This document shows, piece after piece, positions 1 through 64,000 of a DNA stretch of 64,000 bases. The stretch's first letter is position 1. Each line of letters begins with the position of its first letter. Below the pieces are notes generated by a model. It was not told the origin of the DNA. It was given only the letters and a program-made list of their open reading frames with translations, and did not search any database. A program made the translations under genes and the position numbers. The DNA lies in NCBI RefSeq assembly GCF_004801295.1, contig NZ_SSOC01000005.1, positions 496,001-560,000 of the forward strand. Reading direction: 5' to 3'. Source of the stretch: Pseudothauera nasutitermitis (lineage in GTDB: Bacteria; Pseudomonadota; Gammaproteobacteria; Burkholderiales; Rhodocyclaceae).

Positions 1-2
1 TG

Positions 3-416
3 CGCATCGCTGGCGAATCCGCGCGCTTCGGCGCGCCGATCAACAAGCTGGGCTTCTCCATGTACCCGGGCGAGATGGCCGGCCTGCTCGATCTGGTCGG
101 CCCGGCGGTGCTGCTGGAAATCCTGCTGGAAGGGCGCATCCTGAGCGCCCGCGACGCGTTGCAGAAAGGCCTGCTGACGCGCGTGGTGGACGACGAGAAA
201 GTGTTCGACGAAGCGCAGGCCTGCGCCGCGCGCATCGCCGCCGGCGCCCCACTGGTGGCGCGCTGGCACAAGCAGTGGGTGCGCCGCCTGGGCAGCGGCG
301 CGCCGTTGAGCGAGGCGGAAAAGCGCGCCGCCTTCGACTTCCTCGCCACCGAGGACTACCGCGAAGGGCTGGCCGCCTTCCTGGAAAAACGCGCGCCGCG
401 CTTCAGCGGGCGCTGA
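3..416 (+). CDS. Enoyl-CoA hydratase/isomerase, 3' end only
   Basis: The reading frame is open from the first bases of the window, so the N-terminal half lies outside. The visible 137 residues have the second half of a crotonase fold: a segment with FGAPINKLGF and YPGEMAGLL, then the usual ILSARDALQKGLLTRVV (the 'A-x-E-A-x-x-x-G-L-V' region of the family) and the C-terminal helices ending in FLEKRAPRFSGR, typical of the trimerisation tail. It would hydrate or isomerise an acyl-CoA in beta-oxidation-type metabolism; the substrate cannot be told from this fragment. It converges on the TRAP permease gene with 13 bp between the stop codons. Confidence 0.85.
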   Translation, partial: RIAGESARFGAPINKLGFSMYPGEMAGLLDLVGPAVLLEILLEGRILSARDALQKGLLTRVVDDEKVFDEAQACAARIAAGAPLVARWHKQWVRRLGSGAPLSEAEKRAAFDFLATEDYREGLAAFLEKRAPRFSGR

Positions 417-429
417 AGCGCGCCCCGGT

Positions 430-2472
430 TCAGGCCGCCGCGCGCGCCGCCCCCCGGCGCGCGTTCAGCCAGTTGTGGCCCAGCACCGCGAAAATCACCG
501 CCATGCCGACCACCTCGGGCCATACTCCGATCGCCAGGCAGGCGATGCCGGCGCCCAGCAGCGCCAGGCGCGACGGCCATCCCATCCAGGTGAACAGATA
601 GCCTTCGAGCACTGCCACGAAGCCCACCAGTGCCACCAGCGCCACCACGCCGTTCCAGATCACCAGCAGCACCGGCCCGCCTATGATGATCTCCGGGTTG
701 AACACCATGAACAGCGGGATCAGATACAGCCCCTTGGCGTACTTCCACGCATACACGCTGGTCTCCACCGGCCGGCTGCCGGCGATCGCCGCCCCCGCGA
801 AGGCCGCCAGGGCGATGGGCGGGGTCACGTTGGAATCCTGCGAATACCAGAACACCACCAGGTGCACGATCAGCAGCGGAATGCCGAACTCCGCGCTCAT
901 CGCCGGCCCCACCAGGATGATCAGCACGATGTAGCTCGCCGTCACCGGCAGGCCGAAGCCGAGAATCAGGCTGGCGATCAGCACGATGAACAGCGCCAGC
1001 ACGATGTTGCCGCCGGAGAAGGTCATCATCAGCGAGGAGAACTTCAGCCCCAACCCGGTCAGGCCGATGATGCCGACGATGATGCCGCCCACCGCGCACG
1101 CCAGGCTCACGATCAGCGCGCTGCGCGCGCCCACCTCGCAGGCCTGCACCAGCTTGCCCAGCCCCAGGCGCACGGCGGCCAGCGGCGTGGGCCGCAGTGC
1201 AGTCAACTCGCCGGCCGCACGCCGCGCCGGGTGCAGCGCCTCGAACAGATAGCGCGCCACGGCCACCGCGAGAATGGACAGGATGGCGTAGAAGCCCACG
1301 CGCATCGGCGACAGGCCCATCACCAGCAGGCCCACCAGGATCGCCAGCGGCAGCAGGAAGTGCCAGCCGGCGCGCATCACCTCGCGCACCACCGGCAATT
1401 CGCTCGGGTCCATGCCGCGCATGCCGCTCTTCATCGCCACGATGTGCACGAACAGATATACGGTGAGGAAGTACAGCAGCGCCGGATACACGCTGACCTT
1501 GACGATCTCCAGATAGGGCACGCCGGTGTACTCGGCCATCAGAAAAGCGCCCGCGCCCATCAGCGGCGGGGTGATCTGCCCGCCGGTGCTGGCCGCCGCC
1601 TCGATGCCGCCGGCCTGCGCCGGCTTGTAGCCCATGCGTTTCATCAGCGGAATGGTGAACGGCCCGGTGGTGGCCACGTTGGCCGGCGCGCTGCCGGTGA
1701 TCGAGCCCATGCCCAGCGAGGCCACCACCGCCGCCTTGGCCGGCCCGCCGGGCTTCCTGCCGGTGGCGGCATAGGCCAGGTCGATGAAGAACTTGCCGGC
1801 GCCGGTCACTTCCAGCACCGCGCCGAACAGCACGAAGATGAACACGTAGGTGGCCGCCACCCCCAGCGGCAGGCCGAAGATGCCCTCCTGCCCCAGGTAG
1901 AGCTGCGCCACCAGGCGCTCCACGCTGTAGCCGCGGTGCGCCAGGATGCCCGGCATGAACTCGCCCAGCCAGGGCAGCGCGCCGCGCGGCCCGGCCAGCG
2001 CGTAGAGCACGAACACCAGGCCGATGATGGTGATGCCCAGGCCGACCACGCGCCGGCTGGCCTCCAGCAGCGTCACCACGGCGAGGATGCCCACCACGAT
2101 GTCGGCGGTACTCCAGAAGCCGGCCCGCGCGATGATGTCGTCGAGGAAGATCGCCAGATAGAAACCCGAAACGACCGCCGCGCCGAAGAACAGCACGTCG
2201 AGCACGATGCCCAGCGGGTTGCCCGCGCGCCGCCGGCCGAACACCGGGAAGGCCAGCATGGCGATCATCATGATGAGCGCGAGGTGGATGCTGCGCTGGT
2301 AGAACAGACCCAGCGGCTGCACCCCGGCGGCGTACATCTGGAACACGCATAGCACCACCGACAGCACGGTGATGAGCAGCGCGACAGGCCGCCACGGCGC
2401 CCACGGCCGCGCGGGTTCGAAGGATGCCGGAGGCGTCCGGCCGGATTCGATGGACATGATCGGGTCATTCAT
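430..2472 (-). CDS. TRAP transporter fused permease (DctQ-DctM type), TAXI family
   Basis: This is a 680-residue polytopic membrane protein. Its length and two-part build (about four N-terminal membrane spans, then a long 12-span DctM-like part with GSITGSAPANVATTG and the ending of an integral transporter) match the fused small-plus-large permease used with TAXI receptors. It imports an organic anion with a sodium or proton gradient, taking substrate from the periplasmic receptor encoded two genes upstream. The start overlaps the stop of the DUF1850 gene by 8 bp, so the three genes read as one operon. The substrate is unknown; several TAXI systems carry dicarboxylates or glutamate. Confidence 0.92.
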   Translation of the reverse strand: MNDPIMSIESGRTPPASFEPARPWAPWRPVALLITVLSVVLCVFQMYAAGVQPLGLFYQRSIHLALIMMIAMLAFPVFGRRRAGNPLGIVLDVLFFGAAVVSGFYLAIFLDDIIARAGFWSTADIVVGILAVVTLLEASRRVVGLGITIIGLVFVLYALAGPRGALPWLGEFMPGILAHRGYSVERLVAQLYLGQEGIFGLPLGVAATYVFIFVLFGAVLEVTGAGKFFIDLAYAATGRKPGGPAKAAVVASLGMGSITGSAPANVATTGPFTIPLMKRMGYKPAQAGGIEAAASTGGQITPPLMGAGAFLMAEYTGVPYLEIVKVSVYPALLYFLTVYLFVHIVAMKSGMRGMDPSELPVVREVMRAGWHFLLPLAILVGLLVMGLSPMRVGFYAILSILAVAVARYLFEALHPARRAAGELTALRPTPLAAVRLGLGKLVQACEVGARSALIVSLACAVGGIIVGIIGLTGLGLKFSSLMMTFSGGNIVLALFIVLIASLILGFGLPVTASYIVLIILVGPAMSAEFGIPLLIVHLVVFWYSQDSNVTPPIALAAFAGAAIAGSRPVETSVYAWKYAKGLYLIPLFMVFNPEIIIGGPVLLVIWNGVVALVALVGFVAVLEGYLFTWMGWPSRLALLGAGIACLAIGVWPEVVGMAVIFAVLGHNWLNARRGAARAAA

Positions 2473-2962
2473 CCTGAAGAGGGGGGACGACGCGCAGCCA
2501 CACTGCCTGCCGGGCGGCGAGCACGCTCAGGTCGATGCGCTCGCCGTCGATCAGCACGCGGTGGGCCACCGCCGGGGCACCCACGCGCAGGCGCAGGGCG
2601 TTGCCGGGCACGGCTTCGTCGATGTGTTCGATCCAGTAGCCGCCCTGCCCGTCCGAACGCTGCACGCCGCGCCCGGCCAGATGGCCGAGGCCGGCGGCGA
2701 AGTCGGGCTGGTGGCTGCGTTCCAGCCACAGCGTGCCGTCGCGCCAGAGGTAGCAGTCATGTACGGCAAAGCCGGCCACCGAGTGGTTCCAGGCCACGCA
2801 CCAGCGCGCCTGCCCGGCCAGCGGCCGGTCCACCAGCAGTTCGCCGCCGGCCACCGTGAGCACCTGCAGGCGCGCCGCCGCCCCGCCGGCCACGGCCGCC
2901 GCCGGAAGCACGGCGGCCGCGCACAGCAGGCCGGCCAGCGCGCGCCGCCGCGCGCGGAACAT
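2465..2962 (-). CDS. DUF1850 domain protein, secreted
   Basis: A 165-residue protein that starts with an Arg-rich n-region and a hydrophobic Ala/Leu stretch (MFRARRRALAGLLCAAAVLP), which looks like a signal peptide or anchor. The body has paired cysteines (ARWCVAW and VHDCYLW) and the SYxHSV-like segment NHSVAGF seen in DUF1850 proteins. DUF1850 genes are repeatedly found between TAXI receptor and permease genes, as here: 12 bp after the receptor stop and overlapping the permease start. It is therefore probably an accessory periplasmic part of this TRAP system; the molecular role is not known. Confidence 0.75.
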   Translation of the reverse strand: MFRARRRALAGLLCAAAVLPAAAVAGGAAARLQVLTVAGGELLVDRPLAGQARWCVAWNHSVAGFAVHDCYLWRDGTLWLERSHQPDFAAGLGHLAGRGVQRSDGQGGYWIEHIDEAVPGNALRLRVGAPAVAHRVLIDGERIDLSVLAARQAVWLRVVPPLQDE

Positions 2963-2974
2963 GGCCGTGGCGCC

Positions 2975-3946
2975 TTACGGACGCAGTTGCGCCGGCACGC
3001 TGGCGCCGATCTCCTGGTAGTAGCGCAGCGCGCCGGGGTGCAGCGGAATCGGGCTGGAGCCCAGGGTGAAGTCCACCGTGGTGTCGCGCGCCGCCGAATG
3101 GATGGCGATCAGGTCGTCCACGCGCTCATAGAGCAGCTTGGTGAGGCGGTAGGCCAGGTCGTCGGACATGTCGGCATTGACCACCAGCACGTTGGGAATG
3201 CCCACGGTGCGCACGTCCTCGGCCACGCCGTCGTAGATGCCCTTGGGCAGCGTGAACTCGGCGAAGATCGGCTCCGCCGCGCGCGCCTTGGCGACTTCTT
3301 CCGGCGACAGCGACAGCAGCTTGATGGAACGGCTGGCGGCCAGGTTCATGATCGAGCTGGTGGGCGGCCCCACGCTCCACACCCCGGCGTCGATGTCGCC
3401 GTCGCGCAGCGCGTCGGCGGTCTCGTTGAAGTTCAGGCGCTGGGCGGCGGCCAGGTCGGCGTAGGTGACGCCGTTGGACTCGAACAGCACGCGCGCATTG
3501 ACCTCGGTGCCGCTGCCCGGCGCGCCCACCGACACGCGCTTGCCCTTCAGGTCGGCCAGCGAGCGGATGGTGGAATTGCCCGGCAGCACGATCTGCACCG
3601 CATTCGGGTACAGCGAGGCCAGCGCGCGCAGGCCGGGCGCACGGCGGTTCTGGAACTGCCCTTCGCCGCGATACGCCTGGCTCACCGTGTCGCCCAGGGC
3701 GATCGCCATGTCGGAGTCGCCGCTATGCACCAGCGCCATGTTCTCCACCGAGGCGCCAGTGACCTCGGCCACCGCGCTGTAGCCGTCGATGTGGCGGTTG
3801 ATGAGTTCGGCGAAACCGCCGCCGAGCGGGTAATACACCCCGCCGGTGCCGCCGGTGGCGATCGACAGTTGCTGCTGCGCGGCCGCGGGCGCGGCGGAAA
3901 TGGCCAGCGTGGCGGCCAGGATGGCCGACAGTCCAAAGCGTTTCAT
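2975..3946 (-). CDS. TAXI family TRAP transporter solute receptor
   Basis: A 323-residue periplasmic binding protein. The start is the ATG preceded by GGAG at good spacing, giving a clear signal peptide (MKRFGLSAILAATLAISAAP, cleavage near AAAQ). The mature start QLSIATGGTGGVYYPLGGGF is the TAXI receptor hallmark, followed by YSAVAEVTGASVENM and a middle segment LKGKRVSVGAPGSGTEVNAR. It captures the substrate and hands it to the fused permease downstream. It is first in the operon, just downstream of a sigma-54-type promoter, and the adjacent kinase/regulator genes probably control it. Confidence 0.93.
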   Translation of the reverse strand: MKRFGLSAILAATLAISAAPAAAQQQLSIATGGTGGVYYPLGGGFAELINRHIDGYSAVAEVTGASVENMALVHSGDSDMAIALGDTVSQAYRGEGQFQNRRAPGLRALASLYPNAVQIVLPGNSTIRSLADLKGKRVSVGAPGSGTEVNARVLFESNGVTYADLAAAQRLNFNETADALRDGDIDAGVWSVGPPTSSIMNLAASRSIKLLSLSPEEVAKARAAEPIFAEFTLPKGIYDGVAEDVRTVGIPNVLVVNADMSDDLAYRLTKLLYERVDDLIAIHSAARDTTVDFTLGSSPIPLHPGALRYYQEIGASVPAQLRP

Positions 3947-3973
3947 GAGTCGTCTCCGATGTTTTTGATTTAT

Positions 3974-3986
3974 GTGCGGTACGCAC
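3974..3986. promoter_or_regulatory. Short palindrome in TAXI leader
   Basis: GTGCG, three bases, then CGCAC form a perfect 5-3-5 inverted repeat between the predicted sigma-54 promoter and the receptor start codon. It could be part of a regulator site or a leader hairpin. It is short enough to be chance. Confidence 0.25.
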
Positions 3987-4008
3987 GCGGCGTCCGCCCG
4001 GAAACGCC

Positions 4009-4024
4009 TGCAAGGAGCGCGCCA
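4009..4024 (-). promoter_or_regulatory. Sigma-54 (-24/-12) promoter of the TAXI-TRAP operon
   Basis: On the minus strand the sequence TGGCGCG, four bases, TTGCA fits the RpoN consensus TGGCACG-N4-TTGCW with one mismatch and the GG and GC doublets at exact spacing. It lies 63 bp upstream of the receptor start codon and faces it. A sigma-54 activator and its kinase are encoded immediately upstream, which supports the call. Confidence 0.75.
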
Positions 4025-4167
4025 GCCCGCCCACAAGGGTGCAAGGCCGGCGAAAACGGGGATTGCGCGGCGACCCGCGATGGCATCTCGGCGGTTCTCC
4101 GCCGCTTGACCGAGCAGGCATCGGCGGATTTCCGCGCACACCCATGCCCGCGGCCGCACGCCGGGCC

Positions 4168-5533
<1,366 letters not shown>

Positions 5534-5541
<8 letters not shown>

Positions 5542-7423
5542 GGTTTTCCTCCCCTACGCCGGGCGGCGTGCAGCGCGGCAACAGCACCACCATCTCGGCG
5601 CCGCCCCCGGCGCGATTGGCCGCGCGGATGCTGCCGCCCCAGTCGCGCACGATGCCGTAGGTGATCGACAGGCCCAGCCCCAGCCCTTCGCCCACCGGCT
5701 TGGTGGTGTAGAACGGATCGAAGATCTGGCCGATCTGCCCGGCGGCGAAGCCCGGGCCGTTGTCGCGCACCTCGATGCGCACCCGCGCGGCGCGCTGCAC
5801 CACCAGTTCCACGCGCGCGCCGGGCTGGCTGCCGACCGCGTCCAGCGCGTTGTTGAGCAGATTGACGACGACCTGCTCCAGGCGGATTTCACTGCCCGCC
5901 GTCCACGCGCCAGCGGCGATCTGGCGGACGATCTCCACCCCCGCATCGCGGGCGCGCGCCTCGACCAGTTCCAGCGCGCGTTCGGCCGCGCGCGCCGCAT
6001 CCACCGCCCCCCCGGCGCCGGGGTCGTCCTTGCGCGCAAAGGTCTTCAGATGCGCGGTGATGCGCGCCATGCGTTCAGCCAGGTCGCCGATGGCGTGCAG
6101 ATTGGCGCCCACCTCGCCAGCCTGCCCGCGCTCGAGCAGCACGCGCCCGCTGGCTGCGTAGGTGCGCATGGCGGCCAGCGGCTGGTTGATCTCATGGGCG
6201 ATGGCCGCCGACATCTGCCCCAGCGCGGCCAGCCGGCCGGCCTGCAGCAGATCGTCCTGCGCACTGCGCAGTTCGGCCTCGGCACGCCTGCGTTCCTCGA
6301 TCTCGCCCTGCAACTGCGCATTGGCCTCGCGCAGTTCCCGGGTACGCGCCACCACGCGCTCTTCGAGCTGCACGCGGGCACGGCGCTCGGCCGCGCGCGT
6401 GCGGCGGCGCTGGCGCAGATACAGGCCGATGGCGATCACCAGCGCGCTGGCGATGCCGCCGATCAGCGCACCGTCGCGGCGCGCTGCCATCACGCCGTCG
6501 AGATCGGTGAATTGATGCACCGTCCAGCCCAGTTCGGCCAGTTCGGCAGACTGCTCCAGGTACAGCCGGCCGTCGGGCGGATCGTCGATGCGCACCACCT
6601 CGCCCAGCGCGCCGCTGGCCAGCCGGGTGGCGGGCAGCAGGTCCAGCGCCGCGCCGGCGTACTGCTGGCTGCGTTCGATCTCCGCGCGCATGGCGTCGTC
6701 CAACGCGGCCAGCTTGCGGTACTTCCAGTGCGCTTCGCTGGCGAGGAAGACGATGCCGTGGCGGTCGGTGACCAGCACGTGTTCGCGGGCGCCCTGCCAG
6801 ACCGCTTCCTGTTCGCCGAACTCGACCTTGGCGACGGCCACGCCGACCAGTTCATCGGTGACCACTGCGCGCGACAGGAAGTAGCCCGCGCGCCCGGTGG
6901 TCACGCCGATGCCGAAATAGCCCCCACGCCCGTTCGCCACCGCGTCGCGGAAGTACGGCCGGAAACCGTAATGCTGGCCGACGAAGCTGCCCGGCTGGTT
7001 CCAGTTGCTCGCCGCCACGGTGTCGCCGGCCGGGTCCATGACGTACAGCGCGGCCACCCCGGCGGCCGCGCCGATGGTCGCCAGCTTGCGGTTGAGCGCG
7101 TCGATGCGCGTGGCGCCCGGTTCGACCAGCGTGGCCTGCACGTCGGGGTCGAGCGCCAGCATCAGAGGCAGGTGCGCCTCGCGCGCGACGCTGGCGCGCA
7201 GGTTCTCCACCACGGCCACCAGGCGGTGGGCGCCGGTCTCGCGCACCTTGCGCAGTTCGGCCTGCTCCCAGGCGAAGCGCGCCGCCGCCGCGCCCGCCGC
7301 GATCACGGCAAGCACGGCCAGCAGCGCCAGGGCTCCCCGCCAGCGGCCGTCCACCACGCGGCGCGCAAGCGCCCCGGTGTACGGCCGCCAGGCGGAAAGC
7401 GCGACAGCGGTGATGGCGCGCAC
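5534..7423 (-). CDS. Membrane sensor histidine kinase, DctB-like
   Basis: A 629-residue kinase. I chose the GTG start because GAGGAG lies 7 bp before it and it leads directly to a membrane span (ALALLAVLAVIAAG). A periplasmic double-Cache sensor region follows (about 50-300, with YFGIGVTTGRAGYFLSRAV), then a second span (ALIGGIASALVIAIGLYL), a coiled coil, a HisKA domain with the phospho-acceptor His in AIAHEINQPLAAMRTYA, and an HATPase domain with DNGPGFAAG and GLGLGLSIT. This is the DctB architecture. It should sense an organic acid in the periplasm and phosphorylate the overlapping DctD-like regulator. A longer ATG reading frame exists but lacks a ribosome site. Confidence 0.9.
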
Positions 7424-7630
7424 GGTAGGTCTCCTCGTTCTTGTCGGACCGCGCGCCATGCTGCGCGGGCGGCCACCGGCTTCCATGCGGAGCCGGATGC
7501 GGGCGCGGAGCGATCGGGCGTTCCGTCGCGCGCACCAGTCAGAGCCTAACCACGTAGCGCTGCCCGTGGCAATGGGCATTCGCCCCGATACGCTGGACGG
7601 GCGTCGGGGAAACGTGCGAAACGGGACGGA

Positions 7631-8440
7631 TCAGGAGAAGAAGATGCCGTGCAGCATCTTCAGGCACAGCAGCATCAGCACGCCGGCGAAGATCTTCTTC
7701 AGGATGGCGACCGGCAGGCGGTGCGCCAGGCGCGCGCCGACGGGCGCGGTCCACATGCTCACCAGCGAAACCAGCACCAGTGCGGGCAGATAGACGTAGC
7801 CCAGGCTGAACGGCGGCAGCCCGGAGGCGCCCCAGCCGTTGATCAGGTAGCCGAGGGCGCCGGCCAGCGCGATGGGCAGGCCGATGGCCGCCGAGGTGCC
7901 GATGGCCTCCTGCATCTTCACGTTGCACCAGGTCATGAAGGGCACGGACAGTGAACCGCCGCCGATCGCCACCAGCGCCGAGATGCCGCCGATGCCCACG
8001 CCCACCGCGCCCATGCCCAGCGGACCGGGCAGGCCGCGCGACGGCTTGGGCTTGACGTTGGCGAGCATCTGCAGCGACACGTAGGCCATGAAGCAGGCGA
8101 AGAAGATCGCCAGCCCCTCGGTGCTCGCGCGCGCGGCCAGGAAGGTGGCGCCGAAGGTACCGACGAGGATGCCGGGGGTGATCGCGCGCACGATGTTCCA
8201 ATGCACCGCGCCGTGGGCGTGGTGGGCACGCAGGCTGGAGATGGAGGTGAGCACGATGGCCGCCATCGAGGTGCCCAGTGACAGGTGTACCACGTGCTCG
8301 AGCGGAAAGCCCTGGGCCAGGAACAGCGTGGTCAGCATCGGCACCATGATGCCGCCGCCGCCGATGCCGAGCAGCCCGGCAAAGAACCCCACGAAGGCCC
8401 CGAGGGCCAGGTAGGTCAGCCACCATGCATCGAAACTCAT
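7631..8440 (-). CDS. TauE/SafE family membrane permease
   Basis: A 269-residue membrane protein with about eight spans. The N-terminal repeat carries the family signature FVGFFAGLLGIGGGGIMVPM, and the second half repeats it as GVGIGGISALVAIGGGSLSV. The start is the ATG preceded by GGGGAAAG. The family exports or imports sulfite, sulfonates or other small organic anions; the substrate cannot be read from sequence. It stands alone between the kinase gene and the divergent chemoreceptor gene. Confidence 0.88.
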   Translation of the reverse strand: MSFDAWWLTYLALGAFVGFFAGLLGIGGGGIMVPMLTTLFLAQGFPLEHVVHLSLGTSMAAIVLTSISSLRAHHAHGAVHWNIVRAITPGILVGTFGATFLAARASTEGLAIFFACFMAYVSLQMLANVKPKPSRGLPGPLGMGAVGVGIGGISALVAIGGGSLSVPFMTWCNVKMQEAIGTSAAIGLPIALAGALGYLINGWGASGLPPFSLGYVYLPALVLVSLVSMWTAPVGARLAHRLPVAILKKIFAGVLMLLCLKMLHGIFFS

Positions 8441-8615
8441 CGTCTTTCCCCGCCCAGCGCCGACGGCGCGTGCAAAGGGTGAATTGTGAAGTCCTCCCCG
8501 GCCCGCTGTCACCCTTGCGGCGGTTGATCTGCAACATTTTCGGCGCTGATGCGCCGCCCTAGGATGGTTGCTGAAGCCGGAGCCGCACAATCACGACATA
8601 CTACGTTCGGCCTAT

Positions 8616-8634
8616 CGCGGACACACTGTCCGCG
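8616..8634. repeat. Perfect 8-3-8 palindrome upstream of chemoreceptor gene
   Basis: CGCGGACA, three bases, TGTCCGCG. It lies 25 bp before the chemoreceptor start, just ahead of an A-rich stretch and the AGGGGGAG ribosome site. It could be a repressor operator or a leader hairpin affecting translation. Confidence 0.5.
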
Positions 8635-8659
8635 CAATAAAAAAGGGGGAGACCACGCC

Positions 8660-10579
8660 ATGCTGTTCGCGCCATTCCGCAACACCTCGATCCGCACCCG
8701 CCTGCTCACCGCCGTCGCCTTGCTGGTGGGCGGCCTGCTGTACTTCGCCGTCGGCCAGATGGCCGAGCGCATCGCTGCCGCCCGCGCCCTGTCCACGGTG
8801 GAAACCCTGTCCGCCGTGGCCGTGCGCGCGAGCGCGCTGATCCACGAACTGCAGAAGGAGCGCGGGCTGTCCGCCGGCTTCCTGGCTTCGCGCGGGCAGC
8901 GCTTCGATACCGAACTTGGCGCCCAGCACACGCTCACCGACCGTTACGCTGCCGAACTGCGCGACCGCCTGGCCGGGCTCGCTGCCGGTTTCGGCGACCC
9001 TTCCTTCGCCGTCGCGCTGGGCGAGGCGCGCGCGGAGCTCGATCGTCTTGCCGACATGCGCGCCAAAGTGCGCGCGCTGGAAACCGACGGCGCCGCCAGC
9101 TTCGCCTACTACACTGCCGCCATCGACCGCCATCTCGCACTGATCACCGCCACCCACCGCCTCAGCGACCAGCAGTCCGTCTCGCAGGCCCTGCTCGGCT
9201 ACCTGATGTTCATCCACGCCAAGGAACAGGCCGGCCGCGAGCGCGCCACGCTCAACGCGGCGTTCTCCGCCGACGCCTTCGATGCCGCGTTGTACCGCCG
9301 CTTCATCGCCATCGTCGCCGCGCAGGACACCTACCTGGCGGCCTTCCGCGATTTCGGCGGCGACGACGCACGGGCGCTGTTCCAGCGCCAGCAGGATTCG
9401 GTCGAAGCCCGCGAGGTGGCGCGCATGCGCGCGGTGGCGCTGGAACGCGCCGCCAGCGGCGGTTTCGGCATCGAACCGGCGGCCTGGTTCGCCGCCATCA
9501 CCCGCAAGATCGACGGCATGAAGGAAGTGGAAGACCTGCTCTCCGCCGAACTCGACGCCCGGCTCGCCGCCCTGTCCGCCGAGGTCCGCGCCGGCTTGTG
9601 GGTGGCCGGCGCGCTCACGGCCGCCAGCCTGCTGCTGGCACTGTGGTTCGGCCTCACGGTGCGCGGCATCCTCGCTTCGCTGCGCGGCGCGGTTCAGGCC
9701 GCCGAGCGCATTGCCGGGGGCGACCTGCGCGTGCGCATCGAGGTCGACCGGCAGGACGAGGCCGGCCAGCTGCTGCTGTCGATGAAGCACATCGTCGAGC
9801 GCCTGTCGCGCACCATCGGTGAAATCCGCGCGGCCGCCGACCAGCTCACCGATGCCGCCACACAGGTCAGCGGCACCGCGCAATCCCTGTCGCAGAGCGC
9901 CAGTGAGCAGGCCGCCAGCGTGGAGGAAACCTCCGCCGGCATCGAGCAGATCTCCGCCGCCATCGACCACGCCAGCGAGAACGCGCGCACCACCGGGGAA
10001 ATCGCCGGGCTCACCGCGCACGAGGCCAACGCGGGCGGCGAGGCGGTGCGCGAGACGGTTACCGCCATGCAGCAGATCGCCGCGCGCACCGGCGTGGTCG
10101 ATGACATCGCCTACCAGACCAACCTGCTCGCCCTCAACGCCGCCATCGAGGCCGCGCGCGCCGGCGCCCATGGCAAAAGCTTCGCCGTGGTCGCCGCCGA
10201 GGTGCGCAAACTGGCCGAACGCGCCCAGGTCGCGGCGCACGAGATCGCCGAACTGACCGGGCACAGCGTGAACACTGCGGAAAGCGCCGGCGGGATGCTG
10301 GAGAAGATCGTCCCGGACGTGCGCCGCACCGCCGAACTGGTGCGCGAGATCGCCGCCTCCTCGGCCGAGCAGGCCAGCGGCATCGGCCAGATCAACACCG
10401 CCATGAGCCAGCTCAGCGAGGCCTCGCAGCACAACGCCAGCGCTTCCGAGCAACTGGCCGCCACCGCCACGCAGATGGGCGGACAGGCGCGCCGCCTGCA
10501 CGAACTGCTGGAGTACTTCCACATCGCCGGCGAGGCTCAACCCTCGCCGGCGGCTGCCTCGATGGCACGCGCCAGATAG
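8660..10579 (+). CDS. Methyl-accepting chemotaxis protein with NIT sensor domain
   Basis: A 639-residue chemoreceptor. The start follows AGGGGGAGA. Residues about 13-30 are a membrane span, followed by a large periplasmic NIT domain (hallmark [20 protein letters not shown]) that in other proteins responds to nitrate and nitrite. A second span lies near 315-335 ([20 protein letters not shown]). Then come HAMP and a cytoplasmic signalling domain whose hairpin tip has the conserved [20 protein letters not shown]. It should steer the flagellar or pilus motor in response to the ligand through CheA/CheW. The 3' end overlaps the convergent IclR gene by 43 bp. Confidence 0.92.
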
Positions 10580-11349
10580 GCCAGACGCGGCCCCAGGTCC
10601 TTCTCGATGCGCTCGGCGGTGAGCGCGAAGGCCGGGCCGCTGGCCGACAGCACCAGCAGGTCGTGGTCCGGACAGCGCAAGGGCACCGCCACCGCGTTGG
10701 TTTCGCGCTTCCAGTCGCCCAGCGAGGTGCAGTAGCCCAGCACGCGGTGCTCGGCCATCGCCTTGCGGATGCCGGCCTCGGTGGCCGCCCAGTTGTCCGG
10801 CGCGCGCTGGCGGGCGTGCCCGAGCAGGTAATCGCGCTCCGCCGCCGGCAGCCCGCACAGGAAGGCGCGGCCGATGGAGGTGGACACGATGGGCAACTGC
10901 ACGCCGGGATCCACCTTCAGCGTCACCAGCGCGCGCGGCCGGCAGTTTTCCAGATAGATCATGTCGAGCCGCTCACGGGTGGACAGCGCCACCTGCACCT
11001 GCGCGTACTCGGCCAGATCCTGCATCAGCGGGCGGGCGATCTCGCGCACCCGCGTGTTGCCCAGCGCGGCCTGCCCCAGCGCCAGCACCGCCGGCGTCAC
11101 CCGGTAGCGCCCGGAAGCCTCGTCCTGGCGCAGGTAGCCCAGGCGCAGCAGCGTATGGGTGAGCCGCGACACGGTGGATTTGGCCAACCCGGTGCGCGCG
11201 GCCAGTTCGCTGTTGGACAGCAGCCGGGTCTGTGCCGAGAAGCAGCGCAGCACTTCCAGCCCGCGCGCCAGCGCGGTGACGAACTGGCGGTCGTCCTGCG
11301 CTTCGGCGACCTCTCCGAGCGGAGGCAAATCCCGGCTCATGTTCTGCAT
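10537..11349 (-). CDS. IclR family transcriptional regulator
   Basis: About 270 residues from the ATG chosen here; a second in-frame ATG lies 9 bp inside, and no strong ribosome site distinguishes them. The N-terminus is a winged helix ([28 protein letters not shown], shown here only as a description of the region 45-75), and the C-terminal two-thirds is the IclR effector domain with [17 protein letters not shown] and [20 protein letters not shown]. It is divergent from gcdH and the CoA-transferase gene, and the spacer holds a perfect TTCCGC/GCGGAA palindrome. It is probably the regulator of that glutaryl-CoA pair and of itself. Confidence 0.88.
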
Positions 11350-11350
11350 G

Positions 11351-11359
11351 GCGGAACAA
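11351..11359. promoter_or_regulatory. Half-site resembling the IclR operator
   Basis: GCGGAACAA here, right at the start of the IclR gene, repeats exactly the right arm and flank of the palindrome at 11457-11471. It may be a second, weaker operator giving autoregulation. Confidence 0.35.
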
Positions 11360-11456
11360 AATTGCTGAAATTCCAGCTTTTTTTGTAGTGCATGACCCTG
11401 AACCTTCCGATGGAGGCGAATGTTTGCCAGCATAGCAGCACACATTCGATATGAGA

Positions 11457-11471
11457 TTCCGCACAGCGGAA
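11457..11471. promoter_or_regulatory. Putative IclR operator in the gcdH promoter
   Basis: TTCCGC-ACA-GCGGAA is a perfect 6-3-6 palindrome of the size and type bound by IclR regulators. It sits 26 bp before the gcdH start and inside the divergent spacer to the IclR gene, so binding could block or activate gcdH. Confidence 0.6.
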
Positions 11472-11497
11472 CAATGCCACTCGAGGAGGCCGCACAC

Positions 11498-12679
11498 ATG
11501 GCAAACCATCCTTCCTTCCACTGGGACGATCCGCTGCTGCTCGAACAGCAACTCACCGACGAAGAGCGCATGGTGGCCGACACCGCGCGCGCCTACGCGC
11601 AGGACAGGCTGATGCCGCGCGTCACCGAAGCCTTCCGCCATGAACGCACCGACCCGGTGATCTTCCGCGAGATGGGCGAACTGGGCCTGCTCGGCCCCAC
11701 CATCCCCGAGGAGTACGGCGGCGCCGGGCTCAACTACGTGAGCTACGGGCTGATCGCCCGCGAGGTGGAACGGGTGGATTCCGGCTACCGTTCGATGATG
11801 AGCGTGCAGAGTTCGCTGGTGATGGTGCCGATCTTCGAATTCGGCAACGAAGCCACACGGCGCAAGTACCTGCCAAAGCTCGCCAGCGGTGAATGGATCG
11901 GCTGCTTCGGCCTCACCGAACCGGACCACGGCTCCGACCCCGGCTCGATGGCGAGCCGGGGTCGGAAGGTGGACGGCGGCTGGCGGCTTTCCGGCAGCAA
12001 GATGTGGATCACCAACAGCCCGATCGCCGACGTGTTCGTGGTGTGGGCCAAGGACGAGGAAGGCCGGATCCGCGGCTTCGTGCTGGAAAAGGGCTGGCCG
12101 GGCCTCTCCGCCCCGGCCATCCACGGCAAGGTCGGCCTGCGCGCCTCGATCACCGGCGAGATCGTCCTGGACGAGGTGTTCTGCCCGGACGAGAACGCCT
12201 TCCCGGATGTACGCGGCCTCAAGGGCCCGTTCACCTGCCTCAATTCGGCGCGCTACGGCATCGCCTGGGGCGCCCTGGGCGCGGCCGAATTCTGCTGGCA
12301 CACCGCGCGCCAGTACGTGCTGGACCGCAAGCAGTTCGGCCGCCCGCTGGCCGCCAACCAGCTCATCCAGAAGAAGCTCGCCGACATGCAGACCGAAATC
12401 ACCCTGGCGTTGCAGGGCTGCCTGCGCCTGGGGCGCATGAAGGACGAGGGCACGGCGGCGGTGGAAATCACCAGCCTGATGAAGCGCAACTCCTGCGGCA
12501 AGGCGCTGGAGGTGGCACGCACGGCGCGCGACATGCTGGGCGGCAACGGCATCTCGGACGAATTCGGTGTAGCCCGCCACCTGGTCAATCTGGAAGTGGT
12601 GAACACCTACGAAGGCACGCACGACATCCACGCGCTGATCCTCGGCCGCGCGCAAACCGGCATCCAGGCGTTCTGCTGA
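11498..12679 (+). CDS. gcdH: Glutaryl-CoA dehydrogenase
   Basis: A 393-residue flavoprotein of the usual GcdH length. The start is the ATG 8 bp after GAGGAGG; upstream in-frame codons belong to the regulatory spacer. Typical GcdH segments are present: [48 protein letters not shown], and the catalytic base Glu372 in [17 protein letters not shown]. It oxidises and decarboxylates glutaryl-CoA to crotonyl-CoA in lysine, tryptophan and aromatic degradation. It is co-transcribed with the CoA-transferase 2 bp downstream, which probably makes glutaryl-CoA. Confidence 0.95.
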
Positions 12680-12681
12680 CC

Positions 12682-13875
12682 ATGGCCGACGGCGCACTCT
12701 CCCATCTGAAGGTGCTCGACCTCTCGCGGGTGCTGGCCGGCCCGTGGGCCTCGCAACTGCTCGGCGACCTGGGCGCGGAGATCATCAAGGTGGAGCGCCC
12801 CGGCAGCGGCGACGACACGCGCGCCTGGGGGCCGCCGTGGTTCGAGGCCGACGGCCGGCGCGAGGCGGCCTACTACCTCGCCGCCAACCGCAACAAGCGC
12901 TCGGTGGCCATCGACATCACCCGGCCGGAAGGCCAGGCACTGGTACGCCAATTGGCCCAGGAAGCTGACGTGGTGATCGAGAACCACAAGGTCGGCGGAC
13001 TGGCCAAATACGGGCTGGACCACGCCGCGCTGCGCACGCTGAACCCGCGCCTGGTGGTCTGCTCGATCACCGGCTTCGGCCAGGACGGCCCCTACGCAGC
13101 ACGCCCCGGCTACGACTTCCTGCTGCAGGCCATGGGCGGGCTGATGAGCCTGACCGGCGAGCCGGACGGCGCGCCGCAGAAGGTCGGCGTGGCACTCACC
13201 GACATCCTCACCGGGCTGTACGCCACCGTGGGCATCCTCGCCGCACTGGCGCACCGCGAGCGTACGGGCGAGGGCCAGTACATCGACCTCGCGCTGCTCG
13301 ACGTGCAGGTCGCCTGCCTGGCCAACCAGGCGATGAACTATCTGGTCTCCGCCCGCGCACCCGCGCGCATGGGCAACGCCCACCCCAACATCGTGCCCTA
13401 CCAGGCCTTTCCGAGCGCCGACGGCGATATCGTGCTGGCCATCGGCAACGACCGCCAGTGGGCCGCGTTCTGCCAACTGGCCGGGCGCGCGGAATGGACC
13501 GCCGACGCACGCTTCGCCACCAACGCCGCGCGCGTCGAGCACCGCCACATCCTGATTCCGCTGCTGCGCCAGACCACGGTGATGCGCAGCACCGACGAGT
13601 GGGTCGCCGCGCTGCAAGCCGCCGGCGTGCCGGGCGGGCCGATCAACGACCTGGCACGCGTGTTCGCCGATCCGCAGGTCGTGCATCGCGGCCTGCGCAC
13701 GGAAATCGACGGCGTGCCGCAGGTCGCCAATCCGCTGCGCCTGTCGGCCACCCCGCCGGCCTACCGCGACGCGCCGCCACGGGTCGGCGAGCACACCGAC
13801 GCGGTGCTCGGCACCCTGCCGGGCATGGACGCGGCCACGCTGGCAGCACTGCGCACGCGCGGCATCATCGGCTGA
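12682..13875 (+). CDS. Class III CoA-transferase (CaiB/BaiF), probable glutarate CoA-transferase
   Basis: A 397-residue protein with the CaiB/BaiF pattern: LKVLDLSRVLAGPWASQLLG at the N-terminus, EIIKVERPGSGDDTRAWGP, and the catalytic Asp in KVGVALTDILTGLYA. Members of this family move CoA between carboxylic acids through an aspartyl-CoA anhydride. Two bases separate it from gcdH. Such pairs usually activate glutarate using succinyl-CoA; that substrate is inferred from the neighbour, not seen directly. Confidence 0.85.
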   Translation: MADGALSHLKVLDLSRVLAGPWASQLLGDLGAEIIKVERPGSGDDTRAWGPPWFEADGRREAAYYLAANRNKRSVAIDITRPEGQALVRQLAQEADVVIENHKVGGLAKYGLDHAALRTLNPRLVVCSITGFGQDGPYAARPGYDFLLQAMGGLMSLTGEPDGAPQKVGVALTDILTGLYATVGILAALAHRERTGEGQYIDLALLDVQVACLANQAMNYLVSARAPARMGNAHPNIVPYQAFPSADGDIVLAIGNDRQWAAFCQLAGRAEWTADARFATNAARVEHRHILIPLLRQTTVMRSTDEWVAALQAAGVPGGPINDLARVFADPQVVHRGLRTEIDGVPQVANPLRLSATPPAYRDAPPRVGEHTDAVLGTLPGMDAATLAALRTRGIIG

Positions 13876-13892
13876 ACGGCCATCGGAAAAGC

Positions 13893-13920
13893 AAAAGGCG
13901 CGATTCACATGAATCGCGCC
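13893..13920 (-). terminator. Rho-independent terminator of 6S RNA and of the CoA-transferase gene
   Basis: An 11-bp perfect stem (GGCGCGATTCA / TGAATCGCGCC) with a 2-base centre. On the minus strand it ends in TTTTGC TTTTCC, a good U-tract for the 6S RNA transcript. On the plus strand only TTGC TGTTT follows, so it may act weakly for the converging operon too. Confidence 0.8.
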
Positions 13921-13925
13921 TTGCT

Positions 13926-14112
13926 GTTTGGCCCCCCGCCTGTGCCGTGTTCACCGGGCATCCTGAACCTAGGGTTCAGGGTGGTCGCTTGCCAACCGCT
14001 TCAGGCTTCCCCAGTCGGGGCATGCACACCGCGGCGTTCAGGTTCGCAACCGAGTCTCTCGACTATTGGTTCAAGGAATCTACGGCTTCCACGAACACTG
14101 CAGGGGATTGAT
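13926..14112 (-). ncRNA. ssrS: 6S RNA
   Basis: It lies directly downstream of zapA on the same strand, the conserved place of ssrS in proteobacteria. The minus strand has the diagnostic 3' arm CCTGAACCCTAGGTTCAGG, close to the CCTTGAACC/GGTTCAAGG hairpin of E. coli 6S RNA. It also has the facing segments GACTGGGGAAGCCTGAAGCG and GCGGTTGGCAAGCGACC. The end sequences CCTGCAGTGT and ACACGGCACAGG can close the long stem. 6S RNA binds housekeeping RNA polymerase in stationary phase. The ends are approximate. Confidence 0.85.
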
Positions 14113-14130
14113 GGGCCGGCAACTCCTCGC

Positions 14131-14427
14131 TCAGAACAGCTTTTCCTGCTGGGCGAGCACCCCGTCGAGGCGTGCCGTCATAAGTCCGATTCTACGCTTC
14201 GCGGCAGGCAAGTCAAACCCGCCGCCGCGCTGTTGCTGAAGGTGCTCGTGGACGATGTTGAGCGCCGTCATGATCGCCAGACGCTCGCCCGAGGAGCCCG
14301 TGCGGCGGGCCACTTCGGCCAGCCTGTCGTCGAGCAGGGCCACCGCCGCGAGCAGCGCGTCGCGCTCCTCGGGCCGGCAGGCCACCTGGTATTCCTTGCC
14401 CAGCAGACGGATGTCGAGGGTTTCCAT
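14131..14427 (-). CDS. zapA: Cell division protein ZapA
   Basis: A 98-residue protein beginning METLDIRLLGKEYQVAC, the usual ZapA N-terminus, followed by EERDALLAAVALLDDRLAEV and the ERLAIMTALNIVHEHLQ helix, then a C-terminal coiled coil. It binds FtsZ and stabilises the Z-ring. I chose the ATG after GAGGGAG. A second ATG 24 bp upstream overlaps the previous stop as ATGA and could add eight residues. It is co-transcribed with the small coiled-coil gene upstream and followed by the 6S RNA. Confidence 0.92.
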   Translation of the reverse strand: METLDIRLLGKEYQVACRPEERDALLAAVALLDDRLAEVARRTGSSGERLAIMTALNIVHEHLQQQRGGGFDLPAAKRRIGLMTARLDGVLAQQEKLF

Positions 14428-14447
14428 GGGTACGCGTTCTCCCTCGT

Positions 14448-14642
14448 TCATGCCACCGGCAGGCGGGCCAGCAATTCTTCCAGTTTGTCGCCGGCCAGGC
14501 GCAGCTTCTCGCCCTGCGCGCGGTTGTCCGCTTCCAGCTTGGCCACCCGGCTGCGCAGATCGCGGTTTTCCGCCTTGATGCCCTCGTAGAGGGTGACGAG
14601 TTGCTCGATGCGGTTTTCGAGCTGGGTGAGTTCTTCTTCCAT
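14448..14642 (-). CDS. Small coiled-coil protein, TIGR02449/ZapB-like
   Basis: A 64-residue protein that is nearly all heptad coiled coil (MEEELTQLENRIEQLVTLY, then AENRDLRSRVAKLEADN). A small coiled-coil protein of this kind precedes zapA in many proteobacteria. It probably takes part in Z-ring assembly with ZapA, by analogy with ZapB. Its stop overlaps an in-frame ATG of zapA, indicating translational coupling. Confidence 0.8.
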   Translation of the reverse strand: MEEELTQLENRIEQLVTLYEGIKAENRDLRSRVAKLEADNRAQGEKLRLAGDKLEELLARLPVA

Positions 14643-14674
14643 GGCGGCGATGGTAGAGGTCGCCCTGGGGGTGG

Positions 14675-16186
14675 TCAAGCCAGCACCCGGATGGAATCGT
14701 CCGTGCGCAGCACGGCGCCCGCGCGGCCGCCCAGGCAGTCCGCCAGCCGGCCCAGATCGAGGGCTTCGGCCAGCACATCGGCCAGACGGTCGAGGTCGGC
14801 CTCGCGGCGCGCGGCCAGGTCCACATGCGCCGTCTCCTCCGCACCGGCCCAGGCCAGCAGGGCAGCGAGCCCTTCCGGACGGTCGAACAGGCCGTGCACA
14901 TAGGTGCCGAGCACCTGCCCATCCCCAGACAGCGCACCGTCCGCGCGCCCGTCGGCCAGCCGCAGTGCGGGGCGCTCCAGCGCGGCACCGCGCGACACGC
15001 CCATGTGGATTTCGTAACCGGCCACTGCCGCGCCGCCGGGCAGGCATAGCTCGCCGCTCACGTTGGCCAACTGCTTCCCGGCCTCCAGCACGGTTTCCAT
15101 GTCCAGCACGCCCAGACCGGCCATGCCGCCACGCGCACCTTCCAGCCCGGCCGGATCTTCCAGCCGGCGGCCGAGCATCTGGAAGCCGCCGCACACGCCG
15201 ATCAGCTTGCCGCCGTAGCGCAGGTGGCGCTGGATGACGGCCTCCCAGCCCTGCACACGCAGCCAGGCCAGATCGGCCTGCACGCTCTTGGAGCCGGGCA
15301 GCACGATCAGGTCGGCGGGCGGAATCGCCTGGCCGGGACCGACCCAGCGGAAATCCACCTGCGGATGCAGGCGCAGCGCATCCAGGTCCGTATGGTTGGA
15401 GATGCGCGGAAAGGCCGGCGCCACCACGCGCAGGCGGATTTCGCCCTTGTCCGCGCGCGCGCTGCCCAGTGCATCCTCGGCATCGAGGAACAGGCCGTGC
15501 AGATAGGGCAGCACGCCCAGCACCGGCAGGCCGGTGCGCGCCTCCAGCCAGTCCAGCCCGGGTTGCAACAGGCCGATGTCGCCGCGGAAGCGGTTGATCA
15601 CGAAGCCCTTCACCCGCGCGCGCTCGGACGGCGAGAGCAGTTCCAGCGTGCCGACCAGATGGGCGAACACGCCGCCCCGGTCGATGTCGGCCACCAGGAT
15701 CACCGGACAATCGACTGCCTCGGCGAAGCCCATGTTGGCGATGTCGCGCGCGCGCAGGTTGATCTCCGCCGGACTGCCGGCCCCCTCGACCAGCACGCAT
15801 TCGAACTGCTCCAGCAGGCGCCCCCAGGACTCCAGCACCGCTGCCATCGCCTTCGGCTTGTAGTCGTGATAGGCACGCGCGTCGAGGTTGGTCGCCACCT
15901 TGCCATGCACGATGACCTGCGCGCCCACGTCGCTGGAAGGCTTGAGCAGCACCGGATTGAAATCGGTGTGCGGCGCCAGCCCGGCGGCCAGTGCCTGCAA
16001 GGCCTGGGCGCGGCCGATCTCGCCGCCGTCGGCGGTCACCGCCGAATTGAGCGCCATGTTCTGCGGCTTGAAGGGCGCCACGCGCACGCCGCGGCGCGCG
16101 AGCAGGCGGCACAGGCCGGCCACCAGCGTGCTCTTGCCGGCGTCCGAGGTGGTGCCCTGCACCATCAGCGTGGCGGGTTGCGGCAT
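14675..16186 (-). CDS. cobQ: Cobyric acid synthase
   Basis: A 503-residue enzyme of standard CobQ size. The N-terminal dethiobiotin-synthetase-like ATPase part begins [19 protein letters not shown] with [13 protein letters not shown]. The C-terminal glutamine amidotransferase part has the nucleophile Cys in [19 protein letters not shown] and a His in [10 protein letters not shown]. It amidates four side chains of adenosylcobyrinic diamide, using glutamine and ATP. It is divergent from cbiB with only 38 bp between them, so the two operons must share a compact promoter region; no cobalamin riboswitch fits there. Confidence 0.95.
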
Positions 16187-16224
16187 CGCGTAGAATCCGG
16201 GGTCTGAAAGACGTCGATTATCCC

Positions 16225-17196
16225 ATGGCCTTCGCCGTGTTCCCCGCCTCCATCGTGTTCCTCAAGCTTGCCGCCGGCCTGCTGGCCGACCGCCTGCTCG
16301 GCGAACCGCGCCGCTGCCATCCGCTGGTGGGCTTCGGCCATCTGGCGAACCGCCTGGAGGACTGGCTCAATCGCGGCCATCGCTCCGCCCGCGCGCGCAT
16401 CGGTCTGGGCATGCTGGCCTGGACGCTGGCGGTGCTGCCCTGGGCGGCGCTGGCGCTGTGGCTACGCGGTGTGCATCCGCATGCCCACTGGATCGTGGAC
16501 ATCGCGCTGCTGTGGTTCGCGCTGGGCGCACGCAGCCTCACCGAACACGCCATGGCCATCGCCGCGCCGCTGGCTGCCGGCGAGCTGCCGCTGGCGCGCG
16601 AACGCGTAGGCTACATCGTCAGCCGCGACACCCGCGCATTGGATACAGAAGGCGTGGCGCGCGCCGCGACCGAATCGGTGCTGGAAAACGGCAACGACGC
16701 GGTGTTCGGCACGCTGTTCTGGTTTCTCGTCGCGGGCGGCCCTGGTGCCCTGCTGTTCCGCCTGGCGAACACGCTGGACGCCATGTGGGGTTACCGCACG
16801 CCGCGCTTCCTGCACTTCGGCCGTGCCGCCGCACGCCTGGACGACGTGCTGAACTGGCTGCCCGCGCGGCTCACCGCGCTCACCTACGCCCTGCTCGGCG
16901 ACACCCGCCGCGCACTGCGCTGCTGGCGCGCCCAGGCCGCGCAGTGGGACAGCCCCAACGCCGGCCCGGTGATGGCCGCCGGCGCCGGTGCGCTGGCCGT
17001 GCGCCTGGGCGGCGCGGCAATCTACCACGGACGCACGGAAAACCGCCCGGTGCTGGGCGAAGGCCCTCCGGCGGATGCCGCCATCCTGCTGCACGCGGTG
17101 CGTCTGGTACGGCACGGCATGCTGCTGTGGCTGGCCGTCTGCGGCGCGGTGGCGGCACTGGTTTTCCTGCTCCAGGGGGGGCCTCCACATGCTTGA
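16225..17196 (+). CDS. cbiB: Adenosylcobinamide-phosphate synthase
   Basis: A 323-residue membrane protein with the CbiB pattern: [20 protein letters not shown] near the start, the cytoplasmic [20 protein letters not shown] loop with the following [20 protein letters not shown] and [20 protein letters not shown], and a final [16 protein letters not shown]. It joins aminopropanol phosphate to adenosylcobyric acid in the membrane. Its stop overlaps the start of the next gene by 8 bp. No clear ribosome site precedes the ATG. Confidence 0.93.
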
Positions 17197-18178
17197 GCAC
17201 GGCGGCCGGCTGCGCGCGGCAGCGCAACGCCACGGCATTCCCCTGGAACACTGGCTGGATCTATCCACCGGCATCAATCCCTGCGGCTACACGCCCCCGC
17301 CCATCCCGGCCGAGGTCTGGCAGCGCCTGCCGGAAGAGGATGACGGCCTGGAGGACGCGGCGGCAGCCTACTACGGCACGCGCGAACTGCTGCCGGTGGC
17401 CGGCTCGCAGGCCGCCATCCAGGCCCTGCCCCTGCTGCGCACGCCGTGCCGGGTGGCGGTGCTCGACCCCCTGTACGCCGAACACGCCCACGCCTGGCGC
17501 AGGCATGCCCCCACCGCCTGGCCGGCCGAACAGTTCGACGAAGCCGCACGACATTCGGACGTGCTGGTGCTGGCCAATCCCGCCAACCCCAGCGGCGTAC
17601 GCTTCACCCGCGAACGCCTGCTGGGCTGGCATGCCGAACTGAGCGGACGCGGTGGCTGGCTGGTGGTGGATGAAGCCTTCATCGATGCGGAGCCCGGCGA
17701 AAGCCTGGCGGGCGAGGCCGGGCGCCCCGGCCTGGTGGTGCTGCGCTCGCTGGGCAAGTTCTTCGGGCTGGCCGGCGCGCGGGTCGGCTTCGTGCTGGCC
17801 GAGGCAGAACTGCGCAAACAGCTTGCCGAACATCTCGGCCCATGGACCTTGAGCGGCCCCGCCCGGCACGCCGCCCGTGCCGCACTGGCCGACACGAACT
17901 GGCAGCAGGCCACCCGCCGGCAGTTGGCCGAACAGGGCGAACGCCTCGCCACCCTGCTGCGCCGCCATCTGCCCGGCGAACCCGCCGGCCCGGCGCTGTT
18001 CCAGTGGCTCCCCCACCCGCGCGCCGCCGCCCTGCACGACGCATTGGCCCGCCACGGAATCCTGGTCCGGCTGTTCGCCAGCCCCGCCGCCGTGCGCTTC
18101 GGCCTGCCCGCCGACGAAGCCGCCTGGCACAGGCTGGACAACGCACTGGAAAACGTCACGCGCGAACTGCGCATCTGA
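17189..18178 (+). CDS. cobD: Threonine-phosphate decarboxylase (CobD/CobC)
   Basis: A 329-residue PLP enzyme of the aminotransferase I fold. It starts [20 protein letters not shown] with the [12 protein letters not shown] segment typical of CobD. It has [22 protein letters not shown], and the PLP lysine in [19 protein letters not shown]. It makes (R)-1-amino-2-propanol phosphate from threonine phosphate, the substrate CbiB needs, which agrees with their overlapping genes. In Pseudomonas-type naming it is cobC. Confidence 0.92.
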
Positions 18179-18191
18179 ACGCCCCCACCCC

Positions 18192-19106
18192 ATGGACACC
18201 CGCCGCATGCACCGCCGTCTGCTCGCCTTCCTCGCCGCCTGCACCGCACTGCTCATCAGCGTGCCCGCCTTCTCCGCCCCCGTGCGCATCGTCGACGACA
18301 CCGGGCAGGAGGTCGTGCTGCCCCGTCCGGCCCAGCGCATCATCGCGCTCGCGCCGCACGTCACCGAGGTGCTGTTCGCCGCCGGCGCGGACGAGCGCGT
18401 GGTCGGCGTGGTGGCGTACAGCGACTACCCGGAAGAAGCGACCCGCCTGCCGCAGGTGGGCGGCTACACCCAGCTCGACCTGGAAGCGGTGGCCGCGCTG
18501 CGCCCCGATCTGGTGGTGGGCTGGGCAGGCGGCAACCGCGCCGCCAGCCTGGACAAACTGCGCGCCCTGGGCGTGCCGATCTACCTGAACGATCCGCACA
18601 GCCTGGACGACGTGGCGCGCAGTCTGGAAGCCATGGGCATCCTGGCCGGTACCGAAGCTGCCGCCCGCGCGGCGGCCGAGGCCTTCCGCGCACGCCGTGC
18701 GGCACTGGCCGAACGCTATGCGTCCCGCCCGCCTGTGCGCCTGTTCTATCAGGTCTGGGACCGGCCGCTGATGACCGTCAATGGCCAGCATCTGATTTCC
18801 GACGCGATCCGTCTGTGCGGCGGCGAGAACGTGTTTGCCGATCTCCCGCAGATCGCCCCGACCCTCAGCACCGAGGCGGTGCTGCTGGCCGATCCCGAAG
18901 TCATTCTGGCCAGCGGCATGGACCAGGCACGCCCGGAATGGCTGGACAATTGGCGGAACTGGAAGGAACTGCTGGCGAGCCGCAACGACAACCTGTACTT
19001 CGTGCCGCCGCAACTGCTCCAGCGCCATACGCCGCGCCTGCTCGACGGCGCGGAACGGATGTGCGTTTTCCTGGAGGAAGCGCGCGCCAAACGGCCGGCG
19101 GGTTGA
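18192..19106 (+). CDS. btuF: Vitamin B12 ABC transporter, periplasmic binding protein
   Basis: A 304-residue type III binding protein. A signal peptide (RRLLAFLAACTALLISVPAF, cleavage near SAP) precedes VRIVDDTGQEVVLPRPAQRI and the ALAPHVTEVLFAAGADERVVG signature of BtuF-like proteins, then DLVVGWAGGN. It would bind cobalamin or cobinamide for uptake, which fits with the salvage and late-synthesis genes before it. No btuCD lies in the window, so the permease is elsewhere. A shorter start at the second Met is possible; neither has a clear ribosome site. Confidence 0.85.
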   Translation: MDTRRMHRRLLAFLAACTALLISVPAFSAPVRIVDDTGQEVVLPRPAQRIIALAPHVTEVLFAAGADERVVGVVAYSDYPEEATRLPQVGGYTQLDLEAVAALRPDLVVGWAGGNRAASLDKLRALGVPIYLNDPHSLDDVARSLEAMGILAGTEAAARAAAEAFRARRAALAERYASRPPVRLFYQVWDRPLMTVNGQHLISDAIRLCGGENVFADLPQIAPTLSTEAVLLADPEVILASGMDQARPEWLDNWRNWKELLASRNDNLYFVPPQLLQRHTPRLLDGAERMCVFLEEARAKRPAG

Positions 19107-19113
19107 GCGGGAT

Positions 19114-20247
19114 TCAGTCGTCGATCTGATCCCGCCGCGCCATGCGGTAGGCGCGCCGCCAGGTACGCCCGGCGCAACTCCACCAGTGGCGATCGAAGGC
19201 CCAGGCCAGATGGGGCAGCAGTTCGGCCAGATAGTGGTTGGCCGCGGATGGACCGGGACGCACCTCCGCGCCCGGCAATACGCGCAGCGCGCGCAAGCGT
19301 TCAGCCGGCGAGGGATGCAGGGAACCCGCCCCGCCGTCGCCGCAGAAACCGCCATGCACGCGGCCGCCGGCATGGAAACCAGCCGCCACGCCCAGGCCCA
19401 TCTCGCGGAACGGACGGATGCGCGGCTCGGGCGCGGACTCGCACTGCGCCAGCACCTTGGGCCAGTAATCCTCGCGCAGGAAGCGGTCCTTGGCGGACAC
19501 CTCGATCAAGGCCTCGCCCAGCAGCCGGCGCCCGACCACGCTGGCGGCCACCGCGTCGGCCTCGAATTCCTCGAGGCGGGCCAGACGCAGCATTTCCAGC
19601 GTGTAGGCACGGGAACGACGGTCCACCCAGGCTTCGAGGCGCGGATACAGTTCCACCGTGCGTTCGGCCACGCGCAGCCACCAGGAGCGCAGATGCGCGC
19701 CGCACGCGCCCAGCCCCCTGCGCTGCGCGACCAGGTGGCCGAACTCGTGGGCCAGCACGGCGAGGAACTGTCGGCGGGTCAGGCAGTGGGTGAGCGGCAG
19801 GCCGATCATCAGGTGGGTTTCGACCCCCCCCAGGCAGCCCAGGCGGGGGCGTTGCAGCACCGAGGCGTTCATCTCGTCGGTGACCCACACGCCGTCCAGG
19901 CGTGGCACCCCCATGCGGCGGACGACCTCGTCGATACGGTAATGCAGGGCGCTGGCCTCTTCGCGGCCCAAGGGAATGCCGTAAGGACCGGGCGCCGGGA
20001 TGACGATCAGCGCAAGCAGCCGGCGGGCAACCAGCAGGCACGCCAGCGCCACCACCATCCATACCGCGAATTCCGGCGCCAGGCCGATCTGCACCGCACG
20101 CCAGACCGCCCACAGCGCACCACCCAGCGCGGCAAGCAAGGCGCCACCGAGCAGGCAAAACCCGCCAAGCGCCGAGAGCGTCAGACGGCGGGCCAGGCGG
20201 GCATGCACGGCACCCAGCCGGGAAGGCGCGGAAAGGATCTCGGACAT
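19114..20247 (-). CDS. M48 family metalloprotease, membrane-bound
   Basis: A 377-residue protein with two membrane spans near the N-terminus (LGGFCLLGGALLAALGGALW and EFAVWMVVALACLLVARRLL) and a zinc-protease active site FLAVLAHEFGHLVAQ (HEFGH). A third ligand Glu is likely in RLEEFEADAVAA. The C-terminus ends in RLRALRVLPG and an HxWWS-type tail. The family includes HtpX-like quality-control proteases. Converges on btuF with 7 bp between stops. Confidence 0.85.
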   Translation of the reverse strand: MSEILSAPSRLGAVHARLARRLTLSALGGFCLLGGALLAALGGALWAVWRAVQIGLAPEFAVWMVVALACLLVARRLLALIVIPAPGPYGIPLGREEASALHYRIDEVVRRMGVPRLDGVWVTDEMNASVLQRPRLGCLGGVETHLMIGLPLTHCLTRRQFLAVLAHEFGHLVAQRRGLGACGAHLRSWWLRVAERTVELYPRLEAWVDRRSRAYTLEMLRLARLEEFEADAVAASVVGRRLLGEALIEVSAKDRFLREDYWPKVLAQCESAPEPRIRPFREMGLGVAAGFHAGGRVHGGFCGDGGAGSLHPSPAERLRALRVLPGAEVRPGPSAANHYLAELLPHLAWAFDRHWWSCAGRTWRRAYRMARRDQIDD

Positions 20248-20512
20248 GGGCGGCTCATGGAGGGGGACGCTGGCAACTTAGTCGATTCCACGGGGTGACT
20301 TTTTGCTTCAGATCAATTTCCTTGCATTTGGAGCAATGCACATGTCACGTTTATGGCTACCGGTTTGCGCACCGGCAGCGGGTCGACTAGAGTAACCGCC
20401 TCGCGCGGCGCGTTTTTCTCCGTCCAGCGCGTGTCGACCGGCGCGCCTTGCCGCGCGGCTCGCCGGGCCGCACACGTACAAATACACGAGCCGCCCACGG
20501 CCCCACGCCCCC

Positions 20513-21106
20513 ATGCCCCCACTGTTCCGACGTGCTCTCGTGGCTTTCTCGGCCGCCATCCTGCTGGCTGGCTGCGAAGCCCCCGCCCCCACCTTCAATG
20601 CCACCGACGTCACCGGCGCCCCCTATGGCCGCCAGCTCGCGATGACCGATCACAATGGTCAGCCGCGCACGCTGGAGGATTTCCGCGGCAAGGTGGTCAC
20701 GCTGTTCTTCGGCTTCACCCAGTGCCCGGACGTCTGCCCGACCAGCCTGAGCAACATGGCGGAAGTGATGCGCCTGCTCGGTCCGGATGCCGATCGCGTG
20801 CAGGCGCTGTTCGTCACCGTCGACCCGGAGCGCGACACCCAGGCCCTGCTGGCCGAGTACATGCCGGTGTTCGATCCGCGCTTCGTCGGCCTGTACGGCA
20901 GCCTGGAGCAGACCGCCGAGGTTGCCAAGGAATTCCGCGTGTTCTACCGCAAGAGCGGCGACACCAGCGGGATGAACTACACCATCGATCATTCCGCCGG
21001 CACCTATGTGTTCGACACCCAGGGGCGCATGCGGCTGTACCTCAAGCATGGAGAAACCCCGGAGAACATCGCGGCGGACATCCGCCAGTTGCTGGAAGGA
21101 CGGTAG
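20513..21106 (+). CDS. SCO1/SenC copper chaperone lipoprotein
   Basis: A 197-residue thioredoxin-fold protein. The N-terminus has a lipobox (AILLAGCEAP), so it should be anchored at the periplasmic face. Copper ligands are the CxxxC in QCPDVCPTS and His in TIDHSAGTYVFD. It delivers copper to the CuA site of cytochrome oxidase or acts as a thiol reductase. It stands alone; no oxidase genes lie nearby. Confidence 0.92.
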   Translation: MPPLFRRALVAFSAAILLAGCEAPAPTFNATDVTGAPYGRQLAMTDHNGQPRTLEDFRGKVVTLFFGFTQCPDVCPTSLSNMAEVMRLLGPDADRVQALFVTVDPERDTQALLAEYMPVFDPRFVGLYGSLEQTAEVAKEFRVFYRKSGDTSGMNYTIDHSAGTYVFDTQGRMRLYLKHGETPENIAADIRQLLEGR

Positions 21107-21167
21107 ATCACCCCACGCGTGCTAGACTTGGTCCGCAGGTTAGCCAACCACTGGGAGTGACCGCATC

Positions 21168-21401
21168 ATGCCCCTTACCGTGAATGTCCACGAAGCCAAG
21201 ACACAGTTCTCCCGGCTGCTCGAACAGGCCCATGCGGGCCAGGAGATCATCCTGGCCAAAGCGGGCAAGCCTTATGCCCGCCTCGTGCCGCTGACGCCGG
21301 CCCGGCCGCAGCGCCAGCCCGGTCGTCTGAAGGGTCACATCGGCGACGCGTTTTTCGAGCCGCTGCCCGAAGACGAGATCAACGCCTGGGAACGCGGATG
21401 A
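21168..21401 (+). CDS. Type II antitoxin, Phd/YefM family
   Basis: A 77-residue protein starting MPLTVNVHEAKTQFSRLLEQ with the AGQEIILAKAGKPYARLVPL segment that defines the Phd/YefM fold. It should bind and neutralise the PIN toxin downstream and repress the pair. GGAGTGA precedes the start. A small GGTT-AGCC-AACC palindrome at 21138-21149 could be its operator. The stop overlaps the toxin start as ATGA. Confidence 0.9.
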   Translation: MPLTVNVHEAKTQFSRLLEQAHAGQEIILAKAGKPYARLVPLTPARPQRQPGRLKGHIGDAFFEPLPEDEINAWERG

Positions 21402-21784
21402 ACCTGCTCCTCGATACCCATGCCCTGCTGTGGTGGTTCACGGACGATCCACGCCTGTCCGCCGGGGCGCGGCGGGCGATCGCCGACGAATCCAACACCG
21501 TCTTCGTCAGCGCCGCAAGCGCGTGGGAAATTGCCACCAAGCACCGCCTAGGCAAGCTGAATGAAGCCATCGAAGCCATCGACCGCTTCGGCGAACTGGT
21601 AGCCGCTGACGGTTTCGAGCACCTGCCGGTCACCTACCTTCACGCCCTGAAAGCCGGCTCCTACCAAGTGGATCATCGTGATCCTTTCGACCGCGTGCTT
21701 GCCGCACAAAGCGCACTGGACGGCCTGACACTGGTTACCATCGACCCCGCCTTCAAGCGCTTCGGCACCGAGGTCGTCTGGTAA
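21398..21784 (+). CDS. Type II toxin, PIN-domain ribonuclease
   Basis: A 128-residue PIN protein. Acidic residues expected for metal binding are visible in MNLLLDTHALLWWFT, in SAASAWEIATKHRLGKL and in HRDPFDRVLAAQSALDGL. It resembles the PIN toxins paired with Phd-type antitoxins and would cleave RNA when freed. It overlaps its antitoxin by 4 bp and ends 12 bp before a large palindrome that probably terminates the transcript. Confidence 0.9.
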   Translation: MNLLLDTHALLWWFTDDPRLSAGARRAIADESNTVFVSAASAWEIATKHRLGKLNEAIEAIDRFGELVAADGFEHLPVTYLHALKAGSYQVDHRDPFDRVLAAQSALDGLTLVTIDPAFKRFGTEVVW

Positions 21785-21796
21785 TTGGAAAACTTC

Positions 21797-21850
21797 CGGC
21801 CCCACAAAGAACAAAGGCAGCCGCGGCTGCCTTTGTTCTTTGTGGGGCCG
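21797..21850. terminator. Perfect 54-bp palindrome, probable bidirectional terminator
   Basis: The two 27-base arms (starting CGGCCCCACAAAGAACAAAG and ending in its exact complement) are perfectly complementary with no loop; the centre is CCGCGG. It lies between the converging PIN toxin and rpoH genes, 12 bp and 11 bp from their stops, so it can end both transcripts. There is no long U-tract, but the AAAGAACAAA/TTTGTTCTTT arms supply U-rich 3' arms in both directions. Confidence 0.7.
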
Positions 21851-21861
21851 TCTCCGCCAGG

Positions 21862-22716
21862 TCACACTGCGGCGTCGAGCATCCCGCGCATCTTCTGCAT
21901 GGCCTTGGCCTCAATCTGGCGGATGCGCTCCGCCGACACGCCGTACTCGGCGGCCAGTTCATGCAGCGTGGCGGAGTCGTCCTCGGTCAGCCAGCGGCGT
22001 TCGACGATGCGCCGGCTGCGCTCGTCCAAGCTGGCCAGCGCGTTCTTCAGGCCTTCGTCGCGCAGATGGGCAAGCTGGGCCTGCTCCAGCGCCTCGGACG
22101 GCTCGGCCTGCGGATCGGGCAGGTAGGCGATGGGCGCGAAGCGCTGCTCGTCCTCGTCGTCCGAGCCGCCATCCAGCGGCAGGTCGCGCCCGGTGAGGCG
22201 GGTTTCCATCTCCACCACTTCCTCGGGCTTCACCTTGAGCTGGGCGGCCACCGCCTCGACCTCGTCGGCGGAGAGCGTGCCGGTATCCTGCTTGAGACTG
22301 CGCAGGTTGAAGAACAGCTTGCGCTGGGCCTTGGTAGTGGCAATCTTCACCAGACGCCAGTTCTTCAGGATGTACTCGTGGATTTCCGCCTTGATCCAGT
22401 GGATGGCGAACGACACCAGGCGCACGCCGCGCGTCGGGTCGAAACGCTTCACCGCCTTCATCAGGCCGACGTTGCCTTCCTGGATCAGGTCGGCGTGCGG
22501 CAGGCCGTAACCCAGATAGCCGCGCGCGATCGCGACCACCAGACGCAGATGGGACATCACCAGCTTGCGGGCCGCGTCCAGATCGCCTTCCTCGCGAAAG
22601 CGGGTCGCCAGGTCCACCTCTTCATGCTCGGAGAGCATCGGCATCCGGTTCACGGACTGGATGTACTGGTCGATGCTGCCAGCGGCGGGAATAGGGAACG
22701 ACAGGGCTTGGGTCAT
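21862..22716 (-). CDS. rpoH: RNA polymerase sigma-32 (heat-shock) factor
   Basis: A 284-residue sigma factor. The start is the ATG 9 bp after GAGGAGG. Region 2 (LVMSHLRLVVAIARGYLGYG, DLIQEGNVGLMKAVKRFDP, SFAIHWIKAEIHEYILKNW), the RpoH box (QRKLFFNLRS) and region 4 (LDERSRRIVERRW, YGVSAERIRQIEAKAMQKM) are all present. It directs transcription of chaperone and protease genes. A perfect CIRCE element lies 26 bp upstream, so HrcA probably represses it. Confidence 0.96.
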   Translation of the reverse strand: MTQALSFPIPAAGSIDQYIQSVNRMPMLSEHEEVDLATRFREEGDLDAARKLVMSHLRLVVAIARGYLGYGLPHADLIQEGNVGLMKAVKRFDPTRGVRLVSFAIHWIKAEIHEYILKNWRLVKIATTKAQRKLFFNLRSLKQDTGTLSADEVEAVAAQLKVKPEEVVEMETRLTGRDLPLDGGSDDEDEQRFAPIAYLPDPQAEPSEALEQAQLAHLRDEGLKNALASLDERSRRIVERRWLTEDDSATLHELAAEYGVSAERIRQIEAKAMQKMRGMLDAAV

Positions 22717-22742
22717 GTGCGGTTGTCCTCCTCGGTGCGATT

Positions 22743-22769
22743 TTAGCACTCGGCACGTGAGAGTGCTAA
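22743..22769. promoter_or_regulatory. CIRCE element (HrcA operator) upstream of rpoH
   Basis: TTAGCACTC, nine bases, GAGTGCTAA: this is exactly the CIRCE consensus with no mismatch in either arm. It lies 27-53 bp before the rpoH start codon, in the promoter or leader, so the HrcA repressor should control sigma-32 synthesis here. Confidence 0.95.
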
Positions 22770-22842
22770 AGCGCCCGGAAAGTTCACCGCGTTGCGCGCG
22801 GCAAGCCCGGCGAAGGCGTTACCAGACGTATGCAGCAGGCGC

Positions 22843-23637
22843 TCAATCCAGCAGCAGCGCGTCATCGGACACCTTCTCGCCGCGCGTGCGCTCGAACATC
22901 TCCAACAGATGCGGCACGTCCATGCCCTCGCGCTCCTTGCCGCTGACGTCGAGCACCACCTGCCCCTGGTGCAGCATCACCGTGCGCGAACCATAGTCCA
23001 GCGCCTGGCGCATGCTGTGGGTGACCATCATCGCGGTGAGCTTGCTCTCCTCGATGATGCGCGCGGTGAGTTCAAGCACGAAGGCTGCAGTCTTGGGATC
23101 GAGCGCGGCGGTGTGCTCGTCCAGCAGCAGGATGCGCGACGGCTGCAGCGAGGCCATCAGCAGGCTGACGGCTTGGCGCTGGCCGCCGGAAAGCAGGCCG
23201 ATGCGGTCGGTGAGGCGTTTCTCCAGCCCGAGATTGAGGATCGCCAGCTTCTCGCGGAACAGTTCGCGGTTCTGCCGGTTGAGGGCGAAGCTGAAGCCGC
23301 GCCGCCGCCCGCGCGCCATCGCCAGCGCCATGTTCTCCTCGATGGTGAGCGCCTCGCAGGTACCGGCCATCGGGTCTTGGAACACGCGGGCGACCAGGTC
23401 CGCGCGCTCCCAGGCATGCTTGCGGGTGACGTCGGTGTGGTCGATGGTGACGCTGCCCTCATCGACCAGCAGATCGCCCGAAATGGCGTTCAGGAAGGTC
23501 GACTTGCCGGCGCCGTTGGAGCCGATCACCGAGACGAACTGGCCGGTCGGGATGTCCAGCGACAGGCCGCGCAGCGCGCGGTTCTCGATGGGCGTGCCGG
23601 CGTTGAAGGTGATCTTGAGGTTCTTCGCGCTGAGCAT
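22843..23637 (-). CDS. ABC transporter ATP-binding protein (TrpZ-like)
   Basis: A 264-residue ATPase: Walker A VIGSNGAGKST, Q-loop VFQDPMAGT, signature LLSGGQRQA, Walker B ILLLDEHTAALD and switch His in MMVTHSM. The 'FQDPMAGTC' and 'LDEHTAALDPK' wording is typical of ATPases that pair with PF04392 binding proteins (tryptophan/tyrosine-type importers). It is the last gene of an operon after the permease and binding-protein genes. Confidence 0.9.
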   Translation of the reverse strand: MLSAKNLKITFNAGTPIENRALRGLSLDIPTGQFVSVIGSNGAGKSTFLNAISGDLLVDEGSVTIDHTDVTRKHAWERADLVARVFQDPMAGTCEALTIEENMALAMARGRRRGFSFALNRQNRELFREKLAILNLGLEKRLTDRIGLLSGGQRQAVSLLMASLQPSRILLLDEHTAALDPKTAAFVLELTARIIEESKLTAMMVTHSMRQALDYGSRTVMLHQGQVVLDVSGKEREGMDVPHLLEMFERTRGEKVSDDALLLD

Positions 23638-23723
23638 GTCAGGCCTCCCGCCGGGCCGCCCCAAGGGAGGCCTGCGCCCCCTTGGGAGGCAGCGAATGTA
23701 ATGAGCGTGGGGGTCGTTCCATC

Positions 23724-24620
23724 TTAGCCCCCTTGCCTGCCGCGCAGCCGCAGGTTGCGCTTGAGGATGGGCAGCACCAGCACAAAGGTCACAAGCAGGG
23801 ACGCCACCAGATTGAGATCCTGCGACTTGAGGCCGATGAACTCGCTGTTGAGCGCCAGCGCGATGAAGAAACGGTACAGCACTGCACCGATGATCACCGC
23901 CAGCGTCATCCAGATCAGCCGGCGCGCCGGCAGCACGCTCTCGCCTATGATCACTGCGGCCAGGCCGATGACGATGGTGCCGATGCCCATGGAAATGTCC
24001 GAACCACCCTGGCTCTGCGCGAACAGCGCCCCGGCCAGCGACACCAGCGCGTTGGACAGCGCCAGCCCGGCCAGCTTGGCACGCCCGGTGGCCACGCCCT
24101 GGGCGCGCGCCATGCGCGGATTGGCGCCGGTGGCCCGCATCGCCAGGCCGGTTTCGGAAGAGAAGAACCAGTCCAGCGCGAACTTGATCACCAGCACCAC
24201 CACCACGAGCAGCAGGGGCTTCTCGATATAGTCGGGCAACACGCCCGGCAGCAGCACGGAGAACACCGTGGGCTCGAAGATCAACGGCACGTTGGGCTTG
24301 CCCATGATGCGCAGGTTGATCGAGTACAGCGCGGTCATCAGCAGGATGCCAGCGAGCAGATCCATGATGCGCAGGCGCACGTTGAACCAGCCGGTGAGCA
24401 TGCCCGCGAAGGCGCCCGCGGCAGTCGCGACCAGCGTGGCCGTGAAGGGATCGCTGCCGGACGCGATGAGGGTGGCCGCCACCGCCCCGCCGAGCGGGAA
24501 GGTGCCGTCCACCGTGAGATCGGGGAAATTCAGGATGCGGAACGAGATCAACACCCCAAGAGCGACCAGACTGAAGATCAAACCGATCTCCAGCGCGCCC
24601 ATGAAGGAATACAAGGTCAT
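23724..24620 (-). CDS. ABC transporter permease (TrpY-like, LivH/BPD_transp_2 family)
   Basis: A 298-residue membrane protein with eight or nine spans. It starts MTLYSFMGALEIGLIFSLVA and has the family segments FPDLTVDGTFPLGGAVAATL and ATGANPRMARAQGVATGRAK (the EAA-like loop that meets the ATPase). It forms the membrane channel for the importer whose binding protein lies upstream and ATPase downstream. Confidence 0.9.
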   Translation of the reverse strand: MTLYSFMGALEIGLIFSLVALGVLISFRILNFPDLTVDGTFPLGGAVAATLIASGSDPFTATLVATAAGAFAGMLTGWFNVRLRIMDLLAGILLMTALYSINLRIMGKPNVPLIFEPTVFSVLLPGVLPDYIEKPLLLVVVVLVIKFALDWFFSSETGLAMRATGANPRMARAQGVATGRAKLAGLALSNALVSLAGALFAQSQGGSDISMGIGTIVIGLAAVIIGESVLPARRLIWMTLAVIIGAVLYRFFIALALNSEFIGLKSQDLNLVASLLVTFVLVLPILKRNLRLRGRQGG

Positions 24621-24672
24621 CGGGTACGGGGCCTTTACTGTACCTGGCCGGTAAAGCCGATCTGGCGGATTC

Positions 24673-24698
24673 GGCGGGTGGCGCGCGGACCACCCGCC
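24673..24698. repeat. REP-like palindromic sequence
   Basis: GGCGGGTGG, eight bases, CCACCCGCC, followed by CTACG. This resembles the GC-rich palindromic units ending in CGCCCTACG that are scattered between genes in many proteobacteria. It lies inside the operon, between the binding-protein and permease genes, where it may affect mRNA stability. Confidence 0.5.
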
Positions 24699-24710
24699 CT
24701 ACGAACGAAA

Positions 24711-24731
24711 CGCGGGGCATGAAGCCCCGCG
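24711..24731 (-). terminator. Hairpin after the binding-protein gene
   Basis: CGCGGGGC, five bases, GCCCCGCG: an 8-bp perfect stem beginning 7 bp after the binding-protein stop, followed by only a short U-run. It looks more like an attenuator or mRNA-end stabiliser that favours the receptor over the permease than a full terminator. Confidence 0.5.
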
Positions 24732-24737
24732 CCCGGA

Positions 24738-25718
24738 TCACTCAATGATGGAAGCGGCCGACTGGACGAATTCCGGCGACAGCGTCACGCCCTGGCTGGC
24801 GGCAGCCTTGGGGTTCACAAAGAGCTGCAGCTTGTCGCTGGTTTCGGAGGCGATCGTACCCGGCGCCTCGCCCTTGAGGATGCGCGCCACCACCTTGCCG
24901 GTCTGGCGGCCGAGATCCTTGTAGTCGATGCCCAGCGCGGCAATGGCGCCACGCTTCACGCTGTCGGTATCGGAAGCGATCAGCGGAATCTTCGCATCCG
25001 TCGCCACCTTCACCAGCGCCTCGTAGGCCGACACCACGTTGTTGTCGGTGTTGGTGTATACCACATCCACCTTGCCCACCAGGCTGCGCGCGGCCTGGCC
25101 CACATCCACGGTACGCGGCGCGGTGGCTTCCACCAGGGTCAGCCCCGCCGCCGGCAGCAGCTTCTTGAACTGCTCCACGACCACCACGGAGTTGGCCTCG
25201 CCCGGGTTGTACACCATGCCCACGCGCTTGGCGTTGGGCACCACCTGCTTGATCAGGTCGATCTGCTTCTGCAGCTCCAGCAGGTCGGACACGCCGGTCA
25301 CGTTGGTGCCAGAGGCTTCCCAGCCCGCGACCAGCTGCGCGGCCACCGGATCGGTCACCGCGCTATACACGGTCGGGATGCTCTTGGTGGCCGCCACCAC
25401 GGCCTGCGCCGACGGCGTGGCGATGGCGACGATCACGTCCGGCTTGTCGCCGATGAACTTACGGGCGATCTGCGCGGCCGTACCCGGGTTGCCCTGGGCG
25501 CTCTGGTACTCCCACTTCAGATTCTTGCCGGCCTCGAAACCCTGTGCGGCAAGTTCCTCCTTGACCCCATCGCGCACCGAATCGAGCGCCGGGTGTTCAA
25601 CGATCGCGGTCACCGAAACCGCCTTGTCGGCAGCAACGGCGGGACCGGCAAACGCCGCGGCAACCAACAACATGCCGAGACAGCTTTTCTGCAGGAAGCG
25701 GGCGGGAACGCTGAACAT
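24738..25718 (-). CDS. ABC transporter substrate-binding protein (TrpX-like, PF04392)
   Basis: A 326-residue periplasmic protein. The start is the ATG after AAAGGAGAC. The signal peptide (LQKSCLGMLLVAAAFAGPAV, cleavage at AAA or VAA) is followed by VSVTAIVEHPALDSVRDGVK and LKWEYQSAQGNPGTAAQIAR, the typical start of PF04392 binding proteins. Known relatives bind tryptophan, tyrosine or other aromatic compounds; the ligand here is unknown. It heads the operon. Confidence 0.9.
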   Translation of the reverse strand: MFSVPARFLQKSCLGMLLVAAAFAGPAVAADKAVSVTAIVEHPALDSVRDGVKEELAAQGFEAGKNLKWEYQSAQGNPGTAAQIARKFIGDKPDVIVAIATPSAQAVVAATKSIPTVYSAVTDPVAAQLVAGWEASGTNVTGVSDLLELQKQIDLIKQVVPNAKRVGMVYNPGEANSVVVVEQFKKLLPAAGLTLVEATAPRTVDVGQAARSLVGKVDVVYTNTDNNVVSAYEALVKVATDAKIPLIASDTDSVKRGAIAALGIDYKDLGRQTGKVVARILKGEAPGTIASETSDKLQLFVNPKAAASQGVTLSPEFVQSAASIIE

Positions 25719-25990
25719 CTGTGTCTCCTTTGAAGTGACTGGACGCACGCCGCGTTGTAACACGCAGGCAACACTGGAAAAGCGCGTATCTTAGCGTGGA
25801 TAGCGTGTCGTTTGCGGGGACTTTGGCGCGTTTTCGGTGCTTCTCTCCCGAAAAGTGCGCCCCTCGGAATCGAAGCCCACCGCAGCACGCCACCCCCGCC
25901 GCTTTGCGGCCCCCGGCTTCATCGTCCCGGCAAAGTCCACGCTGGCAAAGGGCCGCAGAGGCCAACCGGTCGATCACAGTGGCCACCCAT

Positions 25991-26009
25991 ATTGTCAAGA
26001 TTTGACAAT
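25991..26009. promoter_or_regulatory. Palindromic activator site upstream of pilA (PilR-like)
   Basis: ATTGTCAA-GAT-TTGACAAT is a perfect 8-3-8 palindrome built from TGTC/GACA half-sites. It lies about 83 bp upstream of the -24 element, a normal distance for a sigma-54 enhancer site. Further GTC/GAC motifs follow at 26024-26038. PilR, encoded at 43234-44595, is the likely protein. Confidence 0.55.
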
Positions 26010-26091
26010 TCCCGCCCGGAATGCGTCAAGAATGGACAAGCCGGAAGCCTGCATCTTCAGCAATTCCTCCGAAAAACCAGTATTTACGCGC

Positions 26092-26107
26092 TGGCACGGC
26101 CTATGCA
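26092..26107 (+). promoter_or_regulatory. Sigma-54 promoter of pilA
   Basis: TGGCACG, four bases, ATGCA: the -24 element is a perfect match and the -12 element has one mismatch to TTGCW, with correct spacing. It lies 57 bp before the pilA start codon. pilA genes are commonly sigma-54/PilR dependent. Confidence 0.8.
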
Positions 26108-26164
26108 TTGGTGCTGTCCGAGCGGTACGGCTCAGCACACCGCACAACCAACCAGGAGAATTCC

Positions 26165-26608
26165 ATGAAGAAGATGCAGCAAGGTTTCACCCTGATCGAA
26201 CTGATGATCGTCGTGGCGATCATCGGCATTCTGGCTGCCGTGGCGCTGCCGGCGTATCAGGATTACACCGCGCGGGCCCAGATGGCCGAAGCAATGACGC
26301 TGGCCGGTGGCGCTCGTACTGCGGTCACTGAATTCAGAACATCGGAAGGTGATTGGCCTGCCGGCAACACTGAAGCTGGACTTTCGCCGGCCACTGATAT
26401 TACCGGCAATTACGTTGCTTCCGTGTCGGTCCAGGCTGATGGAACCATCATCGCTGCGATGAAGGGCACTGGTGTTTCCACAGGAATTCGGGGAAAAACG
26501 CTGGTTCTTAGCCCAATCAGCCAAGCCGGGGCTATTACCTGGGTGTGCAAGCCCGGTGGCGACGATCCGGTCGATAACAAATTCGTGCCGACCTCCTGCC
26601 GCTCGTAA
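26165..26608 (+). CDS. pilA: Type IVa major pilin
   Basis: A 147-residue prepilin. The short leader MKKMQQG ends with the Gly of the PilD site and is followed by [20 protein letters not shown], with Glu at position 5 of the mature protein. The C-terminal pair of cysteines (TWVCKPGG and PTSC) can form the disulfide-bounded D-region. CCAGGAGAATTCC precedes the start. It builds the type IV pilus for twitching, adhesion and DNA uptake. It has its own sigma-54 promoter and terminator and is followed by two glycosylation genes. Confidence 0.95.
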
Positions 26609-26628
26609 TTTTTCCTGTCTGGTATGTA

Positions 26629-26657
26629 ACTGCCCGCTAAAGCGGGCAGTTTTTTTT
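26629..26657 (+). terminator. Rho-independent terminator after pilA
   Basis: CTGCCCGCT / AGCGGGCAG form a 9-bp stem with a 2-base centre, followed by eight T. It begins 21 bp after the pilA stop. The T-run ends just where the ribosome site of the next gene begins, so that gene depends on read-through or its own promoter. Confidence 0.92.
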
Positions 26658-26668
26658 GGAGCCTCGCC

Positions 26669-28630
26669 CTGTCACGCTTAAAACAGCCTGCGCTGGCACT
26701 TCTCGCATTACTCATCTTGTGCTCAATCGTCTATTCCCCGGGGCTACAAGGTGGATTTCTATTCGACGACACGCCTAATTTATCCCCACTTGGTGCATAT
26801 GGTGGAGTAAATAACCGGGACTCCCTCCAAAGCTTTGTTCTAGGTGGAAATGCAGGCCCAACCGGGCGCCCCGTTGCTTTGGCTAGTTTTTTACTGAATG
26901 ACAATACTTGGCCCAGCCAAGCTAATTATTTCAAGCCTACCAACCTAGCCTTTCATCTCTTGACCGGCCTTGCGCTATGCTGGGCCACCCTGCTGCTGAT
27001 GCGTCTGTGGGGCAAAAGCGAACGGACCGCCCAGTGGCTCGCTGTGCTCAACATGGGGCTATGGCTGTTGCACCCTTACATGGTGTCCACCACCCTGTAC
27101 GTAGTGCAGCGCATGGCCCAGTTGGCCACCCTGTTCATGTTTGCGGGGCTTGCCGGCTACCTGCACGGCCGCCTGCTCCTGCCAACCCGCCCACGCGCAG
27201 CGTACGCATGGATGTCCTGCTCCGTGGCCTTGGGCACTTTACTGGCCGTATTGAGCAAGGAAAACGGTGCGCTCCTCCCGTTGCTGATCTGCATCGTCGA
27301 ATTCTGCCAGCCTGTTTCCTACCCGTACGAGAACAAACCCGACTGGCGTTGGCGAGCCGTTTTCTTATGGCTACCCGCACTGGCCATCCTTTTCTACCTC
27401 GCCCAACGCATCAACTTCTCGCCCGATCTGTGGCCGACCCGACCGTTCAATCAGGTCGAACGGCTCATGACCCAGCCGCGCATCCTCTGGGAATACCTCT
27501 ATCATCTATGGGTACCGCGCATTGAGGGACGCGGCCTTTTTCAGGATGGTTTCCTGATTTCGCGCGGCTGGCTGAGCCCTCCCGGCACTCTGGTTGCCAC
27601 TATCGGGCTGGCGACTCTTGCCGCCCTGGCCATTGCATTGCGCCGTACCTGGCCCGCATTCAGCCTGGCCATCCTGTTCTTCCTCAGTGCCCACCTGATC
27701 GAATCCAGCGTCATCGGACTGGAACTGTACTTCGAGCACCGCAATTACGCTGCCGCGGCGTTCCTCTTTTTACCGATCGCCTGCGCCCTGGCCTGGACCG
27801 CCCAGCACATCCGCCCCACAGCTGCAATTGCGGCGTGCTGTGCGCTACTGATGCTGCTATCTTTTTTCACATGGCAAAGAGCCACGCTTTGGGGCGACAC
27901 CAATAAATTGCAAACCTATTGGGCATTGGCCACCCCCGACTCACCACGCGCCCAGAATTACCTGGCAGTACAGTTGTTCAAGCAAGGGCGCACGGCCGAA
28001 GGCATGCATCATCTGGAACAGGCCGCCGAACGCCTGCCACACAGTTCTCTCCTAACCATGCAGTGGCTTTTACAGCGCGTATCGCTTGGCATAGCCATAG
28101 AAGCGGACTTCGAGCTTGCCAAGCAACGCTTGGCCGACCAGCAATTCGATGCACAGGCAGTGCTGGGCTTACGCATGATCACCGAGGAGCTCATCACGTC
28201 AAAGCAAAGCACGGCTTACCGCAAATGGACTCTTGGCCTGCTGGAAAGCATGGACGAATACCCCCACTACCGCAGGGTCGCTCTGTTCCGCAGACTTTCC
28301 CCTTACTTACGGGGTTTGCTGCTGCTTGCCGAACACGAGGCAACACAGGCTACCGAATTACTGAGCATCGCCATGCGCCGCTATGCCGACACCGACGCAG
28401 CCATGAGCATGGTTGCCCATGTGGCGAATTCCGGGTATCCCGCCGAAGCGATGGTGTTGCTGGCACAGGCACACGAAATTTATCTGGCTCAACCCGACAG
28501 GAAACTGAAACGCTCACGCCAAATCTACGACATGGAATTCGAGCGTGTAGAAAACATACTGAAGGAAGATCTGAAGGCCTCCAAGCAGCACACGCCATCC
28601 GTGCCCGGCATTTCACGGACTATTGACTAA
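26669..28630 (+). CDS. GT-C/TPR membrane glycosyltransferase, probable pilin glycosylation enzyme
   Basis: About 653 residues. The best start is a CTG codon 7 bp after TTGGAG, giving a natural N-terminus (positive residues then the span QPALALLALLILCSIVYS); the first conventional start in this frame, a TTG at 26717, would cut into that span. After span 1 comes GGFLFDDTPNL, which resembles the Asp-containing first loop of GT-C glycosyltransferases, and GPTGRPVALASFLLN and KPTNLAFHLLTG, as in TMTC/O-linked glycosylation proteins. About 10-11 spans are followed by a C-terminal helical repeat region (about 420-640) of TPR type. It probably transfers a lipid-linked sugar to pilin. Homology is by pattern only. 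Confidence 0.7.
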   Translation: MSRLKQPALALLALLILCSIVYSPGLQGGFLFDDTPNLSPLGAYGGVNNRDSLQSFVLGGNAGPTGRPVALASFLLNDNTWPSQANYFKPTNLAFHLLTGLALCWATLLLMRLWGKSERTAQWLAVLNMGLWLLHPYMVSTTLYVVQRMAQLATLFMFAGLAGYLHGRLLLPTRPRAAYAWMSCSVALGTLLAVLSKENGALLPLLICIVEFCQPVSYPYENKPDWRWRAVFLWLPALAILFYLAQRINFSPDLWPTRPFNQVERLMTQPRILWEYLYHLWVPRIEGRGLFQDGFLISRGWLSPPGTLVATIGLATLAALAIALRRTWPAFSLAILFFLSAHLIESSVIGLELYFEHRNYAAAAFLFLPIACALAWTAQHIRPTAAIAACCALLMLLSFFTWQRATLWGDTNKLQTYWALATPDSPRAQNYLAVQLFKQGRTAEGMHHLEQAAERLPHSSLLTMQWLLQRVSLGIAIEADFELAKQRLADQQFDAQAVLGLRMITEELITSKQSTAYRKWTLGLLESMDEYPHYRRVALFRRLSPYLRGLLLLAEHEATQATELLSIAMRRYADTDAAMSMVAHVANSGYPAEAMVLLAQAHEIYLAQPDRKLKRSRQIYDMEFERVENILKEDLKASKQHTPSVPGISRTID

Positions 28631-28650
28631 GCCATGCCCCCCACGCCACC

Positions 28651-29508
28651 ATGCCCAGCCTAAGCATCGTCATCCCCGCACGCAATGAAGCCAAAACGCT
28701 CGTACAGTTGCTCTCCCATCTGACCTCCATACTTCCGGGGGTCGAGATTATCGTGGTGGATGATGGCTCCACCGACGACACCGCAGTCATTGCTTTAACT
28801 CATGGCGCAAAGGCCGTTCGCCACCCATACTCCAAAGGCAACGGCGCGGCGATCAAGACTGGTGCCCGTACAGCCGGGGGCGAAGTCATCGTATTCATGG
28901 ACGCCGATGGCCAACATGATCCGATGGATATTCCCCGCCTGCTGGCCAAGCTGGATGAAGGCTACGACATGGTGGTGGGTGCACGCCAGAGAGGCTCACA
29001 GGCCAGCGTGGGGCGTGGCCTAGCCAACCACTTCTACAACCGGTTGGCCAGCTACATGACGGGCCACAAGGTGGAAGATCTGACCTCCGGCTTTCGGGCC
29101 GTGCGCGCCGAAAAATTCCGCGAATTCCTATATTTGCTGCCCAATGGTTTTTCCTATCCTACAACAATCACGATGGCCTTCTTCCGCGCCGGCTATTCGG
29201 TGGCCTATGAACCGATTCATGCCGCCCGGCGCATCGGCAAGAGCCATATCCGATTACTGCGGGACGGGACACGATTTTTGCTCATTATCTTCAAGATCGG
29301 CACTCTGTTCTCGCCCATGAAACTGTTCGCGCCGGTAGCCTTGGCGATGTTTCTGCTAGCAACGGGGTGGTATGGATATACCTATCTATCCATTCGCCGG
29401 TTTACCAACATGAGCGCGCTGCTGTACACCGGCTCGGTCATCACGTTCATGATGGGGCTGATTTCCGAGCAGATCACAGCGTTAATGTACCGGGATGAGG
29501 AGCGTTGA
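28651..29508 (+). CDS. GT2 glycosyltransferase, polyprenyl-phosphate sugar synthase (DPM1/GtrB-like)
   Basis: A 285-residue protein. The GT2 fold spans about 1-210 with SIVIPARNEAKTLVQLLSHL, VDDGSTDDTA and the metal motif FMDADGQHDP, then DLTSGFRAVRAEKF, all typical of dolichol-phosphate-mannose-type synthases. Two membrane spans close the protein (LFAPVALAMFLLATGWYGYT and LLYTGSVITFMMGLISEQI). It would make a polyprenyl-phosphate-linked sugar, which is the donor a GT-C enzyme needs; it lies 20 bp after that gene. Confidence 0.85.
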   Translation: MPSLSIVIPARNEAKTLVQLLSHLTSILPGVEIIVVDDGSTDDTAVIALTHGAKAVRHPYSKGNGAAIKTGARTAGGEVIVFMDADGQHDPMDIPRLLAKLDEGYDMVVGARQRGSQASVGRGLANHFYNRLASYMTGHKVEDLTSGFRAVRAEKFREFLYLLPNGFSYPTTITMAFFRAGYSVAYEPIHAARRIGKSHIRLLRDGTRFLLIIFKIGTLFSPMKLFAPVALAMFLLATGWYGYTYLSIRRFTNMSALLYTGSVITFMMGLISEQITALMYRDEER

Positions 29509-29672
29509 TTGCTCCCGTGGACTGCATACCATCCAGCGTTTGCCACAGACCAGACATCAAGGAGCGTTGCCCCCGCACTTGTGCCGCTTGTTGGCACACA
29601 AAGCATGGCAGTAGCCGTTTGCCAATGTGATCTGATCGAGTAAACATTAGACACGGAATAAACCGCGGCACG

Positions 29673-30425
29673 ATGAAACCTGAAATGCGGCAGCCTCATG
29701 CAGCCTTGGACATGCATGGACGTTTGCGCAAGGCACAAAAAATTGCTGAATTACTGGCGCTGCGCCCATCAGATGGCCGACCTGTACGGGTGCTTGAAGT
29801 TGGTACGGGCTCTGGAGCAATTGCCCAATACTTCAGTGAATTGCTGAACGAGCGTGGCGTTGTCAATGCGGTAGATGTCTTAGACCAACGTGTAGTGAGC
29901 ACCGGTTATCAATTTGATCTGGTCAAGAGCACGGCCTTGCCGTTTCCTGATGGCATGTTTGACGCGGTCATCAGCAATCATGTCATTGAGCATGTGGGAG
30001 CGACACAGGATCAAAGACATCACCTCCACGAACTGAAACGAGTCCTACGCAACGATGGCAGAGGCTACTTGGCCGTTCCGAGCCGCTGGCAATTGATCGA
30101 GCCACACTACCATCTCGCCTTTCTCAGTTGGCTGCCACACCGTATGCGCAGCCCCTATCTGCGCTGGCGTGGGCGCGGGTTTTACTACGACTGTGAGCCA
30201 CTGGGAATGTATAGCCTGGAATCCTGCCTGCAAGCCTGTGGGCTGGTGTACGAAAACCAGTTCGCTCAAGCGGTCAAGGCAATGATCGACGCAGAGCACC
30301 AACCCCCCATTGCTGCCAAACTGGCGGCTCTGCTACCCATGCCGGTTTTGCAAATGTTTCGCGTGACCAGTCCAACCCACGTCTATTTGTTTGCCAAAAA
30401 CCGGGCGGCGTTGGCCAATGTATAG
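29673..30425 (+). CDS. SAM-dependent methyltransferase (class I)
   Basis: A 250-residue protein with the class I methyltransferase pattern: motif I VRVLEVGTGSGAIAQYFSEL, an acidic residue in VNAVDVLDQRV, and FPDGMFDAVISNHVIEHVG (the Methyltransf_11 middle). It probably methylates a sugar or lipid-linked glycan intermediate. The stop overlaps the GT4 start by 8 bp. From this gene on the base composition is AT-richer than the flanks. The start has no strong ribosome site. Confidence 0.8.
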   Translation: MKPEMRQPHAALDMHGRLRKAQKIAELLALRPSDGRPVRVLEVGTGSGAIAQYFSELLNERGVVNAVDVLDQRVVSTGYQFDLVKSTALPFPDGMFDAVISNHVIEHVGATQDQRHHLHELKRVLRNDGRGYLAVPSRWQLIEPHYHLAFLSWLPHRMRSPYLRWRGRGFYYDCEPLGMYSLESCLQACGLVYENQFAQAVKAMIDAEHQPPIAAKLAALLPMPVLQMFRVTSPTHVYLFAKNRAALANV

Positions 30426-31650
30426 ACAAGAGCCCGACGGCAAAGCATGCCTGCTCATTCTTGCCTCCACCTACCCCCGTTGGCAAAACGACCCGGAACC
30501 CGGCTTTGTCCATGAACTGTCCAAACGCCTTACGGATCGGTTTCGTGTCATCGTGCTGTGTCCCCATGCGCCAGGCGCACAGCCGCACGAAGTACTCGAT
30601 GGAGTGGAGATCATGCGTTACCACTATGCGCCCGAGCGATGGGAAACACTGGTCAACGACGGTGGCATCGTCACCAACCTGAAACTGCACCGCTGGAAGC
30701 TGCTACTGGTGCCCGGTTTCATCCTGATGCAAGCTTGGTGGGCCTGGCGGCTGTGCCGGCGAGAGAAGGTCGATGTGATCCATGCCCACTGGCTGATTCC
30801 GCAAGGTCTGATCGCTGCCTTGTTGCAAAGCCTGCCGGGGCGGAAAGTAGCTTATGTAGTGACATCGCATGGCGCCGATTTGTATGCATTGAAGGGTCCG
30901 TGGCTTGATAGGATCAAGGCTTTCGTCGCACGAAAAGCTTCTGCGGTAACCGTTGTCAGCAGTGCCATGCGCAAGCGGATCGCCTGCCTGAATGTGCCAA
31001 GAGATAAAATTTCCGTGCTGCCGATGGGCGTGGATCTTTCCGGTCTTTTTTTCCCGGACTCGGCAGTACCCCGTCGTGAGTACGAAATTCTTTTCGTTGG
31101 TCGACTGGTGGAGAAAAAAGGCTTGCGCTATCTCCTCGATGCGTTGCCTGCCATATTACGAGCCGTACCCGATGCCCATTTGACAGTGATCGGCTTCGGC
31201 CCAGAGGAAAAGACTCTCAAAGAACAGGTATCCCACCTTGGAATCGCATCGGCGGTTTCGTTTATCGGGGCAATGCCACAGGCCGAACTACCTCCTCTGT
31301 ATCGTCGCGCAGCACTGTTCGTAGCGCCGTTCGTGCGAACTGACTCGGGCGACCAGGAAGGCCTGCCTGTCGCATTGATGGAGGCGGTGGCTTGTGGGTG
31401 TCCGATCATCGCTGGCGATGTTGCAGGTCTAGAAGACCTGCTGGGCGGAGCGGCAGATGCAGTGTGCCTCGACGTGCACGACGTACCCGCATTGGCCAAC
31501 AAAATAATTGAGTCATTGTGTTTTCCTACGATGGCACAGACGTACGCAGATAACATTCGCGCGACTGCCACGCAACATATGGGCTGGGCAAGAATTTCTC
31601 AGGAATACGCACATATAATTTCAGAATGCCTCACGCCAATGGAAAAATAG
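30418..31650 (+). CDS. GT4 family glycosyltransferase
   Basis: A 410-residue GT-B protein. The N-terminal half has LLILASTYPRWQNDPEPGFV, a wording seen in sugar-phosphate glycan glycosyltransferases, and DVIHAHWLIPQG. The C-terminal half has EILFVGRLVEKKGLRYLLDA, VSFIGAMPQAELPPLYRRAA and the nucleotide-sugar Glu motif EGLPVALMEAVACGCPIIAG. It adds a sugar to a lipid-linked glycan on the cytoplasmic face. It overlaps the methyltransferase gene by 8 bp. Confidence 0.9.
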   Translation: MYRQEPDGKACLLILASTYPRWQNDPEPGFVHELSKRLTDRFRVIVLCPHAPGAQPHEVLDGVEIMRYHYAPERWETLVNDGGIVTNLKLHRWKLLLVPGFILMQAWWAWRLCRREKVDVIHAHWLIPQGLIAALLQSLPGRKVAYVVTSHGADLYALKGPWLDRIKAFVARKASAVTVVSSAMRKRIACLNVPRDKISVLPMGVDLSGLFFPDSAVPRREYEILFVGRLVEKKGLRYLLDALPAILRAVPDAHLTVIGFGPEEKTLKEQVSHLGIASAVSFIGAMPQAELPPLYRRAALFVAPFVRTDSGDQEGLPVALMEAVACGCPIIAGDVAGLEDLLGGAADAVCLDVHDVPALANKIIESLCFPTMAQTYADNIRATATQHMGWARISQEYAHIISECLTPMEK

Positions 31651-31716
31651 GCGTGCTGTGGTCAGCCACAAAGGGGGATTTCAAAGGAAAATCGAAAATC
31701 GCACCAAATCTCGACG

Positions 31717-31726
31717 CCCCCCCCCC
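31717..31726 (+). repeat. Homopolymeric C10 tract
   Basis: Ten consecutive C lie 60 bp upstream of the chosen start of the glycerophosphotransferase-like gene and inside a longer, in-frame GTG reading frame (from 31658). Tracts of this length slip during replication and are classic phase-variation switches in surface-glycan genes. Confidence 0.85.
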
Positions 31727-31786
31727 AATCACTACTTCAAAGATCAAAATTCGTCGAAATCTGGATTTTTGGAACATCCACAAAAA

Positions 31787-32989
31787 ATGAAAATCAACAA
31801 GCGCAATCCAAAACACTGGCTATTACTGTTCGCATTCATGGGGCAAGGTATTCTTGGTTTGGTATTGCGCTGGGCTACCGGACATAAGCACCGGGATCAG
31901 AAGCGCCAAGCGGTTGTGAATGTCATCCTGTACGGCCACAAACTCAATGGTAATCTGCTGGCGCTACATGATTATTCGCGGAGCAATCCCAGTATTGGGT
32001 TGCGTCCGGTATTTCTGAGCATGGATGGCGCGTATTGCCAGGAGCTGGCCGCACTTGGAGTGGATTGTGTATGGGCCGGCGGCATGGGTTGTTCGCGCAT
32101 CTTGGCCGGCGCTACAGCCTTGGTCAGCGATCACGGCCTGCATTCGCTGCAACCATTGCTTGGAGCCTACCAACGGTTGGGGCTCCGGTTCTTCGATGTC
32201 TGGCACGGCTTCGGCTTCAAGGGCTTCGACGCAGACGATTACCGCACCTTGCATCACTATGACGAGGTCTGGGTCGCATCGGAAACGCAGCGAGAACAAT
32301 ACGTTCGCATGGCGGAATTTGAGCCTGCCATCGTGCACCCGACCGGGTACGGGCGCACAGATGCCTTGGTTAATCGCAGCCACAATCCCGAAGGCATTAT
32401 TCAGCACCTCGGACTGAACCCGTCGACCTGCGGCAAGCTAGTCATGTTTGCGCCGACTTGGGCGCAGGACGACCGCGGACGAAGCATTTATCCGTTCGGC
32501 TGCTCCGAACAAAAATTTCTCGGGGCGCTATCGGATTTTGCGTCCGGACACGGAGTGACCGTCCTTTTTCGCAGTCACATGAACAGCGGCGATGTGTCGG
32601 GCGGTGATTATCCCGGTATCGTTGCCCTGCCGGGTACGCGGTTCCCGAATACGGAGGCGCTTCTGTTCATCAGCGATGCACTGGTGTGTGACTGGTCGTC
32701 GATTGCATTCGATTACTTGGTCCTCGACCGGCCCACCTTCTTCCTCGATGTGCCGGCGCCGTTTGCGAAAGGGCATTCGCTCGGACCCGAGTGCAGGTTC
32801 GGCCCCATCGTGCATGGCATGGAAGAATTGCTGGAGGGTTTGCGAAACGCGTTGACCGACCCGCAGAGATACTGGTCGATCCATGGGGCTGCACACCTAT
32901 CGACGAAGCAATATGTCTGGGGGCCTTACGCAGACGGCAACGCGACCAGTCGTTACGTTGAGCGGCTTCAGTTGCTCTGCGGCCATTGA
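31787..32989 (+). CDS. CDP-glycerol glycerophosphotransferase family protein (TagB/TagF-like)
   Basis: About 400 residues. The start here gives MKINKRNPKHWLLLFAFMGQ, with a hydrophobic N-terminal segment; a GTG 129 bp upstream is in frame across the C10 tract. Family motifs are FDVWHGFGFKGFDAD, VMFAPTWAQDDRGRSIYPF, and the C-terminal VCDWSSIAFDYLVLDRPTFF. Relatives polymerise or transfer glycerol- or ribitol-phosphate from CDP donors. Together with the second copy at 33012 and the Bcs1-like enzyme it suggests a polyol-phosphate glycan. Confidence 0.82.
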   Translation: MKINKRNPKHWLLLFAFMGQGILGLVLRWATGHKHRDQKRQAVVNVILYGHKLNGNLLALHDYSRSNPSIGLRPVFLSMDGAYCQELAALGVDCVWAGGMGCSRILAGATALVSDHGLHSLQPLLGAYQRLGLRFFDVWHGFGFKGFDADDYRTLHHYDEVWVASETQREQYVRMAEFEPAIVHPTGYGRTDALVNRSHNPEGIIQHLGLNPSTCGKLVMFAPTWAQDDRGRSIYPFGCSEQKFLGALSDFASGHGVTVLFRSHMNSGDVSGGDYPGIVALPGTRFPNTEALLFISDALVCDWSSIAFDYLVLDRPTFFLDVPAPFAKGHSLGPECRFGPIVHGMEELLEGLRNALTDPQRYWSIHGAAHLSTKQYVWGPYADGNATSRYVERLQLLCGH

Positions 32990-33011
32990 GGCTCGCGAAG
33001 CTCGATTGCTG

Positions 33012-34301
33012 TCATCGGGTGCCGTTGCCCAATGTCGGATGCAGGGCTGGAATCCAACCTTGGTCGCGCATGAAACCGAGCAGGAGAATGCTGGAGTCAG
33101 CTTGGGGGTGGCCATCGAACGCAAGTTGACACAAATTAAGACGGCGCTGTTGCCAGTGAGCAGACTCTCCTTGGAGGATACCCCCAAGAAGGCCGTCCCA
33201 ATTTTCGAATTTCGGACCCGGTGTCATCGACTCAAAGTCGAACTGGATTTCTCGGTCGCCAGACACGTATTGACGGAAGTCGGGCACAAGGAAATAAACC
33301 GGCCGATCCAGCAGCAGGTAGTCCATGTAGATCGACGAATAATCGGTGATCAGGCAGGACATGTACGGCAGCAAGGGATAGGCATCACTGTGCGGGTTAA
33401 GGACATGCAGGTGGCGCCCGGCAACAGCGGCTCCCCCTCGTTCATAGGGATGGAATTTGAAGACGAACTCGAATCCATGTAATTCACAGAATTCGTCCAG
33501 CTTGGTGATTTGTCCGGGATCAAGCCCGAGCGGAACTCCAGGGGTATGGCGATAGGTTGGCGCGACAAAAACAAGCTTCCTGTCTCCGCTCCGACAGACT
33601 TCCAGCTTGTCACGTGCGGTGATGTCCGCGTTGATCCAATCCAGCGGGTGTTCGTTGCGAAACCCGTTGCGCGGATAGCCGGTGATAGGCAAGTGCCTGC
33701 TGCGGAAGGCCTTTGCGAACACGTTGTCGCGATAGAAGACCGATGTGCAGACCACTGCGTCGAACCGGATGGCCCGGCCATACAGGTAACGCCGGGCCAT
33801 GCGCGGCCATAACACCCACCTGCTCGACAGGATTTTTTTCCCAGGCGCTTCGTTGCGCCATTTGTCGAATTCGATTCGCTTGAAGCCGACGCCGTGCCAG
33901 AACTGCACAAGACGCGCTCGGATGAGAAAAAAACGCCGCCACTTCTGGTACCACTCGATGGAGTCCACCACTACACTGCCGCAACGCATCAGGAACCAGA
34001 TAGCGCGAAGCGAGGGATACACCATAGCTTCGAAGCCCTGATCGAGGACTGCCCTTGCCACCTCGGGCAGCCCAGTAACGTGGACGATGCGCAAACCATT
34101 AGTCTTGTCCGTTGCCACGTCGATGAAGAAGTATTTGGTGTTGTCGACGAACTCGCCGGATTCGCGACCGATGACGGCGATCCAGTCAAGGCGCCTGGGA
34201 ACCAGCGCCGCGACCGGCGCGATCAATATCCAGCCTGCGAGACCGGAGAAGATTTCGGCTATGTTCGTTTTTGTATCGTGCCAAAGGCTAGATGCGGACA
34301 T
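33012..34301 (-). CDS. CDP-glycerol glycerophosphotransferase family protein (TagB/TagF-like), second copy
   Basis: A 429-residue protein on the opposite strand to the first copy, converging with a 22-bp gap. It has a hydrophobic N-terminal stretch ([17 protein letters not shown]), the family sequence [32 protein letters not shown], and [20 protein letters not shown] near the C-terminus. It likely transfers glycerol- or ribitol-phosphate. It is the last gene of the minus-strand operon and overlaps the Bcs1-like gene by 14 bp. The first copy is only similar, so this is not a recent duplication. Confidence 0.85.
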
Positions 34302-35646
34302 CGATTACTTCGCCTGTTGCCGGGGAAAAGCAGGCGCTCAGGGTCGCTTTGGCAACCGTTTCGGGACTCAGCAGCTTCTCGGCTGGCTCGATGCCAAAAT
34401 TCTCTGTTCGCATCGGCGTCGCCGTACGCTCCGGGTTGATTGCATTAATCCGTACGTGAAACGGAAGAAACTCCTCGCTCAATGCCTGCACAAGGTTGAC
34501 GACCGCCGCTTTCGTCGCCGAGTAGATGCTGTAGCGTGCGCGTCCACGAGTATACGAGCTCGAAGTAAACAGGGCAATGCTGCCGCCGGATTCTCGCATT
34601 ACCTCAAATGCTTCGCGGGCAACGACGATGCTCCCACGAAGGTTGATTGCGACCTGCTCATCAATGCACGCGTAGTCCTGCCCCGCGATCAAGCCCGTCC
34701 GCAAGATGCTGGCGGTCACAATCACGGCATCAATCCGACCGAAGGATTGCATGGTTTTACGCAACGTTGCCCGCACCGCATTCTCGTCGCAGATATCGAC
34801 GCCGCTGGAGCGGGAAACCGCAACGACATTGGCTCCGGCTTCCGTGCCAAGCTGAAGGATACTCTTGCCGATGCCGCGGCTGGCGCCGAAAACAACGATG
34901 ATCTTCCCTGGCAAGTCGGGTGTCTCTTTGTTGTTCCCATGTCGGGTACGAAGCTGGAAAATACGATCTGCCAAGTAAATGTCGGAAGGATAGGTAATTT
35001 TGATGTTGTTGATGTCGCCCGCGACTACTCCAACATCGCCGAGTCCAAATTGCAGAATCAGGCCGCAGTCGTCGGTAACCTTTAGATTATTTTCTTGGAC
35101 CGCGAGTTGGTGTGCCTTGCGTAACAGGCCAGAACGAAAGGCTTGTGGTGTCTGTCCTAGCCGCAGACACGACCGATCGGGGATTTCATCGATCATGGAG
35201 TCGTCCTGTACGCGAATGATAGTGTCACTGGACGGAATCGCCGTATCCACAGCATCAACACGATCCAGTGCATCAAGGCAGCGGTCGATGGTCGCATGGT
35301 CGAGCAGCGGCCTGACCGCGTCGTGGACCAGCACCTTGTGGCCATCACCCACGACCGAAGCGATCCCGGCGGCAGAGCTTTGCTGGCGTGTCGCACCGCC
35401 TGATACCACCTTCGTGACTTTTCGATAGCCGGCGCGATTGATGATCTCGTTTATGAGAAGCAGGTTGCCTTCATGCCCCACAATGACGATTTCGTCGATT
35501 GCTGTATGTCGCTCGAAGATGTCGAGTGTATGTTCCAGCACTGTCTTCCCGGCAAGCTTGAGGAATTGCTTGGGGGTTGGTGCGCCGAAGCGAACGCCAG
35601 ATCCGGATGCTAGGACGATGGCAATGTTCATGGCCTGCGCCTTCAT
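34288..35646 (-). CDS. Bifunctional cytidylyltransferase and SDR reductase (Bcs1-like, CDP-ribitol synthesis)
   Basis: A 452-residue fusion. Residues about 1-230 are an IspD-type cytidylyltransferase ([41 protein letters not shown]). Residues about 240-450 are a short-chain reductase with NADPH loop [12 protein letters not shown] and catalytic [12 protein letters not shown]. This is the architecture of Haemophilus Bcs1, which reduces ribulose 5-phosphate and makes CDP-ribitol. The start is the ATG that overlaps the LicD stop as ATGA. It should provide CDP-ribitol or a similar donor to the TagB/TagF-like genes. The exact substrate is inferred. Confidence 0.85.
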
Positions 35647-36596
35647 GTTCTTTTTGCGTCGTCCGATATGGTTTGAATCGAGGCCGAACCAAGCCTCGTG
35701 TCGAGTATGACAGAGGAGAAATGTTTTGCCGATCTCTTGGATGGCGGGTGCGGTGTCATATATTCGTCTCCGTAAAAGACTCGCAAGACGCCATCTGGAT
35801 TTTTGGGTGCAAAAAACTCGGAGCCCTCGAAGACAATCCTTTCGACTGGATAGATATGATCCCTCTTGAAAACTCTCGTCCATCGGACATCAAACCCATA
35901 TCCGGGGTTTCCATTTCCGGACTCCCTGAATTTGCTTTTAATTAGGAATTTTCTAGAGAATGCACGAAATACCTTTATTGGTGTTTCCGCGGTAATGACA
36001 GGAGCAAGCAGTTGAAGAATTCTGTTGATGGCAATCGCAACTGGGCGAAATGCTCCACGGGAGGGAGGCATATATATCTTCAATAGATTTCGGTAAATAG
36101 ATTTGCACATCAAATCCATCATAAGCATGGGGTTGCTTCGATGAAAATCATCGCAAGGCAAAACGTCGATGAATAAGCCTCGTTGCTCGTGCACAGGGCT
36201 TTGCGTATCAACAATCCGACTGTATTTGTCCCTGATTCGGCACGGAACACTGTAGTCACTTTCGATTATTCCCGTGGCAGGATCGATCTCTAGGTCAGAT
36301 GGCAATTCCTTTCTTGCAACCTCCATGAAACGATCAAAATCCCGGCGCGGCATCACGATATCCACGTCGTCGTCCCAAGGGATGAAGCCACCGTGGCGGA
36401 CGGCGCCAAGGAGTGTGCCGCCATCGAGCCAATAAACTAGACCGTGCTTGGTGCAAATATAGTCGACAATCTTGAGCATGCGCAGTTCGATGAATTGAAT
36501 TCCACGCAGAGTAGAATTTTGAATATTCCTTTCGTCTGGAAAAATCATGCCGAGAGATGGATTTTTCATGTCGGCATTAATCAACGCTTTCCCCAT
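35643..36596 (-). CDS. LicD family phosphotransferase
   Basis: A 317-residue protein with the LicD signature: YWLDGGTLLGAVRHGGFIPW, DDDVDIVMPRRDFDRF, then RDKYSRIVDT and FIDVLPCDDF. LicD proteins attach phosphocholine or another phospho-alcohol from a CDP donor to a surface sugar. The LicC-like nucleotidyltransferase at 37913 could make that donor. The start overlaps the fusion-protein stop by 16 bp; an internal Met (MKNPSLGMIFP) is an alternative. Confidence 0.88.
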   Translation of the reverse strand: MGKALINADMKNPSLGMIFPDERNIQNSTLRGIQFIELRMLKIVDYICTKHGLVYWLDGGTLLGAVRHGGFIPWDDDVDIVMPRRDFDRFMEVARKELPSDLEIDPATGIIESDYSVPCRIRDKYSRIVDTQSPVHEQRGLFIDVLPCDDFHRSNPMLMMDLMCKSIYRNLLKIYMPPSRGAFRPVAIAINRILQLLAPVITAETPIKVFRAFSRKFLIKSKFRESGNGNPGYGFDVRWTRVFKRDHIYPVERIVFEGSEFFAPKNPDGVLRVFYGDEYMTPHPPSKRSAKHFSSVILDTRLGSASIQTISDDAKRT

Positions 36597-37906
36597 ACTA
36601 TCGATTTAATCTTTCGGCGAATCGGCTGCTCGATAATGAAACTGTTTTGCTCCATCAATTTGAGGCCGGCAGATTCGAAGGTTGAAATATATAGAGCCTC
36701 GTTTCTAATAACACCACCAAAGGACATATAAATTTTTCTTTCGGATTCTGCTAGGCAATCCCTGGTTATTACGATCCCTCCTGACTTTGTCAGATCAGAG
36801 ATTTTCCGAACAACTCGATCAAAAGCTTGATCGCTGGAGACATGGAGGAGCACGCCCAAGCACAGCACTGCGTCGTATTTCTTGCCGTCGTCGAAAGTGG
36901 CGATGTCGCCGCATTCGAATGTGAATGAAATATCGGAAAGATTCGCATAAAGATGTCTTGCAGCATCAAGCGATGACTGCGAAATGTCTTGAAGTGTGAC
37001 ATGGCATTTGCACGGAGCAAATTTTTTAGCCAATGCAATAGAGTGCCCAGTCGAGCTTCCGCCGATGTCGAGGATATTGACAGTATCGGACGCGGGTTGA
37101 CATAAGCTCTCAAGAAGACGGAGGTAGTAATCTGTCTTGGTGTCAGTATGAAGGGAGTCGGAATGGTCTACGTATTTGTAGCGAAAATGCGCGCGCGCAT
37201 CCGAGACTTCATCGAGGAAATCGGCTTCGTATTTCTGGTGATTTCTGGCCAGAACGGCATCGCCTGCAATTTCAAGGATGTCGATGATGTCCTCCTCGTG
37301 AACGCCGAATTCATGAAGGTATTGCTTGCAAAGGTGAAGGTCGGTGCAGGCGAGAAAAAATTTCTTGATTCCAAGTGCTTGGTAATCATCAAAAACTCTT
37401 TTCAAGAGTCGCTTTGGATGAGCGGCATAATTTTCGCCGAGTCCGGCATAGCCTCTTTTGACCGATGTGATAAGGTCGCCCATCTTTTCCGAATGACTGG
37501 AAAGTGTAACAAACCGATTGGTATCCTTCGGGAGGCATTCAAGCGTTCCGATGAACGCGATCCTGTCTTCATTGCCTTCGATGCGCTTGGCGACACTGTC
37601 CCAGAGATTGATGCATTTAAGCTTGGTGTTGAGCTTAGGAATGAGCTGGTGCGCTGTCAGGCACAGCAGCATGTAATGTCCATGGTTCGACTCGGCCTCC
37701 TTCAACTTCCGGTTGAAGATCGAGACCACCTCCGCGACCTTTCCCTGCCGGATGCTTTTTGAGACGGATGGTGTCTGTGTTAGGAAATCCAGCGTGTATT
37801 CGGGGAGGTCATTGTCCCAAAGAACTCCTCGCTGCTGGCACTTTTTCAGCATGTACGTCGCCAAGTCGACGCCGGCCACGGTTCCCTTTCCTGAAATGAT
37901 GTACAT
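36581..37906 (-). CDS. Asp/Glu-racemase-like domain fused to a SAM methyltransferase
   Basis: A 441-residue two-domain protein. Residues about 1-225 look like the aspartate/glutamate racemase fold: SGKGTVAGVDLATYMLKKC at the start, first catalytic-type motif LLCLTAHQL (Cys82, compare CNTAH), and second FFLACTDLHL (Cys187, compare CTEL). Residues about 230-440 are a class I methyltransferase with motif I ILDIGGSSTGHSIALA, TLQDISQSSL and FDAVLCLGVLLHVSSDQ (the D reads KYDAV in this protein). No function is known for such a fusion; it may make or modify a D-amino-acid or similar substituent for the glycan. Base composition is clearly AT-rich. Confidence 0.6.
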   Translation of the reverse strand: MYIISGKGTVAGVDLATYMLKKCQQRGVLWDNDLPEYTLDFLTQTPSVSKSIRQGKVAEVVSIFNRKLKEAESNHGHYMLLCLTAHQLIPKLNTKLKCINLWDSVAKRIEGNEDRIAFIGTLECLPKDTNRFVTLSSHSEKMGDLITSVKRGYAGLGENYAAHPKRLLKRVFDDYQALGIKKFFLACTDLHLCKQYLHEFGVHEEDIIDILEIAGDAVLARNHQKYEADFLDEVSDARAHFRYKYVDHSDSLHTDTKTDYYLRLLESLCQPASDTVNILDIGGSSTGHSIALAKKFAPCKCHVTLQDISQSSLDAARHLYANLSDISFTFECGDIATFDDGKKYDAVLCLGVLLHVSSDQAFDRVVRKISDLTKSGGIVITRDCLAESERKIYMSFGGVIRNEALYISTFESAGLKLMEQNSFIIEQPIRRKIKSIVWGKR

Positions 37907-37912
37907 GGACGT

Positions 37913-38545
37913 TCACCATGTCCGAACGAAATCTATTGCCCTCTTGTAGTCGTCGTATGTGTCGATGTCCATCGCGCGCACCTTCAGGCCTTTCATAGGA
38001 AGATATTCCTCGATTTGATTAAAGACGGTGCCGGATGTATAACGAACCTTGTCCCTCCGAAGGCAGGCAGGCCCGGTCCATTCATAATCGCCGTTTTCTC
38101 GCGAAAACATCACCACGTCGCCGTGCCTGTTCGTGCGAACGAAGACTGCTTCATCCGACGAGCGTTCGGCATAGGCAACATATTCAGATGGATGTTGGAG
38201 GCACATCTTGACGTCTTCGGGGTGTACCAACAAATCACCATCCCATTCGATGACGTACTCATTTGCGTCCCGGCTACCCAAATAGAAGCTTGCACCGGTC
38301 TGCGTGTTGAAATAGTTGTGGTTGTAGATGAATACGACGTCCCGCCGCTTTTCAAGAACCGCGCTGATGATCGAATTTGCCTCATACCCGACCACGATCC
38401 GCAAATCCTCGACATTCTGAAATAAATCCAGCTGCCAATGGATCAGCGGTTTTCCATTAATATCTATCAGCGCTTTGGTCTGCCCAAGCCCAAGTCTGGA
38501 GCCGATGCCGGCACAACTCAGAACAACTGATTTAGTTGACGGCAT
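37913..38545 (-). CDS. LicC-like nucleotidyltransferase
   Basis: A 210-residue NTP-transferase. The start is the ATG after GAGGAGG. It has SVVLSCAGIGSRLGLGQTKA (nucleotide loop), INGKPLIHWQL, NYFNTQTGASFYLGS and VIEWDGDLLVHPED, close to the phosphocholine cytidylyltransferase LicC and aminoethylphosphonate cytidylyltransferase group. It would make a CDP-activated alcohol for LicD. The gene overlaps the HAD gene by 28 bp. Confidence 0.82.
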   Translation of the reverse strand: MPSTKSVVLSCAGIGSRLGLGQTKALIDINGKPLIHWQLDLFQNVEDLRIVVGYEANSIISAVLEKRRDVVFIYNHNYFNTQTGASFYLGSRDANEYVIEWDGDLLVHPEDVKMCLQHPSEYVAYAERSSDEAVFVRTNRHGDVVMFSRENGDYEWTGPACLRRDKVRYTSGTVFNQIEEYLPMKGLKVRAMDIDTYDDYKRAIDFVRTW

Positions 38546-39117
38546 AGTGCCTCCTCGTCGAAAACGGCATAGTCTGCGATAGTAAGAACACTTCTGGCCG
38601 GGTAGTGCGTCAGCCCGCATGCGATGGAAACGTGGGCTTCGCGCATGGCTTCAACATCATTGTTTCCGTCGCCAATGAAGACGACTTTTTCGTTTCTATC
38701 CTTGTAATGTCTGACCACGTTTTCTTTCTTCAGGATGACCTTTATACGGTCTATCCTGTTATCGATAACTGTAGCTTCCGATCCAAAAAACCGGCAGTCC
38801 AGCTTTCTCGACAAACTGGTTGTCCAGCAGGTCAGATTACCGGTGGCGATGGCGCAATGCTCTGCATTGATTTTGATGAATTCCCGGATTTTCGGGTGCA
38901 TGGCGACATCTCCCAGCAATTCGTCCACCTTATCGACTGGGAGTTTGCCGAGTATATGAACCCGCTTGATGAAGCTTTCGACGAACGGGATGTTTCCCTG
39001 GATCGTTTCCCTCGTCAGAGCTTCTATCTGCTCCGCGACCTGAAAATGTTCAGCAATCAACGGTAAAGTTTCCTGGGAAGTCACCGTTCCATCGAGATCA
39101 AAAATGAAAGTGGTCAT
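38518..39117 (-). CDS. HAD-superfamily phosphatase (phosphoserine-phosphatase-like)
   Basis: A 199-residue HAD protein. Motif I is FIFDLDGTVTSQE, motif II is CAIATGNLTCW, and motif IV is VVFIGDGNNDVEAMREA. This resembles the SerB/HAD-IB group. In this operon it may remove a phosphate from a glycan precursor or a phospho-amino acid. Its 28-bp overlap with the LicC-like gene suggests linked functions. Confidence 0.85.
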   Translation of the reverse strand: MTTFIFDLDGTVTSQETLPLIAEHFQVAEQIEALTRETIQGNIPFVESFIKRVHILGKLPVDKVDELLGDVAMHPKIREFIKINAEHCAIATGNLTCWTTSLSRKLDCRFFGSEATVIDNRIDRIKVILKKENVVRHYKDRNEKVVFIGDGNNDVEAMREAHVSIACGLTHYPARSVLTIADYAVFDEEALCRQLNQLF

Positions 39118-39127
39118 TCTTACACTG

Positions 39128-39250
39128 CTTATTCGGTTGACAAGTGCTGGTTACTTCGTCCAACAGTAACACGTGCGGATCTCGATACGGGGTACGTCCG
39201 ATGCCCTGCTCGTGATGCTGCATTTTCAATCCCCCATCCAGTTTTCCACC
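39128..39250 (-). pseudogene. Degraded fragment of an ABC-transporter ATPase
   Basis: The reading frame here includes HEQGIGRTPYRDPHVLLLDE followed by VTS. This matches the QRIGIARALYRDP-LLLDEATS region (signature end to Walker B) of ABC ATPases and LDGG before it resembles LSGG. Only this piece remains. It lies right after the intact ABC transporter gene (39308-41059) on the same strand, so it is a leftover from a related gene. Confidence 0.65.
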
Positions 39251-39307
39251 CGCATTCCCGCAGAACAAGTCAAAGTAGTTGTCGCCTGATTCATGCAACC
39301 AACGTCA

Positions 39308-41058
<1,751 letters not shown>

Positions 41059-41059
<1 letters not shown>

Positions 41060-42537
41060 CAGTCTTCCGTGCCTTTCAGCATGCGTCCGCCCCGGTCGGT
41101 AAGCCGATATTTTTGCAGCCGGCTCTGTGGTCTGTCTGGAAGGGTCATTTCGATGATGCCGAGTTCCAGCAGGCGGCGAACTTGCTTGTGTAGCTCGCCC
41201 GATACCGTGGCGTGGCCCAGGGCCTTGGCCAGTTCGGCTTTGCCGGCGGTTTGTTCGCGCAGCAGCAGCGCTACCTTGGCTGCTAGCCGTGACTCTAGCC
41301 GTGACTCTAGCCGTGACTCTAGCCGTGACGGATCGGCATGTTTATCGCCTGAGACTGGATGATCGTCGGATGTGGGCGGGCCTGGGGCATGATGCCGCCC
41401 CAAGTAAATGCTCAGCCGCAAGCCGGTGGCAATTTCCGCGATGACGGGTTCCGGCAGCCCCAGCCGGGCGGCTTCACCGAAGATGCGCCGGATGCCGCTA
41501 CCCCATTGTTCGGTCAGCCCAAGTTCGCGGAACACGCGGGCGATGACCGGGTTGCGGATGCGGGAGACGCCGCTTTTCATGTCGTCGATGGTCATGCCCG
41601 GCAACAGCAGGCCGGGGCTTTCGATGTCGATGCGGTCGTCGAAGAAGGCAACCCGGATGGGCGCGCCGCGCTGGGCGTAGTCGCTGTGCACCAGGGCATT
41701 GACGATGGTCTCGCGCAGCATGGCCAACGGAATGCTCCAGACGTCTTCGCGTCGCATGGCGCCGAAGCGGGCGGTCTTGAAGGCGTGCTTTTTCAGGAAC
41801 AGTTCGATCTGTTCCACGGCGTCGGGCAGGTGGGCATGCACTTCGTGCTGGTCGAAGATGTCCACCTTGTCGAGCCCGCGAAAGCGCCCGCACTGTACCC
41901 AGGCGTCGGGGAAGTGCTGTTCGCGTTCCTTGCCGAACAGCAGTACGGCGCCTTGCGTGGGCACCGGGCGACCTTGTTCGAGGCGCAGCAGCTTCAGGGT
42001 TTGCAGGGCCTTCTCGTCCACTGTCCGTTCGGGGCCGAACAGGCGCGCGATGGCTGCCAGGTCCAGATCGTCCGTGCCCAGGTCCGGCATGGGCTGTTCG
42101 TCGAACACCAAGCCGGCGGCTGCGCGGCGCGTCTCGGCAATCCAGTCAGGCCCAGCCTGCCGGTTGCTGGAGCCCAGACGCACGTAAACGCCTTGTGCGG
42201 GGCCCTGGCTGTTAAGGTAGTGCGGCCGGGCACTGCTGGGAAACACTTCCACCACCAACACCGTGTATTGGTTGACGCCCAGCAGTTCGACGCTGGGTAC
42301 CAGGCGCGGCGAGATGCCGTCAGCAATCAGGTTACAGATGCGCTCTTCTGCGTCCAGCGGATCGGCCACTCCAACTACCTGGCGCGCATCGTCCACCCCG
42401 ATGACCAGCCGGCCTCCCGCCGAGTTGGCGAAGGCCACCACCGTCTTGAGCACATTGCGCGGCGATGACAGGTCGCGCTTGAACTCCAGCGTCTTGCCTT
42501 CGGGCTGCTTGAGCAACGGATCCATCGGCAGTTTCAT
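41059..42537 (-). CDS. AlbA_2/Schlafen-domain ATP-binding protein (RecG-like putative regulator)
   Basis: A 492-residue protein. The N-terminal AlbA_2 domain has KTLEFKRDLSSPRNVLKTVV and GGRLVIGVDDARQVVGV; the middle has a GHKL-like ATP-helicase-like part with LRETIVNALVHSDYAQRGAP, NPVIARVFRELGLTEQWGSGI. The C-terminus is a winged helix. It contains an S-R-L-E four-residue repeat, encoded by a 12-bp tandem repeat, that links the last two domains. The gene family is often called transcriptional regulator or defence-related; the function here is unknown. It precedes the flippase gene with a one-base overlap. Confidence 0.8.
41283..41330 (-). repeat. 12-bp tandem repeat, four copies
   Basis: On the plus strand CTAGCCGTGACT is repeated three times and a fourth copy differs in one base. 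It encodes SRLE repeats in the linker of the AlbA_2 protein. A 12-bp unit changes copy number without frameshift, so the linker length may vary between strains. Confidence 0.9.
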
Positions 42538-42839
42538 GGTTGGTAGCGGGGGCGGTGAAGCAGAGGTCCGGTATTTACGGCGGCGACCAGCATAGCCGCC
42601 ACCTCATCCTGCTGCATTTCGCTCGGGCCCTGGCTTCCTTGTAATACCGCTCGGCCTCGGGGAAGTCGCCGGCCTTGAAGCCCAGGGCCTGGAAATACGG
42701 CTGCGTATGCACCGGAATGTAGCATCGTTTGTCAGGGCTATGCCGCCCTCGGCGATGGTGATGGTTTTGACGAACCGGGATGAACCGGCGTCATGGACTA
42801 CAATGGCCGCCCTGTTTCCAGCCTATACTCGAAAAGCCG
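42538..42839. other. Border region with the aminotransferase remnant
   Basis: About 302 bp between the AlbA_2 gene and the PhnA-like gene. The only recognisable content is the aminotransferase remnant at 42560-42724. The rest (42725-42839) would hold the promoter of the PhnA-like gene; I see no clear elements. Confidence 0.6.
42560..42724 (-). pseudogene. Frameshifted 3' fragment of a PseC-type aminotransferase gene
   Basis: One frame reads YIPVHTQPYFQALGF then KAGDFPEAERYYKEA, the C-terminal part of DegT/DnrJ/EryC1 aminotransferases such as PseC. The next frame continues with SEMQQDEVAAMLVAAV, the end of the same enzyme. A small out-of-frame deletion seems to lie between them, near 42630. 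The rest of the gene is missing. It points to a lost pseudaminic- or legionaminic-type sugar pathway at this locus. Confidence 0.75.
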
Positions 42840-43178
42840 ATGAGTACCCTGCCCTCCTGCCCCCAATGTAGTTCCGAATACACCTACGAAGACGGCACCA
42901 ACTACGTGTGCCCGGAATGCGCGCACGAATGGCCGCAGACCGTCGCAGCGAGTGAGGAGGAAAGCCGCGTGGTGCGTGACGCCAACGGCAACGTGCTGCA
43001 GGACGGCGACACGGTGGTGGTGATCAAGGATCTGAAAGTGAAGGGCGCTTCTTCCGTGCTGAAGGTGGGCACCAAGGTGAAGAACATCCGCCTGGTGGAG
43101 GGCGACCACGATATCGACTGCAAGATCGACGGTTTCGGATCGATGGGGCTGAAGTCGGAGTTCGTGAAGAAGGCCTAA
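42840..43178 (+). CDS. Zinc-ribbon PhnA/YjdM family protein
   Basis: A 112-residue protein. The N-terminal zinc ribbon has SCPQCSSEY and [10 protein letters not shown]. The C-terminal KOW-like barrel has [20 protein letters not shown] and [17 protein letters not shown]. This is the YjdM (formerly PhnA) pattern. The function is not settled in any organism; phosphonate hydrolysis was claimed for the name, but not for YjdM itself. It converges on pilR. Confidence 0.92.
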
Positions 43179-43233
43179 ACCGGGCGATTGCCCCACATCG
43201 ACCAGCACCATCCCAATCTTGGGGGTTGATAAC

Positions 43234-44591
<1,358 letters not shown>

Positions 44592-44595
<4 letters not shown>

Positions 44596-46157
44596 GATGT
44601 GCTCCGGCCGGTCAGGGTGAAATGCGCGCCGCCTTCGCCGGGGGCGAGTTCCAGCACGGCGCCGTTGGCTTCGGCGAGTTCGCGGGCGATGTACAGCCCC
44701 AGCCCGGTGCCTTTGGGGTGGGAGGTGAAGAAGGGTTCGAAGATCTTCGCGCGGTCGGCCTCGGACACGCCGGGGCCATCGTCGGAGACGTGCAGGATGA
44801 CCACGCCCGGGGTGTCCGTTTCCGCACGGATCCGGATGGAACCCGGTGCGCCGCTGCAATGGCGGCGGGCATTGTCGAGCAGGTTCACGAGGATCTGCTG
44901 CAGATGGGTACGATCCGCGGAGAAGCTGACGTCGGCGGCGATGTCGATCTGGAAGATGCGGCGCTCTTCTTCGCCGCACCCCAGGCAGAGCTGATCCACC
45001 AGCCCGCCGACGAATTCGTTCAGCGGCACGGTGTCGGGCAAGGCCTCGTCACGCCGGCCGAGGGCCAGCACGTCGCGCACCATGCGTTCGATGCGCCCGG
45101 CATTGTCGTTGATGATGCGCACCAGGCGCGCCTGCATGTCGCGGCGGTTTTCGTCGAGCAGCAGTTCGGCGGCCTGCGAGACGGCCGACAGCGGGTTGCG
45201 GATTTCGTGCGCCATGCTGGCGGTGAGCCGCCCCAGCGCGGCCAGCTTGAGTTGCTGGATCTGGCGCTGGATTTCCTCGAAATCACTGAGGTAGATCACC
45301 GTGTAGATCACCGTGTCGCCATCGCCGCCGGCTTCCACGGTACGGCAGCGTAGGCTGCGCCTGGCGCGGCCGAGACGGGTCAGGCTGTCCTCACGGCCGC
45401 GCTCGACGGTACGCGCTGCCAGAAAGGCGTCCAGCTCGCTGAGCAGCGCGCCTTCGGGCAGATCGATGCCGAGCAGGTTGGAGGCCCGCGCGTTGGCGTG
45501 GCGGATGCGCCCTTCGGCATCAAGCACGATCACGCCATCCTGCAGGTCGCGGATGATGCGTTCGTTGATGGCCTGCTGGCTGGCCAGTTCGGCGCCCCGG
45601 CGGCGGGCCAGCGCTTCGTTGGCCTGCGCGCGGCGGGCGAGCAGGCGGGCGATGACGGCAATGGCGAAGAAGCCCGCGCAGGCGATGCCGACCTGGAAGA
45701 AGTCGGCGGGCCAACCGCCGGAAATGAACCGCCAGGTGTTTTCCGAGAGCACCAACACGGTCGCCAGCGCCGCGTGGAACAACACGGTGCGCTCGCGCGA
45801 CACCAGCCCGGAGCCCGCCAGCACCACGGTCATCAGCAGCAGGGGCACGCCGCTGCGGTAGCCGCCGCTGGCCCACATCAGCACGGCCAGCGCGACGATG
45901 TCGATGACGCCCTGCAGGGCGGCCACGCGGTCGAAGCCCAGACGCTGGATGGCATCCGGAAAGCCCAGCAGCAACACGGCGGTGAGGTACACGACCGCCG
46001 CGCCGAGGAACACACGGGGCGATTCGCCGCCCAGGTTCAGTTCCTGCCCGGCGACGACGAACAGCCCGGCCAGGATCAGGCGGAATACGTTGAGATAGCG
46101 CAGGGAAACGCGGCGGGTCTGCTCCAAGCCGTCGAAAGCGGGCGCAACCGCGTTCAT
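44592..46157 (-). CDS. pilS: Sensor histidine kinase PilS
   Basis: A 521-residue kinase. Six N-terminal spans (LNVFRLILAGLFVVAGQEL and following) are typical of PilS. A PAS-like region follows (IRDLQDGVIVLDAEGRIRHA), then HisKA with the phospho-acceptor His in ASMAHEIRNPLSAVSQAAE and an HATPase with SDDGPGVSE and GTGLGLYIARELAE. It overlaps pilR as ATGA. It monitors pilin level in the membrane in Pseudomonas and drives pilA transcription. Confidence 0.93.
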
Positions 46158-46397
46158 TCAGGGCCTTCCGCTGCCCAGCCTGCGATGCTCTTCGCTGCAG
46201 TAGAAGGCACCTTCGTGGCGCACGCCCTCGCTCTCCGGCACATGCACGCCGCAGTGGCGGCAGGCCAGCATGCGCTCGGCGGCGGCCTTCTTCGCCTTGC
46301 CGCCGGCCGGGCCCCTGCGCGCGCTCATCCTGCGCAGGGCGTTGCGCACCCACCAGACGGCGATGACGACGAGAATGAAGATCAGCAGAGTGCGCAC
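46158..46397 (-). CDS. PP0621-family small membrane protein
   Basis: A 79-residue protein. One N-terminal span (LLIFILVVIAVWWVRNAL) is followed by a short basic linker and a Cys/His zinc-type motif (LACRHCGVHVPESEG and FYCSEEHRRLG). It lies directly upstream of pilS (no gap), a common position in betaproteobacteria. The function is unknown. Confidence 0.8.
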   Translation of the reverse strand: MRTLLIFILVVIAVWWVRNALRRMSARRGPAGGKAKKAAAERMLACRHCGVHVPESEGVRHEGAFYCSEEHRRLGSGRP

Positions 46398-46457
46398 GGC
46401 GACAGGCGAAGATGGGGAAGCGGGCCGGCGCAGTGTAGCACGCGGGCGGGGCGGCTC

Positions 46458-47378
46458 TCAGCGTGCCAGCAGGCGCTCGCCCTCGCGGCGGGCCACGCCG
46501 GCACGCAGCAGTTCGTCGACCAGCCAGATGGTCAGCGCATCCACCGACAGGCCGAGGAAACGCGTGTTGGCGATGCGGTACAGCGGCACTTCGGCCAGCT
46601 GTCCGGCCAGTTCATCGACCGTCATGGCGCGGCGCTCCAGCAGGGTGAAGGTGACGCAGGCACGCATGGCGTTGCGCGCGATGCGCGCGCCGTCCTGCTC
46701 GAAGGCGCGGATGCGGCCGAAGGCGCGCTCCAGCGCGTCGTCGAACTCCACGAAGGGCGATCCGTGGCCGGGAATCACCACCTCCACCGGCAGGCGGGCG
46801 ATGGCTTCCAGCGTGCGGCGCGCCTCCCCCAGGCCGTCGCCGCTGCCCAGCACGTCGGCGAACAGGATGCCGAAGCCGTCGCGCCACAGGGCATCGCCGG
46901 AGATCAGCACGCGATGCTCGGGATTGTGGAACACCAGCGCGTCCATGTCGTGGCCGGGGGCGGCCAGTGCCTGCCATTGCAGCCCGCCGGCGACGAAGGA
47001 TTCACCGGCGGCCAGCGCGTGGTCGGCACTGAAGCGTTCGCCGTGCTGGGCGGCCACGCTGAGCAGCAAAGCCTCCTCATCCCAGCGCTGCACGGCGTCG
47101 AACATGCCGGCGGGTACGGTGATCTCGCAGCCGAAGGCGCGGCGCAGCGCCGCGTTGCCGCCGATGTGGTCGGAGTGCGAGTGGGTGTTGATCAGCCGGG
47201 TGAGCGGCTTGTCGCCGAGGCCTGCGCGCAGCAGGGCGACGGTCTGCCCGGCATGGCTGAGGTAGCCGCTGTCGATCAGCGTGGCGCCGTCACCGTCGTC
47301 GAGCAGGATGTTGTTGGCCGACAGCCAGCCGCGTTCGAACACCCGCAGCCCGTCGGGCAGGCGCACCGGCGCGGTCAA
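46458..47378 (-). CDS. MBL-fold metallo-hydrolase
   Basis: A 306-residue protein. The start is the TTG that overlaps the DUF1289 stop, with GAGGGCAGCGA before it; an ATG is not available close by. Metal ligands are in INTHSHSDHIGGNAAL, in LAAPGHDMDALV and in ISGDALWRDGFG. It belongs to the glyoxalase-II/hydrolase branch of the metallo-beta-lactamase fold. The substrate is unknown. Confidence 0.85.
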   Translation of the reverse strand: MTAPVRLPDGLRVFERGWLSANNILLDDGDGATLIDSGYLSHAGQTVALLRAGLGDKPLTRLINTHSHSDHIGGNAALRRAFGCEITVPAGMFDAVQRWDEEALLLSVAAQHGERFSADHALAAGESFVAGGLQWQALAAPGHDMDALVFHNPEHRVLISGDALWRDGFGILFADVLGSGDGLGEARRTLEAIARLPVEVVIPGHGSPFVEFDDALERAFGRIRAFEQDGARIARNAMRACVTFTLLERRAMTVDELAGQLAEVPLYRIANTRFLGLSVDALTIWLVDELLRAGVARREGERLLAR

Positions 47379-47581
47379 TCGCTGCCCTCGCCGAGCGCGG
47401 CGGCCACGTTGGGCGGCAGCGGGGCTTCCACCGCGGAAGGCTGCGAATGCGGCATTTCCGCCGCTGGCGGCTCGGCCACCGGCACGCCGTGGATTTCTTC
47501 CGACGTACGTCCGCAGCCCAGACACACGCCGGTGTCCCAGTCGATCATGCACACACCCACGCACAGCGCATCGCCACTCAT
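47375..47581 (-). CDS. DUF1289 protein, small cysteine-rich
   Basis: A 68-residue protein. It starts MSGDALCVGVCMIDWDTGVC with LGCGRTSEEI: the four-cysteine DUF1289 core. The C-terminal 35 residues are Pro- and Ala-rich. It overlaps both neighbours by 4 bp. The family may bind iron-sulfur or zinc; the role is unknown. Confidence 0.8.
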   Translation of the reverse strand: MSGDALCVGVCMIDWDTGVCLGCGRTSEEIHGVPVAEPPAAEMPHSQPSAVEAPLPPNVAAALGEGSD

Positions 47582-47793
47582 TCCACATTCTCCAATCCAT
47601 CCAGACCCCGCGCGGCACGCCGGCCGGCCACGGCAGCCAGGATGCGCCGCCGTTCGGCATCGTCCGCAGCGCCCCAGCGCGCGATCTCGTCCAGCGTGCG
47701 CAGACAGCCGGCGCACAGGCCGCTGTCCGGCTCCATGCGGCATACGTTGATGCAGGGCGAGGGGATGCCCTCCTTATTGATTCGAACCGGCAC
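47578..47793 (-). CDS. DUF1289 protein, second copy
   Basis: About 71 residues from the GTG preceded by GGGGAG. The core is IPSPCINVCRMEPDSGLCAG followed by CLRTLDEIARWG, the typical DUF1289 wording. Its stop overlaps the next start as ATGA. A longer ATG reading frame runs into the VapC gene and is unlikely. The two adjacent DUF1289 genes differ well beyond recent duplication. Confidence 0.85.
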   Translation of the reverse strand: MPVRINKEGIPSPCINVCRMEPDSGLCAGCLRTLDEIARWGAADDAERRRILAAVAGRRAARGLDGLENVE

Positions 47794-48199
47794 CGTGCTC
47801 CCCGGAAGATAGCGCCGACCAAAGGCCAAGATGCTCCACGAAGGGATCGAAATCCCGATCGCTGTACAGTAGCGGCAAGGCTGATTCGATGCAGCGCGTG
47901 GCGATCACGGTATCAATGGTCTTGCGCACGGTGATCCCCATCGAACGCAAAATCCGGTAATTCCGCGCCGCCTGGATGGCGATGTCCTGCCCACCCAGCT
48001 CGACGAGCTCCAGCGAAGTCATCAGTTTCCTGGCCTGGTTGAAATCCCGCTCATTGGAGAAACCCTGCAGTACCTCGGTCAGGATCAGGTCGCCGATCGC
48101 AATCAATTCGACACCCAGCAGGGCATCCAGCTTTTCCGTCTGGGGTGTCGGGACGCCACGGAAGTAGTCGATCCAGACACTGGAATCGACCAGGATCAT
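47774..48199 (-). CDS. VapC-type PIN toxin
   Basis: A 141-residue PIN-domain ribonuclease with MILVDSSVWIDYFRG (first Asp), LILTEVLQGFSNERDF (Glu) and TIDTVIATRCIESALPLLYS with DRDFDPF (later acidic residues). It overlaps its antitoxin by 4 bp. The C-terminal end overlaps the DUF1289 GTG start by 20 bp. Confidence 0.92.
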   Translation of the reverse strand: MILVDSSVWIDYFRGVPTPQTEKLDALLGVELIAIGDLILTEVLQGFSNERDFNQARKLMTSLELVELGGQDIAIQAARNYRILRSMGITVRKTIDTVIATRCIESALPLLYSDRDFDPFVEHLGLWSALSSGEHGAGSNQ

Positions 48200-48390
48200 C
48201 GGTCGGTTCTCATCGCATCCAGATCACCCTGCCACGCAAGCTTGCCGCGAAAGCTGCGGATTTCTTCCTGCTGGCGCAGACGCAGCAGAGTGCGCAGGCC
48301 CAGTTCGACAGCCTCACGCTTGGTTTTCAGCCCTGTGGCCCGCAAGGTGCTGTCCATCAGTTCGTCATCAATCAGGATGTTGGTGCGCAT
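48196..48390 (-). CDS. VapB-type antitoxin
   Basis: A 64-residue protein with a ribbon-helix-helix-like start (MRTNILIDDELMDSTLRATG) and the KTKREAVELGLRTLLRL helix of the PF09957 VapB family. It should neutralise VapC and repress its own operon through the palindrome just upstream. Confidence 0.9.
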   Translation of the reverse strand: MRTNILIDDELMDSTLRATGLKTKREAVELGLRTLLRLRQQEEIRSFRGKLAWQGDLDAMRTDR

Positions 48391-48391
48391 G

Positions 48392-48421
48392 ATGTGTATC
48401 CTTTTGCAGTTTCATACACAT
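48392..48421. promoter_or_regulatory. VapB operator
   Basis: ATGTGTAT, 14 bases, ATACACAT: perfect 8-bp inverted arms just before the vapB start codon. This size and position are usual for autoregulation of a VapBC operon. Confidence 0.65.
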
Positions 48422-48459
48422 TATAGGCAACCCCCACTGCCTCACAAGCGTATCGGCCG

Positions 48460-49386
48460 CTACACGCCAGCCTTGGCCCGCTTGGCCAGCACCGCGCGGG
48501 CCACGCGCGAGGCCGGCGCCCGGCCCAGTTGCGCGCTGATCCAGGCGGCCACGTCGACCAGCACGTCCAGGTCGACGCCGGTTTCGATGCCCATGCCGGC
48601 GAACAGCCAGACCAGCTCTTCCGTGGCCACGTTGCCGGAGGCGCCGGCTGCATACGGGCAGCCGCCCAGCCCGCCCACCGAGGCATCGAACACCGCCACG
48701 CCCATTTGCAGCGAGGCGTACACGTTGGCCGCCGCCATGCCATAGGTGTCGTGATAGTGGCCGGCTAGGCGTTCCACCGGCACGCGGCGCGCCACCGTTT
48801 CGAGCATGCGCGAGATGGACGCCGGGTTGCCGGTGCCGATGGTATCGCCCAGGGAGATTTCGTAACACCCCATGCCAAGCAGGGTTTCCGCCACCTCGGC
48901 GACCTTCCCGGGGGTCACCGGGCCCTCGTACGGACAGCCGGCCACACAGGATACGTAGCCGCGCACGCGCACGCCGGCCGCGCGCGCCGCCTCGGTGACC
49001 GGGCGGAAGCGCTCCAGCGATTCGGCGATGGAGCAGTTGATGTTCTTGCGGCTGAAGGACTCGCTGGCCGCGCCGAACACCGCCACCTCGCGAGCGCCGG
49101 CTGCCAGCGCGGCTTCGAAGCCCTGCAGGTTGGGGGTGAGCACCGGGTAGTCCGGCCCGGCCGGCGCCGCGCCGCCCAGCACGCGGGCGAGCACCTCGGC
49201 GTGGTCGGCCATCTGCGGCACCCACCTGGGCGAGACGAAGGCAGTGGCCTCGATGGCCGGCAGGCCTGCGGCGGCCAGCCGGCGGATCAGTTCGACCTTG
49301 GTATCGGCGGGCACCAGTTGCTTTTCATTCTGCAGGCCGTCGCGCGGGCCGACTTCGACGATGCGCACCTTTTGCGGCAGATTCAT
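48460..49386 (-). CDS. liuE: Hydroxymethylglutaryl-CoA lyase
   Basis: A 308-residue TIM-barrel enzyme. It has VRIVEVGPRDGLQNEKQLVP at the N-terminus (metal Asp in GPRDGLQNE), AGHYHDTYGMAAANVYASL (metal His) and the flexible Cys loop ASVGGLGGCPYAAGASGN. It cleaves HMG-CoA to acetoacetate and acetyl-CoA, the last step of leucine degradation. It is the last gene of the liu operon, 13 bp after the biotin carboxylase gene. Also called mvaB. Confidence 0.95.
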   Translation of the reverse strand: MNLPQKVRIVEVGPRDGLQNEKQLVPADTKVELIRRLAAAGLPAIEATAFVSPRWVPQMADHAEVLARVLGGAAPAGPDYPVLTPNLQGFEAALAAGAREVAVFGAASESFSRKNINCSIAESLERFRPVTEAARAAGVRVRGYVSCVAGCPYEGPVTPGKVAEVAETLLGMGCYEISLGDTIGTGNPASISRMLETVARRVPVERLAGHYHDTYGMAAANVYASLQMGVAVFDASVGGLGGCPYAAGASGNVATEELVWLFAGMGIETGVDLDVLVDVAAWISAQLGRAPASRVARAVLAKRAKAGV

Positions 49387-49399
49387 GCCAACGCCTCCT

Positions 49400-51436
49400 T
49401 CACTCCGCCAACGCTTCGAACTCGACCAGTTCCGCGCCGTCGCCGACCTGATCGCCCACGCCGAAGCGGAAGGCCTTCACCGTGCCGGCGGCCGGCGCGG
49501 CAATGGTGTGCTCCATCTTCATCGCCTCCAGGATCAGCAGCGGCGCGCCCTTTTCCACCCTGGCGCCCGCGCTGGCGACCAGGGCAATGACCTTGCCCGG
49601 CATCGGCGCCCTCATTTGCCACCCTCCTCCGCCTTCCGCGCCGCCGCCCTCGCCGGCATGATGCAGCGGATCGACGGCGGCCAGCACCCAGGCGCGGCCC
49701 TGCACGAACACGTGGCGGCGGCCGGCGGCGGCGATCACCGTGGCGTCCAGGCGGCGGCCGTCGAAATCCGCGCGCAGCAGGCCGCGCGGGTTGAGTTCGC
49801 CGTGGGCGCTCACCGCGCCTCCCGCGTATTCCAGCCGGTAGCCGCCCGACGGCAGGTAGGCCACGCTCACCGCCACCTCCTGTTCCTGCCAGCGGAACCG
49901 CAGCACGCGGCGCGCGGCGGCGTTGAGCCGCCAGCCGTCGCGCGCGTGCCACGGCGAGGCCGGGTGAGCGTCGCGGCGCGCGCGTTTTTCCGCCAGCGCG
50001 CGCTCGCGCAGCAGTTCGGCCAGCGCGGCGGCGAACAACACCTCGGCCGGCGCCGCCGTTTCGGCGGGGAACAGATAGGCGTGCTCGCGCTCGATCAGCC
50101 CGGTGTCCAGATCCGCGTTGGCGAAGGCCGGGCAGGCGGCCAGGCGGGCGAGGAAATCGACGTTGTTGGCCACGCCCACCACGCGGTAGTCGGCCAGCGC
50201 CTGCAGCAGACGGGCCAGGGCACGCTCACGGCTGGCGGCAGCATCCCCGCCCTCGTCCCAGACGATCAGCTTGGCGATCATCGGATCGTAGTGCGGGCTG
50301 ATCTCGTCGCCCTCTTCCACGCCGGTGTCCACCCGCACGTGCAGGTTCTCGGCAGGCGGCGCCAGATGCACCAGCCGGCCTGTGGACGGCAGGAAGCCCT
50401 TGTCCGGGTCTTCCGCGTAGATGCGCGCCTCGAAGGCGTGGCCGCGAATGCGCAGTTGCTCCTGTGCCAGCGGCAGCGGCTCGCCGGCGGCCACGCGCAG
50501 CTGCCATTCCACCAGATCCAGGCCGGTGATCATCTCGGTGACCGGGTGCTCGACCTGCAAACGGGTGTTCATTTCCATGAAGTAGAAGGAGCCATCTTGA
50601 TTGGCGATGAACTCCACCGTGCCGGCGCCCACGTAGCCCACCGCCCTGGCCGCATCCACCGCCGCCTGGCCCATGGCCGTGCGGCGCTCGGGGGTCATGC
50701 CCGGCGCGGGGGCTTCTTCCAGCACCTTCTGGTGGCGGCGCTGCACCGAGCAGTCGCGCTCGAACAGGTACACCACGTTGCCGTGGGCATCGCCGAACAC
50801 CTGGATTTCGATATGGCGCGGGCGGGTGATGTACTTCTCCACCAGCACGTGATCGTCGCCGAAGCTGGAGGCCGCCTCGCGCTTGCACGAGGCCAGCGCG
50901 TCGGGGAAGTCCGCGCCCTTCTCCACCAGCCGCATACCCTTGCCGCCACCGCCGGCGGCGGCCTTGATCAGCACCGGGTAGCCGATGGCGTCCGCCTCAC
51001 GTTGCAGGCGGGCGGGGTCCTGGTCGTCGCCGTGGTAGCCGGGAGTGAGCGGCACGCCGGCCGCTTCCATGAGTTTCTTGGCTTCGGACTTGGAACCCAT
51101 GGCGCGGATCGCCGACACCGGCGGACCGATGAAGACGATGCCGGCCTCATCGCAGGCGTGGCAGAAGGCTTCGTTTTCCGACAGGAAGCCGTAGCCCGGA
51201 TGGATGGCCTGCGCGCCGGTGGCCTTGGCCGCGGCGATGATGCGCTCGATGACCAGATAGCTTTCCCGCGCGGCGGCCGGGCCGATCAGCACCGCCTCGT
51301 CGGCCAGGCGCACGTGGCGGGCATCGGCGTCGGCCTCGGAATACACGGCGACGGTCCGGATGCCCATGCGGCGCGCGGTCTTGATGACGCGGCAGGCGAT
51401 TTCACCGCGGTTGGCGATCAGGATCTTTTCAAACAT
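49400..51436 (-). CDS. liuD: Methylcrotonyl-CoA carboxylase, biotin-containing alpha subunit
   Basis: A 678-residue biotin carboxylase subunit. It starts MFEKILIANRGEIACRVIKT; the ATP-grasp has KAAAGGGGKGMRLV; EMNTRLQVEHPVTEMITG is typical of the family. The C-terminal biotinyl domain carries the lysine in LILEAMKMEHTIAAP. Together with LiuB it carboxylates 3-methylcrotonyl-CoA; by sequence alone a geranyl- or propionyl-CoA substrate is also possible, but the liu context points to methylcrotonyl-CoA. Confidence 0.93.
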   Translation of the reverse strand: MFEKILIANRGEIACRVIKTARRMGIRTVAVYSEADADARHVRLADEAVLIGPAAARESYLVIERIIAAAKATGAQAIHPGYGFLSENEAFCHACDEAGIVFIGPPVSAIRAMGSKSEAKKLMEAAGVPLTPGYHGDDQDPARLQREADAIGYPVLIKAAAGGGGKGMRLVEKGADFPDALASCKREAASSFGDDHVLVEKYITRPRHIEIQVFGDAHGNVVYLFERDCSVQRRHQKVLEEAPAPGMTPERRTAMGQAAVDAARAVGYVGAGTVEFIANQDGSFYFMEMNTRLQVEHPVTEMITGLDLVEWQLRVAAGEPLPLAQEQLRIRGHAFEARIYAEDPDKGFLPSTGRLVHLAPPAENLHVRVDTGVEEGDEISPHYDPMIAKLIVWDEGGDAAASRERALARLLQALADYRVVGVANNVDFLARLAACPAFANADLDTGLIEREHAYLFPAETAAPAEVLFAAALAELLRERALAEKRARRDAHPASPWHARDGWRLNAAARRVLRFRWQEQEVAVSVAYLPSGGYRLEYAGGAVSAHGELNPRGLLRADFDGRRLDATVIAAAGRRHVFVQGRAWVLAAVDPLHHAGEGGGAEGGGGWQMRAPMPGKVIALVASAGARVEKGAPLLILEAMKMEHTIAAPAAGTVKAFRFGVGDQVGDGAELVEFEALAE

Positions 51437-51461
51437 CTCGTCTCCCCCAGGCTTTTTCAGC

Positions 51462-52124
51462 TCATGAAGTGGCCGGCCGCTGGCGCGGCCGGAATATCCG
51501 TTTGACGAAGCGCCACAGCAGCACGATCAGCGCCACCGCGAACAGCACGAAAACCAGCAGCCCGAGGGCGAACCACAGCGGGTTGGTGAACAGCAGCCAC
51601 AGCCCGCCGAGGAACATGGCGTCCTCGCCGAAGGAGGCCAGCACGTTGCTGACCGGCTCCGGCGAGGTGTTGATCGCCGCGCGCGCGCCGGCCTTGGCAA
51701 GATGGGTGCCGGCCGCCAGCGAACCGCCCAGCAGGCCGGCGATCACCTGGGTGGCAGCGCCCTGGTCGCCCATCACTCCGGCGGCCAGCGCGGCGCCGGC
51801 AGGGATGCGGATGAAGGTGTGCAACCCGTCCCACAGCGAATCCAGCCAGGGCAGCTTGTCGGCGAAGAATTCGGCGAACAGCATCAGGCCCGAGAGGCCC
51901 AGCACCCAGGAATGGGTGAGCACCTCCAGCCCGCCGGGCAGTTGCACGCCGCCGAAGCGCCCCAGCGCGCCGAGCGCGAACACCAGCGCGTACAGGCGCA
52001 GCCCGCTCGCCCAGCCGAGCCCGGCGGCCAGCACGGCCAGCGAGGCGAGGTCGAGCGGCAGGCCGCTCCAGTCGAGCAGCGGGGCCGGGTCGGGCAGGCG
52101 GTCCAGCCAGTCCGTGGGGTTCAT
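51462..52124 (-). CDS. DUF4126 membrane protein
   Basis: A 220-residue protein with five or six membrane spans (for example LAVLAAGLGWASGLRLYALV and AALAAGVMGDQGAATQVIAG). The GLRLYA and AGARAAINTSPEP segments match DUF4126. It lies between liuC and liuD with short gaps, so it is co-transcribed. No role in leucine metabolism is known; it could be a passenger. Confidence 0.8.
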   Translation of the reverse strand: MNPTDWLDRLPDPAPLLDWSGLPLDLASLAVLAAGLGWASGLRLYALVFALGALGRFGGVQLPGGLEVLTHSWVLGLSGLMLFAEFFADKLPWLDSLWDGLHTFIRIPAGAALAAGVMGDQGAATQVIAGLLGGSLAAGTHLAKAGARAAINTSPEPVSNVLASFGEDAMFLGGLWLLFTNPLWFALGLLVFVLFAVALIVLLWRFVKRIFRPRQRPATS

Positions 52125-52148
52125 CGCGTGGCGCTCACGGCAAGGACA

Positions 52149-52937
52149 TCAAACCTTGGACACCCAAGCCGGCGGACGTTTCTCCAGAAAGGCCCCCAGC
52201 CCCTCGCGCGCTTCCGGCGTGGCGCGCAGCCGCGCGATGCGCCGGGCGGTGTCTTCCACCAGCGCGTCGCTCAACGGACGGTTGGCCACTGCAGCGATCA
52301 GTTCCTTGGCCTCGGCCTGCGCGCGGGGGCCGCCTTGCAGCAGCGCCCGGGCGATTTCCGCCACCTTGGCGTCCAGCTCTTCGGTGGCAACGCACTCGTG
52401 CACCAGGCCGATGTGCACCGCGCGCGCCGCATCGATGCGTTCCGCGCTCTGGAAATAGCGCAGGGCCTGACGTGCGCCGATGGCGCGCAGCACGTAGGGG
52501 CCGATGGCCGCCGGAATGATGCCCAGGCGCACTTCGGACGTGGCGAACACCGCCTGCTCGCCGGCCACGCAGAGGTCGCAGGCGCTCGCCAGCCCCATGC
52601 CGCCGCCCAGCGCGGCGCCGTGCACGCGGGCGATGGTGGGTTTGCGCAGTTCCGCCAGCGTGCGCAGCATGCCTGCCAGCTTCATGGCGTCGGCGAAGTT
52701 GTCGGCCTCGCCCGCCTCGCCGGCGGCCTTCATCCAGTTGAGGTCCGCTCCGGCGGAAAAGCTCTTGCCCCGCCCGCCCAGCACCACCACTCGCACCGCA
52801 TCGTCGGCGTCCAGCTCCTGGCACGCCTCCGTCAGTTCGGCGATGAGTTGCGTGTTGAAGGCGTTGTGGACGTCCGGACGGTTCATCCACACGGTGGCGA
52901 TGCCTTTGTCGATGTCGATTTCCAGGGTTTCGTACAT
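52149..52937 (-). CDS. liuC: Methylglutaconyl-CoA hydratase (enoyl-CoA hydratase family)
   Basis: A 262-residue crotonase. The ATG start MYETLEIDIDKGIATVWMNR is chosen over a longer frame because GGAGACGG precedes it. The oxyanion-hole segments are KSFSAGADLNWMK and HGAALGGGMGLASACDLCV, with the acid in SEVRLGIIPAAIGPYV. It should hydrate 3-methylglutaconyl-CoA to HMG-CoA, as its place in the liu operon suggests. It is 31 bp after the PIN toxin gene. Confidence 0.9.
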   Translation of the reverse strand: MYETLEIDIDKGIATVWMNRPDVHNAFNTQLIAELTEACQELDADDAVRVVVLGGRGKSFSAGADLNWMKAAGEAGEADNFADAMKLAGMLRTLAELRKPTIARVHGAALGGGMGLASACDLCVAGEQAVFATSEVRLGIIPAAIGPYVLRAIGARQALRYFQSAERIDAARAVHIGLVHECVATEELDAKVAEIARALLQGGPRAQAEAKELIAAVANRPLSDALVEDTARRIARLRATPEAREGLGAFLEKRPPAWVSKV

Positions 52938-52968
52938 GCCGCGCCGTCTCCTCGCCTCTCCGGGGCAT

Positions 52969-53397
52969 TCAATCCTTGTCAGGGGCAAACCAGTTTTCCA
53001 GGCGCAAGCCCTGGAAACATTCGAAATCGCGGGTGTTGCCGGTGACCAGCGTCAGGTCGCGGGTGGCGGCGGTGGCGGCAATCTGACTGTCCAGCGTCGG
53101 GGGCGGCCTGCCCTGCGCCAGCAGGCGTGCAAGCTCGTGCGCCAGCCAACGGGCCGCCTCGCGATCAAAGGGCAACACTTCCAGTCCCCCAGGTGCGAAC
53201 AGGTTGCGGTAGCCGCCGCGCAGATATTTTCCCCGAGCTGTATCGCCCAGTTTCTCGACGCCCGCCCACAGCTCCAGGTACACGATGCTGGCGGTCACGC
53301 AATCACGCTCGCAGGCGCGCACCTTGGCGGCGACGGAAGCATCCGGCCGCGGACGCACCAGTTCGGACAGTATGTTGGTATCCAGCAGGTACTTCAT
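52969..53397 (-). CDS. PIN-domain toxin (VapC/FitB-like)
   Basis: A 142-residue PIN protein: MKYLLDTNILSELVRPRPD, ASIVYLELWAGVEKLGD and PPPTLDSQIAATAATRDLTL with VTGNTRDFE. It overlaps its antitoxin as ATGA. The pair sits between liuB and liuC in the same orientation, which is an unusual place for a toxin-antitoxin module. No remnant of a mobile element was seen with it. Confidence 0.92.
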   Translation of the reverse strand: MKYLLDTNILSELVRPRPDASVAAKVRACERDCVTASIVYLELWAGVEKLGDTARGKYLRGGYRNLFAPGGLEVLPFDREAARWLAHELARLLAQGRPPPTLDSQIAATAATRDLTLVTGNTRDFECFQGLRLENWFAPDKD

Positions 53398-53777
53398 GCG
53401 CTCTTCTTTCCTGCTTTGCGGCGCACGGGATCAGCCGGTGCAGCTTCCGCAGCGCGCAGGGCCTGCACGTGGGCATCAATGTCCGCGTAGCTGCTATCGC
53501 CGAAGTCGACCCGCGGAGCGAAAAGCTCACCGCCGCCCGCCGCCAGTTCATCCTCCCGCAACCCTTCCAGATCGGCCGGCACGTGGGCGCGCCAGCCATC
53601 CAGCCGCGCCAGCCAGGACGGCACACTGCCCTCCCTCCGTTGCAGACGGGCATATTCGTCCACGGACAGCACCACAGCCACCGCCTTGCCGCGTCGGGAA
53701 ATGGTCACCGCCTCGCCCGCTTCGGCCTGGTGAATCAGGGCGGGCAGCCTGTTCTTCGCATCGGCAATCGAGATCAT
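53394..53777 (-). CDS. Phd/YefM-type antitoxin
   Basis: A 127-residue protein. I chose the start MISIADAKNRLPALIHQAEA because GAGGTG precedes it; a Met four codons earlier is less well placed. GEAVTISRRGKAVAVVLSVD is the Phd/YefM core. The C-terminal half is a longer tail that wraps the PIN toxin. The protein should repress its promoter through the repeats at 53791-53810. Confidence 0.88.
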   Translation of the reverse strand: MISIADAKNRLPALIHQAEAGEAVTISRRGKAVAVVLSVDEYARLQRREGSVPSWLARLDGWRAHVPADLEGLREDELAAGGGELFAPRVDFGDSSYADIDAHVQALRAAEAAPADPVRRKAGKKSA

Positions 53778-53790
53778 CACGCACCTCATA

Positions 53791-53810
53791 ATAGCTATCT
53801 ACATAGCTAT
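53791..53810. promoter_or_regulatory. Antitoxin operator: two palindromic ATAGCTAT boxes
   Basis: ATAGCTAT occurs twice, 12 bp start to start. Each box is its own reverse complement, and together they form a larger palindrome AATAGCTAT-CTAC-ATAGCTATT (the centre differs). They lie 14 bp before the antitoxin start, within an AT-rich stretch in a GC-rich neighbourhood. Confidence 0.65.
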
Positions 53811-53830
53811 TTTAGACCGCATTGCCCGGA

Positions 53831-55438
<1,608 letters not shown>

Positions 55439-55549
55439 GTCTCCTCGTCCCCCGTCGCCTGGAACCAGGCAAAAGACTACTCCCGATCAGCACGCCACAA
55501 GTGCCAACAAGGTTGCAATTCGTGCCACGGATGCGCAGGATCGAACTTC

Positions 55550-56584
55550 ATGAAAACCCTGCTCCCCGCCCCCGCCGACCTCACCCGTGGCCGTGCCGAG
55601 ACGCCGGTCGCCTTCATCCGCGCGATAATCCTGGGCTACCGCGCGCGGGGAATGGATCCGGCCAGCGCCCTGCGCCAGGCGCGGATTCCGCAGGCATCGC
55701 TGGACGACCCCGCCGCCCGCGTCACCGCCGCGCAGATGGAAACCATCTCGGCGCTGGCCATGCAGGAGCTGGACGACGAGGCGCTGGGCTGGTTCTCGCG
55801 CCGGCTACCGTGGGGCAGCTACGGCATGCTGGCGCGCGCCTCGCTCACCTCGCCGACGCTGGAAATCGCCCTCAAACGCTGGTGCCGCCACCACCGCCTG
55901 CTCACCGAAGACCTCACGCTGGAGTTCACCCAGGCCCGCCACGCGGCCACCCTGCGCATCCGCGAAGCGCGCGACTTCGGCGAGATGCGCGAGTTCTGCC
56001 TGGTTTCCATGCTGCGCAACCTGCTGGGCTATGCTTGCTGGCTGATCGACTCGCGCATCGCGCTGGCCGAGACCACCCTGCCCTTTCCCGCCCCGCCGCA
56101 CGCGGACGCCTACCCCTACCTGTTCCCTGGCCCGCTGCGCTTCGACGCGCAGACCGCCGGCTTCAGCTTCGACGCCCGCTACCTCGCCCTGCCCCTGCGC
56201 CGCGACGAGAACGCCCTGCGCGCCATGTTGCAGCGGGCCCTGCCGCTCACCGTGCACCAGTACCGCCGCGACCGCCTGCTGGTGCACAGCGTCGGGCAAA
56301 TCCTCGCCGCCGCCCCGGACGCCGCCCACACGGCGGAGGACGTCGCCGCGCGGCTCAACGTCTCGGTACGCACGCTGCACCGCCAGTTGAAGGAAGAGGG
56401 CCTTTCGCTGCAACGCCTGAAGAACGAGGTGCGGCGCGAGCAGGCCATCAAACTGCTGTTGCAGACGCAAAAGCCGGTGAAGCAGGTGGCGGCGGCCGTG
56501 GGCTTCGACAGCGAGAAAAGCTTCTCGCGGGCGTTCCGGGCGTGGACGGGCACCACGCCGAGGCGATTCAGGCGCCAGGACTGA
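55550..56584 (+). CDS. AraC family transcriptional regulator
   Basis: A 344-residue regulator. I chose the ATG after CAGGATCG; the long frame upstream is only the antisense of liuB. Residues about 20-210 are the Arabinose_bd (PF12625) effector domain (MLARASLTSPTLEIALKRWC, ...FGEMREFCLVSMLRNL), and residues about 240-340 are the double helix-turn-helix (TAEDVAARLNVSVRTLHRQL and VKQVAAAVGFDSEKSFSRAF). It is divergent from liuB, so it may influence that operon; its inducer is unknown. Confidence 0.88.
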   Translation: MKTLLPAPADLTRGRAETPVAFIRAIILGYRARGMDPASALRQARIPQASLDDPAARVTAAQMETISALAMQELDDEALGWFSRRLPWGSYGMLARASLTSPTLEIALKRWCRHHRLLTEDLTLEFTQARHAATLRIREARDFGEMREFCLVSMLRNLLGYACWLIDSRIALAETTLPFPAPPHADAYPYLFPGPLRFDAQTAGFSFDARYLALPLRRDENALRAMLQRALPLTVHQYRRDRLLVHSVGQILAAAPDAAHTAEDVAARLNVSVRTLHRQLKEEGLSLQRLKNEVRREQAIKLLLQTQKPVKQVAAAVGFDSEKSFSRAFRAWTGTTPRRFRRQD

Positions 56585-56638
56585 GGGCCGCCACGGCGAC
56601 CGGGAAACACCCGGCGCACCGTGGCGGGCAGGCGGGGC

Positions 56639-57241
56639 TCAGAACCCGCCCGTCTCCAGCCAGCGCTCGATCTGCGGAATGCGGTCCACGCCCCAGAAGG
56701 GCTCGCCGTCCACGAACACGAAAGGCGAGCCGAACACGCCGTGGGCGATGGCCTGGGCGCATTCGTCCTTCAGCCGCTGGCGGACCGCCTCCCCCGCCAG
56801 CGCCCCGGCCAGCGCGGCGCGGTCCGCCCCGGCGGCCGCGGCGATGTCCAGTACCAGCGTTTCCTGCGAAATGTCGCGGCCCTCGGCGAAGTAGGCGCGG
56901 TAGACGTCCTGGGCAAAGCGCCGGGCCAGCGCCGGGTCGCGCTCGTCCAGCCAGTAGAAGGTGCGCGCCGCCACCTGGGTGCCGATCGGGAAGACCGCCG
57001 GCACCGTCCACGGCAGGCCCAGGAAGCGCGCCGTGCGGTCGAAGTCCCGGTAGGCGTAGGGGCCCTTCAACTCGGCCGCGAGCATCGGCCCGCCGCCGGT
57101 CTGCTTGTATACCGCACCCAGCAGGAAGGGGCGCCAGCGCACCGCGCGGCCGTGGGCCGCGGCCAGGGCGTCGATCTTCTCGGCCATGAAATAACCGTAG
57201 GGCGAGGAGAAGTCGAAGTAGAAGTCGATCGGTTCGGCCAT
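56639..57241 (-). CDS. 2-hydroxychromene-2-carboxylate isomerase family protein (DsbA-fold, NahD-like)
   Basis: A 200-residue protein. The start is the ATG after GGAGGT. It has DFYFDFSSPYGYFMAEKIDA (the catalytic-type Ser replaces the thioredoxin Cys), HGVFGSPFVFVDGEPFWGVD near the C-terminus. This is the GSH-S-transferase kappa/HCCA isomerase type. It lies at the end of a liu-type operon, 22 bp after an acyl-CoA dehydrogenase gene; the substrate is unknown. Confidence 0.88.
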   Translation of the reverse strand: MAEPIDFYFDFSSPYGYFMAEKIDALAAAHGRAVRWRPFLLGAVYKQTGGGPMLAAELKGPYAYRDFDRTARFLGLPWTVPAVFPIGTQVAARTFYWLDERDPALARRFAQDVYRAYFAEGRDISQETLVLDIAAAAGADRAALAGALAGEAVRQRLKDECAQAIAHGVFGSPFVFVDGEPFWGVDRIPQIERWLETGGF

Positions 57242-57263
57242 CGTTTTACCTCCGCCCGTGCGT

Positions 57264-58397
57264 TCAGCCGGCCAGTGCGCGGCCGATGACAAGGCGCTGG
57301 ATGTCGCTGGCGCCCTCGTAGATCTGGCACACCCGCACGTCGCGGTAGATGCGCTCGACGGGGAAGTCGCTCACGTAGCCGTAGCCGCCATGCACCTGGA
57401 TGGCGTCGGAGCACACCGCCTCGGCCATCTCGGAGGCGAACAGCTTGGCCATCGAGGCCTCCTTCAGGCAGGGCCGGCCGGCGTCCTTCAGGCTGGCGGC
57501 ATGCCACACCAGCTGGCGCGCTGCCTCCAGCCGGGTGGCCATGTCGGCCAGGCGGAAGTTCACCGCCTGGTGCTCGAAGATGGGCTTGCCGAAGGCTTCG
57601 CGCTCCTGCGCATACTTCACCGCTGCTTCCAGCGCGGCGCGCGCCATGCCCAGGCATTGCGCGGCGATGCCGATGCGCCCGGCTTCCAGGTTGGACAGCG
57701 CGATGCGGTAGCCCTCACCTTCCGCACCGAGCAGGTTCTCCGCCGGGATGCGGCAGTTCTCCAGCAGGATCTGCGCGGTGTCCGAGGCCTTCTGGCCCAT
57801 CTTCTCCTCGATGCGCGCGACGATGTAGCCGGGGTTGTCGCAGGGCACCAGGAAGCAGGAGATGCCCTTCTTGCCCGCGGCCTTGTCGGTGACCGCGAAG
57901 ACGATCGCCACGTCCGCCTCGCGTCCGGTGGTGATGAACTGCTTGACGCCGTTGAGCACCCACTCGTTGCCGTCCTTCACCGCGGAGGTGCGGATGGCCG
58001 AGGCATCCGAACCCACATGCGGCTCGGTGAGGCAGAAGCAGCCCAGCTTCTCGCCGCGCGCCAGGGGCTTCAGCCACTGTTCCTTCTGCGCGTCGCTGCC
58101 GAAGCGCGCCGGGATGCCGCAGGCCAGCGAGTTCTGCACACTGACGATGGTGGAGGTGGCGCCGTCGCCGGCGGCGATCTCTTCCAGCGCCAGCACCAGG
58201 CTCATGTAGTCCATGCCGGCGCCGCCCCATTCCTCCGGCACCACCATGCCCAGCGCGCCGAGCCCGGCGAGTTCCTTCAGCGCCTCGTGCGGGAAGGTGT
58301 GGTCGCGGTCCCATCCGGCGGCGAACGGGGCGAGGCGCTCCTGCGCAAAGGCGCGCAGGGAGTCGCGGATCATTTCCTGTTCCTGGGTCAGGATCAT
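57264..58397 (-). CDS. Acyl-CoA dehydrogenase, short/branched-chain type
   Basis: A 377-residue flavoprotein. It has [40 protein letters not shown] and [20 protein letters not shown], with the catalytic Glu in [20 protein letters not shown] near the C-terminus. It oxidises a short- or branched-chain acyl-CoA. A second dehydrogenase (LiuA) lies two genes upstream, so this one may handle a different acyl group such as 2-methylbutyryl- or butyryl-CoA. Confidence 0.93.
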
Positions 58398-58424
58398 TTT
58401 GTTCTGTCTCCTCCGCCCGCTGGA

Positions 58425-59615
58425 TCAGGCGAGTTCCAGCGCCAGCGCGGTGGCTTCGCCGCCGCCGATGCACAGGCTGGCCACGCCGCGCTTCTTGCCG
58501 TACTGGCGCAGCGCGCCGAGCAGCGAAACAATGATGCGCGCGCCGGACGCGCCGATGGGATGGCCCAGCGCGCAGGCGCCGCCATGCACGTTGACGCGCT
58601 CGTGCGGCAGGTTCATTTCCTTCATCGCCGCCATGGTGACCACGGCGAAGGCTTCGTTGACCTCCCACAGATCCACGTCCGCGCTCTGCCAGCCGGCCTT
58701 GTCCAGCACCTTTTGCATGGCGCCCACCGGGGCGGTGGTGAACCAGCGCGGCTCCTGGGCGTGGGTGGCGTGCGCCAGGATGGTGGCGAGCGGCGCGAAG
58801 CCCAGGCGTTCTGCGGTGGAGCGGCGCATCAGCACCAGGGCTGCGGCGCCGTCGGAGATCGAGCTGGAGTTGGCGGCGGTGACCGTGCCGGTCTTGCTGA
58901 ACGCGGGCTTGAGCGTGGGGATCTTTTCCGGCTGGGCCTTGAGCGGCTGCTCGTCATTCTCCACCAGCACGTCGCCCTTGCGGCCGGCCACCGTGACCGG
59001 CGCCACTTCCCACTTGAACAGCCCTTCCTTGATGGCCTTCTGCGCGCGGGTCGTGGAGGCGATGGCGAACTCGTCCTGCGCTTCGCGGCTGAAGGAGAAA
59101 TGTGCCGCGCAGTCCTCGGCGAAGGTGCCCATCAGGCGGCCCTTGGTTTCGTCCGAGTAGCGGTCTTCCAAGCCGTCGAAGAACATGTGGTCCAGCGTCT
59201 GGCCGTGGCCCAGGCGGTAGCCGCCGCGCGCCTTGGGCAGCAGGTAGGGGGCGTTGGACATGGATTCCATGCCGCCGGCGACCATCACCTCGTTGCTGCC
59301 GGCGAGCAGCAGGTCGTGGGCCAGCATGGTGGCCTTCATGCCGGAGCCGCACACCTTGTTGATCGTGGTGCACCCGGCCGCCAGCGGCAGGCCGGCACCC
59401 AGCGCGGCCTGGCGGGCGGGGGCCTGGCCCAGGCCGGCGGGCAGCACGCAGCCCATGATGACTTCCTGCACCTGCTCGGCGGACAGCCCGGCGCGCTCGA
59501 CGGCGGCACGGATGGCCGCCGCACCCAGTTGCGGGGCGAGGAGCGCGGCGAGTTCGCCCTGGAAGCCGCCCATCGGCGTGCGGGCGGCGGAAACGATGAC
59601 GACGGGGTCGGTCAT
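58425..59615 (-). CDS. Acetyl-CoA C-acetyltransferase (thiolase)
   Basis: A 396-residue thiolase. The acyl-enzyme Cys is Cys89 in TINKVCGSGMKATM; NVHGGACALGHPIGASGAR holds the catalytic His and SLCIGGGEATALA the second Cys. It cleaves acetoacetyl-CoA or makes it, finishing leucine breakdown or feeding PHA synthesis (phaC lies near the window end). It is between the two acyl-CoA dehydrogenase genes. Confidence 0.94.
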   Translation of the reverse strand: MTDPVVIVSAARTPMGGFQGELAALLAPQLGAAAIRAAVERAGLSAEQVQEVIMGCVLPAGLGQAPARQAALGAGLPLAAGCTTINKVCGSGMKATMLAHDLLLAGSNEVMVAGGMESMSNAPYLLPKARGGYRLGHGQTLDHMFFDGLEDRYSDETKGRLMGTFAEDCAAHFSFSREAQDEFAIASTTRAQKAIKEGLFKWEVAPVTVAGRKGDVLVENDEQPLKAQPEKIPTLKPAFSKTGTVTAANSSSISDGAAALVLMRRSTAERLGFAPLATILAHATHAQEPRWFTTAPVGAMQKVLDKAGWQSADVDLWEVNEAFAVVTMAAMKEMNLPHERVNVHGGACALGHPIGASGARIIVSLLGALRQYGKKRGVASLCIGGGEATALALELA

Positions 59616-59666
59616 AGGTGGTGCTCCTAAATGGTGTACCGGCGGAGCGCGCGCCCCGCGCGGGAC

Positions 59667-60839
59667 TTACAGGGTTTCGGCGAACAATTCCCGGCCGATC
59701 AGCATGCGGCGGATTTCCGAGGTGCCGGCGCCGATCTCGTACAGCTTGGCGTCGCGCCACAGGCGGCCCACCGGGTATTCGTTGGTATAGCCCACGCCGC
59801 CCAGCGCCTGGATGGCTTCGCCGGCCATCCAGGTGGCCTTTTCGGCGGTGTACAGGATGACCCCGGCGGCGTCCTTGCGCAGGCTGCGGGCGTGGTCCGC
59901 GCGGTCGCAGGCCTGGCCCACGGCATAGGCGTAGGCGCGGCAGGCCGACCAGGTGGAGTACATGTCGGCCACCTTGCCCTGCATGAGCTGGAATTCGCCG
60001 ATGGGGGTGTCGAACTGCCTGCGCTCGTGCATATAGGGCACCACCGCGTCCATGCACGCGGCCATGATGCCCAGCGGGCCGCCGGCGAGCACCGCACGCT
60101 CGTAGTCCAGCCCGCTCATCAGCACTTTCACGCCGTTGCCCACGCCGCCCAGCACGTTCTCTTCCGGCACTTCCACGTCGTCGAAGAACAGCGGGAAGGT
60201 GTTGGAGCCGCGCATGCCCAGCTTGTCCAGGTGGGTGCCGTGGGTGAAGCCCTTCATGCCCTTTTCGATGAGGAAGGCGGTGATGCCCTTCGGGCCGGCG
60301 GCGAGGTCGGTCTTGGCATACACCACCAGGGTGTCGGCATCGCCACCGTTGGTGATCCACATCTTGGCGCCGTTGAGCACGTAGCGGTCGCCCTTCCTGT
60401 CGGCGCGCAGCTTCATGCTGACCACGTCGGAGCCGGCGTTGGGTTCGCTCATCGCCAGCGCGCCCACCTGCTCGCCGGAAACCAGGCCGGGCAGGTACTT
60501 GCGTTTCTGCGCCTCGCTGCCGTTGCGGCGGATCTGGTTCACGCACAGGTTGGAGTGCGCGCCGTAGGACAGGCCCACCGAGGCCGAGGCGCGGGAGATT
60601 TCCTCCATGGCGATGATGTGGGCCAGATAGCCCATCGCCGTGCCGCCGTATTCCTCTTCCACGGTCATGCCATGCACGCCCAGGTCGCCGAGCTTCTTCC
60701 ACAGGTCGGCGGGGAATTCGTTCACCCGGTCGATCTCGGCCGCGCGCGGGGCGATCTCCGCCGCGCAGAATGCGCGCAGGGTGTCGCGCAGCATCTCGAT
60801 GGTCTCGCCCAGGGCGAAATCCAGGCTGGGAATGTTCAT
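59667..60839 (-). CDS. liuA: Isovaleryl-CoA dehydrogenase
   Basis: A 390-residue acyl-CoA dehydrogenase. It has [40 protein letters not shown] and [20 protein letters not shown]. The catalytic base is placed in the middle of the chain: [19 protein letters not shown] (Glu at about residue 244), as in isovaleryl-CoA dehydrogenases. It oxidises isovaleryl-CoA to 3-methylcrotonyl-CoA. It is the second gene of the operon after the thioesterase. Confidence 0.95.
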
Positions 60840-60899
60840 GTAGTCGTCTCCTCCACGCGCGTATGCGCTGTCTTCTGTCTTGATCCGCCCGCCCTGTTC

Positions 60900-61367
60900 T
60901 CAGGCGGTGCGTTCGGCCTTGTCCGGCAGTGCCATGATGGTCTGCTGCATCACCGCGCACAAGTTCCAGCGCTCCGCCTTCACCGCGAACACGTCGGCGC
61001 GGGTGACGATCAGCGTGCGCCCGGGGCGGATCACCTCGCCACGGGCGATCAGGCGCTCGCCCTCGGCCGGGGCCACCAGGTTGAGCTTGTATTCCACGGT
61101 GAGCACGCTGGCGCCGGCCGCGACCAGCGAGTTGGCGGCGAATCCGCCGGCGTTGTCGGCGATCATGCCGACGATGCCGCCGTGGATGTAGCCGTGCTGC
61201 TGGGTGATGTCCTCACGGTAGGGCAGCTCGATCTCGACGAAGCCCGGCTCCACCAGCAGCAGGCGCGCGCCGATCAGCTCCATGGCGCGCTGGCGCTCGA
61301 AGCTGGCGCGCACGCGCGCCGCGTAGCCGGCGTCGCGTGGCTGGAAGATCGGTGCATCACGTCGCAT
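60900..61367 (-). CDS. PaaI-family hotdog thioesterase
   Basis: A 155-residue protein. The start is the ATG after GGAGGAGAC, not a Met nine codons upstream. The hotdog core is TQQHGYIHGGIVGMIADNAG and SVLTVEYKLNLVAPAEGERL. It likely hydrolyses an acyl-CoA or clears a stalled intermediate. It is the first gene of the liu operon; a LiuR-like palindrome lies 73 bp upstream. Confidence 0.88.
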   Translation of the reverse strand: MRRDAPIFQPRDAGYAARVRASFERQRAMELIGARLLLVEPGFVEIELPYREDITQQHGYIHGGIVGMIADNAGGFAANSLVAAGASVLTVEYKLNLVAPAEGERLIARGEVIRPGRTLIVTRADVFAVKAERWNLCAVMQQTIMALPDKAERTA

Positions 61368-61439
61368 CGTCGTGTCTCCTCCAGTGGGGTGCATCGGATC
61401 GTCGTGCCTGTTCCGTGCGCATTCTGTCGTTGTTATTAC

Positions 61440-61457
61440 GTTTACGTCAACGTAAAC
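61440..61457. promoter_or_regulatory. Perfect palindrome in the liu promoter, probable LiuR operator
   Basis: GTTTACGT-CA-ACGTAAAC is a perfect 8-2-8 palindrome in the 108-bp gap between the MerR-type gene and the first liu gene. MerR-family LiuR regulators control liu genes in many proteobacteria and use AT-rich palindromes with spacer lengths like this. Confidence 0.7.
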
Positions 61458-61475
61458 TCAAGCGCAAAAAACGGC

Positions 61476-61907
61476 TCATCCACGCATGCGGCGCGCCAGT
61501 TCGGCACGCGCGGCGGCCGCGCCGGCGGCATTGTCGCCGAGCAGGGCGGAACACTGGCGTTCCAGCATGTCGATCTCGGCGAGCACCGCCTCGATATCCT
61601 CGCGCTGCTGCACCAGCGCCGCGCGGCGCTCGGCGAGCACGCCCTGGAAACGTTGCAACTGGGGCGCCGAGTTGCGCACGCCGTCGTACATGTAGAGCAG
61701 TTCCTTGATCTCGGCGAGCGACAGGCCCAGGCGCTTGCCGCGCAGGGTCAGGCGCAGGCGGGTGCGGTCGGCGCGGCTGTAGATGCGCGCGCGGCCGCTG
61801 CGCGCCGGGTTGAGCAGGCCCTGGTCCTCATAGAAACGGATGGCGCGCGCGGTGATGCTGAACTCGCGCGCCAGCTCGGTGATGGTGTAGGTTTGTTCGG
61901 TGGCCAT
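61476..61907 (-). CDS. liuR: MerR-family transcriptional regulator, LiuR-like
   Basis: A 143-residue protein. The N-terminal MerR helix-turn-helix has TYTITELAREFSITARAIRF with YEDQGLLNPARSGRAR, followed by the dimerisation coiled coil (QGVLAERRAALVQQREDIEA). It has no metal-binding cysteine set, matching LiuR rather than metal sensors. It is immediately upstream of the liu operon and a palindrome lies just after its stop codon. It should sense a branched-chain acyl-CoA. Confidence 0.88.
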   Translation of the reverse strand: MATEQTYTITELAREFSITARAIRFYEDQGLLNPARSGRARIYSRADRTRLRLTLRGKRLGLSLAEIKELLYMYDGVRNSAPQLQRFQGVLAERRAALVQQREDIEAVLAEIDMLERQCSALLGDNAAGAAAARAELARRMRG

Positions 61908-62058
61908 GCCGGTGCCCGTGACAGCCGGCGCCCACATGCGCCGACCGGAATTATTAGCGCCTTGTTTTATAACAACAAAGCTTTTCAGAACCGAAAGAGT
62001 TAAGCAGATTTCCGGGGTTTGGGCAATGCGCGCCCGGCCCCGGCCAACGGAGAACCCG

Positions 62059-63114
62059 ATGAATCCAAACCCCTCCCCCGCATCGACCGCCGAAGCGAAG
62101 CTAACCACCCCCTGGACCCAGGCACCCGCCGGCGGCCAGCGCTTCGCCGTGGCCGACGGTGTGTACTGGGTGCGCATGCCGCTGCCCTTCGTGCTCGACC
62201 ACGTCAATCTGTGGCTGCTCGACGACGGCGACACCCTGGCCGCCGTGGATACCGGCTACGCCCTCGACGAGGTGCGCGCGCACTGGCAGGCCCTGCTGGG
62301 CGAAGACGGCCGCGCGCTGCGCCGCCTGGTGCTCACCCACTGCCACCCCGACCACCTCGGCCTGGCCGCCTGGCTGGCCGAACAGCATGGCGCACGCGTC
62401 CACATGACCCAGGGCGAATTTCTCGGTGCGCAGGCGATCTGGCACCAACTGCCCGGCCACCGGGTGGAGGACATGGTGGCGCAGTTCCGCACCCACGGCC
62501 TGGACGAAACCCGCCTGGACGCCCTCGCCGAACGCGGCAACGCCTACCGCCGGGGCGTGCCCGCGCTGCCGACCACCTATCGCCGGCTGATCGACGGCGA
62601 CCGCCTGCGCATCGGCGCGCACGAGTGGGAAGTGATCACCGGCTACGGGCACGCGCCCGAGCATGCCAGCCTGTACTGCGCCGCACTCGGTGTGCTCATT
62701 TCGGGCGATATGCTGCTACCGCGCATTTCCACCAATGTCAGCGTTTACGCGGCCACGCCGGACGACGACCCCCTGGGCCGCTTCCTCGATTCGCTGCAGC
62801 GCATCATTAACTTGCCGGTCAATACGCTCGTGCTACCATCGCACGGAAGGCCCTTCCGTGGGATCCGCACGCGCATCGACCAGCTCGTCGAGCACCACCG
62901 CGCACGCTGTGCCGAGTTGCTCGCGGCTTGCGAGACGCCTCGCAGCGCTGGCGAACTGCTCAACACGCTGTTCCCGCGCGAGTTGGACACCCATCAAGTG
63001 ATGTTCGCCATGGGAGAGGCCATCGCCCACCTGAACCACCTCGCGGCGCGCGGAGCGCTGCGTGGACAGGCCGGCAGCGACGGCATCATCCGTTTTGCCA
63101 GAAGAATCCTTTGA
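62059..63114 (+). CDS. MBL-fold metallo-hydrolase
   Basis: A 351-residue protein. The start follows GGAGA. It has LVLTHCHPDHLGLAAWLAEQ (metal ligands), ITGYGHAPEHASLYCAALGV, and LISGDMLLPRIS. The C-terminal region (about 270-350) looks like a small winged-helix. It is of the type often annotated as a beta-lactamase-like or acyl-CoA-related hydrolase. It lies 20 bp before phaC, so they may be co-transcribed. Confidence 0.85.
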   Translation: MNPNPSPASTAEAKLTTPWTQAPAGGQRFAVADGVYWVRMPLPFVLDHVNLWLLDDGDTLAAVDTGYALDEVRAHWQALLGEDGRALRRLVLTHCHPDHLGLAAWLAEQHGARVHMTQGEFLGAQAIWHQLPGHRVEDMVAQFRTHGLDETRLDALAERGNAYRRGVPALPTTYRRLIDGDRLRIGAHEWEVITGYGHAPEHASLYCAALGVLISGDMLLPRISTNVSVYAATPDDDPLGRFLDSLQRIINLPVNTLVLPSHGRPFRGIRTRIDQLVEHHRARCAELLAACETPRSAGELLNTLFPRELDTHQVMFAMGEAIAHLNHLAARGALRGQAGSDGIIRFARRIL

Positions 63115-63134
63115 AAGAGGAGTGGAACAAGAAA

Positions 63135-64000
63135 ATGGCTGCACCCGCGACCGACGAAAAACGCCCCGAGCTTCCCGACCCCCAGGAGCTCGCCAAAACC
63201 TACGCCGAAGTGGCCCAGCGCGCCTCGCACCTGATCAGCGAGCACGTGCAGCGCCAGTTGAAGAAAGGCGTGGCCGCGCCCGCCGATGAACTGGGCATCG
63301 CCCAGGCCTTCATGGACATGATGGCCAAGCTGCTGGCCAACCCCTACAAGCTCGCCCAGGCGCAGATGGGCCTGGTGTGGGATTACTTCTCGCTGTGGCA
63401 GCACTCCATGCTGCGCTTCATGGGCATGCATGCCGCCCCGGTGGCCGCCCCGGAGAAGACCGACAAGCGTTTCAAGGACGAGGAGTGGGAGCAGCACTTC
63501 CTGTTCGACTTCATCAAGCAGTCCTACCTGATCGCCGCACGCCACGTGCATGACACCGTGTGCTGCGTGGACGGCCTGGACGAGCACACGCAGAAGAAGG
63601 TCAACTTCTACACGCGCCAGTACATCGACGCGATGAGCCCGTCCAACTTCGCCGTCACCAATCCCGAGGTGTTCCGCGAGACCCTGAAGAGCAACGGCCA
63701 GAACCTGCTCAAGGGCCTGAACAACCTGCTGCGCGACATCGAGGACGGCGGCGGCAACCTGCGCGTCAAGATGACCGACACCACGGCCTTCGAGCTGGGC
63801 AAGAACGTCGCCACCACGCCGGGCAAGGTGGTCTTCCAGACCGACATGATGCAGCTCATCCAGTACACCCCGACCACCGAGAAGGTGTACAAGCGCCCGC
63901 TGCTGGTCATTCCGCCGTGGATCAACAAGTTCTACATCCTCGACCTGCGCGAGAAGAACTCCTACATCAAGTGGTGTGTGGACCAGGGCCACACGGTGTT
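63135..64000 (+). CDS. phaC: Class I poly(3-hydroxyalkanoate) synthase, 5' part
   Basis: The frame is open to the window end; 288 residues are visible. It starts MAAPATDEKRPELPDPQELA and continues with NPYKLAQAQMGLVWDYFSLW, FNFxxx-type DFIKQSYLIAARHVHD, FAVTNPEVFRETLKSNGQNL and YKRPLLVIPPWINKFYILDL (residues near the start of the alpha/beta-hydrolase part). The catalytic Cys lies outside. It polymerises hydroxyacyl-CoA into storage granules. It has only a weak ribosome site (AAGAAA). Confidence 0.95.
   Translation, partial: MAAPATDEKRPELPDPQELAKTYAEVAQRASHLISEHVQRQLKKGVAAPADELGIAQAFMDMMAKLLANPYKLAQAQMGLVWDYFSLWQHSMLRFMGMHAAPVAAPEKTDKRFKDEEWEQHFLFDFIKQSYLIAARHVHDTVCCVDGLDEHTQKKVNFYTRQYIDAMSPSNFAVTNPEVFRETLKSNGQNLLKGLNNLLRDIEDGGGNLRVKMTDTTAFELGKNVATTPGKVVFQTDMMQLIQYTPTTEKVYKRPLLVIPPWINKFYILDLREKNSYIKWCVDQGHTV

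Follow-up and report, generated by a model that had tools for sequence, protein, structure and literature searches.

A racemase-like domain fused to a methyltransferase, encoded with a putative phospho-amino-acid glycan cassette in a type IV pilin-flanked island of Pseudothauera nasutitermitis

What role could an amino acid racemase play in a glycan gene cluster? The question is raised by a 64,000-nucleotide stretch of the Pseudothauera nasutitermitis genome (contig NZ_SSOC01000005.1; hereafter, the window). Here an ORF at positions 36581-37906 encodes a protein of 441 aa with an ATG start, in which a racemase-like domain (residues ~1-220) is followed by a class I SAM methyltransferase (residues ~260-440). 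The original prediction had placed the ORF at these positions, and we add that it lies on the minus strand. Its reading frame is unbroken over 441 codons, and the operon around it is tightly packed. The gene had also been said to overlap its licD, NTP-transferase and Bcs1-like neighbours. This is true only of licD, with which it shares 16 bases. A gap of 6 bases separates the end of the NTP-transferase gene from the fusion start, and the Bcs1-like gene comes after licD and has no contact with the fusion gene.

The racemase-like half (residues 1-225, positions 37232-37906, minus strand) carries Cys82 in LLCLTAH and Cys187 in FFLACTDL, exactly where they had been reported, and both align with the catalytic cysteine columns of racemases. 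CNTAH is the first catalytic motif of two-cysteine racemases and is also present in the racemases aligned here. In the fusion protein it reads CLTAH, as noted earlier; TAH and the ACTDL surroundings of the second cysteine are kept. The half thus has the two cysteines of the two-cysteine type of the Asp/Glu racemase superfamily (PF01177) and resembles this superfamily over the whole domain, at scores below the Pfam and NCBIfam curated cut-offs. Searched alone, it had the NCBIfam CuyB cysteate racemase as the best library match (E 1.4e-5, covering residues 3-211), although the 25.2 bits fell far short of the curated threshold of 190, and Pfam Asp_Glu_race gave E 0.0028 (17.9 bits against a cut-off of 31). 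By BLASTP, the racemase of L129 shared 41 of 203 positions with it (E 6e-5 in this single comparison).

An HMM of six racemases gave 27.3 bits for the N-terminal half and -1.5 for the C-terminal half; among 2000 shuffled versions of the N-terminal half, the highest score was 7.5 bits (1526 of the 2000 were reported at all). With an earlier HMM of four racemases the half scored 11.7 bits and its top-scoring shuffle 5.1. The hhalign comparison with four racemases returned a probability of 28% and E 6e-4. Given the profile, BLASTP, HMM-versus-shuffle and hhalign scores, the likeness to Asp/Glu racemases appears to be above chance but weak. Among proteins of solved structure, a phmmer search with the full-length sequence picked up methyltransferases, and racemases were absent from the hits up to E 1. 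The AlphaFold2 models had a mean pLDDT of 40.3 for the whole protein (six alignment rows) and 45.2 for the N-terminal half (three rows), values too poor for reading a fold.

The other half (positions 36581-37231, minus strand) matched Pfam Methyltransf_25 at residues 278-377 (7.5e-15, above the cut-off). Both parts of the proposed architecture were therefore recovered, the racemase part as the weak CuyB match. An HMM of cassette methyltransferases gave the window half 27.9 bits; as unrelated class I methyltransferases scored as high as 38.8, this HMM did not place the half in the PA1088 group.

Two genes precede the fusion. The SerB-like HAD (38518-39117, minus strand), which is PA1089/CD0241-like and would transfer a phospho group to a hydroxy-amino acid, scored 207.1 bits with an HMM of four other cassette HADs, the best outsider reaching 84.6; its tblastn match to the P. 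aeruginosa gene had E 4e-35 and 37.9% identity. The NTP transferase (37913-38545, minus strand), PA1090/CD0242-like and proposed to be a phospho-amino-acid cytidylyltransferase, scored 178.4 bits with an HMM of four other cassette NTP transferases (best outsider, 69.6), and tblastn against the P. aeruginosa gene gave 1e-21 with 31.8% identity. In the comparison made along with the HMMs, identity to the P. aeruginosa proteins was 38% for the HAD and 33% for the NTP transferase. Both HMMs were built without the window genes. By these scores, the two proteins separate cleanly from the outsiders as clear members of the PA1089 and PA1090 subfamilies. CD0241 and CD0242 are the C. difficile counterparts according to the published papers, and the HMM comparison rests on other cassette sequences. 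An annotated phosphocholine cytidylyltransferase (L058), encoded beside a CDP-glycerol phosphotransferase, scored 63.0 bits with the cassette NTP HMM and was left outside the cassette group. Searches for further relatives gave little. Pattern and alignment-based scans of viral contigs for the NTP transferase led nowhere, as did an alignment search there for the HAD; among 200 genomes of the order, 20 matched the NTP transferase, with a best foreign score of 27 bits. Six phage records matched the HAD at 23-25% identity (SerB where annotated) and offered no lead.

In the P. aeruginosa record, the HAD and NTP-transferase homologues lie between flgL and fliC, together with a methyltransferase and a CDP-glycerol-phosphotransferase-type glycosyltransferase. 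This stretch (L057) was identified as the PA1088-PA1091 b-type cassette by gene order and the papers. As described in the cassette-related part of PMC11833859, only the core deoxyhexose remains in PAO1 pa1088-pa1090 mutants, the missing group being phospho-N,N-dimethylthreonine. For C. difficile, the corresponding part of PMC10714395 gives phospho-N-methyl-L-threonine by NMR and CDP-threonine as the authors' proposal. The role of the HAD in both model organisms is likewise proposed by the authors (PMC11833859, PMC10714395). Since the HAD and NTP-transferase genes of the window group with the P. aeruginosa flagellin-glycan cassette, a role in glycan decoration is well supported. The methylated, amino-acid-derived decoration of the original prediction stands on these neighbours, and its racemase component is backed at the level of sequence families only. 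The link to the flagellin-glycan pathway, like the type IV pilin gene at the island's edge, is an addition to that prediction.

Downstream of the fusion lies the gene for a LicD-family phosphotransferase (35643-36596, minus strand; Pfam LicD 3e-40; GC 46.9%). The Bcs1-like gene (34288-35646, minus strand) encodes an IspD-type cytidylyltransferase fused to a short-chain dehydrogenase (TIGR00453, 202.6 bits, above the cut-off; adh_short). Its start was picked by eye, the longest ORF extending to 35883. The ribitol-5-P cytidylyltransferase model gave 153 bits, below its cut-off of 166, and by inference the protein may synthesise CDP-ribitol. The operon ends with a CDP-glycerol glycerophosphotransferase family protein (33012-34301, minus strand; PF04464 9.6e-34), and a second one is encoded opposite to the operon (31658-32989, plus strand; PF04464 5.8e-28), so that two PF04464 genes and one LicD gene nearby are candidates for the phosphotransferase of the cassette. 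The best model for the ABC exporter (39308-41059, minus strand) was the PglK glycan flippase NF050066 (6.7e-92; 308.7 bits, far below the cut-off of 1000), with MsbA second at 260 bits.

A type IV pilin, a possible acceptor, is encoded at 26021-26608 on the plus strand (longest ORF; likely start near 26165; Pfam Pilin 9.4e-27, N_methyl 1.7e-10). Directly after it, a membrane-protein-like ORF of 637 aa (26717-28630, plus strand) matched nothing in Pfam or NCBIfam within the limits applied; by position only, it is a possible pilin glycosyltransferase. No flagellar gene was found among the proteins scanned in the pilin region. The GC content is 46.9-50.5% in the HAD, NTP-transferase, fusion and licD genes, 54.3-57.7% in the remaining island and 65.5% in the window. 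These four lowest-GC genes form a module within an island that starts beside the type IV pilin gene. A promoter and terminator scan of the operon gave counts like those of shuffles. LicD provided no lead, because its closest relative on a plasmid (Legionella adelaidensis, 34%) occurs in isolation, with housekeeping genes around it.

Do racemases accompany such cassettes elsewhere? Two HMMs served for counting racemases, since the domain of the window itself escaped one of them at E 0.01 but was picked up by the other at 1.1e-6. Of five HAD-NTP cassettes examined, L057, L096 and L097 lacked a racemase within the stretches covered. One cassette, from a distant genome of the gammaproteobacterial class (L089, genome G020), contains a HAD, an NTP transferase, a methyltransferase, a PF04464 protein and a separate racemase within ~4.5 kb, the racemase matching CuyB at 5.1e-42 with canonical CNTAH and CTEL motifs. 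By eye, no flagellar gene was seen among the ORFs listed for L089 and L097. Direct comparison of the window's racemase-like half gave z 1.1 with the L089 racemase (70 of 500 shuffles scored as high) and z 1.0 with L123, neither being significant. The absence of a significant direct likeness indicates that the recruitments in the window and in L089 may be separate. An alignment-based racemase scan of viral contigs yielded L128-L130, and the last scan gave two of them again. On the virus-like contig L130, two racemase ORFs lie between a cytidylyltransferase-like ORF and a PA1088-like methyltransferase that is 26-30% identical to those of three cassettes. In the related L133 the same two neighbours touch, with no racemase between them. 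A DNA pattern for CNTAH picked out 18 viral stretches, six with an ORF reading PCNTAH, none of them racemase-like.

The fusion itself appears to be rare. Of 369 genomes of the class, 28 matched the whole protein, and the racemase half was matched in its own genome only. Likewise, the half was found in one of 150 family genomes and one of 300 order genomes, its own each time; across the phylum, 46 of 398 genomes matched with an E limit of 1, and the strongest hit outside its own genome (7.4e-4, residues 95-149) contained an internal stop. No plasmid matched the fusion at 1e-5 (four records appeared at E 2-9), and no viral contig did. A scan of genome contigs with exact 8-residue patterns of the one protein, which reach close relatives only, returned a single methyltransferase fragment. 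None of the genome, plasmid and viral searches gave a second copy of the fusion, the racemase of the L089 cassette being stand-alone. The open-licence literature searched yielded no report of a racemase associated with a cassette of this kind.

Starting from the observed domain families, the operon, the HAD and NTP subfamily membership and the racemase gene recurring beside such genes, we infer the following reactions, with their order, substrate, stereochemistry and acceptor. The SerB-like HAD would phosphorylate a hydroxy-amino acid (threonine, serine or homoserine), and the NTP transferase would convert the product to a CDP-amino acid. The fused methyltransferase is proposed to N-methylate the amino acid, and the fused racemase-like domain to invert its alpha carbon, in the free or phosphorylated form, giving an epimerised (D or D-allo) methylated product. 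The phospho-N-methyl-amino acid could then be moved to a glycan sugar by LicD or by either of the CDP-glycerol-phosphotransferase-like proteins. The acceptor glycan is likely protein-linked, possibly on the type IV pilin. That the fusion protein acts on a hydroxy-amino acid by epimerisation and N-methylation, and that the product is afterwards CDP-activated and transferred to a protein-linked glycan, we regard as an evenly balanced proposition. It is favoured by the cassette HAD and NTP scores, the recurrence of racemases in L089 and L130, the shared low GC and the retention of both cysteines. Moreover, E. coli YgeA of the same superfamily acts on homoserine, according to the YgeA-related statements in PMC8142540 and PMC12838360, so racemases of this superfamily can take a hydroxy-amino acid. 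It is weakened by the three of five cassettes that have no racemase, the L-amino acid of C. difficile, the CLTAH motif, the lack of significant likeness between the window half and L089 or L123, a methyltransferase inseparable from unrelated class I enzymes, and a HAD role that is a proposal even in the model organisms.

Several of these observations bear on other readings as well. The racemase-like half could be an inactive binding or scaffold domain, in which case the protein would only N-methylate and the product would be a phospho-N-methyl-L-amino acid as in C. difficile. Its degenerate motif and weak family scores are consistent with this, and known cassettes manage without a racemase; against it, the half keeps both cysteines with their TAH and ACTDL surroundings, and there is a canonical racemase in the L089 cassette and racemase ORFs in L130. 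We consider an inactive domain rather unlikely. The superfamily's name and its best-known members would instead suggest D-aspartate, D-glutamate or some other amino acid lacking a hydroxyl group, joined through an amide, with the methyltransferase acting on something else, and the substrate of the window cassette is itself deduced. However, the two preceding genes belong to a pathway for a phosphodiester-linked hydroxy-amino acid, and no amide-forming ligase turned up among those operon genes that were scanned with Pfam and NCBIfam, which makes an amide-linked product improbable.

The presence of a LicD gene and a general resemblance of the NTP transferase to phosphocholine cytidylyltransferases bring to mind a decoration of the phosphocholine or phosphoethanolamine type, with the NTP transferase as the cytidylyltransferase, LicD as the transferase and the methyltransferase acting on the amino group of aminoethanol. 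This is very unlikely, given the gap between 178.4 bits for the window NTP transferase and 63.0 for L058, the absence of choline kinase from the families matched by the eight proteins scanned and the fact that the racemase would have no role. Finally, the two halves might have been joined by an accident of gene order and have no joint function. Such an event would fit the failure to find a second fusion copy in genome, plasmid or viral searches, but an intact frame of 441 codons in a tightly packed operon and the recurrence of a racemase beside such genes in L089 and L130 make it most improbable.

The racemase-like domain is the element added to the known HAD-NTP-methyltransferase cassette. 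Its presence points to a mirror-image form of the phosphate-linked methylated amino-acid decoration, made by some bacteria and perhaps by a phage. More specifically, and only tentatively, the product may be a CDP-activated N-methyl-D (or D-allo) hydroxy-amino acid that becomes phosphodiester-linked to a pilin or other protein glycan, the racemase having joined the Type A cassette at least two times in bacteria, with a third racemase-methyltransferase-cytidylyltransferase set on a phage-like genome. Both organisms studied depend on their Type A or b-type glycans for flagellar function, and the key CDP-amino acid intermediate is a proposal. Should a racemase belong to some cassettes, the stereochemistry of the amino acid would be variable and a chemical handle, and a surface glycan carrying a D- or D-allo-amino acid would have a clear mass spectrometry or NMR signature. 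The fused enzyme would then also allow a one-tube test of the substrate and of the order of epimerisation, methylation and activation. In addition, the apparent pilin-glycan island and the glycan genes on a virus-like contig extend the reach of the pathway beyond flagellin.

Among known systems, the CuyB, RacX-like and YgeA-like Asp/Glu racemases share with the window protein the overall similarity of the N-terminal half and both catalytic-type cysteine positions; the window protein differs by its fusion to a methyltransferase, by CLTAH in place of CNTAH and by scores far below the family cut-offs. The Lic-1 phosphocholine pathway likewise has a LicD-family protein and a cytidylyltransferase-type NTP transferase. 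In contrast to its set of LicA choline kinase with LicC and LicD, the eight window proteins scanned included no kinase family, and the NTP transferase groups with the cassette. The L089 cassette resembles the window in bringing together a HAD, an NTP transferase, a methyltransferase, a PF04464 protein and a racemase. There, however, the racemase is a gene of its own with canonical motifs, the genes run in both directions, and no LicD or pilin is among the ORFs listed. The Type A cassette of C. difficile (CD0240-CD0244) has the same set of functions, compared here through its descriptions in PMC10714395 and PMC4441256, which give N-methyl-L-threonine and, in the parts concerning this cassette, mention no racemase. 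In P. aeruginosa, PA1088-PA1091 lies between flagellar genes, has no LicD and no racemase in the stretch covered, and encodes a separate methyltransferase of another sequence group. It shares with the window the HAD and NTP subfamilies, a methyltransferase, the presence of a PF04464 protein and, as proposed for the window, the chemistry of a phosphodiester-linked N-methylated amino acid.

The fusion gene (36581–37906, minus strand, 441 aa) belongs to an operon that, in the direction of transcription, encodes a HAD protein (39117–38518), an NTP transferase (38545–37913), the fusion, LicD (36596–35643), a Bcs1-like IspD-SDR protein (about 35646–34288, ORF to 35883) and a CDP-glycerol phosphotransferase family protein (34301–33012). 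All six genes are on the minus strand, each overlapping the next or separated from it by a few bases; a gene for an ABC exporter resembling PglK and MsbA was found 190 bases ahead of the HAD gene. The first four genes have a GC content of 46.9–50.5%, against 54.3–57.7% in the remaining island genes and 65.5% in the whole window. HAD, NTP transferase, fusion and LicD are read as a four-gene module within an acquired glycan island; if this module is real, LicD is its likeliest transferase.

The racemase–methyltransferase fusion of the original prediction proved to be real. Models of class I SAM methyltransferases cover residues 278–377 (7.5e-15). Searched separately, the N half matched the CuyB cysteate racemase model (residues 3–211, 1.4e-5) and Asp_Glu_race (0.0028), both weakly and under the curated cut-offs. 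Both predicted catalytic-type cysteines are retained, and the first motif indeed reads CLTAH in place of CNTAH. The AlphaFold2 models of the whole fusion and of the N half had low mean pLDDT (40.3 and 45.2, respectively). BLASTP of the racemase from locus L129, which we take to be RacX-like, against the fusion gave an E value of 6e-5 and aligned both cysteines with those of L129. Local alignment scores of the N half with six racemases were compared with 500 shuffles each: those of L129 and L118 exceeded all 500 shuffles, 3 and 5 shuffles scored as high for L117 and L128, and the scores for L089 and L123 were not significant (70 and 92 shuffles as high). An HMM of the six racemases gave 27.3 bits for the N half, 7.5 for the best of 2000 shuffles and −1.5 for the methyltransferase half. 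At the sequence level, these results identify the N half as a divergent member of the Asp/Glu racemase superfamily.

In a tblastn search of 72,556 plasmid records, the window HAD matched a P. aeruginosa record (37.9%, 4e-35), the other matches being 7e-10 or weaker among the best 20 of 24 records. The NTP transferase matched the same record (31.8%, 1e-21), with 1e-3 or weaker for the other 12. Among the matches listed, the two were adjacent in this record only, between flgL and fliC, beside genes for a methyltransferase and a CDP-glycerol-phosphotransferase/glycosyltransferase. Based on gene order and published work, the locus is the b-type flagellin glycan cassette PA1088–PA1091. The record (NZ_CP131792.1, 847 kb) is labelled as a plasmid of P. 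aeruginosa, where a flagellar cluster with its glycan cassette would not normally be expected. The group added to the glycan by PA1088–PA1091 is described as phospho-N,N-dimethylthreonine on deoxyhexose (PMC11833859), and that of C. difficile as phospho-N-methyl-L-threonine on GlcNAc, with CDP-threonine as the proposed intermediate (PMC10714395). CD0241 and CD0242 orthologues are reported together away from flagella in a few other genomes (PMC4441256).

HAD profile A2 gave 40 matches at 1e-15 over 274 class genomes, of which the own genome and G020 (2.8e-54) stood far clear of the rest (next 1.1e-21). The three-row profile A3 gave three matches at 1e-20 over 299 phylum genomes (own, G975 and G927). 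Together with the P. aeruginosa record, all five carry HAD–NTP cassettes. Against HMMs built from the four other cassettes, with the window genes left out, the window HAD scored 207.1 bits, with 84.6 for the best outsider. The window NTP transferase scored 178.4 bits, with 69.6 for the best outsider. A methyltransferase gene is close by in every cassette, and the four non-window ones form one group. The fused methyltransferase scored 27.9 bits against this group, a level that unrelated methyltransferases also reach (up to 38.8); its orthology to the group is therefore unsupported. The closest relative of the window NTP transferase (44%) is in L097, a polysaccharide locus from a genome of another class, where HAD, NTP transferase and methyltransferase genes occupy 9645–11655; the two next ORFs had no Pfam match. 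In the flagellar glycan locus L096, the HAD–NTP–methyltransferase genes adjoin a further gene (7291–9069) that combines a methyltransferase domain with a weakly matching PF04464 domain (24.1 bits).

A racemase gene is also present in the G020 cassette (L089). It has genes for HAD (9391–10023) and NTP transferase (9981–10643) and, on the opposite strand, those for a 251-aa racemase (10644–11399; CuyB 5.1e-42, Asp_Glu_race 1.3e-20, motifs CNTAH and CTEL), a methyltransferase (8675–9313) and a PF04464 protein (6967–8616). No racemase was found within 20–31 kb in the P. aeruginosa locus, L096 or L097. Thus, two of five cassettes have one, an independent count of one in four because the window was chosen for its racemase. 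Compared directly, the racemases of the window and of L089 show no significant similarity and may therefore have been recruited on separate occasions. Elsewhere in the own genome (contig C1), L117 encodes a CuyB-type cysteate racemase above the model cut-off, next to an ORF resembling by eye PLP-dependent D-cysteine desulfhydrase; this locus probably serves cysteate degradation, unrelated to the cassette.

Scanning viral contigs with racemase alignments gave three loci. On the 129,404-base virus-like contig IMGVR_UViG_3300005264_000830 (L130, 4582–6235), the racemase is split over two overlapping ORFs (PF01177, 4.5e-13 and 2.8e-4), flanked by a cytidylyltransferase-like ORF (PF01467, 5.1e-6) on one side and a PA1088-like methyltransferase on the other. 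The latter has 26–30% identity to three cassette methyltransferases and a YxAxYRTV stretch in common with them. Glycosyltransferase, DegT aminotransferase and HAD-like ORFs are nearby, the HAD not being of the cassette group. The cassette methyltransferase group gave five loci, including this contig; L132, L133 and L134 have the methyltransferase without a racemase. In L133 (7607–8624) and likewise L134, whose listed ORFs are identical, a PA1088-like methyltransferase directly overlaps the cytidylyltransferase-like ORF. Across these virus-like contigs, the racemase therefore looks like an optional gene inserted between the two.

We consider the likeliest role of the fusion, at roughly even odds, to be the epimerisation and N-methylation of a hydroxy-amino acid that is to be CDP-activated. 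With the halves fused, methylation would pull one epimer out of the racemase equilibrium. YgeA, a racemase of this superfamily, acts on homoserine (PMC8142540, PMC12838360), and ThrH, a proposed relative of the HAD, transfers phosphate to homoserine (PMC10714395). The acidic side chain of phospho-Ser or phospho-Thr, like that of cysteate and aspartate, would suit a CuyB-like enzyme. However, the characterised cassettes lack a racemase, the C. difficile product is an L-amino acid, the first motif of the fusion is degenerate (CLTAH), its methyltransferase is not placed in the PA1088 group, and the number of cassettes is small (five). No enzyme assay of any pathway member appears in the consulted sections of the cited papers.

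At the island edge is a gene for a type IV pilin (Pfam Pilin, 9.4e-27), followed by a 637-aa membrane-like ORF with no family match in Pfam and NCBIfam scans (26021–28630 together, at the rim of the low-GC island, 26–39 kb). The pilin gene with the low-GC island suggests a pilin glycosylation island, and from its position pilin may be the acceptor. In addition, facing operons encode the IspD-SDR protein (34288–35883) and two CDP-glycerol-phosphotransferase family proteins (31658–34301), which suggests that this glycan also contains units of ribitol phosphate or glycerol phosphate. Overall, the finding is real: it points to a modified form of a known pathway, with a stereochemical step that was not expected, and not to a system of a new kind.
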